From assembly GCA_028819575.1 (NCBI GenBank), contig JAPPLB010000131.1:1-40954 (forward strand): a stretch of DNA of 40,954 bases, written 5' to 3'. Made by a program: the position numbers and the translations under genes. Under the pieces are notes generated by a model. The model did no database searches. It worked only from the letters and a program-made list of their open reading frames with translations, and was not told the DNA's origin. Shown piece by piece: positions 1-40,954 of this stretch (the stretch's first letter is position 1; every line of letters starts with the position of its first letter). The stretch is from Bryobacterales bacterium (GTDB taxonomy: Bacteria; Acidobacteriota; Terriglobia; Bryobacterales; UBA6623).

Positions 1-123
1 GGCGTACTTGAACAGTACGTTGAGCACGGCAAGCAAGCGCAACGAAGTCCTGACGGTCGTATCGTGTGCTTCGACCGTCGGGTGGTGAGAAATACAGGCT
101 GACCTGCATGTCTCACCACGTGG
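1..123. repeat. Left terminal copy of a dispersed extragenic repeat
   Basis: Bases 4-49 are the exact reverse complement of 40909-40954, the last bases of the window. The match continues with a few mismatches to about base 98 (opposite 40861-40908). There is no credible gene here. Further identifiable blocks include GACGGTCG-like and GTGGTGAGA-like motifs that recur near 37343 and 40870. Because both window edges end in the same repeat, this could be where assembly stopped at a multi-copy sequence, or it could be a true long inverted repeat. The sequence alone cannot separate these. Confidence 0.85.
82..119. repeat. Perfect 9-bp-stem hairpin inside the left repeat
   Basis: GTGGTGAGA at 82-90 pairs perfectly with TCTCACCAC at 111-119. 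Inside it, 92-98 and 103-109 (ATACAGG / CCTGCAT) pair with one mismatch, so a stem of about 17 bp closes a short loop. There is no T run after it, so it is more likely part of the repeat's secondary structure than a terminator. Confidence 0.7.
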
Positions 124-183
124 CGAGGCGAAGGCCGTGAGAGGCCCCTCGGGACGAGGCGCGCAGCTTGGCGCCGGCACCAT

Positions 184-227
184 GGCCTTTGAGGTTTTTC
201 ACGAGTCACGAAACACGAATCACGGCC
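184..227 (-). repeat. Dispersed repeat core (GTGATTCGTGTTTCGTGACT family)
   Basis: Bases 184-224 are an exact 41-base reverse complement of 37380-37420. Bases 200-227 are an exact 28-base reverse complement of 35543-35570. A diverged copy lies at 3079-3103. The core itself is built of near-repeating CACGA/TCGTG words and can fold back on itself. It lies just beyond the stop codon of the TPR gene at 230, so it would be transcribed as that gene's 3' untranslated region. Confidence 0.85.
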
Positions 228-229
228 TT

Positions 230-1174
230 TCATCGCGGCGTGATGTAGGGGGCCTTTTGCAGCCGCTTCTCCTCCAGTTCGGCTGTTTCGAGCTGGTTGA
301 ACCTGGCGAGGGCCTGCTTGGCCGTCTCGGTCCGGCCAGTAGCTTGGTAGAGTCGTGCGAATAAGTAATAGACCCGCTTGTTTTCCGGCGCCAACCGCTC
401 TGCTGTCTTCAGTTGGGCCAGAGCGTTGTCGAAGCGCTGCAGGTCCAGGAAGACTTGTGCGAGCTTCAAACGGACTTCGACATCATCGGGCTTCTTCTCA
501 CTGAAGCGTCCGAGGAAGAGAATGGCCTCCTCCCCCTTCCCCTCATCGGCAAGAAGATGCCCCATGCTCAGGTTCGCCAGCGCATGATCGGGGTCCAGTT
601 TCAACGCCCTTTCGAGGGACTGTTTCGCCGCATCGGCATCCCCGAGCAACTGCTGAGCGTAACCGGTCCGGAAGTGGGCGCGGGCGGAGTCGGGACTCAA
701 CTCCACGGCGAGATGGAACTGCTGTAAGGCGTCCTGGAACCTCGAGCGGTTCCAATAGGCTTCACCGAGCAACAGGCGAAACAGGGTGTTCTTCGGTTCT
801 GCATTCGCCTTTTCAGAGAACGTCTCAATCGCCTTGTCGAAGCGGCGGTTTGCGGCAAGCGCCTTGGCGAGATTCTCCCAGGCTTCTGGAACGGGATTCA
901 GTTCAACCGCCTGGGAAAGCACTTCCACCGCCCGGGCGTTATTCGTCTTCAGGTAGGCTTCGCCGAGCAGTTTGCTCAACCCGTAGGAAGGAGGGAGAAG
1001 CTCGTATGCTTTTTCCAATTCCACAAGAGCCTCGTGGTCACGTTGAGCTTGAGAGTGCACAGCCGCTTGCTTCAGGTGAGCCATGCCCTTTTGGTGACGC
1101 TCGCTGAGTGGAAGGTTCTGCGCCTGTGCAACCGCGCTCACGAAGGCAAGAACACAAAGGAGCAACTGACTCAT
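230..1174 (-). CDS. Secreted TPR-repeat protein 1
   Basis: 314 aa. It begins with a short signal peptide (MSQLLLCVLAFVSAVAQAQN), followed by tandem 34-residue tetratricopeptide helices over nearly the whole length (about residues 28-300), with typical positions such as A-x-x-x-P at helix ends (LNPVPEAWENLAKAL, LSPDSARAHFRTGYA, LDPDHALANLSMG). TPR solenoids bind other proteins, so this is probably a periplasmic scaffold. Its ATG overlaps the stop of the upstream CRTAC1-like gene by 4 bases (ATGA), so the two are translationally coupled and probably act together. No catalytic motif is visible. A precise partner or role cannot be read from the sequence. Confidence 0.85.
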   Translation of the reverse strand: MSQLLLCVLAFVSAVAQAQNLPLSERHQKGMAHLKQAAVHSQAQRDHEALVELEKAYELLPPSYGLSKLLGEAYLKTNNARAVEVLSQAVELNPVPEAWENLAKALAANRRFDKAIETFSEKANAEPKNTLFRLLLGEAYWNRSRFQDALQQFHLAVELSPDSARAHFRTGYAQQLLGDADAAKQSLERALKLDPDHALANLSMGHLLADEGKGEEAILFLGRFSEKKPDDVEVRLKLAQVFLDLQRFDNALAQLKTAERLAPENKRVYYLFARLYQATGRTETAKQALARFNQLETAELEEKRLQKAPYITPR

Positions 1175-2886
1175 TGGGGTCTTGGCTCGGAACCCGCAAT
1201 CCGGCCCGCGCCCTCCTTCACCGTCAAGAATTGATCTGCGCTCACTTCTTCAAGTCGACCCACGGTCCCGGACGGCCACAGGATCTCTACCAGGTCGGCC
1301 TTGGCTTGACTGCCCAGACCGAAAAAGACCCTGCGGTCAGAGCTGGATAAGTAACTGGTTCCGCCGGTCGCTTGAGCGTACTGGGCGCGTCCTCCCGCTA
1401 CGACCGTGATGCGCGCCCCGATGCCGTCGCGGTTGCTCCTCACCCCTTGCAGTGAAAGCGCCAGCCAATGGTGGCCTTCGGCCCGATCGTTCCGAACCAG
1501 TTCACCCGCTTGACCATTGTTGGAAACAAGTACGTCCAGATCACCGTCGTTGTCGTAGTCCCCCAGCGCCAAGCCCCGCCCCACGCTCGGTTTGGCAAAG
1601 AAGGCCCCCTGTGTCTCACTGACGTCACGGAACTTTCCCTGAACATTGCGGAACAGCATCTTCTTCTCAGCGTATTGCACCGCGGGCCGGTAGTAGCTGA
1701 CGTTGTCAAGCACATGGCCATTGACAATCAACAGATCCTGCCACCCGTCCAGATCGAAATCGAAAAAACGAGTGCCGAAACCGCTGTTGAGGACGGCCTT
1801 GCGTCCGATTCCCGAAATCAGCGTAGCGTCGACAAAATCCATCTCGCCTCGATTCTGATACAGGCGGTCCAGCTCGAAGTCGAGATGGGTGACAAAGATG
1901 TCGAGCAGGCCGTCCCCATTGAAGTCGCCCGCGTCAACGCCCATTCCCGCCTCGGCGACTCCGTCCTGGCTGTAACCGGTGCCCGACAGAAGTGTCACGT
2001 CTTCGAACGTCCCGTCTTGTTTGTTGAGATAGAGCAGGTTTCGAATCGAGTCGTTGGCGATGAAAAAGTCTACCCAGCCGTCGTTGTTGAAATCGGCTGC
2101 AACGATGCCCAAGGCCTTTGCTTTCTGACCCGTGATGCCGGCCGCTTCGCTCACATCAGCGAATGTGCCGTCGCCATGGTTGCGGTAGAGCTTCGGGTAG
2201 GCTCCGTCATAGTTTTGCGGGTGGCAATACATCCGCGCTCCTGCCTGCCGCTCTCCGCAATAGACATTGCCGGCGTACTCGTAATCGAGATAGTTGGTGA
2301 CGATCAGGTCAAGGTGGCCGTCGTTGTCGTAGTCGAACCAGGCAGCAGCGGTGCCCCAGCTTCCCTCATTCGCCACACCGGCCCGTTTGGTGACGTCCGC
2401 GAAGGTCCCATCGCGGTTGTTGTGATACAGCGTGGACGAGCCGTACCCGCTGATGTACAAGTCCGGGTAGCCGTCATTGTCGAAGTCTCCCGTGAAGGCT
2501 CCCATACCGAAGCCCCGGTTGGATGCTACTCCCGCCTGTCCGGTCACTTCCGTGAACGTCCCGTCGCCATCGGACCGATAGAGGGCATTTCCCGGCACGG
2601 TCTCGGGCCGATATGCGGGCGTCCGCCCGCCGTTCACAAAAAAAACGTCCAGCCGGCCGTCCTGATCGTAGTCGAAGAACGCACAACCGGAACCCATGGT
2701 CTCAACCAGGTACTTTTCTTCCGATTTTGCGTTGTCGTGGACGAACCGAATGCCCGCTTCGCCGGTGACATCGGCAAACTCCGCTCCGATCACACAGGCC
2801 GGCGCGGCCCACAGTAAGCAGGCCCGGCAAAGCCAAAGGCCCGCGGACAGTGACTTGGTAAGCTCCTTCGACCCGGTCTTCCCCAC
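1171..2886 (-). CDS. CRTAC1-like FG-GAP/ASPIC-UnbV secreted protein 1
   Basis: 571 aa. It has an N-terminal hydrophobic export signal (about residues 10-35), then seven FG-GAP/VCBS blades each carrying a calcium-loop motif DxDxDGxxD (DYDQDGRLD, DFDNDGYPD, DYDNDGHLD, DFNNDGWVD, DFNGDGLLD, DFDLDGWQD, DYDNDGDLD). It ends in an ASPIC/UnbV domain (about 480-560; SNRDGIGARI, YLSSSDRRVFFGLG). The fold is a beta-propeller thought to bind proteins or carbohydrates outside the cytoplasm; no enzymatic role is established. The start is GTG at 2886: no other start fits the signal peptide, and a -10-like hexamer ends 7 bases before it, suggesting a leaderless mRNA. It is followed by a 4-base overlap with the TPR gene. 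A paralogue lies at 9451-11178. Confidence 0.88.
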   Translation of the reverse strand: MGKTGSKELTKSLSAGLWLCRACLLWAAPACVIGAEFADVTGEAGIRFVHDNAKSEEKYLVETMGSGCAFFDYDQDGRLDVFFVNGGRTPAYRPETVPGNALYRSDGDGTFTEVTGQAGVASNRGFGMGAFTGDFDNDGYPDLYISGYGSSTLYHNNRDGTFADVTKRAGVANEGSWGTAAAWFDYDNDGHLDLIVTNYLDYEYAGNVYCGERQAGARMYCHPQNYDGAYPKLYRNHGDGTFADVSEAAGITGQKAKALGIVAADFNNDGWVDFFIANDSIRNLLYLNKQDGTFEDVTLLSGTGYSQDGVAEAGMGVDAGDFNGDGLLDIFVTHLDFELDRLYQNRGEMDFVDATLISGIGRKAVLNSGFGTRFFDFDLDGWQDLLIVNGHVLDNVSYYRPAVQYAEKKMLFRNVQGKFRDVSETQGAFFAKPSVGRGLALGDYDNDGDLDVLVSNNGQAGELVRNDRAEGHHWLALSLQGVRSNRDGIGARITVVAGGRAQYAQATGGTSYLSSSDRRVFFGLGSQAKADLVEILWPSGTVGRLEEVSADQFLTVKEGAGRIAGSEPRPQ

Positions 2887-2893
2887 CTGGGGC

Positions 2894-2923
2894 AGTCTAC
2901 TCTGACCTCACCAATCGATTCAA
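2894..2923 (-). promoter_or_regulatory. Predicted sigma70-type promoter for the CRTAC1-like/TPR pair
   Basis: Reading the minus strand, a TTGAAT -35 (2918-2923) is separated by 18 bases from a TAGACT -10 (2894-2899). Only 7 bases separate the -10 from the GTG start codon at 2886, so transcription would begin at or next to the start codon. Both hexamers are imperfect, hence moderate confidence. Confidence 0.45.
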
Positions 2924-3326
2924 CTCGGCGGCAGGCGCTCATGAGTCCGCATCCGCCGGTATATCAACAGCCTGCCGCACCTGCGCCGGCAACACGGTTT
3001 TTCACGAAGCACGCAACATGGTTTTCCCTGTCCCTCCGGCGACTCCAAGGAGAGCAACCCCAAGCCCGACCAACGGGTTGTTCACGAAACACGAGTCACA
3101 GCTTTTTTAAATCACCGCCTTGATGCCCTGTTCATCATTGTTCACGATTGTTCGCTATTGTTCAGCAAAAAATATTGTCCCGGCGAGCGCCTCTCGCCAC
3201 AGCTCCCGTCTCCTCCAGACCGCTCCCGCTTTGTCCAACCCAAGATGAACCCATGCTGAGAATGGGCAACGTTCGATGTTGCGATGACACATTTCTATTG
3301 CCTCTTGACAAGGCCAGGGAACTACC
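2924..3326. other. Gene-free stretch with diverged repeats
   Basis: No convincing coding sequence is seen on either strand. The main content is the composite repeat at 3079-3290. A weaker copy of the core word is at 2998-3024 (TTTTTCACGAAGCACGC). It separates the minus-strand CRTAC1/TPR pair from the plus-strand oxidoreductase operon, so it also holds the promoters of both. Confidence 0.7.
3079..3290 (-). repeat. Composite extragenic repeat, copy A
   Basis: Read on the minus strand this has three modules in the same order as copy B at 35240-35575. First is a block beginning AACGTT/CTCAGCATGGGTTCA (3245-3274) and ending in GAGAGGCGCTCGCC (near 3180-3195). Second is a 10-bp-period array at 3131-3166: on the plus strand three consecutive TTCNNNATTG units, then TTCAGC. 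Third is a diverged copy of the CACGAAACACGAGTCAC core at 3079-3103. The shared order and spacing show that the modules travel together. Function is unknown. Confidence 0.7.
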
Positions 3327-3355
3327 TTGACACCCACAGTCCGGTTTGGCATACT
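3327..3355 (+). promoter_or_regulatory. Predicted sigma70-type promoter of the oxidoreductase/TonB-receptor operon
   Basis: A perfect TTGACA (3327-3332) is followed after 17 bases by CATACT (3350-3355), a 4/6 match to the -10. It gives a leader of about 75 bases before the GGAGGT ribosome site at 3424-3429. Confidence 0.6.
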
Positions 3356-3438
3356 CCCCCTGCACGGTGGTTTAGTTCAGGCTACGGGATTGTTGGACGG
3401 ACCCGGCTTTGGTCGCCAAGGTCGGAGGTATCTGCACC

Positions 3439-4653
3439 ATGTCTCAAATTGGCCGGCCGTTAACCGATGGGGATGAAGTGTCCCGTCGGGGAGCCCTCAA
3501 GAAGATCACCGCTTCCTCCAGCCTCCTCCTGGCTGCTCCTTCGCAGTTGCTCCCTGGCCCCAGGGCTGACAAAAAGGTCCGCATGGGAGTTGTCGGCGGC
3601 GGGTTCGGCTCCAGCTTTCACTGGCACGAACACCCGGATTCCAAAGTGGTTGCGGTAGCGGAGTTGCGCCAGGATCGACGGACCAGGCTGCAGCGCCAGA
3701 ACCCCGAGGCCGAAGCTTACGTTGATTTCAAGGACCTTGTCAAAGACAAGAGGGTCGATGCCGTGGCTGTTTTCACCGGCGTCCCCGCGCATGCCTGGAT
3801 GGCCGAGTACGCCATGAAGCGTGGCAAGCACGTGGTTTGCGCCGTCCCGGCCGCGATCACTCTCGAAGAATGCCGGCGTCTGATCGACACCGTGAAATCC
3901 ACCGGCATGACCTACATGAACGCCGAGACCAGCTACTACTACCCGAGTGTGATGACCTGCCGGCGTTGGAAGCGTGAAGGCAAGTTCGGAGAGATCTTCT
4001 ACTCGGAGGGGGAATACAACCACGACATCGAGGACCTCCGCAACGAATCCAAGTGGTTCTACTACAAGGGCAAGCCCACTTGGCGCTTGGGCCTGCCCCC
4101 GATGTTCTACATCACCCATTCGTCCGCCGGGGTCATTTCCGTCACGGGTGAACGCCTGACCGAGGTGGCCTGCCTGGGTTGGGGCCACGATCATGACGCT
4201 CTGCGCGAAAACCGTTATCGGAACAACTCCTTCTCCAACTCGGTAGCGCTCTTCAAGACCTCGGGCGGTCACTCGTCGCGCATTACCGAGTTCCGCCATT
4301 GCGCGCCCGCCGGCATGGTGAGAAACGCCTTCTACGGGACCCGGATGAGCTTTTTCGACAAGGTCGGCAACGGCGAGGCGACGGTCAGCACGCCGCCTCA
4401 CGAAATGACGGACTGGGAGCCCGAGGACCATCAGGACCTGCTCCCGCCCGAACTGAGAAAGTCCAGCGGCCACCGCGGATCCCATACCCACCTCACCCAC
4501 GAATTCGTGAGCAGTGTGGCTGAACAACGCTGGCCGGCGATCAACGTGTATGAGGCGGTGGCTTTCTGCGCCCCGGGCATCGTCGCTCACGAGTCCGCCC
4601 GCGAAGCAGGCGGGTGGAAGAAGATTCCGGACTTCGGGCGCGCGCCGGGCTAG
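3439..4653 (+). CDS. Tat-exported Gfo/Idh/MocA-family oxidoreductase 1
   Basis: 404 aa from ATG 3439, chosen because GGAGGT (3424-3429) sits 9 bases upstream and the resulting N terminus carries a twin-arginine signal (SRRGALKK plus a hydrophobic stretch, about residues 15-38). A Rossmann fold follows (VRMGVVGGGFG), then the C-terminal Gfo/Idh alpha/beta domain. Family members use NAD(P) to oxidise or reduce sugars and related polyols; the substrate is not predictable here. The usual catalytic Glu-Lys-Pro motif reads CAVP, so the family lysine is missing, while a downstream His (YITHSS) remains. The next oxidoreductase follows 8 bases after its stop, so the two are co-transcribed. Confidence 0.85.
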   Translation: MSQIGRPLTDGDEVSRRGALKKITASSSLLLAAPSQLLPGPRADKKVRMGVVGGGFGSSFHWHEHPDSKVVAVAELRQDRRTRLQRQNPEAEAYVDFKDLVKDKRVDAVAVFTGVPAHAWMAEYAMKRGKHVVCAVPAAITLEECRRLIDTVKSTGMTYMNAETSYYYPSVMTCRRWKREGKFGEIFYSEGEYNHDIEDLRNESKWFYYKGKPTWRLGLPPMFYITHSSAGVISVTGERLTEVACLGWGHDHDALRENRYRNNSFSNSVALFKTSGGHSSRITEFRHCAPAGMVRNAFYGTRMSFFDKVGNGEATVSTPPHEMTDWEPEDHQDLLPPELRKSSGHRGSHTHLTHEFVSSVAEQRWPAINVYEAVAFCAPGIVAHESAREAGGWKKIPDFGRAPG

Positions 4654-4661
4654 GAGACTCT

Positions 4662-5969
4662 GTGGCAACGCAACCATCCACTCGCAGGCAATTTTTGAGG
4701 GTGGCTGCCGCCGCGCCGGCCCTTGCCGGCTACAGTGCCGGCTCGGCAGCCAACAAGAACAAAACGCGCCTGCGCATCGCCGTCATTGGTGTCGGAGGGC
4801 GCGGGATGGGCGTTCTGAAGGCATCCCTCGCCATTGGCGGCATTGATGTCGCCGCCCTGTGCGACATCCGGCGCGAGGCGGTCAACCGCGGTGCGGACTT
4901 CGTTCAGACGAAACTCGACTACAAACCCGCCCTTTTCACCGACGGCCCCGACGATTACAAGAGGATGTTGCAGCGAGACGACATTGATGCGGTCTTCGTC
5001 ACGACACCCACGGTGTTTCACGGCCCGATGGGCGCGGCAAGCCTGCGGGCCAAAAAGTGGGTCTTCAGCGAAGTGCCCGCCTGCAACACGATCGAGGAGG
5101 GCTGGGATCTGATCAATGCCGCCGAAGAATCCGGCAAGGGTTACTTCATTGCCGAGAACTACTGTTTCATGCGCCACAACCTGCTGGTGTTGAACATGGT
5201 CGAGAAGGGAGTGTTCAAGACCTTCACCTTCGCCGAATGCGGTTACATCCACGAGGCGCGTGACCTGCAGTTCAATCCCGACGGCACCCTGAACTGGCGC
5301 GGCCGGTTGAACAGCTCCGCCGATCTGATTGGCAATACCTACCCCACCCATTCCCTCGGCCCCGTCTCGATGTGGCTGGGGATCACGCGGGGTGATCGAA
5401 TGCTTCGCGCGACCACCATGATGAGCCGCTCGGCGACCTTCCGCGAGACCGCCCTGAAACGCTTCGGTCCCGACAGCCCCGCCGGTAAGGTCACCACCTG
5501 GAATGGCGATACCACGAACAGCTTGATTCAGACCGAAAACGGGGTCGTCATCTCGCTCCGCTTTGATGTCCAGTCACCGCGGCCTCATCACATGGACTTC
5601 TACACCCTGCAGGGAACCGGCGCCTCCTATGACGATGAGGCCGGCATCTACATTGACGGCAAATCCAAGGGTTGGGACCCCATTTCGAAGTACTACGCGG
5701 ACTATGAGCACCCCTACTGGCTCCGCCACGCTGAGAAGGCCCGGACGTATGGGCATGGCGGCGGAGATTATTTCACGCTCCAGCACTTCTACGGTTGTAT
5801 CCGTGAGGGTAAACCTTTCGGCATTGATGTTTACGACGCTGTCACCTGGAGTTCCCTGATTCCTCTGTCGGCGAAGTCGATTCGAGAGAAGGGCATGCCC
5901 CAGGAAATCCCCGACTACACTCGGGGAAAATGGAAGAATCGTAAGAGGTTTGACTGGTCAAACGTATGA
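4662..5969 (+). CDS. Tat-exported Gfo/Idh/MocA-family oxidoreductase 2
   Basis: 435 aa from GTG 4662. A GGAG motif (4653-4656) overlapping the previous stop codon supports this start, and it yields a Tat signal at the very N terminus (TRRQFLRV followed by an Ala-rich hydrophobic stretch). The Rossmann segment IAVIGVGGRGMG is near residues 40-51, with the C-terminal substrate domain after about 150. As in its neighbour, the Glu-Lys-Pro catalytic motif is altered (SEVPA), while a later THS histidine is kept. It is not a recent duplicate of gene 1: sequence identity is limited outside the motifs. It is followed after 39 bases by the TonB-dependent receptor, suggesting that an imported compound or its precursor is the substrate. 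Confidence 0.85.
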   Translation: MATQPSTRRQFLRVAAAAPALAGYSAGSAANKNKTRLRIAVIGVGGRGMGVLKASLAIGGIDVAALCDIRREAVNRGADFVQTKLDYKPALFTDGPDDYKRMLQRDDIDAVFVTTPTVFHGPMGAASLRAKKWVFSEVPACNTIEEGWDLINAAEESGKGYFIAENYCFMRHNLLVLNMVEKGVFKTFTFAECGYIHEARDLQFNPDGTLNWRGRLNSSADLIGNTYPTHSLGPVSMWLGITRGDRMLRATTMMSRSATFRETALKRFGPDSPAGKVTTWNGDTTNSLIQTENGVVISLRFDVQSPRPHHMDFYTLQGTGASYDDEAGIYIDGKSKGWDPISKYYADYEHPYWLRHAEKARTYGHGGGDYFTLQHFYGCIREGKPFGIDVYDAVTWSSLIPLSAKSIREKGMPQEIPDYTRGKWKNRKRFDWSNV

Positions 5970-6008
5970 TGGCCAAGTATTTCCAGCACACTCAGGAGGA
6001 GAGAAGTG

Positions 6009-9000
6009 ATGAAAGGAAGTAGATGGTTTTACCATTGGGCAGTCACCGTGTTCGTGGTGTTCCTGATCGCGATGCCAGCTTCCGGACAGCAAGCGGCTGA
6101 GCTGGTGGGCACCGTCATGGACCCTTCGGGAGCCGTTGTGCCCGGAGCCACGGTAACGGCTACGAACGAAGCCACTGGGGCGGTTCGCGAAGTACAGTCC
6201 AACGTCGAGGGCAGCTACCGCGTGGCTCCCTTGCCGGCGGGCTCGTACACGATCGAGGTTGCCGCCGACGCATTCAACACGCAGGTGCAGAGCGGCCTGG
6301 TGTTGCAGGTGAATCAGGTGGCTCGCACCGACTTCACCCTGCAGCTTGGTCAGGTCGGCACAGTGATAGAAGTGGAAGCGACCACGCCGGTGGTAGCCTC
6401 CGAAAACGCCACGGTCGGTCAGGTAATCGACAACAAGAAGATTATCGAGTTGCCGATGAACGGCCGCGAGTTCCTTGACCTCGCCCGTTTGACGCCCGGC
6501 GTGGCGCAGCGGAGAGGCGTGGCCTGCGGAGAGACCTGCGGAGTTTTCATCAACGGCGGCGGCAGTCAAAGCGGCAGCCTGATGCAAATCGATGGCGTCG
6601 ACAACTTCGAGGCGGCCTTCGGGCGCCCGAACATCGTGCCGAGCATGGACATGATCCAGGAATTCAAAATCCAGACCGCTCAGTTCGACGCCTCGCAAGG
6701 GCGCGCCGGCATCGGCCAGATCAACACGATCAGTAAAAGCGGTACCAACACCTTCCACGGCTCCTTGTACGAGTTCAACCGTGTCGCCAAGCTGGCGGCC
6801 CTGAACACCTTCGATCAGTCGACGGAGCAGCGCGTCGCGGCCGGGTTGTCCCCGCGCCCCCCGTACATCCGAAACCAGTTCGGCGCGTCGCTGGGAGGAC
6901 CCATCAAGAAAAACCAGACTTTCTTCTTCTTCAACTACGAAGGCAAACGGATCCGTGAGGTGGCTCGTGGAGTTCTCACCGTACCCGATAACTTTCTGCG
7001 AGAGGGAGATTTCAGCCAGCGTGCAAGGATCATTCACGATCCCACTACCCTGAACCGCAATACGAACTCTCGAATGCCGTTTCCCAACAACATGATCCCG
7101 GCCAGCCGCATTGATCCGGTGTCCATCAACTATCTGGGTTTCACGCCGCTGCCCAACGGTCCGGGCCAGACCAACAACTACACCGCCACTCCCAGCGCCA
7201 GCACCGACGTCAACCAGTACACCTTCAAGGGAGATCATCGTTGGAATGCCAATTCCATCACCTCCGGAAGGTACACCTGGAACGAGAGGAACGGGATTGT
7301 CCCGGGTTTCTTGGGAAGCGTGATGTTCCCGGGTTTCCATGAGGTTCAGAACTTCCCGGCCCAAAACGCCAACATCACGCACACCGAGATCATCAATCCC
7401 ACTATGGTCTACGAGTTGCTCCTGGGATATAACCGCTTCTTCCAGAACCGCTATCACGGACACCAGGGAGAAGATATCGGGGCGCAACTGGGCCTGGCCG
7501 AGCAATCCGGCCTGCCGGAGGGCCAGCGCACCGGCGGTTTCCCTGCCCTGGGCGTATCGGGCTTTGCGATGCCGCACGAACACGCTTTCGCCCCGCTGTT
7601 CCAATCAGACGACAGCTACCAGATCTTCAACAAGATCAGCAAAGAGCTGACCAACCACTCGTTAAAGGCGGGCATCGAGTTCACCTACAAGACCTCGCCA
7701 CTCCATTTCCACGCGAACGATCGCGGTACGTATCAGTTTCGTCCGCGCTACTCGACGGAGTTGGTGAGTGGGCCCGGCGGTCCCGACAACGCCTTTGCCG
7801 AGTTTTTGCTGGGCGATATAACTGCCACCAACCGCGCTTTCGGCTTCCCGGACAACATCACGAAGTCGAACTGGTGGAGCGTGTACTTGCACGACGACTG
7901 GAGGGTCCGCCCGAATTTCACTTTGAATTTGGGAGTGCGCTGGGAGCGTTACTCGGGGGTTTACGAGCGTTTCGACCGCTTCAACACCTTCTGTTTCGAC
8001 ATCGAGCAGTTTTGCCCGGTGGTTGCCACTCCCGGCGTCCCGCGGGCCGGGTTTGATCCCGACAACAACAACTTCATGCCCCGCGTCGGTTTTGCCTGGC
8101 GCGTGTTCGGCGACAACAAGACGGTCGTCCGAGGGGGTTACGGCATCTTTTACGACTATCGCATTGCCAACTCCTTCTTCAACATGAACCAGTCTCCTCC
8201 CTGGCAGTTCCAGGACCCGCGGAGCAGCGATCCCGATGTCCCGACCCTGACGTTCCAGAATCCCTTCCCAGGGCCGATCCCGGCTACGCCGACGGCGGCG
8301 GACGCCACCACGGGAACTGCCGTGGCCCGCGACCTCAGGGGGGGCTATGTCCACCAATGGTCGCTCGGTCTGCAGCGTCAGTTGTTTACGGATACGGTGC
8401 TCGACGTCGCTTACGTCGCGAATCGTGGCATCGCCACGGTCCATGGCTGGAACCCCAACTTCGTCGGGGCCGGTCTCGGACCGACGCAGGCCCGGCGCCG
8501 ATTCCCGCACCTTCAGGGGATCAGTTATGTGAGTAATGTGGGGCAGTCCTGGTATGACTCCCTGCAGGTAAGGATGGAGCGGCGCTTCACCGGCGGCTTC
8601 AATTTTGTCGGTGCGTATACCTGGGGCAAGTCGAATGCCATCGGCTGTGTCGTCGGGTCGCAGAACGAATGTCAAGGGTTCCGCAACCCAACCAACTTCA
8701 GGTTGGACAAGGGTCCGGGACCCGCCGATATCCGCCACCGGCTGGTCGTCAGTAGTGTGTTCGAATTGCCGTTCGGCCGCGGAAAGCGCTTCGGCGGTGA
8801 TGCACCCCGGGGACTCGACATGGTGATCGGTGGCTGGCAGATTTCAGCCATTGCCACGTTCCAGACAGGCAATCGCGTCACGCCGTCTCTGACCTACAAC
8901 AACAGCAACGCGGGCGGCAACCGGCCGGACCAGATCGGGGACCCCATGGCGAACGCCGCCAGAACCTTGGACAACTGGTTCGACCACACGGCTTTCGTCA

Positions 9001-9308
9001 GGCCGCCAACGCTGCAGCAAGTCCTTGATTCCGGACAGGACGTGTGGCGGTCCATCGGCAATGCCGGACGCGGCAGTATCGTAGGACCGGGCCTGAACCT
9101 TTGGGACCTGGGCATCATGAAGCGCTTCCCCCTTCCCTGGGAGGGCCACTCGGTGCAGTGGCGAACGGAGTTATTCAATGCCTGGAACCACCCGAACTTC
9201 GGCAACCCGAATACATCGCTGCCATATATCCCGGGTCGGACAGGCACGATACGAAGCACGTCCGTCCCGAACCGTACGGTTCAGTTAGGTCTGCGGTACG
9301 ACTTCTGA
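6009..9308 (+). CDS. Oar-like TonB-dependent receptor
   Basis: 1099 aa outer-membrane receptor. ATG 6009 is chosen over the GTG directly before it because AGGAGGA (5994-6000) is ideally spaced. Order of parts: signal peptide (about 1-28, ending SGQQ); a carboxypeptidase-regulatory-like beta-sandwich (about 30-115, with DPSGAVVPGATVTATN); a TonB plug (about 120-300, with MNGREFLDLARLTPGV and DGVDNFEAAFG); and a long beta-barrel ending in an aromatic residue (LGLRYDF), as expected for BAM-assembled barrels. Such receptors are numerous in Acidobacteriota and import large substrates using TonB energy. Its location behind two exported oxidoreductases suggests a carbohydrate-type ligand, which is inference. 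The plug carries an unusual close cysteine pair (ACGETCG). Confidence 0.9.
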   Translation: MKGSRWFYHWAVTVFVVFLIAMPASGQQAAELVGTVMDPSGAVVPGATVTATNEATGAVREVQSNVEGSYRVAPLPAGSYTIEVAADAFNTQVQSGLVLQVNQVARTDFTLQLGQVGTVIEVEATTPVVASENATVGQVIDNKKIIELPMNGREFLDLARLTPGVAQRRGVACGETCGVFINGGGSQSGSLMQIDGVDNFEAAFGRPNIVPSMDMIQEFKIQTAQFDASQGRAGIGQINTISKSGTNTFHGSLYEFNRVAKLAALNTFDQSTEQRVAAGLSPRPPYIRNQFGASLGGPIKKNQTFFFFNYEGKRIREVARGVLTVPDNFLREGDFSQRARIIHDPTTLNRNTNSRMPFPNNMIPASRIDPVSINYLGFTPLPNGPGQTNNYTATPSASTDVNQYTFKGDHRWNANSITSGRYTWNERNGIVPGFLGSVMFPGFHEVQNFPAQNANITHTEIINPTMVYELLLGYNRFFQNRYHGHQGEDIGAQLGLAEQSGLPEGQRTGGFPALGVSGFAMPHEHAFAPLFQSDDSYQIFNKISKELTNHSLKAGIEFTYKTSPLHFHANDRGTYQFRPRYSTELVSGPGGPDNAFAEFLLGDITATNRAFGFPDNITKSNWWSVYLHDDWRVRPNFTLNLGVRWERYSGVYERFDRFNTFCFDIEQFCPVVATPGVPRAGFDPDNNNFMPRVGFAWRVFGDNKTVVRGGYGIFYDYRIANSFFNMNQSPPWQFQDPRSSDPDVPTLTFQNPFPGPIPATPTAADATTGTAVARDLRGGYVHQWSLGLQRQLFTDTVLDVAYVANRGIATVHGWNPNFVGAGLGPTQARRRFPHLQGISYVSNVGQSWYDSLQVRMERRFTGGFNFVGAYTWGKSNAIGCVVGSQNECQGFRNPTNFRLDKGPGPADIRHRLVVSSVFELPFGRGKRFGGDAPRGLDMVIGGWQISAIATFQTGNRVTPSLTYNNSNAGGNRPDQIGDPMANAARTLDNWFDHTAFVRPPTLQQVLDSGQDVWRSIGNAGRGSIVGPGLNLWDLGIMKRFPLPWEGHSVQWRTELFNAWNHPNFGNPNTSLPYIPGRTGTIRSTSVPNRTVQLGLRYDF

Positions 9309-9328
9309 AACCTGAGCACGTTTGAAAG

Positions 9329-9364
9329 GAATGGCTCGGGCTCGCTTCGGTTCCCGAGCCATTC
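9329..9364 (+). terminator. Strong hairpin terminator after the TonB receptor
   Basis: A perfect 12-bp stem, 9329-9340 (GAATGGCTCGGG) with 9353-9364 (CCCGAGCCATTC), encloses a 12-base loop and lies 20 bases beyond the stop codon. Only a weak T-containing tail follows (TTGTCA), so termination may be intrinsic but inefficient. The hairpin could also stabilise the 3' end. Confidence 0.75.
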
Positions 9365-9438
9365 TTGTCAGCATCAGCGCAACCGAGCAGTGAAGGCAAA
9401 GGTGCCATCCGGGGCAGTCCGGCCGATCCGAGCAAGAC

Positions 9439-9451
9439 TATAATCTCAACA
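9439..9451 (+). promoter_or_regulatory. Consensus -10 giving a leaderless transcript
   Basis: A perfect TATAAT at 9439-9444 ends 6 bases before the ATG at 9451, so transcription is expected to start at the ATG itself. No convincing -35 is seen at 17 bases, and there is no Shine-Dalgarno sequence. Confidence 0.55.
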
Positions 9452-11178
9452 TGCGGTTGATGGCGCCGTTGTTCTCGGCGGTGATAGGCGCGGGCTTCAC
9501 ACTGTTCGGGAACTCGATTCCCGCGCCGTTTTTTTCTGATGCCACGGAAACCGCGGGGCTTGTCTTTCAGCACCGGAACTCCAAGACGCCGCGCAAGTAT
9601 CTCCCCGAAACGATGGCGGCGGGTGTCGCCGTTCTCGATGTCAACAACGACGGCTGGATGGATGTGTTCTTTGTGAACGGTGCAAGGCTCACGGTGCCTC
9701 ATGCGGATGGGAAGGAGCCCGACAAATCGGCTCCCGAGTTCTGGAACCGCCTCTTTCGCAACAACCTCGACGGCACATTCAGTGACGTAACGGTCGAATA
9801 CGGCCTCCAGGGCCGTGGCTACGGCATGGGCGTGGCGGCGGGTGACTACGACAACGACGGTGACGTCGATCTCTTCGTCGCGAATTTCGGAACCGGGGAG
9901 CACCGCTCGTCCGTCCTGTATCGCAACGAGTCCGGCAAGAGATACGTCGATGTCACCGAGCAGTCGGGCATCGCGACCACAGGCTGGACCACTAGCGCCG
10001 GTTTCCTGGACTACGATCACGACGGAGATCTGGACCTGTTCGTTTGCCGCTTTGTGAAGTGGAGCTTTGCCGTAGACCACGACTGCCGGCTCGACACTCC
10101 TGCCGGCAGGTCGGCAGGCCGGTCATATTGCCATCCCGATACGTTCGAGCCGACTTCCAATTTTCTTTTTCGCAACAACGGCGATGGGACTTTCACCGAT
10201 GTGAGTGGTCCCACTGGAATCCGGAACGCCGAAGGCAAAGGCCTCGGCGTGGTTTTCGGAGATATCGACGACGACGGTCACATCGACATTTCCGTTGCCA
10301 ACGATTCGGTGCCGCAGTTCCTGTTCCGAAACCAAGGGAACGGAACCTTTTCCGAGATCGCCCTGATGGCGGGAGTCGCTCTCGATGAGGACGGTCAGGA
10401 CTTTGGGGGCATGGGCACCGACTTGGGTGACCTCAACGGCGATGGGCTGCCGGAGATTCTCACGACCACGATCTCTCTTGAGCGCTATGCCTATTACGTC
10501 AACCTCGGCGATGCCCTGTTCGACTACGAAACCGTTCGAAGCACTCTGGGAGCCATTACGCACCCATACACCGGATGGGGAATGAAGTTCTTTGACTTTG
10601 ACAACGACGGCCTGAAAGACGTATTTCTGGCGAACGGACACGTTATGGACAATATCGAGAGCGCGGAACCGTCGCTGCGGTATCTACAGCCTCCTCTGTT
10701 GCTCAAGCACGCCAATGAGCGATTCACCGACGTCTCGAAGCAGGCCGGGCCGATCTTCAGGCGCCCTTGGGCGAGCCGCGGAGCGGCCGTCGGCGATCTC
10801 GACAATGACGGCTATCTGGACATCGTCGTCGCCAATTGCGGAGGGCCGGCCTACCTGGCCAAAAATCAAAGTCACCGCCGCGCGACCCACAACTGGCTTG
10901 GACTCAAGCTGCAAGGGTGTGCGAGCAATCGTGACGGCATCGGCGCGGAGATCGTGCTCGACACGCCGGACGGCAACAAGCAGTATGCAACGGCTTCGAG
11001 AACAGCCAGTTACCTGTCGTCGCAGGATCCAAGGGTCTTCTTCGGACTTGGTGAGTACACCGAGGTCCCGTCTCTTGTCGTTCGCTGGCCGAGTGGAACG
11101 GAGCAGACCGTTCCTGTCGATCAGATCAACCGAATTATGCTCGTGGAGGAGCCTGGAGAGTCATGTGGAAAAACGTAG
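9451..11178 (+). CDS. CRTAC1-like FG-GAP/ASPIC-UnbV secreted protein 2
   Basis: 575 aa. It has a signal peptide (about 1-25), then seven calcium-type FG-GAP repeats (DVNNDGWMD, DYDNDGDVD, DYDHDGDLD, DIDDDGHID, DLNGDGLPE, DFDNDGLKD, DLDNDGYLD) and a C-terminal ASPIC/UnbV domain (SNRDGIGAEI, YLSSQDPRVFFGLG). It is a paralogue of the 1171-2886 gene with the same blade count and matching C-terminal motifs. ATG 9451 is the only start that keeps the signal peptide; it lacks a ribosome site and lies at the predicted transcription start. The stop overlaps the following hydrolase gene by 16 bases, so the pair is an operon. Enzymatic activity is not known for this family. Confidence 0.88.
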   Translation: MRLMAPLFSAVIGAGFTLFGNSIPAPFFSDATETAGLVFQHRNSKTPRKYLPETMAAGVAVLDVNNDGWMDVFFVNGARLTVPHADGKEPDKSAPEFWNRLFRNNLDGTFSDVTVEYGLQGRGYGMGVAAGDYDNDGDVDLFVANFGTGEHRSSVLYRNESGKRYVDVTEQSGIATTGWTTSAGFLDYDHDGDLDLFVCRFVKWSFAVDHDCRLDTPAGRSAGRSYCHPDTFEPTSNFLFRNNGDGTFTDVSGPTGIRNAEGKGLGVVFGDIDDDGHIDISVANDSVPQFLFRNQGNGTFSEIALMAGVALDEDGQDFGGMGTDLGDLNGDGLPEILTTTISLERYAYYVNLGDALFDYETVRSTLGAITHPYTGWGMKFFDFDNDGLKDVFLANGHVMDNIESAEPSLRYLQPPLLLKHANERFTDVSKQAGPIFRRPWASRGAAVGDLDNDGYLDIVVANCGGPAYLAKNQSHRRATHNWLGLKLQGCASNRDGIGAEIVLDTPDGNKQYATASRTASYLSSQDPRVFFGLGEYTEVPSLVVRWPSGTEQTVPVDQINRIMLVEEPGESCGKT

Positions 11179-13040
11179 GATACGGGAATCAGCTACTATC
11201 GCTCCTGGGGATCATGATCGAGCGGGAACTCTGGATTCCCACAACGCGGTTCGGTGTCTTGGTTGCACTGCTCTGTGCATCTATGGTCAACAGTCCTGCC
11301 GCCGATCCGGATTGGCATAAGATGCTCTCTCAACCCATTTACCACGGCAAACTGCGATTCGGCGTCGAGGAGATTCCGGCAAGGGACGGCGTCATCATGC
11401 GGGCGATCGTCTATCGGCCGGACGAGCCGGGACGGTTTCCCGTCTTCCTCATCAACACTCCCTACGACAAGATGAGGGAACCGTACCTGGAATGGGGACA
11501 GTACTTTGCCGAGCGGGGCTACGCCTCCGTCATCGCCGATGTGCGGGGCCGCTATGACTCCGACGGCGATAACTACCTCTATGGTCCGCACGACGGCCCC
11601 GACCTCTACGACATTCAGTCCTGGGCGGCCGCGCAACCCTGGTCAACCGGCAAGATCGGAACGACCGGGGGTTCGTATCTCGGTTTTGTGCAACTGGAAG
11701 CAGCCCTGGAAGGTAATCCGAACTACACCTGCATGGTGCCGATGGTAAGCCCGGACGATCATTACGACAATGTTTACCCCTCCGGGGCCTTCCAGCTTTC
11801 AAACAGCGTCAACCTGGCCTGGATCCTTGGCAAGCATACCAACCAGAATCCCGACGCCGTGCTGGATTGGGACAAGGTCTACCGGCATCTGCCCCTCAGG
11901 AACCTTGACCGGGAAGCCTTGGGACTACGAGCGGAGTTCTGGTCCGATTGGCTGGACCATCCGACGCGCGATGACTACTGGCCCGGACCCGGCCACCGAA
12001 TCGCGCCGGGCAAGAACGGGCCCGGCAAATACCATCGCATCAAGGTGCCCTCCTACAACATCTCCGGTTGGTATGACCAGGTGAGCCAGGCCACGATCAA
12101 CAACTATCTGGGAATGGTCCGTCACGGTCCCGAAAATTTGCGCGACAAGCATAAGTTGCTCATGGGACCTTGGACCCACGGTGTCAGCTTCGGGGTGACA
12201 CGCAAGCAGGGCGATCTCACTTTCCCGCCCGAGTCCGCTCCCGATATGAGAAAGATCGTCTTGCGCTGGATGGACTACTGGCTCAAGGGGACACAGAACG
12301 GTTTCCTGGATGAACCTCCCGTCCGGATCTATGTGATGGGAGCGGATGAGTGGCGCTTGGAGAACGAGTGGCCCTTGGCCCGTACGGAATACACCAGGTA
12401 CTACCTCCACAGTCAGGGCCGGGCCAATAGCCTTCTCGGGGATGGCTCCCTGTCCACCGAGCAGCCCGGAGCCGAACCGCCCGATCGTTTCACCTATGAC
12501 CCCGACAATCCCGTCCCTACTCTCGGCGGCAATGTTTCGATGAAGCCGGGATCCTCAGGTCCCTATGATCAGACGGCGATCGAACGGCGGGACGATGTCC
12601 TCGTCTACACGACGCCCCCTCTTTCGGAAGATCTGGAGGTAACCGGACCGGTCTTCATCGAGCTGTACGCATCGACCGACGCCACGGATACGGACTTCAC
12701 CGGCAAGCTGGTGGATGTTTGGCCGAACGGCTATGCGCAGATCTTGTTGGAAGGCGTCATCCGCGCTCGTTACCGGGAATCGTTCGAGCGGCAGAAGCTC
12801 GTGACGCCGGGAAAGATCGAGAAGTATCTGATCGATCTTTGGTCCACGAGCAATCTATTCCGTCGGGGACACCGAATTCGGGTCGAGATCTCGAGTAGCA
12901 ATTTCCCCAAGTACGACCGCAACCCGAACACCGGCCACCCGATCGGAGAAGATGCCGAACGGCAGGTGGCGCATCAAACCATCTATCACGATTCGGAGCA
13001 TCTGTCTCACATCCTCTTACCGGTCATCCCTGCGAAATAG
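11163..13040 (+). CDS. CocE/NonD-family (S15) serine hydrolase, short form
   Basis: 625 aa alpha/beta hydrolase of the X-Pro dipeptidyl-peptidase/cocaine-esterase family. Visible are the nucleophile elbow GGSYLG (Ser171), a likely catalytic Asp in SGWYDQ, a His in GPWTHG, and a C-terminal PepX_C jelly-roll (about 420-620, with HRIRVEISSSNFP). The N terminus has a hydrophobic export segment (about 28-45), so it is probably periplasmic. GGAG at 11155-11158 precedes ATG 11163; an alternative ATG at 11214 would shorten the protein by 17 residues and give a cleaner signal peptide. Members cleave esters, amides or proline peptides; the substrate is unknown. It lacks the extra C-terminal domain of the two paralogues at 21545 and 23747. 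Confidence 0.85.
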   Translation: MWKNVGYGNQLLSLLGIMIERELWIPTTRFGVLVALLCASMVNSPAADPDWHKMLSQPIYHGKLRFGVEEIPARDGVIMRAIVYRPDEPGRFPVFLINTPYDKMREPYLEWGQYFAERGYASVIADVRGRYDSDGDNYLYGPHDGPDLYDIQSWAAAQPWSTGKIGTTGGSYLGFVQLEAALEGNPNYTCMVPMVSPDDHYDNVYPSGAFQLSNSVNLAWILGKHTNQNPDAVLDWDKVYRHLPLRNLDREALGLRAEFWSDWLDHPTRDDYWPGPGHRIAPGKNGPGKYHRIKVPSYNISGWYDQVSQATINNYLGMVRHGPENLRDKHKLLMGPWTHGVSFGVTRKQGDLTFPPESAPDMRKIVLRWMDYWLKGTQNGFLDEPPVRIYVMGADEWRLENEWPLARTEYTRYYLHSQGRANSLLGDGSLSTEQPGAEPPDRFTYDPDNPVPTLGGNVSMKPGSSGPYDQTAIERRDDVLVYTTPPLSEDLEVTGPVFIELYASTDATDTDFTGKLVDVWPNGYAQILLEGVIRARYRESFERQKLVTPGKIEKYLIDLWSTSNLFRRGHRIRVEISSSNFPKYDRNPNTGHPIGEDAERQVAHQTIYHDSEHLSHILLPVIPAK

Positions 13041-13082
13041 GCGAGGACGCGAGATACCTTCATTCAGGGCAGCCGGGGGCGC

Positions 13083-14462
13083 TCAACGAGGCTGGACATC
13101 CACCAATAGCCGTATCCCCCTCGGGACACGCTTGGGCAGACTTTGGTGGATCTTCAGTTCCTCGGCGGCAAGCTCGCGGCTTCCCGTGCGCCTGTACAGA
13201 GTAGCAAGCACATAGTGCGCTCGATCATGTTGCGGGTCCAAACGAATGGCTTTCTTCAACTCCTTGATCGCCTGGTCATATTTTTCTTCCCATTGGAACG
13301 CTTTGCCGAGGGTGAAATGCCGGTCGCTCACTCCTGGTTCGAGCTCTACAGCTTTCTGCAGTGCTTCGATTGCCGGCAACATCGACGTGCGGTTGTCCGT
13401 CGCCAGCCTTAAGTGTCCCATCCCCTTCAGGTAATATCCCGTCGCGCTGGCCTGCCGGATGCCGATGAACTGCTCGCCGAGCGCGATCAATGCGTTGCCG
13501 TCCCGATCCTGCTCATAGCATTCGCCGAGCGCCTTGTATGCCGGCTCGAATTCCTTGTCAACCGCAAGAATCTGCTTGAGCACTTCGATCCCCGCCGGTC
13601 TTCGCTCCTCCAGAATGTAAGCCAGCGCCAGCAAGAACTTGACATGCACCGAAGAAGGAAACCTTTCACGGCCCACTTCGAACATGCTAAGCGCCGCAGA
13701 GAAGGCACGGTAGTGAATCAGAAACTGCCCGATATCTACTAGGAACTGCTCGTTGTCCGGCTGTAACTCCAGCGCTCTTTGCAGATGCTGAAGTGCCGAT
13801 TCCGGCTGGTTGAGCTTGAACTCGATTTGTCCGAACAGGTTGTTCCAAGCGCCGCTGTCTTTCAAAGCCGGCTGAACAGCCGATAGAACGGTCTTCGCTT
13901 CGGCGTACTGCTCTCGATCAAACATCTTGTGGGCGTTTTCGGCGGCGCGGGATGCCGCCGCCTGCCAGGCGGCTTCAATTTCCGGATCCCGCTGTGCGAT
14001 TTTCCGGGCTTGGCTCAAGGCCTGAAAGGATTCCTCGTTCTTTCGCAGGCTCAGAAGAGTCGATCCCACGTTGAACCAGACCAACTCGTTGCTGGCGTTG
14101 AGCCGGGCGGCCTGCTGGAAAGCCGGCAGCGCTTTGTTCGGGTTCCCGGTTTCGATCAAATTAGCGCCGAGGTTGTTCCACGCCTGCCAGTCTTGGGGAC
14201 GAAGCTTCGCGACTTGCTCGAACGACGCGGTAGCACGGTCCGGGCGGCCCAAACGTGTCTCGCAAATCGCGATGGCCAGATGGGCCTGTGCGATTTCATG
14301 GTTCCCGGCAACAGCCGCTGCCAGTTCTCGCAGTGAGGACTCGCAGTCGCCTGCTCGGAAATGATCCAGACCACGCTGCAGGGCTGCTTCCCAGCCGGCC
14401 CCGAACAGCGGCGGGGCCGTAAGCAACAAGGCAAGCAGTGTCCTCATCCGAGTGAGCCTCAT
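13083..14462 (-). CDS. Secreted TPR-repeat protein 2
   Basis: About 459 aa from ATG 14462; an ATG at 14447 with GAGG 9 bases upstream is an equally good start. A signal peptide (MRTLLALLLTAPPLFGAG) is followed by about a dozen 34-residue TPR motifs to the C terminus (for example AWNNLGANLIETGNPNKAL, ALQHLQRALELQPDNEQ, HFTLGKAFQWEEKYDQAI). It probably works as a periplasmic protein-binding scaffold and is the counterpart of the TPR protein at 230-1174. It converges with the hydrolase gene (42 bases between stops) and lies 126 bases downstream of the ceramidase-like gene on the same strand, so it may be the last gene of that operon. Confidence 0.85.
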   Translation of the reverse strand: MRLTRMRTLLALLLTAPPLFGAGWEAALQRGLDHFRAGDCESSLRELAAAVAGNHEIAQAHLAIAICETRLGRPDRATASFEQVAKLRPQDWQAWNNLGANLIETGNPNKALPAFQQAARLNASNELVWFNVGSTLLSLRKNEESFQALSQARKIAQRDPEIEAAWQAAASRAAENAHKMFDREQYAEAKTVLSAVQPALKDSGAWNNLFGQIEFKLNQPESALQHLQRALELQPDNEQFLVDIGQFLIHYRAFSAALSMFEVGRERFPSSVHVKFLLALAYILEERRPAGIEVLKQILAVDKEFEPAYKALGECYEQDRDGNALIALGEQFIGIRQASATGYYLKGMGHLRLATDNRTSMLPAIEALQKAVELEPGVSDRHFTLGKAFQWEEKYDQAIKELKKAIRLDPQHDRAHYVLATLYRRTGSRELAAEELKIHQSLPKRVPRGIRLLVDVQPR

Positions 14463-14588
14463 GAGCAGACACCAGCCTGCATGATTATCATCTGGCGCAC
14501 TTCTCCCAAGCGCTTGCGGAGGACATTGTCCCGTGTGCGAACTGCCCATGAAATTCCGAACATCGCTCCATGGATGTCTGCGGACTTA

Positions 14589-15995
14589 CTATTGTGTCGA
14601 AAGCTCCTCGAGCAATGAGACCGCAGTGTCCTCTAGCTCCTTTGCCGAACCCTTGCCAAAAAGAGAGATGCCAGGCTCATAACCGCCTTCATCCAGCGCT
14701 TCGTCGGTTGGAAGGTAGCACAGAAAGTAACCGCCCATGGAATATCCACAAAACATGGTCGCGGGCAAGGGTGATCGCCTCTTGACCTCGATCCCGATTT
14801 CACAGAAGGGTTCCAGCGGCGTCAGGACAAGAGCCGCTTCACCCAAAGTGATGACCTGAACGGGAATCTCGACCGCTCCCGGCTCCGAGAGCCGTTGCGC
14901 ACGTTGAAGCTGTAGCGCCGCGCGCTTGACTTGGTAGTGGAAGCGTTTGATTTCGTCCCCGTCACCATCCTGATGGGCAAGCCGAAGCTGTTTATCGAGC
15001 TCCTGATACCCACTTTCCAGCTTCTCGACCGGCTCAACCGGGTGTGGTATGAGTCGCGCGACTCTACTCCCGCTACGGATCGAAATGGGCGTTTCTTGTT
15101 CGTGCCGCCACTTGTAGATGCCCAGCGGAGCTCCTGATTCGAGAACATTTTGGAACTCGAGGCTGCCCCCGGCTGTACGAATGCCTTCAGCGACCCGGCA
15201 GACCTCATATCCAAGATGCGCTCCGGCGCGTCGATAGACCGCCAGGTCGCCGGTGAAGCCTTCCACCGGTCCGATGTCGCCCGTCGCTCCCTGGAGAAAC
15301 AGGCTCAGGCCCCCCAGGTTGCGCTCGACAACTCGTTTCATGGCCCCGGGATAATCCGGCGTGATCTTGTCGTTCTCATGCCCCATGATGGTCGGATGCA
15401 TCGCGAAGTTCACCACAGTCGCTATCGGCATGCCGTCCGTATCGTCAATGCGGAAAACGACCACCTCCTGATCGACCGGGCCTGCCGGGTTGTTGCCGGT
15501 GATGATTCGGCCGTTGTCCAAATGTTGACGGCGGTTGATTCCGATGTCGGATCGTCCCTTGCCCCACCCCAAACTCGCGGGGCGTGCGTTCCTCTTTGCC
15601 TCGCCGGCCGACTGAGCCGCCCTCGCCGCAAACGAGCTCTGGTATTCGAGAAACACCTCTCGGCCCTGTTCCATCCATGGCGTGTCATGCAACGGGACGG
15701 CAGAATGGGTGTGCGTCCACGTAACAAGCACTCTGTCGAGCGAGACTGAGGATTCCCTCGCCGCCGCCTGCCGTACTTCGAGAGCCAACCCCTCGGTCAG
15801 CGTCGCCACGTCCAGGTTGAGGAGAACGACCTCAGAGGCGCCGTCCGATAGATAGAGCGCCGTCGAGTACAGCTCCATGTCGATTCCCGCGGCGACTTGA
15901 TGCGTCGCGGCCCCCCAGTTCAAATGGGGTGACCCGACCGGAGGAGTGATATCCGAACGGCCTGCGCCGGCAGTGATGGTTCTGGCTCCGCTCAT
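14589..15995 (-). CDS. Neutral/alkaline ceramidase N-domain-like hydrolase
   Basis: 468 aa, resembling the N-terminal catalytic domain of neutral ceramidases: a start of GAGRSDITPPVG, a probable zinc-binding THTHSAVP (about residues 100-107), NFAMHPTIMG and QGATGDIGP. Neutral ceramidases hydrolyse an N-acyl amide with zinc. This protein is shorter (no C-terminal immunoglobulin-like domain) and has no signal peptide, so it is probably cytosolic and may act on a different amide. Its ATG overlaps the hyuB stop by 4 bases (ATGA). Being coupled to HyuAB and a symporter, it more likely processes a small imported amide than ceramide; that is inference. Confidence 0.75.
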   Translation of the reverse strand: MSGARTITAGAGRSDITPPVGSPHLNWGAATHQVAAGIDMELYSTALYLSDGASEVVLLNLDVATLTEGLALEVRQAAARESSVSLDRVLVTWTHTHSAVPLHDTPWMEQGREVFLEYQSSFAARAAQSAGEAKRNARPASLGWGKGRSDIGINRRQHLDNGRIITGNNPAGPVDQEVVVFRIDDTDGMPIATVVNFAMHPTIMGHENDKITPDYPGAMKRVVERNLGGLSLFLQGATGDIGPVEGFTGDLAVYRRAGAHLGYEVCRVAEGIRTAGGSLEFQNVLESGAPLGIYKWRHEQETPISIRSGSRVARLIPHPVEPVEKLESGYQELDKQLRLAHQDGDGDEIKRFHYQVKRAALQLQRAQRLSEPGAVEIPVQVITLGEAALVLTPLEPFCEIGIEVKRRSPLPATMFCGYSMGGYFLCYLPTDEALDEGGYEPGISLFGKGSAKELEDTAVSLLEELSTQ

Positions 15996-17752
15996 CGATT
16001 ATCGTCTCTGAGTTTCCTGGTCGCTTCAAAGTCAACGCAACGATGCACGGTATCCACGACCACCCGGTAAACCTCTCGGGCGCGCGCGGCGGTCACTTTG
16101 CCGTCGAGAACATCGGCAAGCACGGCTTCCGGATCTCGGTCGTGAGACGGTCCGTACCCTCCGCCTCCGGGTGTGCGGTAGCTGATCACCGAGTCCGACG
16201 CGAGATGCAGCGTAATTTTGGACGGCAGCTCCCTGGCTTCGCCGTCCGGATCGAGTACGTAACGGGAACTGGCCCCGTTCCCTCCTCCGAACAATCCCCA
16301 GGGCGCATACTTGCGATTGTCAGAAAACACCGTGAGCGTGGCCTCGTGGTCAGGAAATTTCCAATCGCGCCGGATGCCGAGGCCTCCTCGATAGCGGCCC
16401 GCACCTTCCGAATCAGGTATGAGCTCATAGCGAGTAATCTGGAAAGGCAAGTTGTTTTCGGTTTCTTCGACGGCCGAGTTCTCGGTGTTCTGGATGTGGC
16501 TTTGAACGGCGTCCAAGCCGTCTTTAGTAGGGCGCGCGCCGTATCCTCCCGCCATCGTTTCGATGAAAGTGTAGTACTCCCCACTGCGCGGGTCTTCCCC
16601 TCCGCACGCCATGTGGCAGTTGATACTCTTTGTGCTGGCCATCACCCGGTCCGGCATCGCCTCCGAAAAGGCGCGGAAGGTGAGGTCGCACAGGCGCATG
16701 GCGACCTCCCAGCCGCCTACCACACCGACAGGAGCTTTTGCATTGACGACGGTCCCCTCTGGTGCGCTGACGTCGATCAAGCGGTAAAAGCCCTCGTTCG
16801 TTGGGATGTTGGGGTCGATCAGGCACTTGATGACGTACGCCAGTGGGGAATAGGTTTGCGTCAGCGTTGCGTTCATCGGCGAGCTTCTTTGCGGCGCCGA
16901 ACCGGTCAGATCGTAGGAGACGCGCCCTCCCTGGATTCTGGCGGTCACCGCCAGCTTGATGGGCTCGTCGGTGATGCCGTCGTCGTCGAGATAACATTCC
17001 GAGTGGTACACGCCCTCGGGCAGTTTTGCAATTTCCTGGCGAGACCACCGCTCGGTGTAATCGATCAGCTCGTCCACGAACGTTTCAATCGTTTCCTCTC
17101 CGAACTTGCGAATGATTTCACCCATTCGCCGTTGACCTAATAGAGAGGAAGCGATCTGCGCTCGAAAGTCTCCCGCTGACTGTCGCGGGGAGCGGATGTT
17201 GGCCAGGATCACTTGAAAGAGATCCTCGACGATCTTCCCGCGCGAAACGAGTTTTGCCGGAGGCAGGATGATGCCTTCCTGATAAAGTTCCGTCGATATG
17301 CAATAGCCACCAGGAGCGTAGCCTCCGATGTCCACGTGATGGGCCAGCGCGGCCACAAACCCTTGCAGCTTCTCATCACCAAAATAGGGGGCGATCACTA
17401 CGATATCGTTCAGGTGGACTCCCCCGCGGTAAGCATGATTCATGACCAGTGCGTCGCCCGGATCGAGCTTGTCCACACCGTACTGACGGATGGCATTGGG
17501 CACCATCCGCGACATCGACGCCAAGTGAACTGGCTGTGAGAACGACTGGGCGATGATTCGCAGCTTGGCGTCGAATAGCGCGCACGAGAAATCCGCTCGA
17601 GTCTTGATGTTTGTGGAATAGGCCGACTTTCGAAGGGCCGCCCCCATCTCGTCGGCAGCGGCATCAAAAGCACTCCGAATCACCTCGAAACGGATCGGGT
17701 CCATCTCCAGCTTCGATCGCTGCTGGTCTTCTTGGCTGGCGACGGTTGCCAT
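15992..17752 (-). CDS. hyuB: Hydantoinase B/oxoprolinase-family subunit
   Basis: 586 aa from ATG 17752, which overlaps the hyuA stop by one base (TGATG); an in-frame TTG directly before it is less likely. Full-length HyuB family features are present: DFSCALFDA near the N terminus, GDALVMNHAYRGGVHLND, HHVDIGGYAPGGY, and a Gly-rich end (YRTPGGGGYGP). HyuB pairs with HyuA to hydrolyse cyclic amide or imide rings (N-methylhydantoin, 5-oxoproline) with ATP, and homologues also carboxylate acetone or acetophenone, so the substrate is open. Strict overlaps with both neighbours point to one polycistronic message. Confidence 0.88.
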   Translation of the reverse strand: MATVASQEDQQRSKLEMDPIRFEVIRSAFDAAADEMGAALRKSAYSTNIKTRADFSCALFDAKLRIIAQSFSQPVHLASMSRMVPNAIRQYGVDKLDPGDALVMNHAYRGGVHLNDIVVIAPYFGDEKLQGFVAALAHHVDIGGYAPGGYCISTELYQEGIILPPAKLVSRGKIVEDLFQVILANIRSPRQSAGDFRAQIASSLLGQRRMGEIIRKFGEETIETFVDELIDYTERWSRQEIAKLPEGVYHSECYLDDDGITDEPIKLAVTARIQGGRVSYDLTGSAPQRSSPMNATLTQTYSPLAYVIKCLIDPNIPTNEGFYRLIDVSAPEGTVVNAKAPVGVVGGWEVAMRLCDLTFRAFSEAMPDRVMASTKSINCHMACGGEDPRSGEYYTFIETMAGGYGARPTKDGLDAVQSHIQNTENSAVEETENNLPFQITRYELIPDSEGAGRYRGGLGIRRDWKFPDHEATLTVFSDNRKYAPWGLFGGGNGASSRYVLDPDGEARELPSKITLHLASDSVISYRTPGGGGYGPSHDRDPEAVLADVLDGKVTAARAREVYRVVVDTVHRCVDFEATRKLRDDNR

Positions 17753-19839
17753 CAATGTGACTCCTGAATCATCAGATTTCCGTACTCGTCCACCGCTGCG
17801 TGGCAGCCCGGATGAATCACGGTCGTCGAATCCTTTTCTTCGACGATCGCCGGCCCGGGAACGGAATTACCACATCGAAGACGGTAACGGTCGTAGATCT
17901 TGCAGGCAACGCGCTTGCCGGCTTCGGAAAAATAGACCTGCCGCACGCCTTTGACAGCCTCGGCGCTGTCTTGCCCTCCGGTCGCGAGCCGCCGCAACTG
18001 AGGTCGCCGAATGCGGCCCAGCGCCGTTAGCCGCAGGTTTACCACTTCTGTCGGTTCGGAAGTTTCGGCGTAGCCGTAGGCCCGCTGATGAGCTTCGAAG
18101 AATGCGGCATTAAGCTTGCCTTCGTCGCCCGGTTTCAAATCTCGAGACGGAGCTTCCACCCGCAGTTCATAAGACTGGCCGACGTAGCGCATGTCTACAG
18201 ATCGCGAGAAGGAGATATCGGCCTCCGAAATGCCTTCTGAACGCAGCACGTCTCGAGCCTGTCGTTCGAAGCTCTGATACTCCTGGGTCAGCTTGTCGAA
18301 ATCGATTGCCTCCATCGGCCGGATATGGGCTTGGACGTAATCATGCTTGATGTCCGTCACCAAGAGTCCAAGCGCCGACGTCACACCCGGGCTCATCGGG
18401 ATCAGCACCTTCGGGATATGTAGCTCCCGAGCTAGAGCATTGGCATGCATCGGCCCCGCACCGCCGTAGGCGACCAGCATGAAATCCCGCGGGTCAAAAC
18501 CCCGTTGCACTGAAATCAACCGGATGGCTCCGACCATGTTGGCGTTGGCGATCTCGATGATGCCCCGCGCCGCCTCGACCGGTTGGAGATCGAGCTTTCG
18601 GGCAAGAAACCCGATCGCGTTCACGGCCAGATCGGGATTCAGTTTGTGCTCTCCTCCAAGGAAGTATTCAGGATCTATGCGGCCCAGGAAAAGATTCGCG
18701 TCGGTGATGGTGGGTTCGGTCTGACCCTTGCCGTAACAGGCCGGACCCGGATCGGCTCCTCCGCTCTGCGGTCCGACCCTCAGTCCTCCGCCCGGATCTA
18801 CCCAAGCGATTGATCCGCCGCCCGCGCCGATCTCGACCAGATCCACCACCGGCGTGCGCACCGGGTAGCCTGCCGAGCGGTTCTCGGAGACTGCCGCGCT
18901 GCCGACTTCGAAATGGGGAACGATCTTAGGAACGCCTCCCTCCACCAAGCCCGCTTTCGCGGTAGTGCCTCCCATGTCGAAGCTGATGAGATTGTGCGGT
19001 CCCAGCAGACTCCCCAGATGAGTGGCCGCCGCAACCCCCGCAGCCGGACCGGACTCGATAAGATTGACGGGCTGTTGCCGCGCCACCTGCGACGACATGA
19101 TGCCGCCGGCTGAAGTCATCAAGTGCAGCCCGGCGCGGAGATCGATCTCCATAAGCCGCCGTTCGAGGCGCTCGAGATAACGGCTGACGATCGGCATTAC
19201 CAAGGCATTGATTGCCGTAGTGCTTGCGCGAAAGTACTCCCGCATTTCAGGACACAGGTCCGAGGAAAGGCTTACGAACACCCCCGGCATCTCTTCGCGG
19301 ACAATCTCGCCCACCCGCTTCTCATGAACCGGATTCACGTACGAGTGCAGCAGACAGACAACGACGGCTTCGACACCTTCCCGCTTGATGCGACGCGCCA
19401 CCTCGCGGACCTTCTTCTCGTCCAGCGGCGCGAGAACATCTCCGGCGAAATCGAGCCGCTCAGGCACTTCGAAACAGAGCGCTCGAGGGATCAACGGCTT
19501 CGGCTTGTCACAGAAGATGTCGTAGAGCTTGGGCCGGATCTGCCGCGCGATTTCAAAAACATCGCGGAAACCCTTGGTGGCGATCAAGGCGGCCTTGGCA
19601 CCCTTGCCTTCGATGATGGTATTGGTGGCAACCGTCGTACCGTGCACGTTGTACGTGACACTACGCGCGGGGACATTCGATTCCTCGAGAATTCGCTCGA
19701 TGACGTTAATGAAGCCCACGGACGGGTCGCTCGGTGTGCTCGACATCTTCACCAAACGAATCTCGCCTGTCGATTCGTTCATCATCACGGCATCAGTGAA
19801 AGTACCCCCGATGTCGACACCCAATCTGAAAGTGCTCAT
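17752..19839 (-). CDS. hyuA: Hydantoinase A/oxoprolinase-family subunit
   Basis: 695 aa, the usual length. The N-terminal Hydant_A_N domain starts at once (LGVDIGGTFTDAVM). The ASKHA-type ATPase domain shows HGTTVATNTIIEGKGA, SFDMGGTTAKAGLVEGG and YGGAGPMHANALA, and a C-terminal domain follows. It is the ATP-dependent partner of HyuB. Cytoplasmic: no signal peptide. It lies 12 bases downstream of the symporter and overlaps hyuB, so transport and ring-opening genes are transcribed together. Acetone carboxylase alpha/beta subunits are related, but no gamma-subunit gene is present, which favours a hydantoinase/oxoprolinase-type activity. Confidence 0.9.
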   Translation of the reverse strand: MSTFRLGVDIGGTFTDAVMMNESTGEIRLVKMSSTPSDPSVGFINVIERILEESNVPARSVTYNVHGTTVATNTIIEGKGAKAALIATKGFRDVFEIARQIRPKLYDIFCDKPKPLIPRALCFEVPERLDFAGDVLAPLDEKKVREVARRIKREGVEAVVVCLLHSYVNPVHEKRVGEIVREEMPGVFVSLSSDLCPEMREYFRASTTAINALVMPIVSRYLERLERRLMEIDLRAGLHLMTSAGGIMSSQVARQQPVNLIESGPAAGVAAATHLGSLLGPHNLISFDMGGTTAKAGLVEGGVPKIVPHFEVGSAAVSENRSAGYPVRTPVVDLVEIGAGGGSIAWVDPGGGLRVGPQSGGADPGPACYGKGQTEPTITDANLFLGRIDPEYFLGGEHKLNPDLAVNAIGFLARKLDLQPVEAARGIIEIANANMVGAIRLISVQRGFDPRDFMLVAYGGAGPMHANALARELHIPKVLIPMSPGVTSALGLLVTDIKHDYVQAHIRPMEAIDFDKLTQEYQSFERQARDVLRSEGISEADISFSRSVDMRYVGQSYELRVEAPSRDLKPGDEGKLNAAFFEAHQRAYGYAETSEPTEVVNLRLTALGRIRRPQLRRLATGGQDSAEAVKGVRQVYFSEAGKRVACKIYDRYRLRCGNSVPGPAIVEEKDSTTVIHPGCHAAVDEYGNLMIQESH

Positions 19840-19851
19840 TCTGAAACTTTT

Positions 19852-21285
19852 CTAGGCAGGAATGTCCGCGCCGGTCGTCCGGCGCGTTTCGACCCAGGTT
19901 CCCACGCACAGCGTAAGAACGGCAATGGGGAAACCAACCAGGATCGGGTCGAGCCGCCAAATGATCACGACCGATCCGACTTCCTGAATAGAGCCGAAAA
20001 TTTGCAACGCGGCAACGGTCGTGGCTCCCAATATCATCGCGGCCAAGACCGTTTTCGGGGCTCTCCTGACAGCCGGGAACATCACGAGAGCTACCAGAGC
20101 CGGCGCCACCGAAGAACCCATAATTCGTCCGCCCAGCCAAAACAGCTCGATCAGCAGTGGAACGAGATAGTAAATCAAGGCCGCCAAGAGTCCGATCAAT
20201 ATGACGTTGACACGGTAGACCCAGAGTCGGCGGCGCACGCTGGAATTCGGATCGATGAAGCGCTGGTAAATATCGAGTGTGAAGTTCGAAGCCAGGGTGT
20301 TGATCGTCGAGGATAGTGTCGACATGCTGGCCGCAAGAACACTCACGACGATCAAGGTTGCCATCTGACCGCTTGCTGAGTCAAAAGCCACTTGGACAAA
20401 GGTATCTTCTGCTGCTATTGCGCTGTCGTGGATCGCCACGCCGAGCAAACCGATCAGAGGCGGAACCATATACCAAAGGATTCCGAGAACTCCTCCATAC
20501 AGGAAACCCTTCCTTGCTGTTTCCGGGCTGGACGCGGCGAATCCTCGCTGGATAATTCCCTGATATCCACAAGTGACGGCGATACCGATAACAATCCACC
20601 CCAGGACCTGCAAGCCGCCCGCTCGTCCGAACTGGTCAAGAAGTATCGGGTCAACGCGGCTGCCGAGCTCCGAGAGGCCGCCTAATTGCCCAATGCCCGA
20701 GAACAGCAACCCCACGGTGCCGGCCACAATGATGACGAACTGAATAGAGTCAGTCACCAGGACGGCCCACATGCCTCCGAGGAAGACATAGATCACCGTG
20801 ACACCCAGCCAAAGAGCTTGCGACTCGATAGCGGAGATGTCCAGCAAGGCCATCGTCACGACGGTCAGAGCCCCAAGAGTGCCAGCCGTGACACCCAAAT
20901 CACGAAGGATGACCAGTACGAGAGCTAGCAACCGATATGCTGGACCAAAAAAACGCTCGAACAGCTCGGGTATTGTTATTATTCCGGTTTCTCTAAGCCT
21001 GGGCACTACATAAAATCCGATCCACACCGTAACAAACAGGAAGGAGCCGCCGGCCCAATAGCTGCTTAATCCAAAATCCCTGCCGAGGGCGGAATTGCCT
21101 ACCAACGTCGTGCCATTGATCCACGTCGCTGCCACGGAAAAAGCGATCAACCAGACTCCCGAGCGGCGCCCGGCCACCGCCATATCCTCGATGTTTGTTA
21201 CTTTTCCCCTCCCCAGGATGCCGATCCCCAGCATCAAGATGAGATAAAAGGCGATCAGCCACCAGGATGCTTCCAGATTCTCCAC
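19852..21285 (-). CDS. Sodium:solute symporter (SSS family)
   Basis: 477 aa with about 13 hydrophobic helices. N-terminal motifs are typical (EDMAVAGRRSG, AATWINGTTLVG). The eighth/ninth-helix region ASMSTLSSTINTLASNF resembles the Na2-site serine/threonine stretch of the SSS family. It should import a solute with sodium across the inner membrane. The GTG start at 21285 lies 3 bases after the stop of the 57-aa membrane protein, so the two are translationally coupled. The next gene is hyuA, making a cyclic amide or amino-acid derivative the probable cargo. Confidence 0.88.
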   Translation of the reverse strand: MENLEASWWLIAFYLILMLGIGILGRGKVTNIEDMAVAGRRSGVWLIAFSVAATWINGTTLVGNSALGRDFGLSSYWAGGSFLFVTVWIGFYVVPRLRETGIITIPELFERFFGPAYRLLALVLVILRDLGVTAGTLGALTVVTMALLDISAIESQALWLGVTVIYVFLGGMWAVLVTDSIQFVIIVAGTVGLLFSGIGQLGGLSELGSRVDPILLDQFGRAGGLQVLGWIVIGIAVTCGYQGIIQRGFAASSPETARKGFLYGGVLGILWYMVPPLIGLLGVAIHDSAIAAEDTFVQVAFDSASGQMATLIVVSVLAASMSTLSSTINTLASNFTLDIYQRFIDPNSSVRRRLWVYRVNVILIGLLAALIYYLVPLLIELFWLGGRIMGSSVAPALVALVMFPAVRRAPKTVLAAMILGATTVAALQIFGSIQEVGSVVIIWRLDPILVGFPIAVLTLCVGTWVETRRTTGADIPA

Positions 21286-21288
21286 CAG

Positions 21289-21462
21289 TTATCCCCGTAG
21301 TAGTGCTCCCCAGATCCAGATGTAAAGAAAGCCGCCCAACATCAGCAGAATCAGCGCCAGCCAAGGATTGAACCTGGGAGAAGCCACCCGGTCCATCAGG
21401 TCGAGCTCGCTGTCCTCGTGTCGGCCGCTGTCGGCAGACCGGGTAGAGTCGCTTGGTTTCAA
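21289..21462 (-). CDS. 57-aa single-helix membrane protein, putative symporter accessory subunit
   Basis: 57 codons from TTG 21462, with AAGGAG 8 bases upstream. A charged, Ser/Asp/Arg-rich N-terminal half is followed by one clear transmembrane helix (NPWLALILLMLGGFLYIWIW, about residues 32-51) and a short basic end. It ends 3 bases before the symporter start. Small one- or two-helix proteins are known in front of some SSS symporters (for example DUF4212-type small subunits), and the NPW-start-of-helix layout is reminiscent of them, but I cannot assign it to a named family. Its function as a transporter partner is inferred from coupling. Confidence 0.65.
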   Translation of the reverse strand: MKPSDSTRSADSGRHEDSELDLMDRVASPRFNPWLALILLMLGGFLYIWIWGALLRG

Positions 21463-21544
21463 TGCAGTTTCTCCTTGTGGTCGGGCAACGGCTGAAGAAC
21501 AAAGAGGACTGTTCTACAATAGCGCGCTAGGAGGAATGATATTG
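21463..21544. promoter_or_regulatory. Divergent promoter region between the HyuAB operon and the S15 hydrolase pair
   Basis: Only 82 bases separate the divergent genes. TACAAT at 21515-21520 is a good -10 for the plus-strand hydrolase gene, and the overlapping complement TATTGT could serve the minus-strand operon. GGAGG (21530-21534) is the ribosome site of the gene at 21545. No convincing -35 is seen. Overlapping divergent promoters would allow joint control of both units. Confidence 0.45.
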
Positions 21545-23650
21545 ATGCTTGCTCAACATACGGTGCGGTTCATTCTGATTTCCTCGCTCACGGCAACAGT
21601 ATTGGGTGCTGTCTCACAACCGCGGTACAAAGTCAAGATCGACCGAACCGCACGGCCCGTAATGCGGGACGGTGTGGAGCTTGGCGCGGTTGTCGTGCGG
21701 CCTGACGCGGAGGGTCAATTCCCCGCAATCATGAACTACACGCCGTATCGCACTTTGAGCCATGTCAAATCCTCGTACGACGAGGAGAAGTATAGCAACA
21801 CCATTCATGGGCCAAGTTATTTCGCGGAACGCGGCTATGCGGTTGTCTATTACGACGTCCGTGGCACCGGCAACTCCGGAGGTTCAAGCCAGGACATCTA
21901 CTCCGAGAAGGAGCAGAACGACGCCTACGACATGGTCGAATGGATTGCAGCCCAACTCTGGTGCGATGGCGGGGTCGGCATGTGGGGCTACTCCTATGGC
22001 GGAGTGGTGCAGTGGCAGGTCGGCATTAAAAACCCGCCGCATCTCAAGACATTGGTCGTGGGCTCCTCCAACGATGATGTATATCTCGACTGGGTCTACC
22101 CGGGCGGCTCGCTACGACCGTACATGTTCGACACCTATTCCCCTCTGATGGCGGCTTTCAATTTTGCGCCGCCCGATATCGACCTTGTCGGTCAGAAGTG
22201 GACCGAAATTTGGGAAGAGCGCCTCGCCAATAATCGCCCCTGGGGCATTGGCTATATTACTCATCCGGTTCACGGCTCCTACTGGACCGACCGTTCGCTG
22301 CAACCCGACTACAGCCGTGTGAAGGTCCCCACGCTGCTCTGGAGTGGCTGGGCGGACGTCTACCCCACTCCGATCCTTCGCGCCTTCGCCAATCTCGAAG
22401 TTCCCAAGAAAGCCCTGGTAGGACCCTGGGGGCACTGGTGGCCGGAGATGGCCGTGCCCGGCCCACGAATCGACGGTCGACACGAGCTGCTCAAATGGTA
22501 CGACCACTGGCTCAAGGGGATGGATACCGGTGTGATGGATGAGCCTCCCGTGACCCTATTCGTCAAGGAGTACAAGGAACCGGAACCCGCCATGTATATC
22601 GATGACAACGGGTTTTGGCGTTTTGAGAATGAGTGGCCGCCGGCGCGCAACGAGAACACGCCGATGTATCTGCACGCCGATGGACTGCTGAGTGAGGACT
22701 CCTCCGCTTCGGCTCCCGAAGAGGCCGACCAGTACACCTACGATCCCACTGTCGGAGCGACATCCGGTATTTACTGGGGAGGGGGTGTCCTTCCCTGGGG
22801 CATGGCCATTGACCAACGCACTGACGAAGCATTGTCGTTGACCTACACGACACCGCCTCTTGAAGAAGACTTGGAAACGATAGGCGAGCCGATCGCTGTC
22901 TTGTACGTCAGCTCATCTGCGACCAGCGCCTATTTCCATGTCAAACTGACCGATGTTGCACCGGACGGCACTTCGAAGTGGATTGCGGACGAAGGACTGC
23001 TGGCTTCGCACCGAAATTCTCATGCCGTCCCTGAACCCCTTGAGCCTGGCGAAATTTACGAGCTGCGCATCCCTCTCAAATTCGTAGCCTATGTGTTCCC
23101 CAAGGGGCATCGTATCCGAGTGGACATCGCCAGTGCTGACTTCCAGAATGCCTGGCCGGTTGCGGAAAAGGCTGTCAACAAGATCCATCGTGGCGGCCGA
23201 AACCCGTCATATGTCGTCTTGCCCATTACGCCAGCTCAGGACCCGAAGCTGCCGACGCCCGAATTCAAACCCTCGCCGCGTCCTGCACCCAAGCTGGAGG
23301 ATCTGAATACCGTAAAGCATGAGATCACCCGTGACTTGGTCAGCGACACCGTCACGGTTCACTTGATGGCGCAGAGGAATGGGAAAAGTGATGACGGCCG
23401 CAGGCAGACCGGGCGGTACATCTCCTCCAATTACACCGTTTCAAAGGCCAATCCGGCGGAAGCCTCGATGCGGGCCGGATGCAGGTTGACTCTGAACGGC
23501 CCGGAGGGAGAGATCATCGTCGAGTCCAGCGAAACACTGGTCAGCGACATTACCTCGTTCCGGTTCCTGACCCAAGTCGAGGTGACCGTCCAAGGTAAGC
23601 CGCACTTCAACAAGAGTTGGCGTGTGTCCGTTCCGCGCAGGCTTAACTGA
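21545..23650 (+). CDS. CocE/NonD-family (S15) hydrolase, long form 1
   Basis: 701 aa from ATG 21545, 10 bases after GGAGG. A signal peptide (about 1-25) leads to an alpha/beta hydrolase core with DVRGTGNSGG, nucleophile elbow GYSYGG (Ser150), Asp in SGWADVY and His in GPWGHWWPE. A PepX_C jelly-roll follows, then a further domain of about 135 residues after KPSPRPAPKLED, ending FNKSWRVSVPRRLN. The enzyme should be periplasmic or secreted and cut an ester, amide or X-Pro bond. It is the closest relative of the next gene, with the same active-site position and C-terminal extension, so they look like a tandem duplication. It is divergent from the HyuAB/symporter operon. Confidence 0.85.
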   Translation: MLAQHTVRFILISSLTATVLGAVSQPRYKVKIDRTARPVMRDGVELGAVVVRPDAEGQFPAIMNYTPYRTLSHVKSSYDEEKYSNTIHGPSYFAERGYAVVYYDVRGTGNSGGSSQDIYSEKEQNDAYDMVEWIAAQLWCDGGVGMWGYSYGGVVQWQVGIKNPPHLKTLVVGSSNDDVYLDWVYPGGSLRPYMFDTYSPLMAAFNFAPPDIDLVGQKWTEIWEERLANNRPWGIGYITHPVHGSYWTDRSLQPDYSRVKVPTLLWSGWADVYPTPILRAFANLEVPKKALVGPWGHWWPEMAVPGPRIDGRHELLKWYDHWLKGMDTGVMDEPPVTLFVKEYKEPEPAMYIDDNGFWRFENEWPPARNENTPMYLHADGLLSEDSSASAPEEADQYTYDPTVGATSGIYWGGGVLPWGMAIDQRTDEALSLTYTTPPLEEDLETIGEPIAVLYVSSSATSAYFHVKLTDVAPDGTSKWIADEGLLASHRNSHAVPEPLEPGEIYELRIPLKFVAYVFPKGHRIRVDIASADFQNAWPVAEKAVNKIHRGGRNPSYVVLPITPAQDPKLPTPEFKPSPRPAPKLEDLNTVKHEITRDLVSDTVTVHLMAQRNGKSDDGRRQTGRYISSNYTVSKANPAEASMRAGCRLTLNGPEGEIIVESSETLVSDITSFRFLTQVEVTVQGKPHFNKSWRVSVPRRLN

Positions 23651-23746
23651 ACCAACGCCGGTCGAAGTCTGCCTACCTTACCGTCTTCGAGAGGACACAA
23701 CAGCCCGGTCAAGACGATCTTCCAATGCACAATGGGGAATAAAGAT

Positions 23747-25834
23747 ATGTCGGGCCGGGCAACGCTCCGCCTCATCGCAACTGTCTTTGCCACAATCACG
23801 ATCACCATGACCACCCAGGCCGCTGTCTCTGAAGCGAAATACAAGGTAAAGATCATCCCCGACCTTCGTGTGCCGATGCGCGATGGAGTGGAGTTGGCCG
23901 TCAAGATCACACGCCCTGATGCCGAAGGACGGTTCCCGGCGATCATGGAATACAACCCCTACCGCCGTATCGCCAAGCCACTCCCGGACTACAACGACGA
24001 GTACCCGCCACCCGTTCCCTACTTGGCTGAGCGCGGGTACGTCATCGTCCAGTTTGATGTCCGCGGCACCGGCAACTCGGGGGGCTACAGTACCGATATC
24101 TATTCCGACGAAGAACGCCAAGATGCCTATGAGATGGTCGAGTGGATCGCCAGGCAGCCCTGGTGCACCGGCAAGGTCGGGATGCTGGGCAAATCCTACA
24201 GCGCGGTCGTGCAATGGCAGGTTGCCGTTCAAAATCCACCTGCCTTGAAGGCCATCATCGTGCGTTCGGCCAACCACGATGTCTACACCGACTGGACCAA
24301 CCCGGGCGGCGCCATCCGACCCTACATGTTTGAGAGCTACGGCCCCTTGATGACGGCCTACAACTTCGCCCCCCCTGACATCGACATCGTCGGCGCCAAG
24401 TGGTCGGAGATCTGGCGGGAACGCCTGGACGAGAGCGAACCATGGAGCATCGGTTACATCGAGAACATCCTCCACGGCCCTTACTGGCAGCGGCGCTCGT
24501 TGCAGCCGGGCTACGACCGCGTCAAGTGCGCCGTATTCGTGGTCGGCGGATGGGCGGACTGGTACGCAACGCCTCTCTTGAAGGCTTTTGCAAACCTCAA
24601 CGTCCCCAAGAAGGCCTGGGTCGGACCCTGGGGCCATTACTACCCCGAAGAAAAGTTGGCCCTCCCCGGCCCGCGAGTGGATGGCCGCTACGAGTACTTG
24701 AAGTGGTTTGATTACTGGCTCAAGGACCTTGACACGGGTGTGATGGACGAGCCGCCCGTGACTCTCTTCATCCGCAAATACAAGGAACCGGCACCGATCT
24801 ACCTCGAAGAAAACGGTTTCTGGCGCAACGAGAACACATGGCCGCTCGCCCGGGCGAACAATACCCCGATGTACTTCCAGTCTGACTGGGAGCTGGGGAC
24901 GGAGGCACCCGAAGAGGCCAGTGATACCTACGACAGTTATAAGTACCATCCTGCCGTGGGTATCGCAGCAGGCAGGCACGGCAGGGGAAACATCACTCCC
25001 TGGGCCATGCCTCTCGATCAGCGAATCGATGAGGCATATTCACTCAGTTACACGACGGCGCCGCTGGAAGAAGACACAGAGGTCACGGGAGAACCTGAGG
25101 CGACGCTGTACGTCTCGTCCTCCGCTGACACCGCATACTTCGCTGTCAAGCTGTGCGATGTTGCTCCGGATGGCGCCTCCAAGCTCGTCACCGACGGTGG
25201 ATTACTGGCGACTCACCGCGATTCTCACACCGACCCCAAGGCGCTCGATCCGGGTCAAGTCTACGAACTGAAGTTTGAACTGAAATCGACGGCCTACGTC
25301 TTCGAAAAGGGTCACCGCATTCGCGTGAACGTCACCAGTTCGGACTTCCAGAACTCTTGGCCGGCCGGCAAGCCGGCGGTAAATGCTCTTTACCGGGACG
25401 CCCGGCAGCCCTCGCACCTGACACTTCCGATCGTACCGGAGCAGAATCCGAAACTGCCTGTGCCCGGCTTCAAGCCGTCACCGCATCCGAACCCGAAACT
25501 CGAGGACGTGCCGCGTCCCGAGCATACTGTCACGCAGGACCTCGTCAATCTCTCGACAACCAGCAGCTTCAGCAGCCCGTCGGGCACGCCGGTCAGAGGA
25601 GTCAACCGGTCGAGTTTCACGGTCTCACACAGAGATCCCGCCGAGGCTGTTATCCGATCCAGCTACGAATTTCCTGTTCCGCTTCCCGGTTCCAAGGTGA
25701 ACGTCAGCGCCCAGTCCACGCTCGTCAGTGACAAAGCAGCTTATCACCATATGGTCGAAGTCGTTATCACGGTGAACGGAATGCGGCACTTCAATAAAAG
25801 CTGGTCCGTCACAGTCCCCCGAAAGCTCAACTGA
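23747..25834 (+). CDS. CocE/NonD-family (S15) hydrolase, long form 2
   Basis: 695 aa from ATG 23747 (GGGGA at 23734-23738, 8 bases upstream; an ATG at 23732 is possible). It has a signal peptide, a core with DVRGTGNSGG, nucleophile elbow GKSYSA (Ser150), Asp in GGWADWY, His in GPWGHYYPE, PepX_C, and the same extra C-terminal domain ending FNKSWSVTVPRKLN. Many segments are identical to the preceding gene, but the elbow differs (GKSYSA against GYSYGG), so substrate choice may have diverged. It starts 96 bases after its paralogue with no terminator between, hence probably co-transcribed. Confidence 0.85.
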   Translation: MSGRATLRLIATVFATITITMTTQAAVSEAKYKVKIIPDLRVPMRDGVELAVKITRPDAEGRFPAIMEYNPYRRIAKPLPDYNDEYPPPVPYLAERGYVIVQFDVRGTGNSGGYSTDIYSDEERQDAYEMVEWIARQPWCTGKVGMLGKSYSAVVQWQVAVQNPPALKAIIVRSANHDVYTDWTNPGGAIRPYMFESYGPLMTAYNFAPPDIDIVGAKWSEIWRERLDESEPWSIGYIENILHGPYWQRRSLQPGYDRVKCAVFVVGGWADWYATPLLKAFANLNVPKKAWVGPWGHYYPEEKLALPGPRVDGRYEYLKWFDYWLKDLDTGVMDEPPVTLFIRKYKEPAPIYLEENGFWRNENTWPLARANNTPMYFQSDWELGTEAPEEASDTYDSYKYHPAVGIAAGRHGRGNITPWAMPLDQRIDEAYSLSYTTAPLEEDTEVTGEPEATLYVSSSADTAYFAVKLCDVAPDGASKLVTDGGLLATHRDSHTDPKALDPGQVYELKFELKSTAYVFEKGHRIRVNVTSSDFQNSWPAGKPAVNALYRDARQPSHLTLPIVPEQNPKLPVPGFKPSPHPNPKLEDVPRPEHTVTQDLVNLSTTSSFSSPSGTPVRGVNRSSFTVSHRDPAEAVIRSSYEFPVPLPGSKVNVSAQSTLVSDKAAYHHMVEVVITVNGMRHFNKSWSVTVPRKLN

Positions 25835-25905
25835 ACCCTCATCACTGTGATTACTGTTTGCCCCTGACGTCGTCGCAAATTGCACCCGGTCAATGAGCCT
25901 GACCT

Positions 25906-25919
25906 ATACCAATCAGTAT
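25906..25919. promoter_or_regulatory. 14-bp palindromic motif shared with the suf promoter
   Basis: ATACCAATCAGTAT has symmetric ATAC/GTAT arms. The suf promoter region has GTACCAATCAGTAC at 35147-35160: the same 12-base centre, with both outer bases changed in a way that keeps the symmetry. This hints at an operator for the Rrf2 regulator. Against it, the site lies in a tRNA-like remnant (TCAGT resembles its anticodon stem) and 60 bases upstream of the DUF3500 promoter. Confidence 0.35.
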
Positions 25920-25924
25920 TCCGA

Positions 25925-25957
25925 AGGTCGCCGGTTTGAGTCCAGCACCTGGCTCCA
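25925..25957 (+). pseudogene. 3' remnant of a tRNA-Thr gene
   Basis: The 33 bases from AGGTCGCC to GGCTCCA match the variable loop, T arm and acceptor end of bacterial tRNA-Thr: T loop TTTGAGT, a T stem with one mismatch (GCCGG/CCAGC), and a terminal CCA. Upstream, CTGA and TCAGT could be a degenerate anticodon stem with an oversized loop, and no D arm or 5' acceptor strand can be found. It is therefore a broken or partial tRNA, of the sort left at integration sites, rather than a working gene. Confidence 0.6.
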
Positions 25958-25978
25958 GCGCTTCCGTCCCATCCGCTT

Positions 25979-26007
25979 TTGATGCCCACGCGGTATAGCG
26001 GTATAAT
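25979..26007 (+). promoter_or_regulatory. Predicted promoter of the DUF3500 gene
   Basis: TTGATG (25979-25984), a 17-base spacer and a perfect TATAAT (26002-26007) lie upstream of the GGAGGA ribosome site at 26031-26036. Confidence 0.65.
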
Positions 26008-26041
26008 TGACCGAGACTTCACCCCGGATCGGAGGATTTCC

Positions 26042-27181
26042 ATGAACAAGAACTTGAAACTTCGTCTGCTTGTTCTCTTTCTTGGCGCTACAGCGCTTAC
26101 GGTTGCCTATGAGGCCGCCAAAACGGAAGTCATGATGGCCGAGACGGCACAGAGGCTGATCGATTCTCTTGACAAGTTCCAGCTTCCTCACACCGTCTTC
26201 AAGTTCGACACTCCGGACCGCACCAATTGGCACTACTTCCCCGAAGGCGGATTTACACAAGAGCACGGCTACGCCCGCAACGGCATCACGTTCGCGGACA
26301 TGGACCCCAAGCAACGCCACTTGGCGCATGGACTGCTCAGCAGCGGTCTCAGCAAGCAGGGCTATCTCAAGGCGGTTGACGTGATGACGCTCGAGGAGAT
26401 TGTTCGCGTCATCGAAGACGACACGACAGGACACCGTGATGCCGACGGCTTTCACTTCACGATCTTCGGGGAACCGTCAGCTACCGGCACCTGGGGCTGG
26501 CGCATCGAGGGGCATCACCTCTCGCTGCACTACACGATCCAGAATGGCGAGTTGATTTCGACGACACCGACGTTTTTCGGGGCCAACCCTCATGAAGTGG
26601 CGCAAGGGCCGCACAAGGGCATGATCGCTCTTAAAGATGAGGAAGACTTCGCTGTCGCGCTGATGAATTCGCTCGACGAGAAGCAGAAAAAGAAGGCCCT
26701 TATTGATGAGATTGCTCCCTACGACATCTTGACGATGGCGGATACACGAGCCGAGCTGGAGGACGCCGGCAAGGGCCTGCCGGCTTCGGAGATGACGCCT
26801 CAACAGTTCGACCTACTGATGAACCTGATCGCCGAGTACGCCCTCAACATGCCTGCGGAAGTCGCTGCCGCGCGGATGAAGTCCGCTGAGGAAACGCCGC
26901 GTGATCAGCTTCTGTTCGCATGGGCAGGCCGTGTGGGGCGTCCAAAGCCGAAGCCTGTCGTGATCGGCGGCCCGACGACCGGCAACCGTGAGCACAACGG
27001 CAACTACTACCGCGTTCAGGCTCCGACGTTCCTCATCGAATACGACAATACACAGAACATCAGTAATCACAGCCACTCAGTGTGGCGCGACTATAAAGGT
27101 GACTTCGGGATCGATGTCCTCGCGATGCACCACCGCCGCTTCGACCATGGCCTGAGCCCGCAAGTTGAAGCCGCCGACTGA
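26042..27181 (+). CDS. DUF3500-family exported protein
   Basis: 379 aa from ATG 26042, supported by GGAGGA at 26031-26036 and a good promoter; longer in-frame starts would overlap that promoter. A hydrophobic signal or anchor (about 7-24) is followed by the DUF3500 body: FKFDTPDRTNWHYFPE near 60, GTWGWRIEGHHLSLHYTI near 155, and a His-rich C terminus (ISNHSHSVWRDY, AMHHRRFDHG). The family's biochemical function is not established. The conserved His, Glu and Trp clusters suggest a metal-binding enzyme, which is inference. Its stop lies only 3 bases from the convergent stop of the DUF971 gene. Confidence 0.8.
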   Translation: MNKNLKLRLLVLFLGATALTVAYEAAKTEVMMAETAQRLIDSLDKFQLPHTVFKFDTPDRTNWHYFPEGGFTQEHGYARNGITFADMDPKQRHLAHGLLSSGLSKQGYLKAVDVMTLEEIVRVIEDDTTGHRDADGFHFTIFGEPSATGTWGWRIEGHHLSLHYTIQNGELISTTPTFFGANPHEVAQGPHKGMIALKDEEDFAVALMNSLDEKQKKKALIDEIAPYDILTMADTRAELEDAGKGLPASEMTPQQFDLLMNLIAEYALNMPAEVAAARMKSAEETPRDQLLFAWAGRVGRPKPKPVVIGGPTTGNREHNGNYYRVQAPTFLIEYDNTQNISNHSHSVWRDYKGDFGIDVLAMHHRRFDHGLSPQVEAAD

Positions 27182-27184
27182 TCT

Positions 27185-27496
27185 TTACAACTTTTGCATC
27201 AAGTCGTAAAGACGTTCCCAAGTATAAATGCCCGTGTGGTGGCCGTCGGACCAGTAAATCTGGATGGCGTAACGTCCGACGGGGTCGATGCCGGCCGGGT
27301 GAACATCTTCGGCGATAACGCCTTCCTGGATAAGTTTGCGGCCCGTCAACTCATCCACGCAGTTGGCACAGGGACACTCAAGACGAAGCAGACGCGCCGG
27401 ATAGACGGCTTCGGCGCCGTCCTTCCAGCGGATTTTGACGTCGTGTTCGTTGGCACGGCCGATTTCGATTGGACGAGGTGATTCAGGAGCACTCAT
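27185..27496 (-). CDS. DUF971/GBBH-like N-domain protein
   Basis: 103 aa from ATG 27496 (MSAPESPRPIEIG). An upstream in-frame extension to 27610 has no similarity to the family, so it is excluded. It shows the beta-rich DUF971 fold with a CxCxxC cluster (CPCANC) and a later His (SDGHHTGIYTWERL), the same pattern that binds zinc in the N-terminal domain of gamma-butyrobetaine hydroxylase. In plant HCF101, DUF971 is fused behind DUF59-Mrp. Here it is a separate gene directly downstream of a DUF59-Mrp gene, suggesting it helps the Mrp protein carry or hand over Fe-S clusters. Confidence 0.8.
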   Translation of the reverse strand: MSAPESPRPIEIGRANEHDVKIRWKDGAEAVYPARLLRLECPCANCVDELTGRKLIQEGVIAEDVHPAGIDPVGRYAIQIYWSDGHHTGIYTWERLYDLMQKL

Positions 27497-27635
27497 TTTC
27501 GGCCTGCAACGCTTTCTGGAACGCTCTTCATCGACCTGAAACGGATTCGTACGTACCGGCCTCCCGCAGAACCCTGCCCAGATGTCTCCGAGCAAGCTCG
27601 TACATCCCATTCATGCAGCAGGACCCTCTACACCG

Positions 27636-28712
27636 TCAGAAAGTGATTTTCACCAAATCGTCGGCTTCCGATTTGAGGTTGTGAATACTGACTTGCGCCG
27701 CCAGGTTCTGGGCGCACTCGGTGAAGGCAACGGCTGCCGGTGATTCGGGTTCATCGAGGACGATCGGCCGGCCTCCGTCAGATGTCTCGCGAACCGTAGT
27801 CGCGAGCGGGACTTTGCCGAGTACGGGGAAGTCCCACTTCTGCGAGATGTGGTCGGCGCCACCAGCGCCGAAGATAAATTCGCGCTCGCCGGTCTTGGTC
27901 GATTCCCAGTAGCTCATATTTTCGATCACGCCCAGCACCGGCGTCTTGAGCTGATTGAACATGGCAACAGCCTTCTCGGCGATGTTCACGGCGACGGGCT
28001 GTGGCGTAGTCACGATGACGGCTCCGGTCAGCGGGATACGCTGACAGAGGGTCAACTGCACGTCGCCCGTCCCCGGAGGCAGATCGATTACGAGGTAGTC
28101 GAGCTCACCCCAGTTCACGCCGGCCAGTAACTGCTCGACCATCTTTGCGAGCATCGGTCCGCGCCAAACGACGGCCTGCCCCGGCTGCACAAAGAAGCCG
28201 GACGAAATGACCGGCACGCCGTGAGACACGACGGGCTGGATTTTACCTCCGCTGGGCATGGGACGTTCCGTCGCCCCCATGATCATCGGGATGCTGGGGC
28301 CGTAGACATCAGCGTCGAGAAGACCGACGTCGGCACCGGCCTGACGAAGCGCGACGGCGAGGTTAGCTGAAACGGTCGACTTGCCGACGCCGCCCTTGCC
28401 GGAGGCGACGGGAATGATGTTCTTGACACCGGGCAACATTGCTCGACCGATCGCACCCGGGTTTGGGCGTACTTCGGCCGTCAGGTCTACTTCGACCGCC
28501 TCGACTCCGGGGATTGCTCGAACGGCATCCTCGGCTTGCTTCCTGAGCTCATCCTTGACGGGACAAGCCGGCGTAGTCAGCTTCAAAGTGAAAGCGACTC
28601 GATTAGCGTGGACCTTGAGGTTCTGCACGAAGCCGAGGGAGACGATATCGCGGCGCAGATCCGGGTCGATTACCACCCTCAACGCATCTTGTACTGTTTC
28701 CTGGTTGACCAT
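27636..28712 (-). CDS. mrp: Mrp/ApbC-type Fe-S carrier P-loop ATPase with N-terminal DUF59
   Basis: 358 aa. Residues about 5-80 form a DUF59/MIP18 domain (IDPDLRRDIVSLGFV, TTPACPVKDEL). The rest is the ParA/Mrp ATPase with a deviant Walker A GKGGVGKST (about 105-113), DADVYGPSIP, and DLPPGTGDVQLTL. It binds and transfers Fe-S clusters to apoproteins. The segment after ENMSYW that carries CxxC in ApbC/Nbp35 has no cysteine here (ESTKTGEREFIFG), as in some other bacterial Mrp proteins. AGAGG is 6 bases before ATG 28712; a GTG just before it is an alternative. It lies 9 bases after rrf2, inside the suf gene row. Confidence 0.88.
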   Translation of the reverse strand: MVNQETVQDALRVVIDPDLRRDIVSLGFVQNLKVHANRVAFTLKLTTPACPVKDELRKQAEDAVRAIPGVEAVEVDLTAEVRPNPGAIGRAMLPGVKNIIPVASGKGGVGKSTVSANLAVALRQAGADVGLLDADVYGPSIPMIMGATERPMPSGGKIQPVVSHGVPVISSGFFVQPGQAVVWRGPMLAKMVEQLLAGVNWGELDYLVIDLPPGTGDVQLTLCQRIPLTGAVIVTTPQPVAVNIAEKAVAMFNQLKTPVLGVIENMSYWESTKTGEREFIFGAGGADHISQKWDFPVLGKVPLATTVRETSDGGRPIVLDEPESPAAVAFTECAQNLAAQVSIHNLKSEADDLVKITF

Positions 28713-28721
28713 CACGAACCT

Positions 28722-29222
28722 CTATCCGAAGCGCCTCACCTCAACTCGAGCCGGCTCATTGGCCGTCGCCCAAAGCACCAGATCCTTTACGAATACGTCC
28801 ATCTGTGGTTCCTGGCGGAGCAAGTCTTGAATCGTCGTGCGGCTGAGCACTCTGTCTACGATCCGTTGGACCCCGCGCCACAGCGACCGAATCGAGCAGT
28901 CAATCGCGTGCGTGCAGGTCTCCTCGTTGCCGCTGTGCTTGTCACAGAACTCACCCTCGAACAACGGACTACCGAGCACTCCGAGAGTCTCGCTGACGGT
29001 GATTTCGCCGGCCGGGCGCGCCAGGCGATATCCGCCTGACTGTCCGCGAACACTTGTGACGAGGCCTCCGGAGCGCAGGATGCGCATCATCTTGGCGGCA
29101 TAGGGCGCCGAAATACCTTCCGCCCGGCTGATTTCGTTGATTGTCTGGCTTTCGTCGGAGCCGGCCACCGCCAATCTCAAAAGACAACGTAGGCCGTATT
29201 CTTCCTGCGCGCTAAAGTACAT
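28722..29222 (-). CDS. Rrf2-family Fe-S-responsive transcription regulator
   Basis: 166 aa. An N-terminal winged helix (YGLRCLLRLAV, ISAPYAAKMMRILRSGGLVTSVRG, GGYRLARP) is followed by a cluster of three cysteines at positions 93, 103 and 109 (C-x9-C-x5-C), which in IscR/SufR-type regulators binds an Fe-S cluster used to sense Fe-S status. The x9 gap differs from the x5 gap of IscR. It lies within the suf row, so it likely regulates the operon, including the palindrome at 35147-35160, though direct binding is inferred. Confidence 0.85.
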   Translation of the reverse strand: MYFSAQEEYGLRCLLRLAVAGSDESQTINEISRAEGISAPYAAKMMRILRSGGLVTSVRGQSGGYRLARPAGEITVSETLGVLGSPLFEGEFCDKHSGNEETCTHAIDCSIRSLWRGVQRIVDRVLSRTTIQDLLRQEPQMDVFVKDLVLWATANEPARVEVRRFG

Positions 29223-29263
29223 GTGTCACCAGCTTTCGCAAGGTTTATCCAGCTCATATCCGT

Positions 29264-29746
29264 TCACAAAATATTCAACTGCAACTTCGCTGCATCGCTC
29301 ATCTTGTCAGGCGTCCACTGCGGGAAGAACGTGATGTCCACGTCGGCCGTATTGACGCCCTCCACCGCCTCGACCCTCCTTTGGACTTCCAACGGTAGCG
29401 ACTGCGCGGCGGGACAGTTCGGGGCCGTCAGCGTCATCGTAATCCTAGCGTGCTCTTCGGCGTTGACTTCGATGGCGTAGATAAGCCCGAGCTCGTAGAT
29501 ATTCACCGGGATTTCCGGGTCATAGCATTCCTTGATGGCTGCCGCGACACGTTCCTCGACACTGCCGGGCACCGGGTTCAACGGCGGGAACTCCTTCGGT
29601 AACGCAACATTCGCTGACGAGGGAGCCTCCGGCGAGGTGGCCGGAGTGGTGGCTACAGGTTGACCAGCCCGCGGCGGCTCCAAGGGGGTGTCCGGCTTCG
29701 GATGTTCGGGCTCCCTGAGAATGCTCAGTGGGTTGTAATCTCTCAT
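29264..29746 (-). CDS. sufT: SufT-like DUF59/MIP18 Fe-S maturation protein
   Basis: 160 aa. The first 60 residues are Pro/Ala-rich and probably disordered. Residues about 62-155 form a DUF59/MIP18 domain (DPEIPVNIYELGLIY, TAPNCPAAQSLP with the conserved Cys). SufT proteins help mature Fe-S enzymes. It lies 10 bases after sufU. The gene symbol is by domain and position; it could also be called a PaaD-like protein, but no phenylacetate genes are near. Confidence 0.8.
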   Translation of the reverse strand: MRDYNPLSILREPEHPKPDTPLEPPRAGQPVATTPATSPEAPSSANVALPKEFPPLNPVPGSVEERVAAAIKECYDPEIPVNIYELGLIYAIEVNAEEHARITMTLTAPNCPAAQSLPLEVQRRVEAVEGVNTADVDITFFPQWTPDKMSDAAKLQLNIL

Positions 29747-29756
29747 ATCACTAGCC

Positions 29757-30209
29757 CTACTCGGTCGAAGCCGCTTCTGTCTTGCCAGAGATCGCGTTCC
29801 TCATGGTGTGCCAGGCGAGAGTGGCGCACTTGACGCGCGCCGGGAATGCACTGACGCCTGCGAATACGGCTAGCTTGCCCAACCCGGTCCCGACGTGTTG
29901 CGGATCTTTCGGGCCAGTGATCATGTAGTGGAACGTTTCAAAGAGGCTCGCGGCCTGCTCGATCGTCTGGCCCTTGAGCATATCGGTCATCACGGATGCC
30001 GAAGCCGTCGATATCGCGCAGCCTGCACCTATGAACTTGACATCCCGGATCACGGCGTCCTCAATCTTGAGGAAGAGCTTGAGTTTGTCGCCGCACAGCG
30101 GATTGAAGCCGTCGGCCGTGCGGTCAGCATCGTCCATCGAACCGAAGTTGCGCGGACGTTTGCTGTGATCGATGATCAACTCTTGATAGAGGTCCTGCAA
30201 GTCCGACAT
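29757..30209 (-). CDS. sufU: SufU-type scaffold/sulphur-transfer protein
   Basis: 150 aa with the IscU/SufU fold. The ligand set is Cys39 (NPLCGD), Asp41, Cys64 (GAGCAIS) and Cys128 (RVKCATL). The long insert before the third Cys is typical of SufU rather than IscU; SufU binds zinc and takes sulphur from SufS. Its ATG overlaps the sufS stop by one base. Confidence 0.9.
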   Translation of the reverse strand: MSDLQDLYQELIIDHSKRPRNFGSMDDADRTADGFNPLCGDKLKLFLKIEDAVIRDVKFIGAGCAISTASASVMTDMLKGQTIEQAASLFETFHYMITGPKDPQHVGTGLGKLAVFAGVSAFPARVKCATLAWHTMRNAISGKTEAASTE

Positions 30210-31468
30210 CAGGCAAAAATCTCCCGGGCCTTGTGGAGCGTTTCGACCAACCGGTCGACTTCGGCGCGCGTGTTGTAAAAGGCGAAAGAGGCACGTACGG
30301 TGGCCGTGACGCCGAAGCGGTCCATCACGGGTTGCGCGCAGTGGTGGCCGGCGCGCACGGCGATCCCCTCGCGATCAAGCACCGTACCCAGGTCATGAGG
30401 ATGAATCGAGTCGAGGTTGAATGACAGGACGCTCGCTTTATGCTTCGCCGTCCCGATCAAGCGCACCCCCTCGAACGCCGCGAGGCGCTCGGTGGCGTAG
30501 GCGAGCAGGTCTTCTTCATAGGCGCCGATACCTTCCAGGCCCACATTGTTCACGTAGCGCAGAGCGGCTCCGAGACCGATGGCGTCGGCGATGTTCGGAG
30601 TGCCGGCCTCGAACTTGTAGGGCAAATCGTTGTAGATCGTCTTCTCGAAGGTGACATGCTTGATCATGTCGCCGCCGCTTTCGCAAGGGGGCATGGTCTC
30701 GAGAACGCTGCGCTTTCCGTAGAGAATACCGATGCCGGTGGGGCCGAAGATCTTATGACTCGAGAAAGCGTAGAAGTCGCATTCGAGGCTCCGGACGTCG
30801 ACCTTCATGTGAGCCACAGCCTGAGCACCATCGATCAAGACCAGCGCACCGCGTTCGTGAGCGAGATCGACGATTTCTCGGACCGGGTTGACGCTGCCGA
30901 GCGCATTCGAGACGTGGTTGACCGCGACGATCCTGGTGTGGTCCGAAAGAAGCCTCTCGTATTCGTCGAGAAGGAACTCGCCATCGTCATTGATGGGGAC
31001 GATCTTCAGACGGGCGCCCTTCTCTTCGCACAGGATCTGCCAGGGAACGATGTTGGAGTGGTGCTCCATGGCGGAGATGAGGACTTCATCTCCAGGGCCG
31101 ACGTTCGCACGGCCCCAACTCGCGGTGACAAGGTTGATGGACTCGGTTGTGCCGCGGGTGTAGATGATCTCTTCCGATTCCGCCGCGCCGAGGAACTCCT
31201 GGACGACAGTTCGGGCATCTTCGTAGTCGTTGGTTGCTCTCTGACTCAGCTCGTGAATGCCGCGATGGACATTGGCGTTGTCGTGCTCGTAATAACGGAC
31301 CAAAGCGTCGATGACGGAGCTCGGTTTCTGAGTCGTGGCGGCGTTGTCGAGATAGACGAGCGGCTTCCCATGCACCTCCTGGTGCAAGACCGGAAAGTCA
31401 CGACGCAGCACTTCGGGATCGAGACCCGCTGTTCGTTCAACATCCAAGGTCGCAGGATGGGTGATCAT
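30209..31468 (-). CDS. sufS: Cysteine desulphurase SufS
   Basis: 419 aa, class V aminotransferase fold. The PLP-binding lysine is Lys239 (SSHKIFGPTG) and the catalytic cysteine Cys377 (RAGHHCAQP); DNAATTQKP and EHHSNIVPW are present. It takes sulphur from L-cysteine and passes it as persulphide to SufU for SufBCD. Its ATG overlaps the sufD stop by 4 bases. Confidence 0.93.
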   Translation of the reverse strand: MITHPATLDVERTAGLDPEVLRRDFPVLHQEVHGKPLVYLDNAATTQKPSSVIDALVRYYEHDNANVHRGIHELSQRATNDYEDARTVVQEFLGAAESEEIIYTRGTTESINLVTASWGRANVGPGDEVLISAMEHHSNIVPWQILCEEKGARLKIVPINDDGEFLLDEYERLLSDHTRIVAVNHVSNALGSVNPVREIVDLAHERGALVLIDGAQAVAHMKVDVRSLECDFYAFSSHKIFGPTGIGILYGKRSVLETMPPCESGGDMIKHVTFEKTIYNDLPYKFEAGTPNIADAIGLGAALRYVNNVGLEGIGAYEEDLLAYATERLAAFEGVRLIGTAKHKASVLSFNLDSIHPHDLGTVLDREGIAVRAGHHCAQPVMDRFGVTATVRASFAFYNTRAEVDRLVETLHKAREIFA

Positions 31469-32787
31469 GGCTTACTTGCTCTCTGCTGGACGAGCTTCGC
31501 CATCAGTAGCGATTCGAACCGGTCACAAACCGGTGCGAACTTCATGCGTTCGAGAAGGTCGGCAGCAAAGGCATAGGTCAGCAGGCTGCGAGCCTCGCTC
31601 TCGCCGAGACCTCGCGAGCGCAGGTAGAAGGCCGCCTCGTCGTCGATTTGTCCGATCGTCGCACCGTGTGAACACTTGACGTCGTTGGCGTCGATTTCGA
31701 GCTGCGGCTTGGTGTTGACATCGGCGTTCTCGGAGAGCAGCAGGTTCTTGTTGCTCTGAAAAGCATCCGTCTTCTGGGCATCGGGGCGGACGATGATCTT
31801 GCCGCCGAAGACCCCGCGGGCATAACCGTCAAGGACGCCTTTGTAAAGCTGGTGACTGGTGCAGTGCGGCATGGTGTGGTCGACGCAGGTCCGGTTGTCG
31901 ACGTGTTGGCGGCCATTGATCGCATAGAGGCCGTTCATGGTGCACTCGGAGTTTTCGTCTTCAAGCACGACCTCGACGTCATTTCGGACAAGCGCGCCAC
32001 CAAAAGAAACCGAATGCGTCGTGACATTGGCATCGCGGCCCTGGTGAATCTCTACGAGGCTGGTGTGGAAGGCAGACAGAGTTTCCTGCTGCAGTCGATA
32101 GTGATCGAGACGGGCGTTGTCCGCCGCGACGATCTCGGTGACGGCATTTGTCCAATAGGGTGTGTCGCCGATCCCGCAATGAGTTTCGATCACAGAGGCT
32201 TCGCTGTCGCGTCCGGCAATGACCAGGACTCGCGGATGCGTGACGGTGTCGGGGGCGTCGGCGGTAGAGACGAAAACCAGATGGACCGGGGCGTCCCAGG
32301 CAGTGTGCTCAGGGATGCGGACGACGGCGCCGTCACTGAACAGAGCACTGTTGAGGGCGGCAAGCGGGTTGTTGCGCTCGGTGCTGTAGCGCGCCAAGTG
32401 CGGCGCGATGACAGCGGGATTGTCCGCGAGGAGTAAGCCGGTCGTCGTAACGGAGGCCTTGAGGTCAGCGACGTTGGAGAGCGGCCGCGAGAACTGTCCG
32501 TTGACGAAGACGAGCCGATCGCCCTTGATCCCGTTGTAGAGGAATGGCGCGAGATCGTCGAGCGTGACCGTGCCGCCGTCTGCAATCCGAAACGGCGTCT
32601 TGGCGATCGGCGCGAGATTCGTGTAGCGGTATTCCTCGTGCTTCGTCGTGGGGAAGCCCTGCTCGGCGAACTGCTGCATGCCCCGGTTGCGGCGCTCGAC
32701 GAGCCAATCAGGCTCAGCCCTTCGCCGCTCGGCGCGAGATCCGAAGATATCGAGGTACGTGCTCAACTCTTCTGTAACAGCCGGCAT
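31465..32787 (-). CDS. sufD: SufD, Fe-S assembly scaffold subunit
   Basis: 440 aa, SufB/SufD beta-helix family. Features are an N-terminal segment FPTTKHEEYRYTN, central DNRTCVDHTMPHCTSHQLYK, and C-terminal CSHGATIGQIDDEAAFYLRSRG. With SufB and SufC it makes the scaffold where clusters are built. It lies 14 bases after sufC and overlaps sufS. Confidence 0.92.
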   Translation of the reverse strand: MPAVTEELSTYLDIFGSRAERRRAEPDWLVERRNRGMQQFAEQGFPTTKHEEYRYTNLAPIAKTPFRIADGGTVTLDDLAPFLYNGIKGDRLVFVNGQFSRPLSNVADLKASVTTTGLLLADNPAVIAPHLARYSTERNNPLAALNSALFSDGAVVRIPEHTAWDAPVHLVFVSTADAPDTVTHPRVLVIAGRDSEASVIETHCGIGDTPYWTNAVTEIVAADNARLDHYRLQQETLSAFHTSLVEIHQGRDANVTTHSVSFGGALVRNDVEVVLEDENSECTMNGLYAINGRQHVDNRTCVDHTMPHCTSHQLYKGVLDGYARGVFGGKIIVRPDAQKTDAFQSNKNLLLSENADVNTKPQLEIDANDVKCSHGATIGQIDDEAAFYLRSRGLGESEARSLLTYAFAADLLERMKFAPVCDRFESLLMAKLVQQRASKP

Positions 32788-32801
32788 CGTTATTACGTTC
32801 C

Positions 32802-33572
32802 CTATGCGCGGACAGCCAATTCAGGCCGGGCTCCGTTCCCAAGCCAGCCGTAACCTTTGTCTTCGAGCTCGAGAGCGAGGCTCTTGTCGCCGGACCTGAC
32901 GACTTTTCCGTCGGCCAGCACATGAACGAAGTCGGGAACGATGTAATTGAGCAGACGCTGGTAATGCGTGACGACAACGATCGCGCGCTCGGGGCCGCGC
33001 AGGGCATTGACGCCGTCGGCAACGGTCTTGAGCGCGTCGATATCGAGACCGGAGTCCGTCTCATCGAGGATTGCCAGCTTCGGTTCGAGCAACGCCATCT
33101 GGAAGATCTCGTTGCGCTTTTTCTCACCGCCGGAGAAGCCGACGTTGACTGCCCGTGAGACCATCTGGTTGTCCATTCCCAATGAAGCCATCTTCTTCTT
33201 GGCGGTCGCCATGAAGTCGATGGCGTCGAGTTCGTCTTCACCACGATGCTTGCGAGCGGCATTGACGGCGGCGCGCAGGAAGTAGAGGTTGCTGACGCCG
33301 GGAATCTCGACCGGGTATTGGAACGCGAGGAAGATACCTTCGCAGGCGCGTTCCTCAGGTGCCAGCTCAAGCAGATCTTTACCCAAATAGGTGACCGAGC
33401 CGGCAGTGACTTCGAAGGTGTCTCGGCCCGCAATCACCTGGGCCAAGGTGCTCTTGCCAGAGCCGTTGGGCCCCATGACGGCGTGGACTTCACCTGAGGA
33501 GACGGAGAGGTTGATCCCTTTGAGGATCTGCTTGTCTTCAACGCTTGCGTGCAGATTCTTGATTTCCAGCAT
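32802..33572 (-). CDS. sufC: SufC, Fe-S assembly ATPase
   Basis: 256 aa ABC-type ATPase: Walker A GPNGSGKST (34-42), signature SGGEKKRNE (147-155), Walker B LAILDETDSGLD (167 on), and a switch His in VVTHYQRLL. Cytosolic, working with SufB and SufD. The gap to sufB is 65 bases, with no terminator visible. Confidence 0.95.
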   Translation of the reverse strand: MLEIKNLHASVEDKQILKGINLSVSSGEVHAVMGPNGSGKSTLAQVIAGRDTFEVTAGSVTYLGKDLLELAPEERACEGIFLAFQYPVEIPGVSNLYFLRAAVNAARKHRGEDELDAIDFMATAKKKMASLGMDNQMVSRAVNVGFSGGEKKRNEIFQMALLEPKLAILDETDSGLDIDALKTVADGVNALRGPERAIVVVTHYQRLLNYIVPDFVHVLADGKVVRSGDKSLALELEDKGYGWLGNGARPELAVRA

Positions 33573-33637
33573 GGTCTTTCTTCATGGCGACTGCAGACTC
33601 GGCAGGCCGTGTCCCTAGACTCGTCAGGAGCGGCTCG

Positions 33638-35083
33638 TCAGCCGACGCTCCCTTCCAGGCTGACACCCAGCAGTTTTTGCGCCTCGACGGCGAACTCCAT
33701 GGGCAGTTCTCGAAAAACCTCTTTGCAGAAGCCGTTGACAATCATGGACACGGCGTCCTCGGTCGGGATGCCGCGCTGATTGCAATAGAAGATCTGGTCC
33801 TCGCCGATCTTCGACGTAGTGGCTTCATGCTCGACCTGCGCCGTCGGATTCCTGGCCTCGAGGTAGGGGAAAGTGTGCGCTCCGCACTTGTCGCCCATGA
33901 GCATAGAGTCGCATTGGGAGAAGTTGCGCGCGCCCCGCGCTCCCTTCTGGATCTTCACCAGGCCGCGATAGGTGTTCGAACTGCGCCCGGCGGAGATGCC
34001 TTTCGAGATGATCGTGCTCTTCGTGTTATTGCCGAGGTGGATCATCTTCGTGCCGGTGTCGGCCTGCTGGCGGTTGTTGGTCACGGCGACGGAGTAGAAT
34101 TCGCCGACCGAGTTGTCCCCGATGAGAATGCAACTCGGGTACTTCCAGGTGATGGCGGAACCGGTTTCCACCTGGGTCCATGAAATCTTAGAGTTGACGC
34201 CCCGGCAGGCGCCGCGCTTGGTGACGAAGTTGTAAATGCCGCCCTTCCCGTCCTTGTCGCCGGGGTACCAGTTCTGAACGGTCGAATACTTGATCTGGGC
34301 GTTGTCGAGCGCAACGAGTTCGACGACAGCGGCATGGAGCTGGTTCTCGTCGCGCATCGGCGCGGTGCAGCCCTCGAGATAGCTTACGTAGCTGCCTTCG
34401 TCGGCGACGATCAACGTGCGTTCGAATTGGCCGGTGTTGGCGGCGTTGATTCGGAAGTAGGTCGACAGCTCCATCGGACAGCGAACGCCCTTGGGGACGT
34501 AGCAGAAGGAGCCGTCACTGAATACCGCCGAGTTCAGCGTTGCGAAGAAATTGTCCGTGTAAGGGACAACCGTTCCCAGATACTTCTCGACCAGTTCGGG
34601 GTGCTCTTTGACCGCCTCGGAAAACGAGCAGAAGATGACACCCATTTCCTCGAGCTTGCCCTTGAAGGTCGTCGCGACGGAAACGCTGTCGAAAACGGCA
34701 TCCACCGCCACTCCGGCGAGCGCTTCGCGTTCGTTGAGCGGGATGCCGAGCTTCTCGTAGGTTTCAAGCAGCTCCGGATCGACTTCGTCGAGGCTCTTGG
34801 GGCCGTCCTTCTTTGACTTGGGGGCTGAATAATAGCTGATGGCCTGGTAGTCGATCGGCGGGTAGTGGACGTTGGGCCAAGTGGGCTCGACCATCGTCAT
34901 CCAATGACGAAATGCTTTGAGACGCCACTCCAGCAGGAATCCGGGCTCTTCCTTCTTGCCCGAGATCCACCGGATGATGTCTTCGTTCAGCCCGGGCGGC
35001 GCCGATTCGGCTTCGATGTCTGTGACGAAGCCGTACTTGTAGTCTTGGCTGGTCAAGACATCGAGATCGCTTGTTGAACTCAT
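33638..35083 (-). CDS. sufB: SufB, Fe-S assembly scaffold subunit
   Basis: 481 aa, with SufB family motifs [62 protein letters not shown] and [11 protein letters not shown]. First gene of the suf operon; GGAG sits a few bases before the ATG at 35083. Promoter and a palindrome lie just upstream. Confidence 0.95.
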
Positions 35084-35146
35084 CAGGTCTCCAGGTCCGG
35101 TCGGGACTAGATCGGTGATCTCCGTCCGGTAACAGGAAAAGAAACT

Positions 35147-35160
35147 GTACCAATCAGTAC
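35147..35160. promoter_or_regulatory. Candidate Rrf2 operator in the suf leader
   Basis: GTACCAATCAGTAC has symmetric GTAC arms. It lies about 10-20 bases downstream of the start point predicted from the promoter at 35175-35204, a position suited to repression. A near-identical, symmetry-preserving copy is at 25906-25919. The assignment to the Rrf2 protein encoded in the operon is inferred. Confidence 0.5.
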
Positions 35161-35174
35161 GGTTTTGAACTTTC

Positions 35175-35204
35175 AGATTAGGGGATACTATACTTCGCTG
35201 TCAA
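35175..35204 (-). promoter_or_regulatory. Predicted suf operon promoter
   Basis: On the minus strand a perfect TTGACA (35199-35204) is followed after 18 bases by TAATCT (35175-35180). The leader to sufB would be about 85 bases. Confidence 0.5.
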
Positions 35205-35239
35205 GATTGGGGCCGGGCGCGCAAACGCAGCCCGGAAAG

Positions 35240-35575
35240 CTCCTTTGTTTGCGCAGTAAAGAACGTTCCCCTTCCTCAGCATGGTTCATTTTCTTTCGCC
35301 GCTGCGGGAGGAGCCGGCAGAGCGACGAGAACTGCGGCGAACGGCGCTCGCCGTGAGACCGACCGAGAACGGCGGATGGTGCGTAGACATTTGCTCTGGA
35401 GAAAAAAATGCCGAGCAATAGTGGGCAATAGTGGGCAATTCCGGGCAGGCAAGAAGTCACTTGACATTGGGTGCGGCGATCGGTGCGGAGCCTTTTGGTG
35501 GTGCGACCCTTGCCCACACACCGCGACCCGAACGGCCGTAAAGGCCGTGATTCGTGTTTCGTGACTCGTGAGCCC
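35240..35575 (+). repeat. Composite extragenic repeat, copy B
   Basis: This fills the gap between sufB and purS. Modules in order: a block of about 130 bases starting near GAACGTTCC and CTCAGCATGGTTC and containing GCGGCGAACGGCGCTCG, closely related to 40722-40860; a 10-base-period array at 35413-35448 (GAGCAATAGT, GGGCAATAGT, GGGCAATTCC, GGGCAGG); and the core at 35543-35570, preceded by a 6-bp hairpin ACGGCC/GGCCGT (35532-35548). The order is the same as in copy A at 3079-3290 on the other strand. No coding sequence is credible here. Confidence 0.75.
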
Positions 35576-35685
35576 CAAAACCTAACAAAAGCCTGTCCAG
35601 TTTTTTCTTCAATGCCAAGGTTCACATTCGAGTCAAGTTGACGTGAGGATTCGTTGTCCTGCTTGTCGGTCTGAGGACTTCCTCG

Positions 35686-35931
35686 CTAATCTTCCACATC
35701 GACGCGGTATTCCTCGATCACGGGATTTGCGAGAACGTCGTGCGCGATCTTGTCGATCTGTTCGCGCACTTCGTCCATGCCGCCTTCGCCGTCGAGCTCG
35801 ATCTCGAAGTACTTACCCTGACGCACGTCCACGATGTTGCCGTGGCCGAGGCCGTTGAGAGTGGAGCAGATAGTGCGACCCTGGGGGTCGAGAACCGTTT
35901 TCTTGAGGGTGACGTGAACGACCGCTCGCAT
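35686..35931 (-). CDS. purS: PurS, FGAM synthase small subunit
   Basis: 81 aa, with VVHVTLKKTVLDPQG at the start, GKYFEIELDG in the middle and ANPVIEEYRVDVED at the end, all typical of PurS. It bridges PurQ and the small form of PurL in phosphoribosylformylglycinamidine synthase (purine synthesis). It lies 15 bases after mnmE and may share its transcript. purQ and purL do not follow: a gap filled by a repeat comes next. Confidence 0.9.
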   Translation of the reverse strand: MRAVVHVTLKKTVLDPQGRTICSTLNGLGHGNIVDVRQGKYFEIELDGEGGMDEVREQIDKIAHDVLANPVIEEYRVDVED

Positions 35932-35946
35932 ACTTTAATTCTAAGG

Positions 35947-37341
35947 TTACTTGCCGATACAAAAGCGAGAGAAGATGTTGGCGAGGATGTCGTCCACGGT
36001 CGTGGCGCCGGTGATTTGATCGAAACCCTGCAGCGCGGCGTACAAATCGAGAAGCAGCATCTCATGGGGGATGCCGTTTTCGACGGCCTCGCGAGCCTGA
36101 TGCAGCGACCCGAGCGACTCCCGGAGAAGTGTTTCGTGGCGCAGGTTGGTGATCCAGCCGGCCTCTTCCTCGACGCCGGAAGCAGGCAAGACACTATCGT
36201 GAATCCTCTTACGGAGAGCCTCCATCCCCACTCCCGTGACAGCGCTGACCCGGAGATCGAGCGCCGAATTGTCTTGAGAAGGGAGGTCGGCCTTGTTGCC
36301 GACAACGAGGCTCTTGCCGCGCTCGCGCGCCTCCGCCAGCAATTGATTATCGGTTTCATCCAGAGGCTGAGACAGATCGATGACGACGAGCACGAGGTCG
36401 GCGTCCGCCAAAGCCTGATAGCTACGTTCCACGCCTTGCACCTCGGCGACGTCGGTGGTGGGGCGGATACCGGCCGTGTCGATGAACTGAATCGGGAGAC
36501 CCTGAATCGAACCGACTTCGCTGACCGAGTCGCGGGTGGTTCCGGCCTGCGGCGTGACAATGGCCCGCTCACGCTCGAGCAGCCGATTGAACAGGCTGGA
36601 TTTGCCTACGTTGGGGCGGCCCAAGATCGCCAGCGTCAGTCCGCCTCGGACGACTTTTCCGTAGCGATAGCTCTCGACCAGGCGTTGGACCTCCGACTGA
36701 ATGGCCTCCAGACGTTCTAGAAGCTGGTCAGCGGAAGCAACGTCAATATCATCCTCGGCGAAGTCGATTCCCGCTTCGAGCAGAGCAATCAAGTCACAGA
36801 GCTGCTGCTTGACGGGAGCAAGGCGATTCGAGAGAGCGCCCCTGGCCTGCTGCAGGGCGACACGGGCCTGATAAATGGTGGTGGCGTCAATGAGGTCGCG
36901 GATTGCCTCGGCCTGCGCCAAGTCGATGCGCCCGTTCAAAAAGGCCCGCCGAGTAAACTCACCGGGTTCTGCCAGGCGAGCACCGAGGCTGACGGCTCGT
37001 TCGACGGCGAAAGCGAGGATCGCGGGCGATCCGTGGCAGGAGATTTCGACGACATCCTCGGCTGTATAGGATTTCGGCGCGCAGAACAGGGTGACGAGCA
37101 CTTCATCGACGACGTTTCCGGCATCGTCGAGCAATGAACCGAGCAGGGGCCTTCGAGCGGGAGTGGGCGCAGCGCCGGGGCGCCGGACAAGCTGTTCGGA
37201 GATCTCCAAGGCCTGCGGTCCGGAGAGGCGAACGATACCGATGCCGCCCCTGCCGGGCGGAGTGGAAACCGCGACGACCGTATCGTCGGGATGTACTACC
37301 GGGTGAGCCCCGGAGCCGGACAACGTAGCCCTGAATTGCAT
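35947..37341 (-). CDS. mnmE: tRNA modification GTPase MnmE
   Basis: 464 aa. The N-terminal folate-binding domain ([20 protein letters not shown]) has about 20 extra leading residues; a helical domain and an inserted G domain follow: GRPNVGKS (241-248), DTAG (near 288) and NKAD (near 350). The C terminus is FCIGK with the conserved Cys. With MnmG it adds the carboxymethylaminomethyl group to U34 of certain tRNAs. It is separated from jag by 196 bases containing a repeat. Confidence 0.95.
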
Positions 37342-37342
37342 T

Positions 37343-37500
37343 TCTCACCGCCAGACGGCCGGAGCACGCGAAACAAGGACGTGATTCGTGTTTCGTGACT
37401 CGTGAAAAACCTCAAAGGCCGTGTTGCGCGCGCCTTTTTCCTCCGCCCGGCTCGCGCCTCGTCCTGCCGGCCCTCTCACTCCTGCCTGTTGCAGGCAGGC
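37343..37500 (+). repeat. Extragenic repeat inserted between jag and mnmE
   Basis: Block TCTCACC...GACGGCCGGAGCACGCGA (37343-37371) matches the right window end near 40868-40898. Bases 37380-37420 are the exact reverse complement of 184-224, followed by GCGCCTCGTCCTG...CCTCTCAC similar to the complement of bases 130-165. A perfect hairpin CCTGCCTG-TTG-CAGGCAGG lies at 37481-37499. It is inside an otherwise compact conserved gene row and could act as a processing or termination site. Confidence 0.75.
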
Positions 37501-37537
37501 GCTTCACCTCGACACTTGGGGAGACATCCAGGCCAAG

Positions 37538-38050
37538 TCAGTTCGTCCTACCACTCTCTTTCGCGAGCCGGACCACGGTATGCCGGTGCGGCGGGATACC
37601 CTCACTTGTCGTGTAGACTTCGGGGTCATCACGCAGGGCGAGATGCAGGATGCGCCGCTCACGAGACGTCATGGGGTTAAAGCTGTACGCCATGCCGGTT
37701 CGCTTGACCATTTCGGCGGCTTTTTCGGCGCTCATCCGCAATTCTTCGATGCGCAGCAGGCGATAATCTCGCGCGTCGAAGATGATCCTGTAGCGATCTT
37801 CGTGGGGGACATGCAGCGCTTCGAGGGTGAGTTGCTCCAAGGCGAGAAGCAATTCACCTTTTTGAGCGAGGAGCAACTCGATGTCATCCCCGTCAAAACT
37901 CACGGTAATGTCCGGGTTGATGAACTTCCCGTCGTCTCTGCCCTCGTGGAGTTCGTAATCAAGGGAGAGCCTGGCGGCGGAAAGGACCGGCCCAAGAAAC
38001 CGGTCCAACTTCTTGGCGATCTCTTCCTGCGCCCACGCCTCTCGCGACAT
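37538..38050 (-). CDS. jag: Jag/KhpB-like KH-R3H RNA-binding protein
   Basis: 170 aa, with a central KH domain (about 50-110) and C-terminal R3H domain (FNPMTSRERRILHLALRDD, then a basic end). There is no separate Jag_N domain; the N terminus starts with AWAQEEIAKKLDRFLGPVL. Homologues bind RNA and influence membrane-protein and cell-division genes. It lies 24 bases after yidC, the usual position. Confidence 0.85.
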   Translation of the reverse strand: MSREAWAQEEIAKKLDRFLGPVLSAARLSLDYELHEGRDDGKFINPDITVSFDGDDIELLLAQKGELLLALEQLTLEALHVPHEDRYRIIFDARDYRLLRIEELRMSAEKAAEMVKRTGMAYSFNPMTSRERRILHLALRDDPEVYTTSEGIPPHRHTVVRLAKESGRTN

Positions 38051-38074
38051 ACCCTTCTACAACAACCGGACCTA

Positions 38075-39835
38075 CTAGCCTCGAGGCTTGCTCTTCTTCT
38101 TTCTTCGACCGCGTGGAGCCTGTATCACAACCTCTTCGGATGAGAAACGGTTCTGAATAACCTGTTGCAGGACTGCAGCGAGGTTGCCCGTTAGCCAGAA
38201 TAGCACAAGGCCGCTGGAGAACCCGTAGAAGAAGAACCCCATCATGAGCGGCATGAACTTCATCAGCCGCATCTGAGCAGGGTCCGCCGACGCCGTGGGA
38301 GGGCTCATTGCCTGCTGCCAGTACTGGGTGGCAACCATGGCAATGGGCAGCACGCGAATCGGGAGATGCTCATACGTCGACAAGTCCTGGACCCAAAGCC
38401 ACTCGGCCTGGCGCATCTCGATGGCGACCGACAGTACGTTGTAGAAGCCGATGAAGAAGGGCAATTGCAAGAGCATCGGCAGGCAACCGCCGAGAGGGTT
38501 GACGCCATGCTTCTTGTAGAGCGCCATCATTTCCTCTTGCTGCTGCTTCTTCTTGGGGTCCCGCATGCTGAGCCCTTTGTACCGCTCGTTGATTTCCTTG
38601 ACGAGAGGCTGCAGGGCTTGCATCTTCTTCATCGATTTCATGCTCTTCCACTTCAGCGGAAACGTGGCGAAATTGATGAAGACGGCGACGGCGATGATGC
38701 TCCAGCCGTAGTTCGAAACGACGTTGGCGTGCGTCCAACGGAGCATCCAGAAAATCGGCTCGGCGATAAAACCCCAGACCGTGCCGAAGTCGACGATCTC
38801 GGTAAGTTCGGGGCGGATGGGACCCAGAATATCGACGCTCTTGGGTCCCACGAAGATATCGAACTCGTTGCGGCCCTGAGAACCGATGCCCATGGCCGCG
38901 AAGTTCTGCTCGGACTCGCCCTCGGCCGGCACGATGCTGACCGCCGAAGTCTCCAGCCGCAACTCCGTCTGTTCCCCGGACGGTAGAAAGCAGGCGGCGA
39001 AGAACAAGTCGTTGATTCCCGCGTACGTGAAAGAGCCGATGTTGATGAGCCGCTCGTCTTCGGCGTCACTCGCCTCGTTGCGTTCGACCGAGAGTTCGAC
39101 CGGATCGTAATAGAGCGTTGCGCTGCTTAGCGAGTTCTGTAGCTGTGCTGTATCGCCAAAACCGCCTTTCCATGTCAGCAGGTGGGACTGCGGCACACCG
39201 TTTCTGGTGACTTCGCTTTCCACCCGGAGGAGATAACCCTCTTTCTGAAAACGGAACACCTTGGTGGCGGTGATGCCGGCATCGGAATATTCGAATACAA
39301 CGGACGGACCAGCAGCCCCGAAAGCGGGTTCCCTGGTCATTACGAAAAGGGCATCGTCGAGTTTCGGCAGCGGACCACCGCCCGGCAGGTCAACCTCGAA
39401 GGGGTATCCGTGATCCTCCGCTCCGGCCCTGTGGACCAGGTCGAGTTCACCATCCTGTTCGGCATTCTCGTAGTCCTTGAGGATCCAGCTCTTTACGACG
39501 GCGCCCTTGTTGGAGAAGGTCACCTTGAACACGTCCGTCTCGACGACGGACTCCGATTCGACCCTGGCGGCTTTGATCTCTGCGGCTCGAGACGAATCGA
39601 ACGTCCGATCAGGACCTCCCGGCGCCGTACCCGGCTCCTGCGAGAGCCCGTCCGGAGTATCTGCCGGCGCCGAGGGGGCGTCCGAAGAGACGGCCTGTTG
39701 GGTCGTGGGCGGCTCATCCGGGGCAGGAGCCGGAGTCTCCTGCATATAGATATACGCCACCATCGCCATCGCCGAGAGCACCGAGGCGATCAGCAGCCGG
39801 CGCTGCATGAATTGTTCGTCGGTATCTTCAGGCAT
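38075..39835 (-). CDS. yidC: Membrane protein insertase YidC
   Basis: 586 aa from ATG 39835, whose start codon overlaps the yidD stop by 8 bases. An N-terminal transmembrane helix (RRLLIASVLSAMAMVAYIYM) is followed by a Pro/Ala-rich linker, a large periplasmic beta-sandwich (about 70-350) and the conserved five-helix insertase domain (about 375-570; NYGWSIIAVAVFINFATFPL, KSMKSMKKMQALQP, NPLGGCLPMLLQLPFFIGFY). It ends in a basic tail (RGRRKKKSKPRG) that may bind the ribosome. It inserts and folds inner-membrane proteins, with or without SecYEG. This is the Gram-negative-type long form. Confidence 0.95.
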   Translation of the reverse strand: MPEDTDEQFMQRRLLIASVLSAMAMVAYIYMQETPAPAPDEPPTTQQAVSSDAPSAPADTPDGLSQEPGTAPGGPDRTFDSSRAAEIKAARVESESVVETDVFKVTFSNKGAVVKSWILKDYENAEQDGELDLVHRAGAEDHGYPFEVDLPGGGPLPKLDDALFVMTREPAFGAAGPSVVFEYSDAGITATKVFRFQKEGYLLRVESEVTRNGVPQSHLLTWKGGFGDTAQLQNSLSSATLYYDPVELSVERNEASDAEDERLINIGSFTYAGINDLFFAACFLPSGEQTELRLETSAVSIVPAEGESEQNFAAMGIGSQGRNEFDIFVGPKSVDILGPIRPELTEIVDFGTVWGFIAEPIFWMLRWTHANVVSNYGWSIIAVAVFINFATFPLKWKSMKSMKKMQALQPLVKEINERYKGLSMRDPKKKQQQEEMMALYKKHGVNPLGGCLPMLLQLPFFIGFYNVLSVAIEMRQAEWLWVQDLSTYEHLPIRVLPIAMVATQYWQQAMSPPTASADPAQMRLMKFMPLMMGFFFYGFSSGLVLFWLTGNLAAVLQQVIQNRFSSEEVVIQAPRGRRKKKSKPRG

Positions 39836-40103
39836 CGGGTACGAGGTCGATTCCACCTTGCGAAAACGGCCGGCATTTGAGCAGGCGACGGGCCGCCAGG
39901 GCCAAGCCGCGCCGGGCGCCGTGGCGCTCGACAGCCTCTCTGGCGTAGACCGAGCAGGTGGGATAGAACTTGCAGAACGAAGGCAGCACGGGCGACAGCG
40001 CAGACTTGTAGAAAAGCAGGCAGAAGATGGCGATCTGCTGACCGAAGCTACGCGGTTCGGACGGACAGCTTCCGTTCGACACTTTGCTATGTTGAGCTTG
40101 CAT
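39828..40103 (-). CDS. yidD: YidD, membrane insertion efficiency factor
   Basis: 91 aa, with YKSALSPVLPSFCKFYPTCSVYA and GGIDLVPDA, the family signature with its Cys pair. It assists YidC-dependent insertion. Its start overlaps the rnpA end by 17 bases and its stop overlaps the yidC start. Confidence 0.93.
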   Translation of the reverse strand: MQAQHSKVSNGSCPSEPRSFGQQIAIFCLLFYKSALSPVLPSFCKFYPTCSVYAREAVERHGARRGLALAARRLLKCRPFSQGGIDLVPDA

Positions 40104-40491
40104 TCTTCGCAGCTTGAAACACTCGCCGGACTTCCATCTCCAGACGCGACCAAGCGACGCCGGCGATCGGGCGCCGCGCGTGGAGCACTACCTCCAAGCC
40201 GTCAGGCAACTCCAGCCAGTGCCGCCGGACCGCCTCCCGCAATCTGCGCTTCACCCGGTTCCTGACAACGGCCTTGCCGATGGCTCGCGTAACGGTCAGT
40301 CCCACGCGACCGGGCGCCGTCGTTTCCGCGTCTCGAACATGAGCTGTAAAGAGCGCGCTTCGGATGCGCCGACCCTGCTCATACACTCTCTGGAACTCAA
40401 CTCTCTTTCTGAGGCGCCGGGACTTCGGGAAGCGTTGAGAAACGGGGGCTCCGGAATCGAAAAGATCATTCGGAGCTGACGGTGAGCACAT
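40087..40491 (-). CDS. rnpA: RNase P protein component
   Basis: 134 aa from ATG 40491. Motifs are [43 protein letters not shown] (the RNR signature) and LVV-like end strands. It binds the M1 RNA to mature tRNA 5' ends. No ATG, GTG or TTG occurs between codon 1 and the conserved [10 protein letters not shown], so the start must lie within rpmH: ATG 40491 overlaps it by 26 bases; a GTG at 40533 is a longer possibility. The extra N-terminal stretch is about 18 residues. Confidence 0.9.
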
Positions 40492-40612
40492 GCCGGCCCT
40501 TGGCCCGGCGATTTGCCAGCACCTTCCGACCACCGGGAGACTTCATTCTGGCGCGAAAACCATGCCGCTTGGCTCGCTGTCTTCGGTTCGGTTGATACGT
40601 TCGCTTGGGCAT
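40466..40612 (-). CDS. rpmH: Ribosomal protein L34
   Basis: 48 codons: [19 protein letters not shown], then [21 protein letters not shown], the invariant L34 sequence, ending in VSSE. It is a basic protein of the large subunit. First gene of the rpmH-rnpA-yidD-yidC-jag-mnmE row; the frame continues into overlap with rnpA. In many bacteria dnaA and oriC are next door, but nothing beyond the promoter and repeat is available here. Confidence 0.97.
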
Positions 40613-40673
40613 TGCTTTAGCGGGAAGCGGTCACACTCACCACCGCAAATCCGCTCGAAATCGCAGAAACCTT

Positions 40674-40702
40674 AGTCTATCAGTCGCTTGGAGAGCGGTC
40701 AA
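40674..40702 (-). promoter_or_regulatory. Predicted rpmH promoter
   Basis: On the minus strand TTGACC (40697-40702), a 17-base spacer and TAGACT (40674-40679) are correctly placed for transcription starting near 40665, about 55 bases upstream of the rpmH ATG. Confidence 0.6.
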
Positions 40703-40721
40703 ATAGCGCGCCAGGGATGTC

Positions 40722-40954
40722 GGCGCAATCTCGAACGTCCTCCTTTCTCAGCACGGGTTCGTTTGGCGTTCGCCGCAAAGGAACGAGCCCGGAGGGCGAC
40801 GGGAGCGGCGGCGAACGGCGCTCGTGTCTAGGCCGAACGAGAACGGCTGACGGGGCTAGCCTGCATGTCTCACCACCCGACGGTCGAAGCACGCGATACG
40901 ACCTCCATGACTTCGTTGCGCTTGCTTGCCGTGCTCAACGTACTGTTCAAGTAC
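40722..40954 (+). repeat. Right terminal copy of the dispersed repeat (block plus terminal 46-mer)
   Basis: Bases 40722-40860 match the first block of copy B (CTCAGCACGGGTTCG, GCGGCGAACGGCGCTCG, GAACGAGAACGGC). Bases 40865-40954 are the inverted copy of the left end of the window, with the last 46 exact. No DnaA box or gene is seen. Confidence 0.8.

Follow-up and report, generated by a model that had tools for sequence, protein, structure and literature searches.

The window (the whole 40,954-nucleotide stretch analysed here, from an uncultured Bryobacterales bacterium of the Acidobacteriota) contains a minus-strand operon of five genes, encoding a small membrane protein, an SSF symporter, HyuA, HyuB and a ceramidase-like hydrolase, which probably (we would put it at about 60%) serves the catabolism of a small, likely amino-acid-derived cyclic amide of the lactam, hydantoin or imide class. 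The theme itself is familiar; what is new here is the exact gene combination. Two layout claims of the original prediction are borne out by the ORF coordinates: the five genes overlap or lie 3-12 bp apart, and a pair of S15 hydrolases diverges from a shared 82-bp gap, with the S15a ATG at 21545 and the small ORF beginning at 21462. The features are as follows.

11163-13040, plus strand: third S15/CocE-type hydrolase, on the operon's other flank (Pfam)
13083-14549, minus strand: TPR protein adjoining the operon, kept in the sister species
14589-15995, minus strand: ceramidase-fold zinc hydrolase, predicted cytoplasmic, catalytic domain only (PF04734, 65.6 bits)
15992-17752, minus strand: HyuB-type metal-binding hydrolase subunit (PF02538, 1.8e-177; ORF open to TTG 17755)
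17752-19839, minus strand: HyuA-type ATP-binding subunit (PF05378, PF01968, PF19278), 12-bp gap to the SSF gene
19852-21285, minus strand: SSF symporter (PF00474, 1.8e-30), 3-bp gap to the small ORF
21289-21462, minus strand: small ORF, 57 aa, TTG start with AAGGAG ahead of it
21463-21544, no strand: divergent intergenic region between the operon and S15a, 82 bp
21545-23650, plus strand: S15a, S15/CocE-type hydrolase with a secreted-type N-terminus, ATG 21545 (PF02129, PF08530, TIGR00976)
23732-25834, plus strand: S15b, second S15/CocE-type hydrolase, in tandem with S15a (Pfam and NCBIfam)

Pfam backs every gene assignment but one: the 57-aa protein matches neither a Pfam nor an NCBIfam model. 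The HyuB start overlaps the HyuA stop, and the start of the ceramidase-like gene overlaps the HyuB stop. Since the sister species has CTG where HyuB has TTG 17755, HyuB more likely starts at ATG 17752. The 82-bp divergent region contains no sigma-70-like site, and a promoter and terminator scan gave no signal exceeding the shuffled background.

HyuA matches PF05378 (204.7 bits) and PF01968 (317.2 bits), and HyuB matches PF02538 (591.3 bits), all above the gathering scores. The phosphate and adenosine motifs of HyuA are present as DIGGTFTD, DMGGT and GADPGP, while HyuB, aligned with the caprolactamase CapAB of Pseudomonas jessenii (PMC8453981), which served as reference for both the ATP motifs and the CapB metal site, keeps the Asp-His-Asp-His metal tetrad. 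The best PDB match of HyuA is the N-methylhydantoinase 7hk5 (507 bits), followed by caprolactamase 6yra (404 bits); that of HyuB is the N-methylhydantoinase 7hk5 series (339 bits), a comparison with closest PDB entries only, as no curated membership model for N-methylhydantoinase exists for scoring. Judged by these intact motifs, HyuA and HyuB are members of the ATP-dependent lactam/hydantoin hydrolase family with a predicted ring-opening activity. The conserved operon, the motifs and a recurrent core together support the proposal of a catabolic operon coupling uptake to a predicted ATP-dependent cyclic-amide hydrolase.

A sister species has the complete gene order too, and its genes are under purifying selection: in codon alignments dN/dS is ~0.07-0.2 for all of them, stops are absent and differences fall mostly at third codon positions. 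The core, made up of the S15 hydrolases, the small protein, SSF, HyuA and HyuB, also lies within ~17 kb in another Acidobacteriota class, where its members are 58-77% identical, a sarcosine-oxidase-type FAD oxidase is present as well and the ceramidase-like gene is missing. The locus of family f34 has tandem homologues of S15b (58-59%) near HyuAB, a third S15 gene, the small protein, SSF (60%), HyuA (69-70%), HyuB (77%) and a FAD oxidase 58-61% identical to one on contig C154 of the genome studied here. That of f42 has a 56% identical S15 homologue divergent from HyuAB, HyuA (70%), HyuB (72%) and a FAD oxidase, and f9 has a tight HyuB-HyuA-S15-Ser/Thr-dehydratase operon with gene ends overlapping or abutting, whose S15 protein is closest, among those of the window, to the third one. 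The HyuA/HyuB orthologue group spans 70-81% identity. For 79 ceramidase-like relatives from other genera, no HyuA or HyuB gene occurs within 10 kb; conservation of the five-gene order outside the genus was therefore dropped, the claim was narrowed to the core, and the ceramidase-like member is dispensable for it. Of the expected conservation of gene order, then, the complete arrangement stands in the sister species and the core in other classes, but inclusion of the ceramidase-like gene fails outside the genus.

S15a and S15b exceed the TIGR00976 cut-off (66.3 bits) at 322.7 and 350.4 bits. In families f1, f9, f34 and f42, and more loosely in f6, S15 genes form part of HyuAB operons or adjoin them, and they occur near Hyu loci above expectation in the genomes tested (for instance, 7 of 20 in one genome, where 0.35 were expected), which supports the suggested functional link of these hydrolases to the operon. 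The sarcosine-oxidase-type FAD enzyme is likewise a recurrent HyuAB partner in other classes, one absent from the original prediction; these companions most resemble N-methyltryptophan, sarcosine and dimethylglycine oxidases or dehydrogenases. Because the partners (Ser/Thr dehydratase, cyclodeaminase-family enzyme, FAD oxidase) vary by lineage, substrates may differ between lineages. In the open-licence literature, we found no description of physical linkage between S15 and HyuAB genes, and no report of a hydantoinase with CocE, SSF or sarcosine oxidase, or with a ceramidase.

The SSF protein scores 106.6 bits against PF00474 (gathering score 22.8), and 129.8 bits against TIGR00813, under its cut-off of 184. 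The 57-aa product is a single-pass small membrane protein and a conserved partner of this symporter. In the sister species its ORF is 88% identical and likewise begins with TTG (dN 0.065, dS 0.32), and in f34 an ORF 51-66% identical to it stands directly upstream of the SSF orthologues, which adjoin S15 and FAD-oxidase genes with HyuAB nearby. A resemblance to the C-terminal extension of a paralogous SSF protein of the same genome is suggestive only; at E-values of 0.06-0.8, the idea of a detached symporter helix was not retained.

The ceramidase-like protein exceeds the PF04734 gathering score of 32.1 bits, and its AF2 model (pLDDT 91.5) has the neutral-ceramidase catalytic fold, with Z 36.9 to 2zws over 368 residues; matches at Z 9 or below were regarded as common arrangements and left out. 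The zinc ligands H95, H200, E395 and Y427, as well as R155, are invariant among 67 homologues. The serine of the GDVSPN-type amidase motif, which we take to be Ser274 of the Pseudomonas precursor, is replaced by G242, with Gly also in 63 of the 67. The protein begins directly at the domain with no signal peptide, and the model aligns with residues 4-489 only of 2zws, the C-terminal domain being missing. With the motif serine, the C-terminal domain and the signal peptide all missing, the protein is no neutral ceramidase, and it scores 30.5 bits against the equivalog NF041649 (cut-off 1200 bits). The fold and zinc site anticipated for a zinc amidase-like protein lacking a signal peptide are thus confirmed, the amidase activity itself being putative. 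A second ceramidase-like gene of the same genome lies in an MFS-HyuB-HyuB operon and is phylogenetically separate. As the two are not sisters (AU p 2.9e-20) and come from separate lineages, the partnership with HyuB arose twice. Adjacency to Hyu genes was found in this genus only. Elsewhere the subfamily has MR/MLE enolases as neighbours in 31 of 79 loci, along with TPP-dependent enzymes, dihydroxyacid-type dehydratases and SMP-30-like proteins; the enolase-superfamily, TPP-dependent and dehydratase neighbours seen in other phyla point to the chemistry of hydroxy or sugar acids and away from amides. The idea that this enzyme takes the next hydrolytic step is accordingly supported in part: the adjacency arose twice, but was found only within the genus.

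A plausible pathway would begin with secreted S15 hydrolases that release the substrate outside the cytoplasm, followed by sodium-coupled import through the SSF symporter and its one-helix partner, as family membership suggests. HyuA would activate the ring amide with ATP and hand the intermediate on to HyuB, whose metal site would open the ring, as homology to caprolactamase, 5-oxoprolinase and N-methylhydantoinase and the motifs present imply. In this genus, the acylated or carbamoylated product may then be cut by the cytoplasmic ceramidase-fold zinc hydrolase. The order of steps, with ring opening before hydrolysis or oxidation, is the one we infer. Related loci have, instead or additionally, an FAD oxidase of the sarcosine/N-methyl-amino-acid type or deaminating PLP enzymes, which agrees with an amino acid as the end product. 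Possible substrates include 5-oxoproline, hydantoins and N-acyl amino acids. Tentatively, and at rather less than even odds, ceramidase-fold proteins without the motif serine would be cytoplasmic amino-acid amidohydrolases that complete the work of HyuAB; this would be a new route of two hydrolases in an S15/SSF-fed locus, with ATP-driven ring opening followed by zinc-dependent deacylation or decarbamoylation.

A lineage-specific addition acting on some other bond (ester, lactone or hydroxy-acid amide), rather than after HyuAB, is a possible but doubtful account of the ceramidase-like gene: its absence from syntenic loci of other classes, the neighbours of the subfamily elsewhere and the replaced serine agree with it, but the translational overlap with HyuB, the purifying selection and the second, independent union with HyuB in the same genome do not. 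That the operon degrades sphingolipids is hardly credible; the PF04734 match and fold point that way, but ceramide degradation was rejected for reasons of domain, motif and cut-off, the secretion signal is missing as well, and the operon partners are amide and amino-acid enzymes.

For the ring itself, an N-methylhydantoin or related N-methylated compound is unlikely, even though N-methylhydantoinase is the closest PDB match of both subunits, sarcosine-type FAD oxidases recur beside HyuAB, and a creatinine/N-methylhydantoin route has been proposed in sponge microbiomes (PMC6742649). HyuAB would then yield N-carbamoyl-sarcosine, the zinc enzyme would decarbamoylate it and the FAD oxidase would oxidise sarcosine. 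The known N-carbamoylsarcosine amidase belongs to the isochorismatase family, and a creatinine route through such an amidase was discarded, no clear gene of that family being found near the Hyu genes. Creatinine breakdown would also leave the S15 hydrolases without an obvious place, and the residue equivalent to CapB H124 is Gln in 7hk5 but His in HyuB. Quite unlikely, too, is a 5-oxoprolinase salvaging pyroglutamate freed from peptides by the S15 hydrolases. HyuAB shares the superfamily, its S15 partners are peptidase-type and one f34 genome has a gamma-glutamyltranspeptidase gene close to the locus. Against this, that gene was not seen in the remaining f34 loci read, a further hydrolase would be superfluous for glutamate, and the PDB hits are N-methylhydantoinase and caprolactamase, although they included no bona fide 5-oxoprolinase structure for comparison.

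HyuA/HyuB pairs abound, and most carry the label '5-oxoprolinase' or 'N-methylhydantoinase' out of habit. For one subclade, a neighbourhood kept in several classes of Acidobacteriota offers a concrete starting point for finding the substrate. The family of the ceramidase-like member is known from sphingolipid enzymes, and the branch to which this protein belongs is large and uncharacterised; that it pairs repeatedly with HyuB brings a non-lipid activity within direct reach of experiment.

Among known systems, CapAB (6yra) shares the two-subunit architecture, ATP motifs and metal tetrad. Here, however, the operon partners differ, no Cys pair occurs at the HyuB position aligned with the vicinal disulfide Cys410-Cys411 of CapB, and the scores against the caprolactamase models NF050156 and NF050157 (591.5 and 299.3 bits) fall well under the cut-off of 1000 bits; neither subunit reaches any curated equivalog cut-off. 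The N-methylhydantoinase of the 7hk5 series is one 1288-residue chain rather than two subunits, and its Gln stands where HyuB has the fourth metal-ligand His. The S15 hydrolases resemble the CocE/NonD group in passing the TIGR00976 cut-off. The ceramidase-like protein has 468 residues against 646 in neutral ceramidase (2zws, 4wgk; PF04734, NF041649), from which it differs in the domain, signal peptide and serine noted above, but it shares the catalytic-domain fold (Z 34.6-36.9) and matches all four zinc ligands, R160 and Y460.

The original prediction of a five-gene operon with overlaps or 3-12-bp gaps, and of an S15 pair diverging from it across 82 bases, was borne out, with all genes located as described:

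21289-21462, minus strand: small protein, 57 aa, with a TTG start and AAGGAG upstream
19852-21285, minus strand: SSF symporter, 3 bp downstream of the 57-aa ORF
17752-19839, minus strand: HyuA, 12 bp beyond the SSF gene
15992-17752, minus strand: HyuB, overlapping the HyuA stop
14589-15995, minus strand: ceramidase-like PF04734 protein, 468 aa, overlapping the HyuB stop

The first of the two divergent S15/CocE genes (S15a and S15b) starts at 21545, leaving 82 bp between. Pfam and NCBIfam support the family assignments of the operon and S15 genes; the 57-aa protein has no match in either. Gene order from S15b through a TPR gene is identical in a sister species, Bryobacterales APA_bin_29 (JAPOOG010000014.1; L050, contig G002:C159), where the small ORF is also conserved, with the same TTG start. 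Compared codon by codon, the two species show dS of about 0.16-0.32 and dN of 0.012-0.065, and the differences fall mostly at third positions. The five genes are genuine coding sequence and form a genuine unit. Elsewhere in this genome, an SSF paralogue (38% identical; L130 12453-14006, G000:C92), divergent from a HyuA-HyuB-HyuB-enolase-SSF cluster, terminates in an extra helix (LNPYLAIALIL...) like the small protein (FNPWLALILLM...).

The locus is flanked by a large outer membrane protein, read from its sequence as carboxypeptidase-regulatory/TonB-type (6006-9308), an FG-GAP/ASPIC-UnbV protein (9451-11178) and a DUF3500 protein (25979-27181), so that the locus looks like a utilisation island. 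A HyuA of family f34 (L196) is likewise adjoined by TPR and ASPIC genes.

Outside the class, the nearest HyuA homologues (69-70%; Acidobacteriota families f34 and f42) were read in context. In the f34 genome G419, HyuA and HyuB (77%) share about 17 kb of contig C16 with SSF (60%), the small protein (65%), genes for an aminotransferase-like protein and an FAD oxidase (58-61%), and three S15 genes, of which a tandem pair is 58-59% identical to S15b. The same set is dispersed across about 22 kb in G659 (f34), and the same components appear on two short contigs in G638. The f42 locus has HyuA-HyuB and then an FAD oxidase gene, with an S15 gene (56%) running divergently from the Hyu pair. The operon of f9, a family of the same class as the window, is HyuB-HyuA-S15-Ser/Thr dehydratase, the S15 gene overlapping the HyuA end and abutting the dehydratase; two f34 loci have S15 ahead of a second HyuB-HyuA pair. 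Proximity of S15 genes to Hyu loci (15 kb or less) exceeds expectation: 4 of 14 in the window's genome and 7 of 20 in G419 (0.35 expected in each), and one of just two in G100, counts whose significance is made optimistic by tandem copies and shared ancestry. In the order the SSF subfamily is otherwise uncommon, occurring at E <= 1e-40 in only the two sister species among 150 genomes. The core is a HyuAB-SSF-S15 locus conserved in Acidobacteriota and apparently undescribed so far, no paper on it having been found in a literature search of incomplete coverage. The f34 locus of G659 also contains a gamma-glutamyltranspeptidase gene (L226 3190-4800), which was absent from the stretches of G419 that were read. 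In L163 (G304:C504), MFS transporter, FGE-sulfatase-like and beta-lactamase-family genes are directly followed by a HyuA of 81% identity that the contig end truncates, so here HyuA is retained with another type of transporter.

The sister species shares the whole gene order. Against a partnership with HyuAB, the ceramidase-like gene is absent from the f34, f42 and f9 loci read, and none of 79 relatives in other genera has HyuA/B within 10 kb. MR/MLE enolases, named like the sugar-acid-type enzymes nearby from sequence reading rather than a family scan, accompany 31 of these 79 (Chloroflexota and others); a Paenibacillus relative is one more example near sugar-acid-type enzymes. In SAR202/Dehalococcoidia, Verrucomicrobiota and Paenibacillus, relatives (L051-L129) have MR/MLE enolase, TPP-enzyme and dehydratase genes as neighbours, a hint that the wider subfamily serves the catabolism of sugar or hydroxy acids. 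For partnership in the window speak the translational overlap with HyuB and selection. A different ceramidase-like gene of this genome, on contig C154, overlaps an MFS gene that lies ahead of two HyuB genes, an arrangement shared by the G002 counterpart; on C154 the set is adjoined by a sarcosine-type FAD oxidase. In quick trees these two ceramidase-like genes do not form a sister pair: one clusters with a Paenibacillus protein, and a topology that forces them together is rejected (AU p 2.9e-20). Two separate unions with Hyu genes in a single genome would be hard to account for if there were no functional link. The enzyme is a genus-level addition to the core, with good but indirect evidence for function there. 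The HyuB pair of C154 (L044 9172-12641), like its G002 counterpart (L131), lacks HyuA, and a solitary HyuA lies on contig C19 (L170 8321-10420); since the FAD oxidase genes near both are nearly identical, the two may pair in trans.

In the established chemistry of the family, HyuA activates a ring amide with ATP and HyuB completes hydrolysis at a metal; caprolactamase requires bicarbonate. Here, S15 enzymes would release the substrate outside, SSF and the small protein would import it, and, after ring opening by HyuAB, an amino or keto acid would be produced by the zinc hydrolase, by FAD or PLP enzymes, or by both. Among the companions, the FAD enzymes resemble oxidases for N-methyltryptophan, sarcosine and dimethylglycine, and the other companions (Ser/Thr dehydratase, cyclodeaminase-family protein, aminotransferases, beta-eliminating lyase) are all amino-acid enzymes. 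N-methylhydantoin as substrate would suit the FAD oxidase, and such a route has been proposed for sponge microbiomes (PMC6742649), but no clear isochorismatase-type amidase gene lies near the Hyu genes. The observation is confirmed, and its interpretation partly supported and extended.

HyuA carries the ATP motifs DIGGTFTD, DMGGT and GADPGP, and HyuB the Asp-His-Asp-His metal tetrad essential in caprolactamase (PMC8453981). Among solved structures, N-methylhydantoinase 7hk5 scores best (507 bits for HyuA, 339 for HyuB), followed by caprolactamase 6yra (404 and 219 bits). Both subunits fall far short of the caprolactamase models, and HyuB lacks the vicinal Cys pair of CapB. At the position of the fourth metal-ligand His of HyuB, the 7hk5 sequence has Gln. 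The HyuAB substrate is therefore not readable from sequence.

An AlphaFold2 model of the ceramidase-like protein (67 sequences; pLDDT 91.5) aligns with neutral ceramidase 2zws (Z 36.9, 2.8 A over 368 residues), of which only the catalytic domain (residues 4-489) is covered. The zinc ligands of the Pseudomonas enzyme, H97, H204, E411 and Y448, correspond to H95, H200, E395 and Y427, and R160 to R155, all invariant in 67/67; Y460 corresponds to Y439 (65/67). The motif serine is replaced by G242, with Gly in 63/67. The protein is thus likely a zinc hydrolase and unlikely to be a neutral ceramidase.
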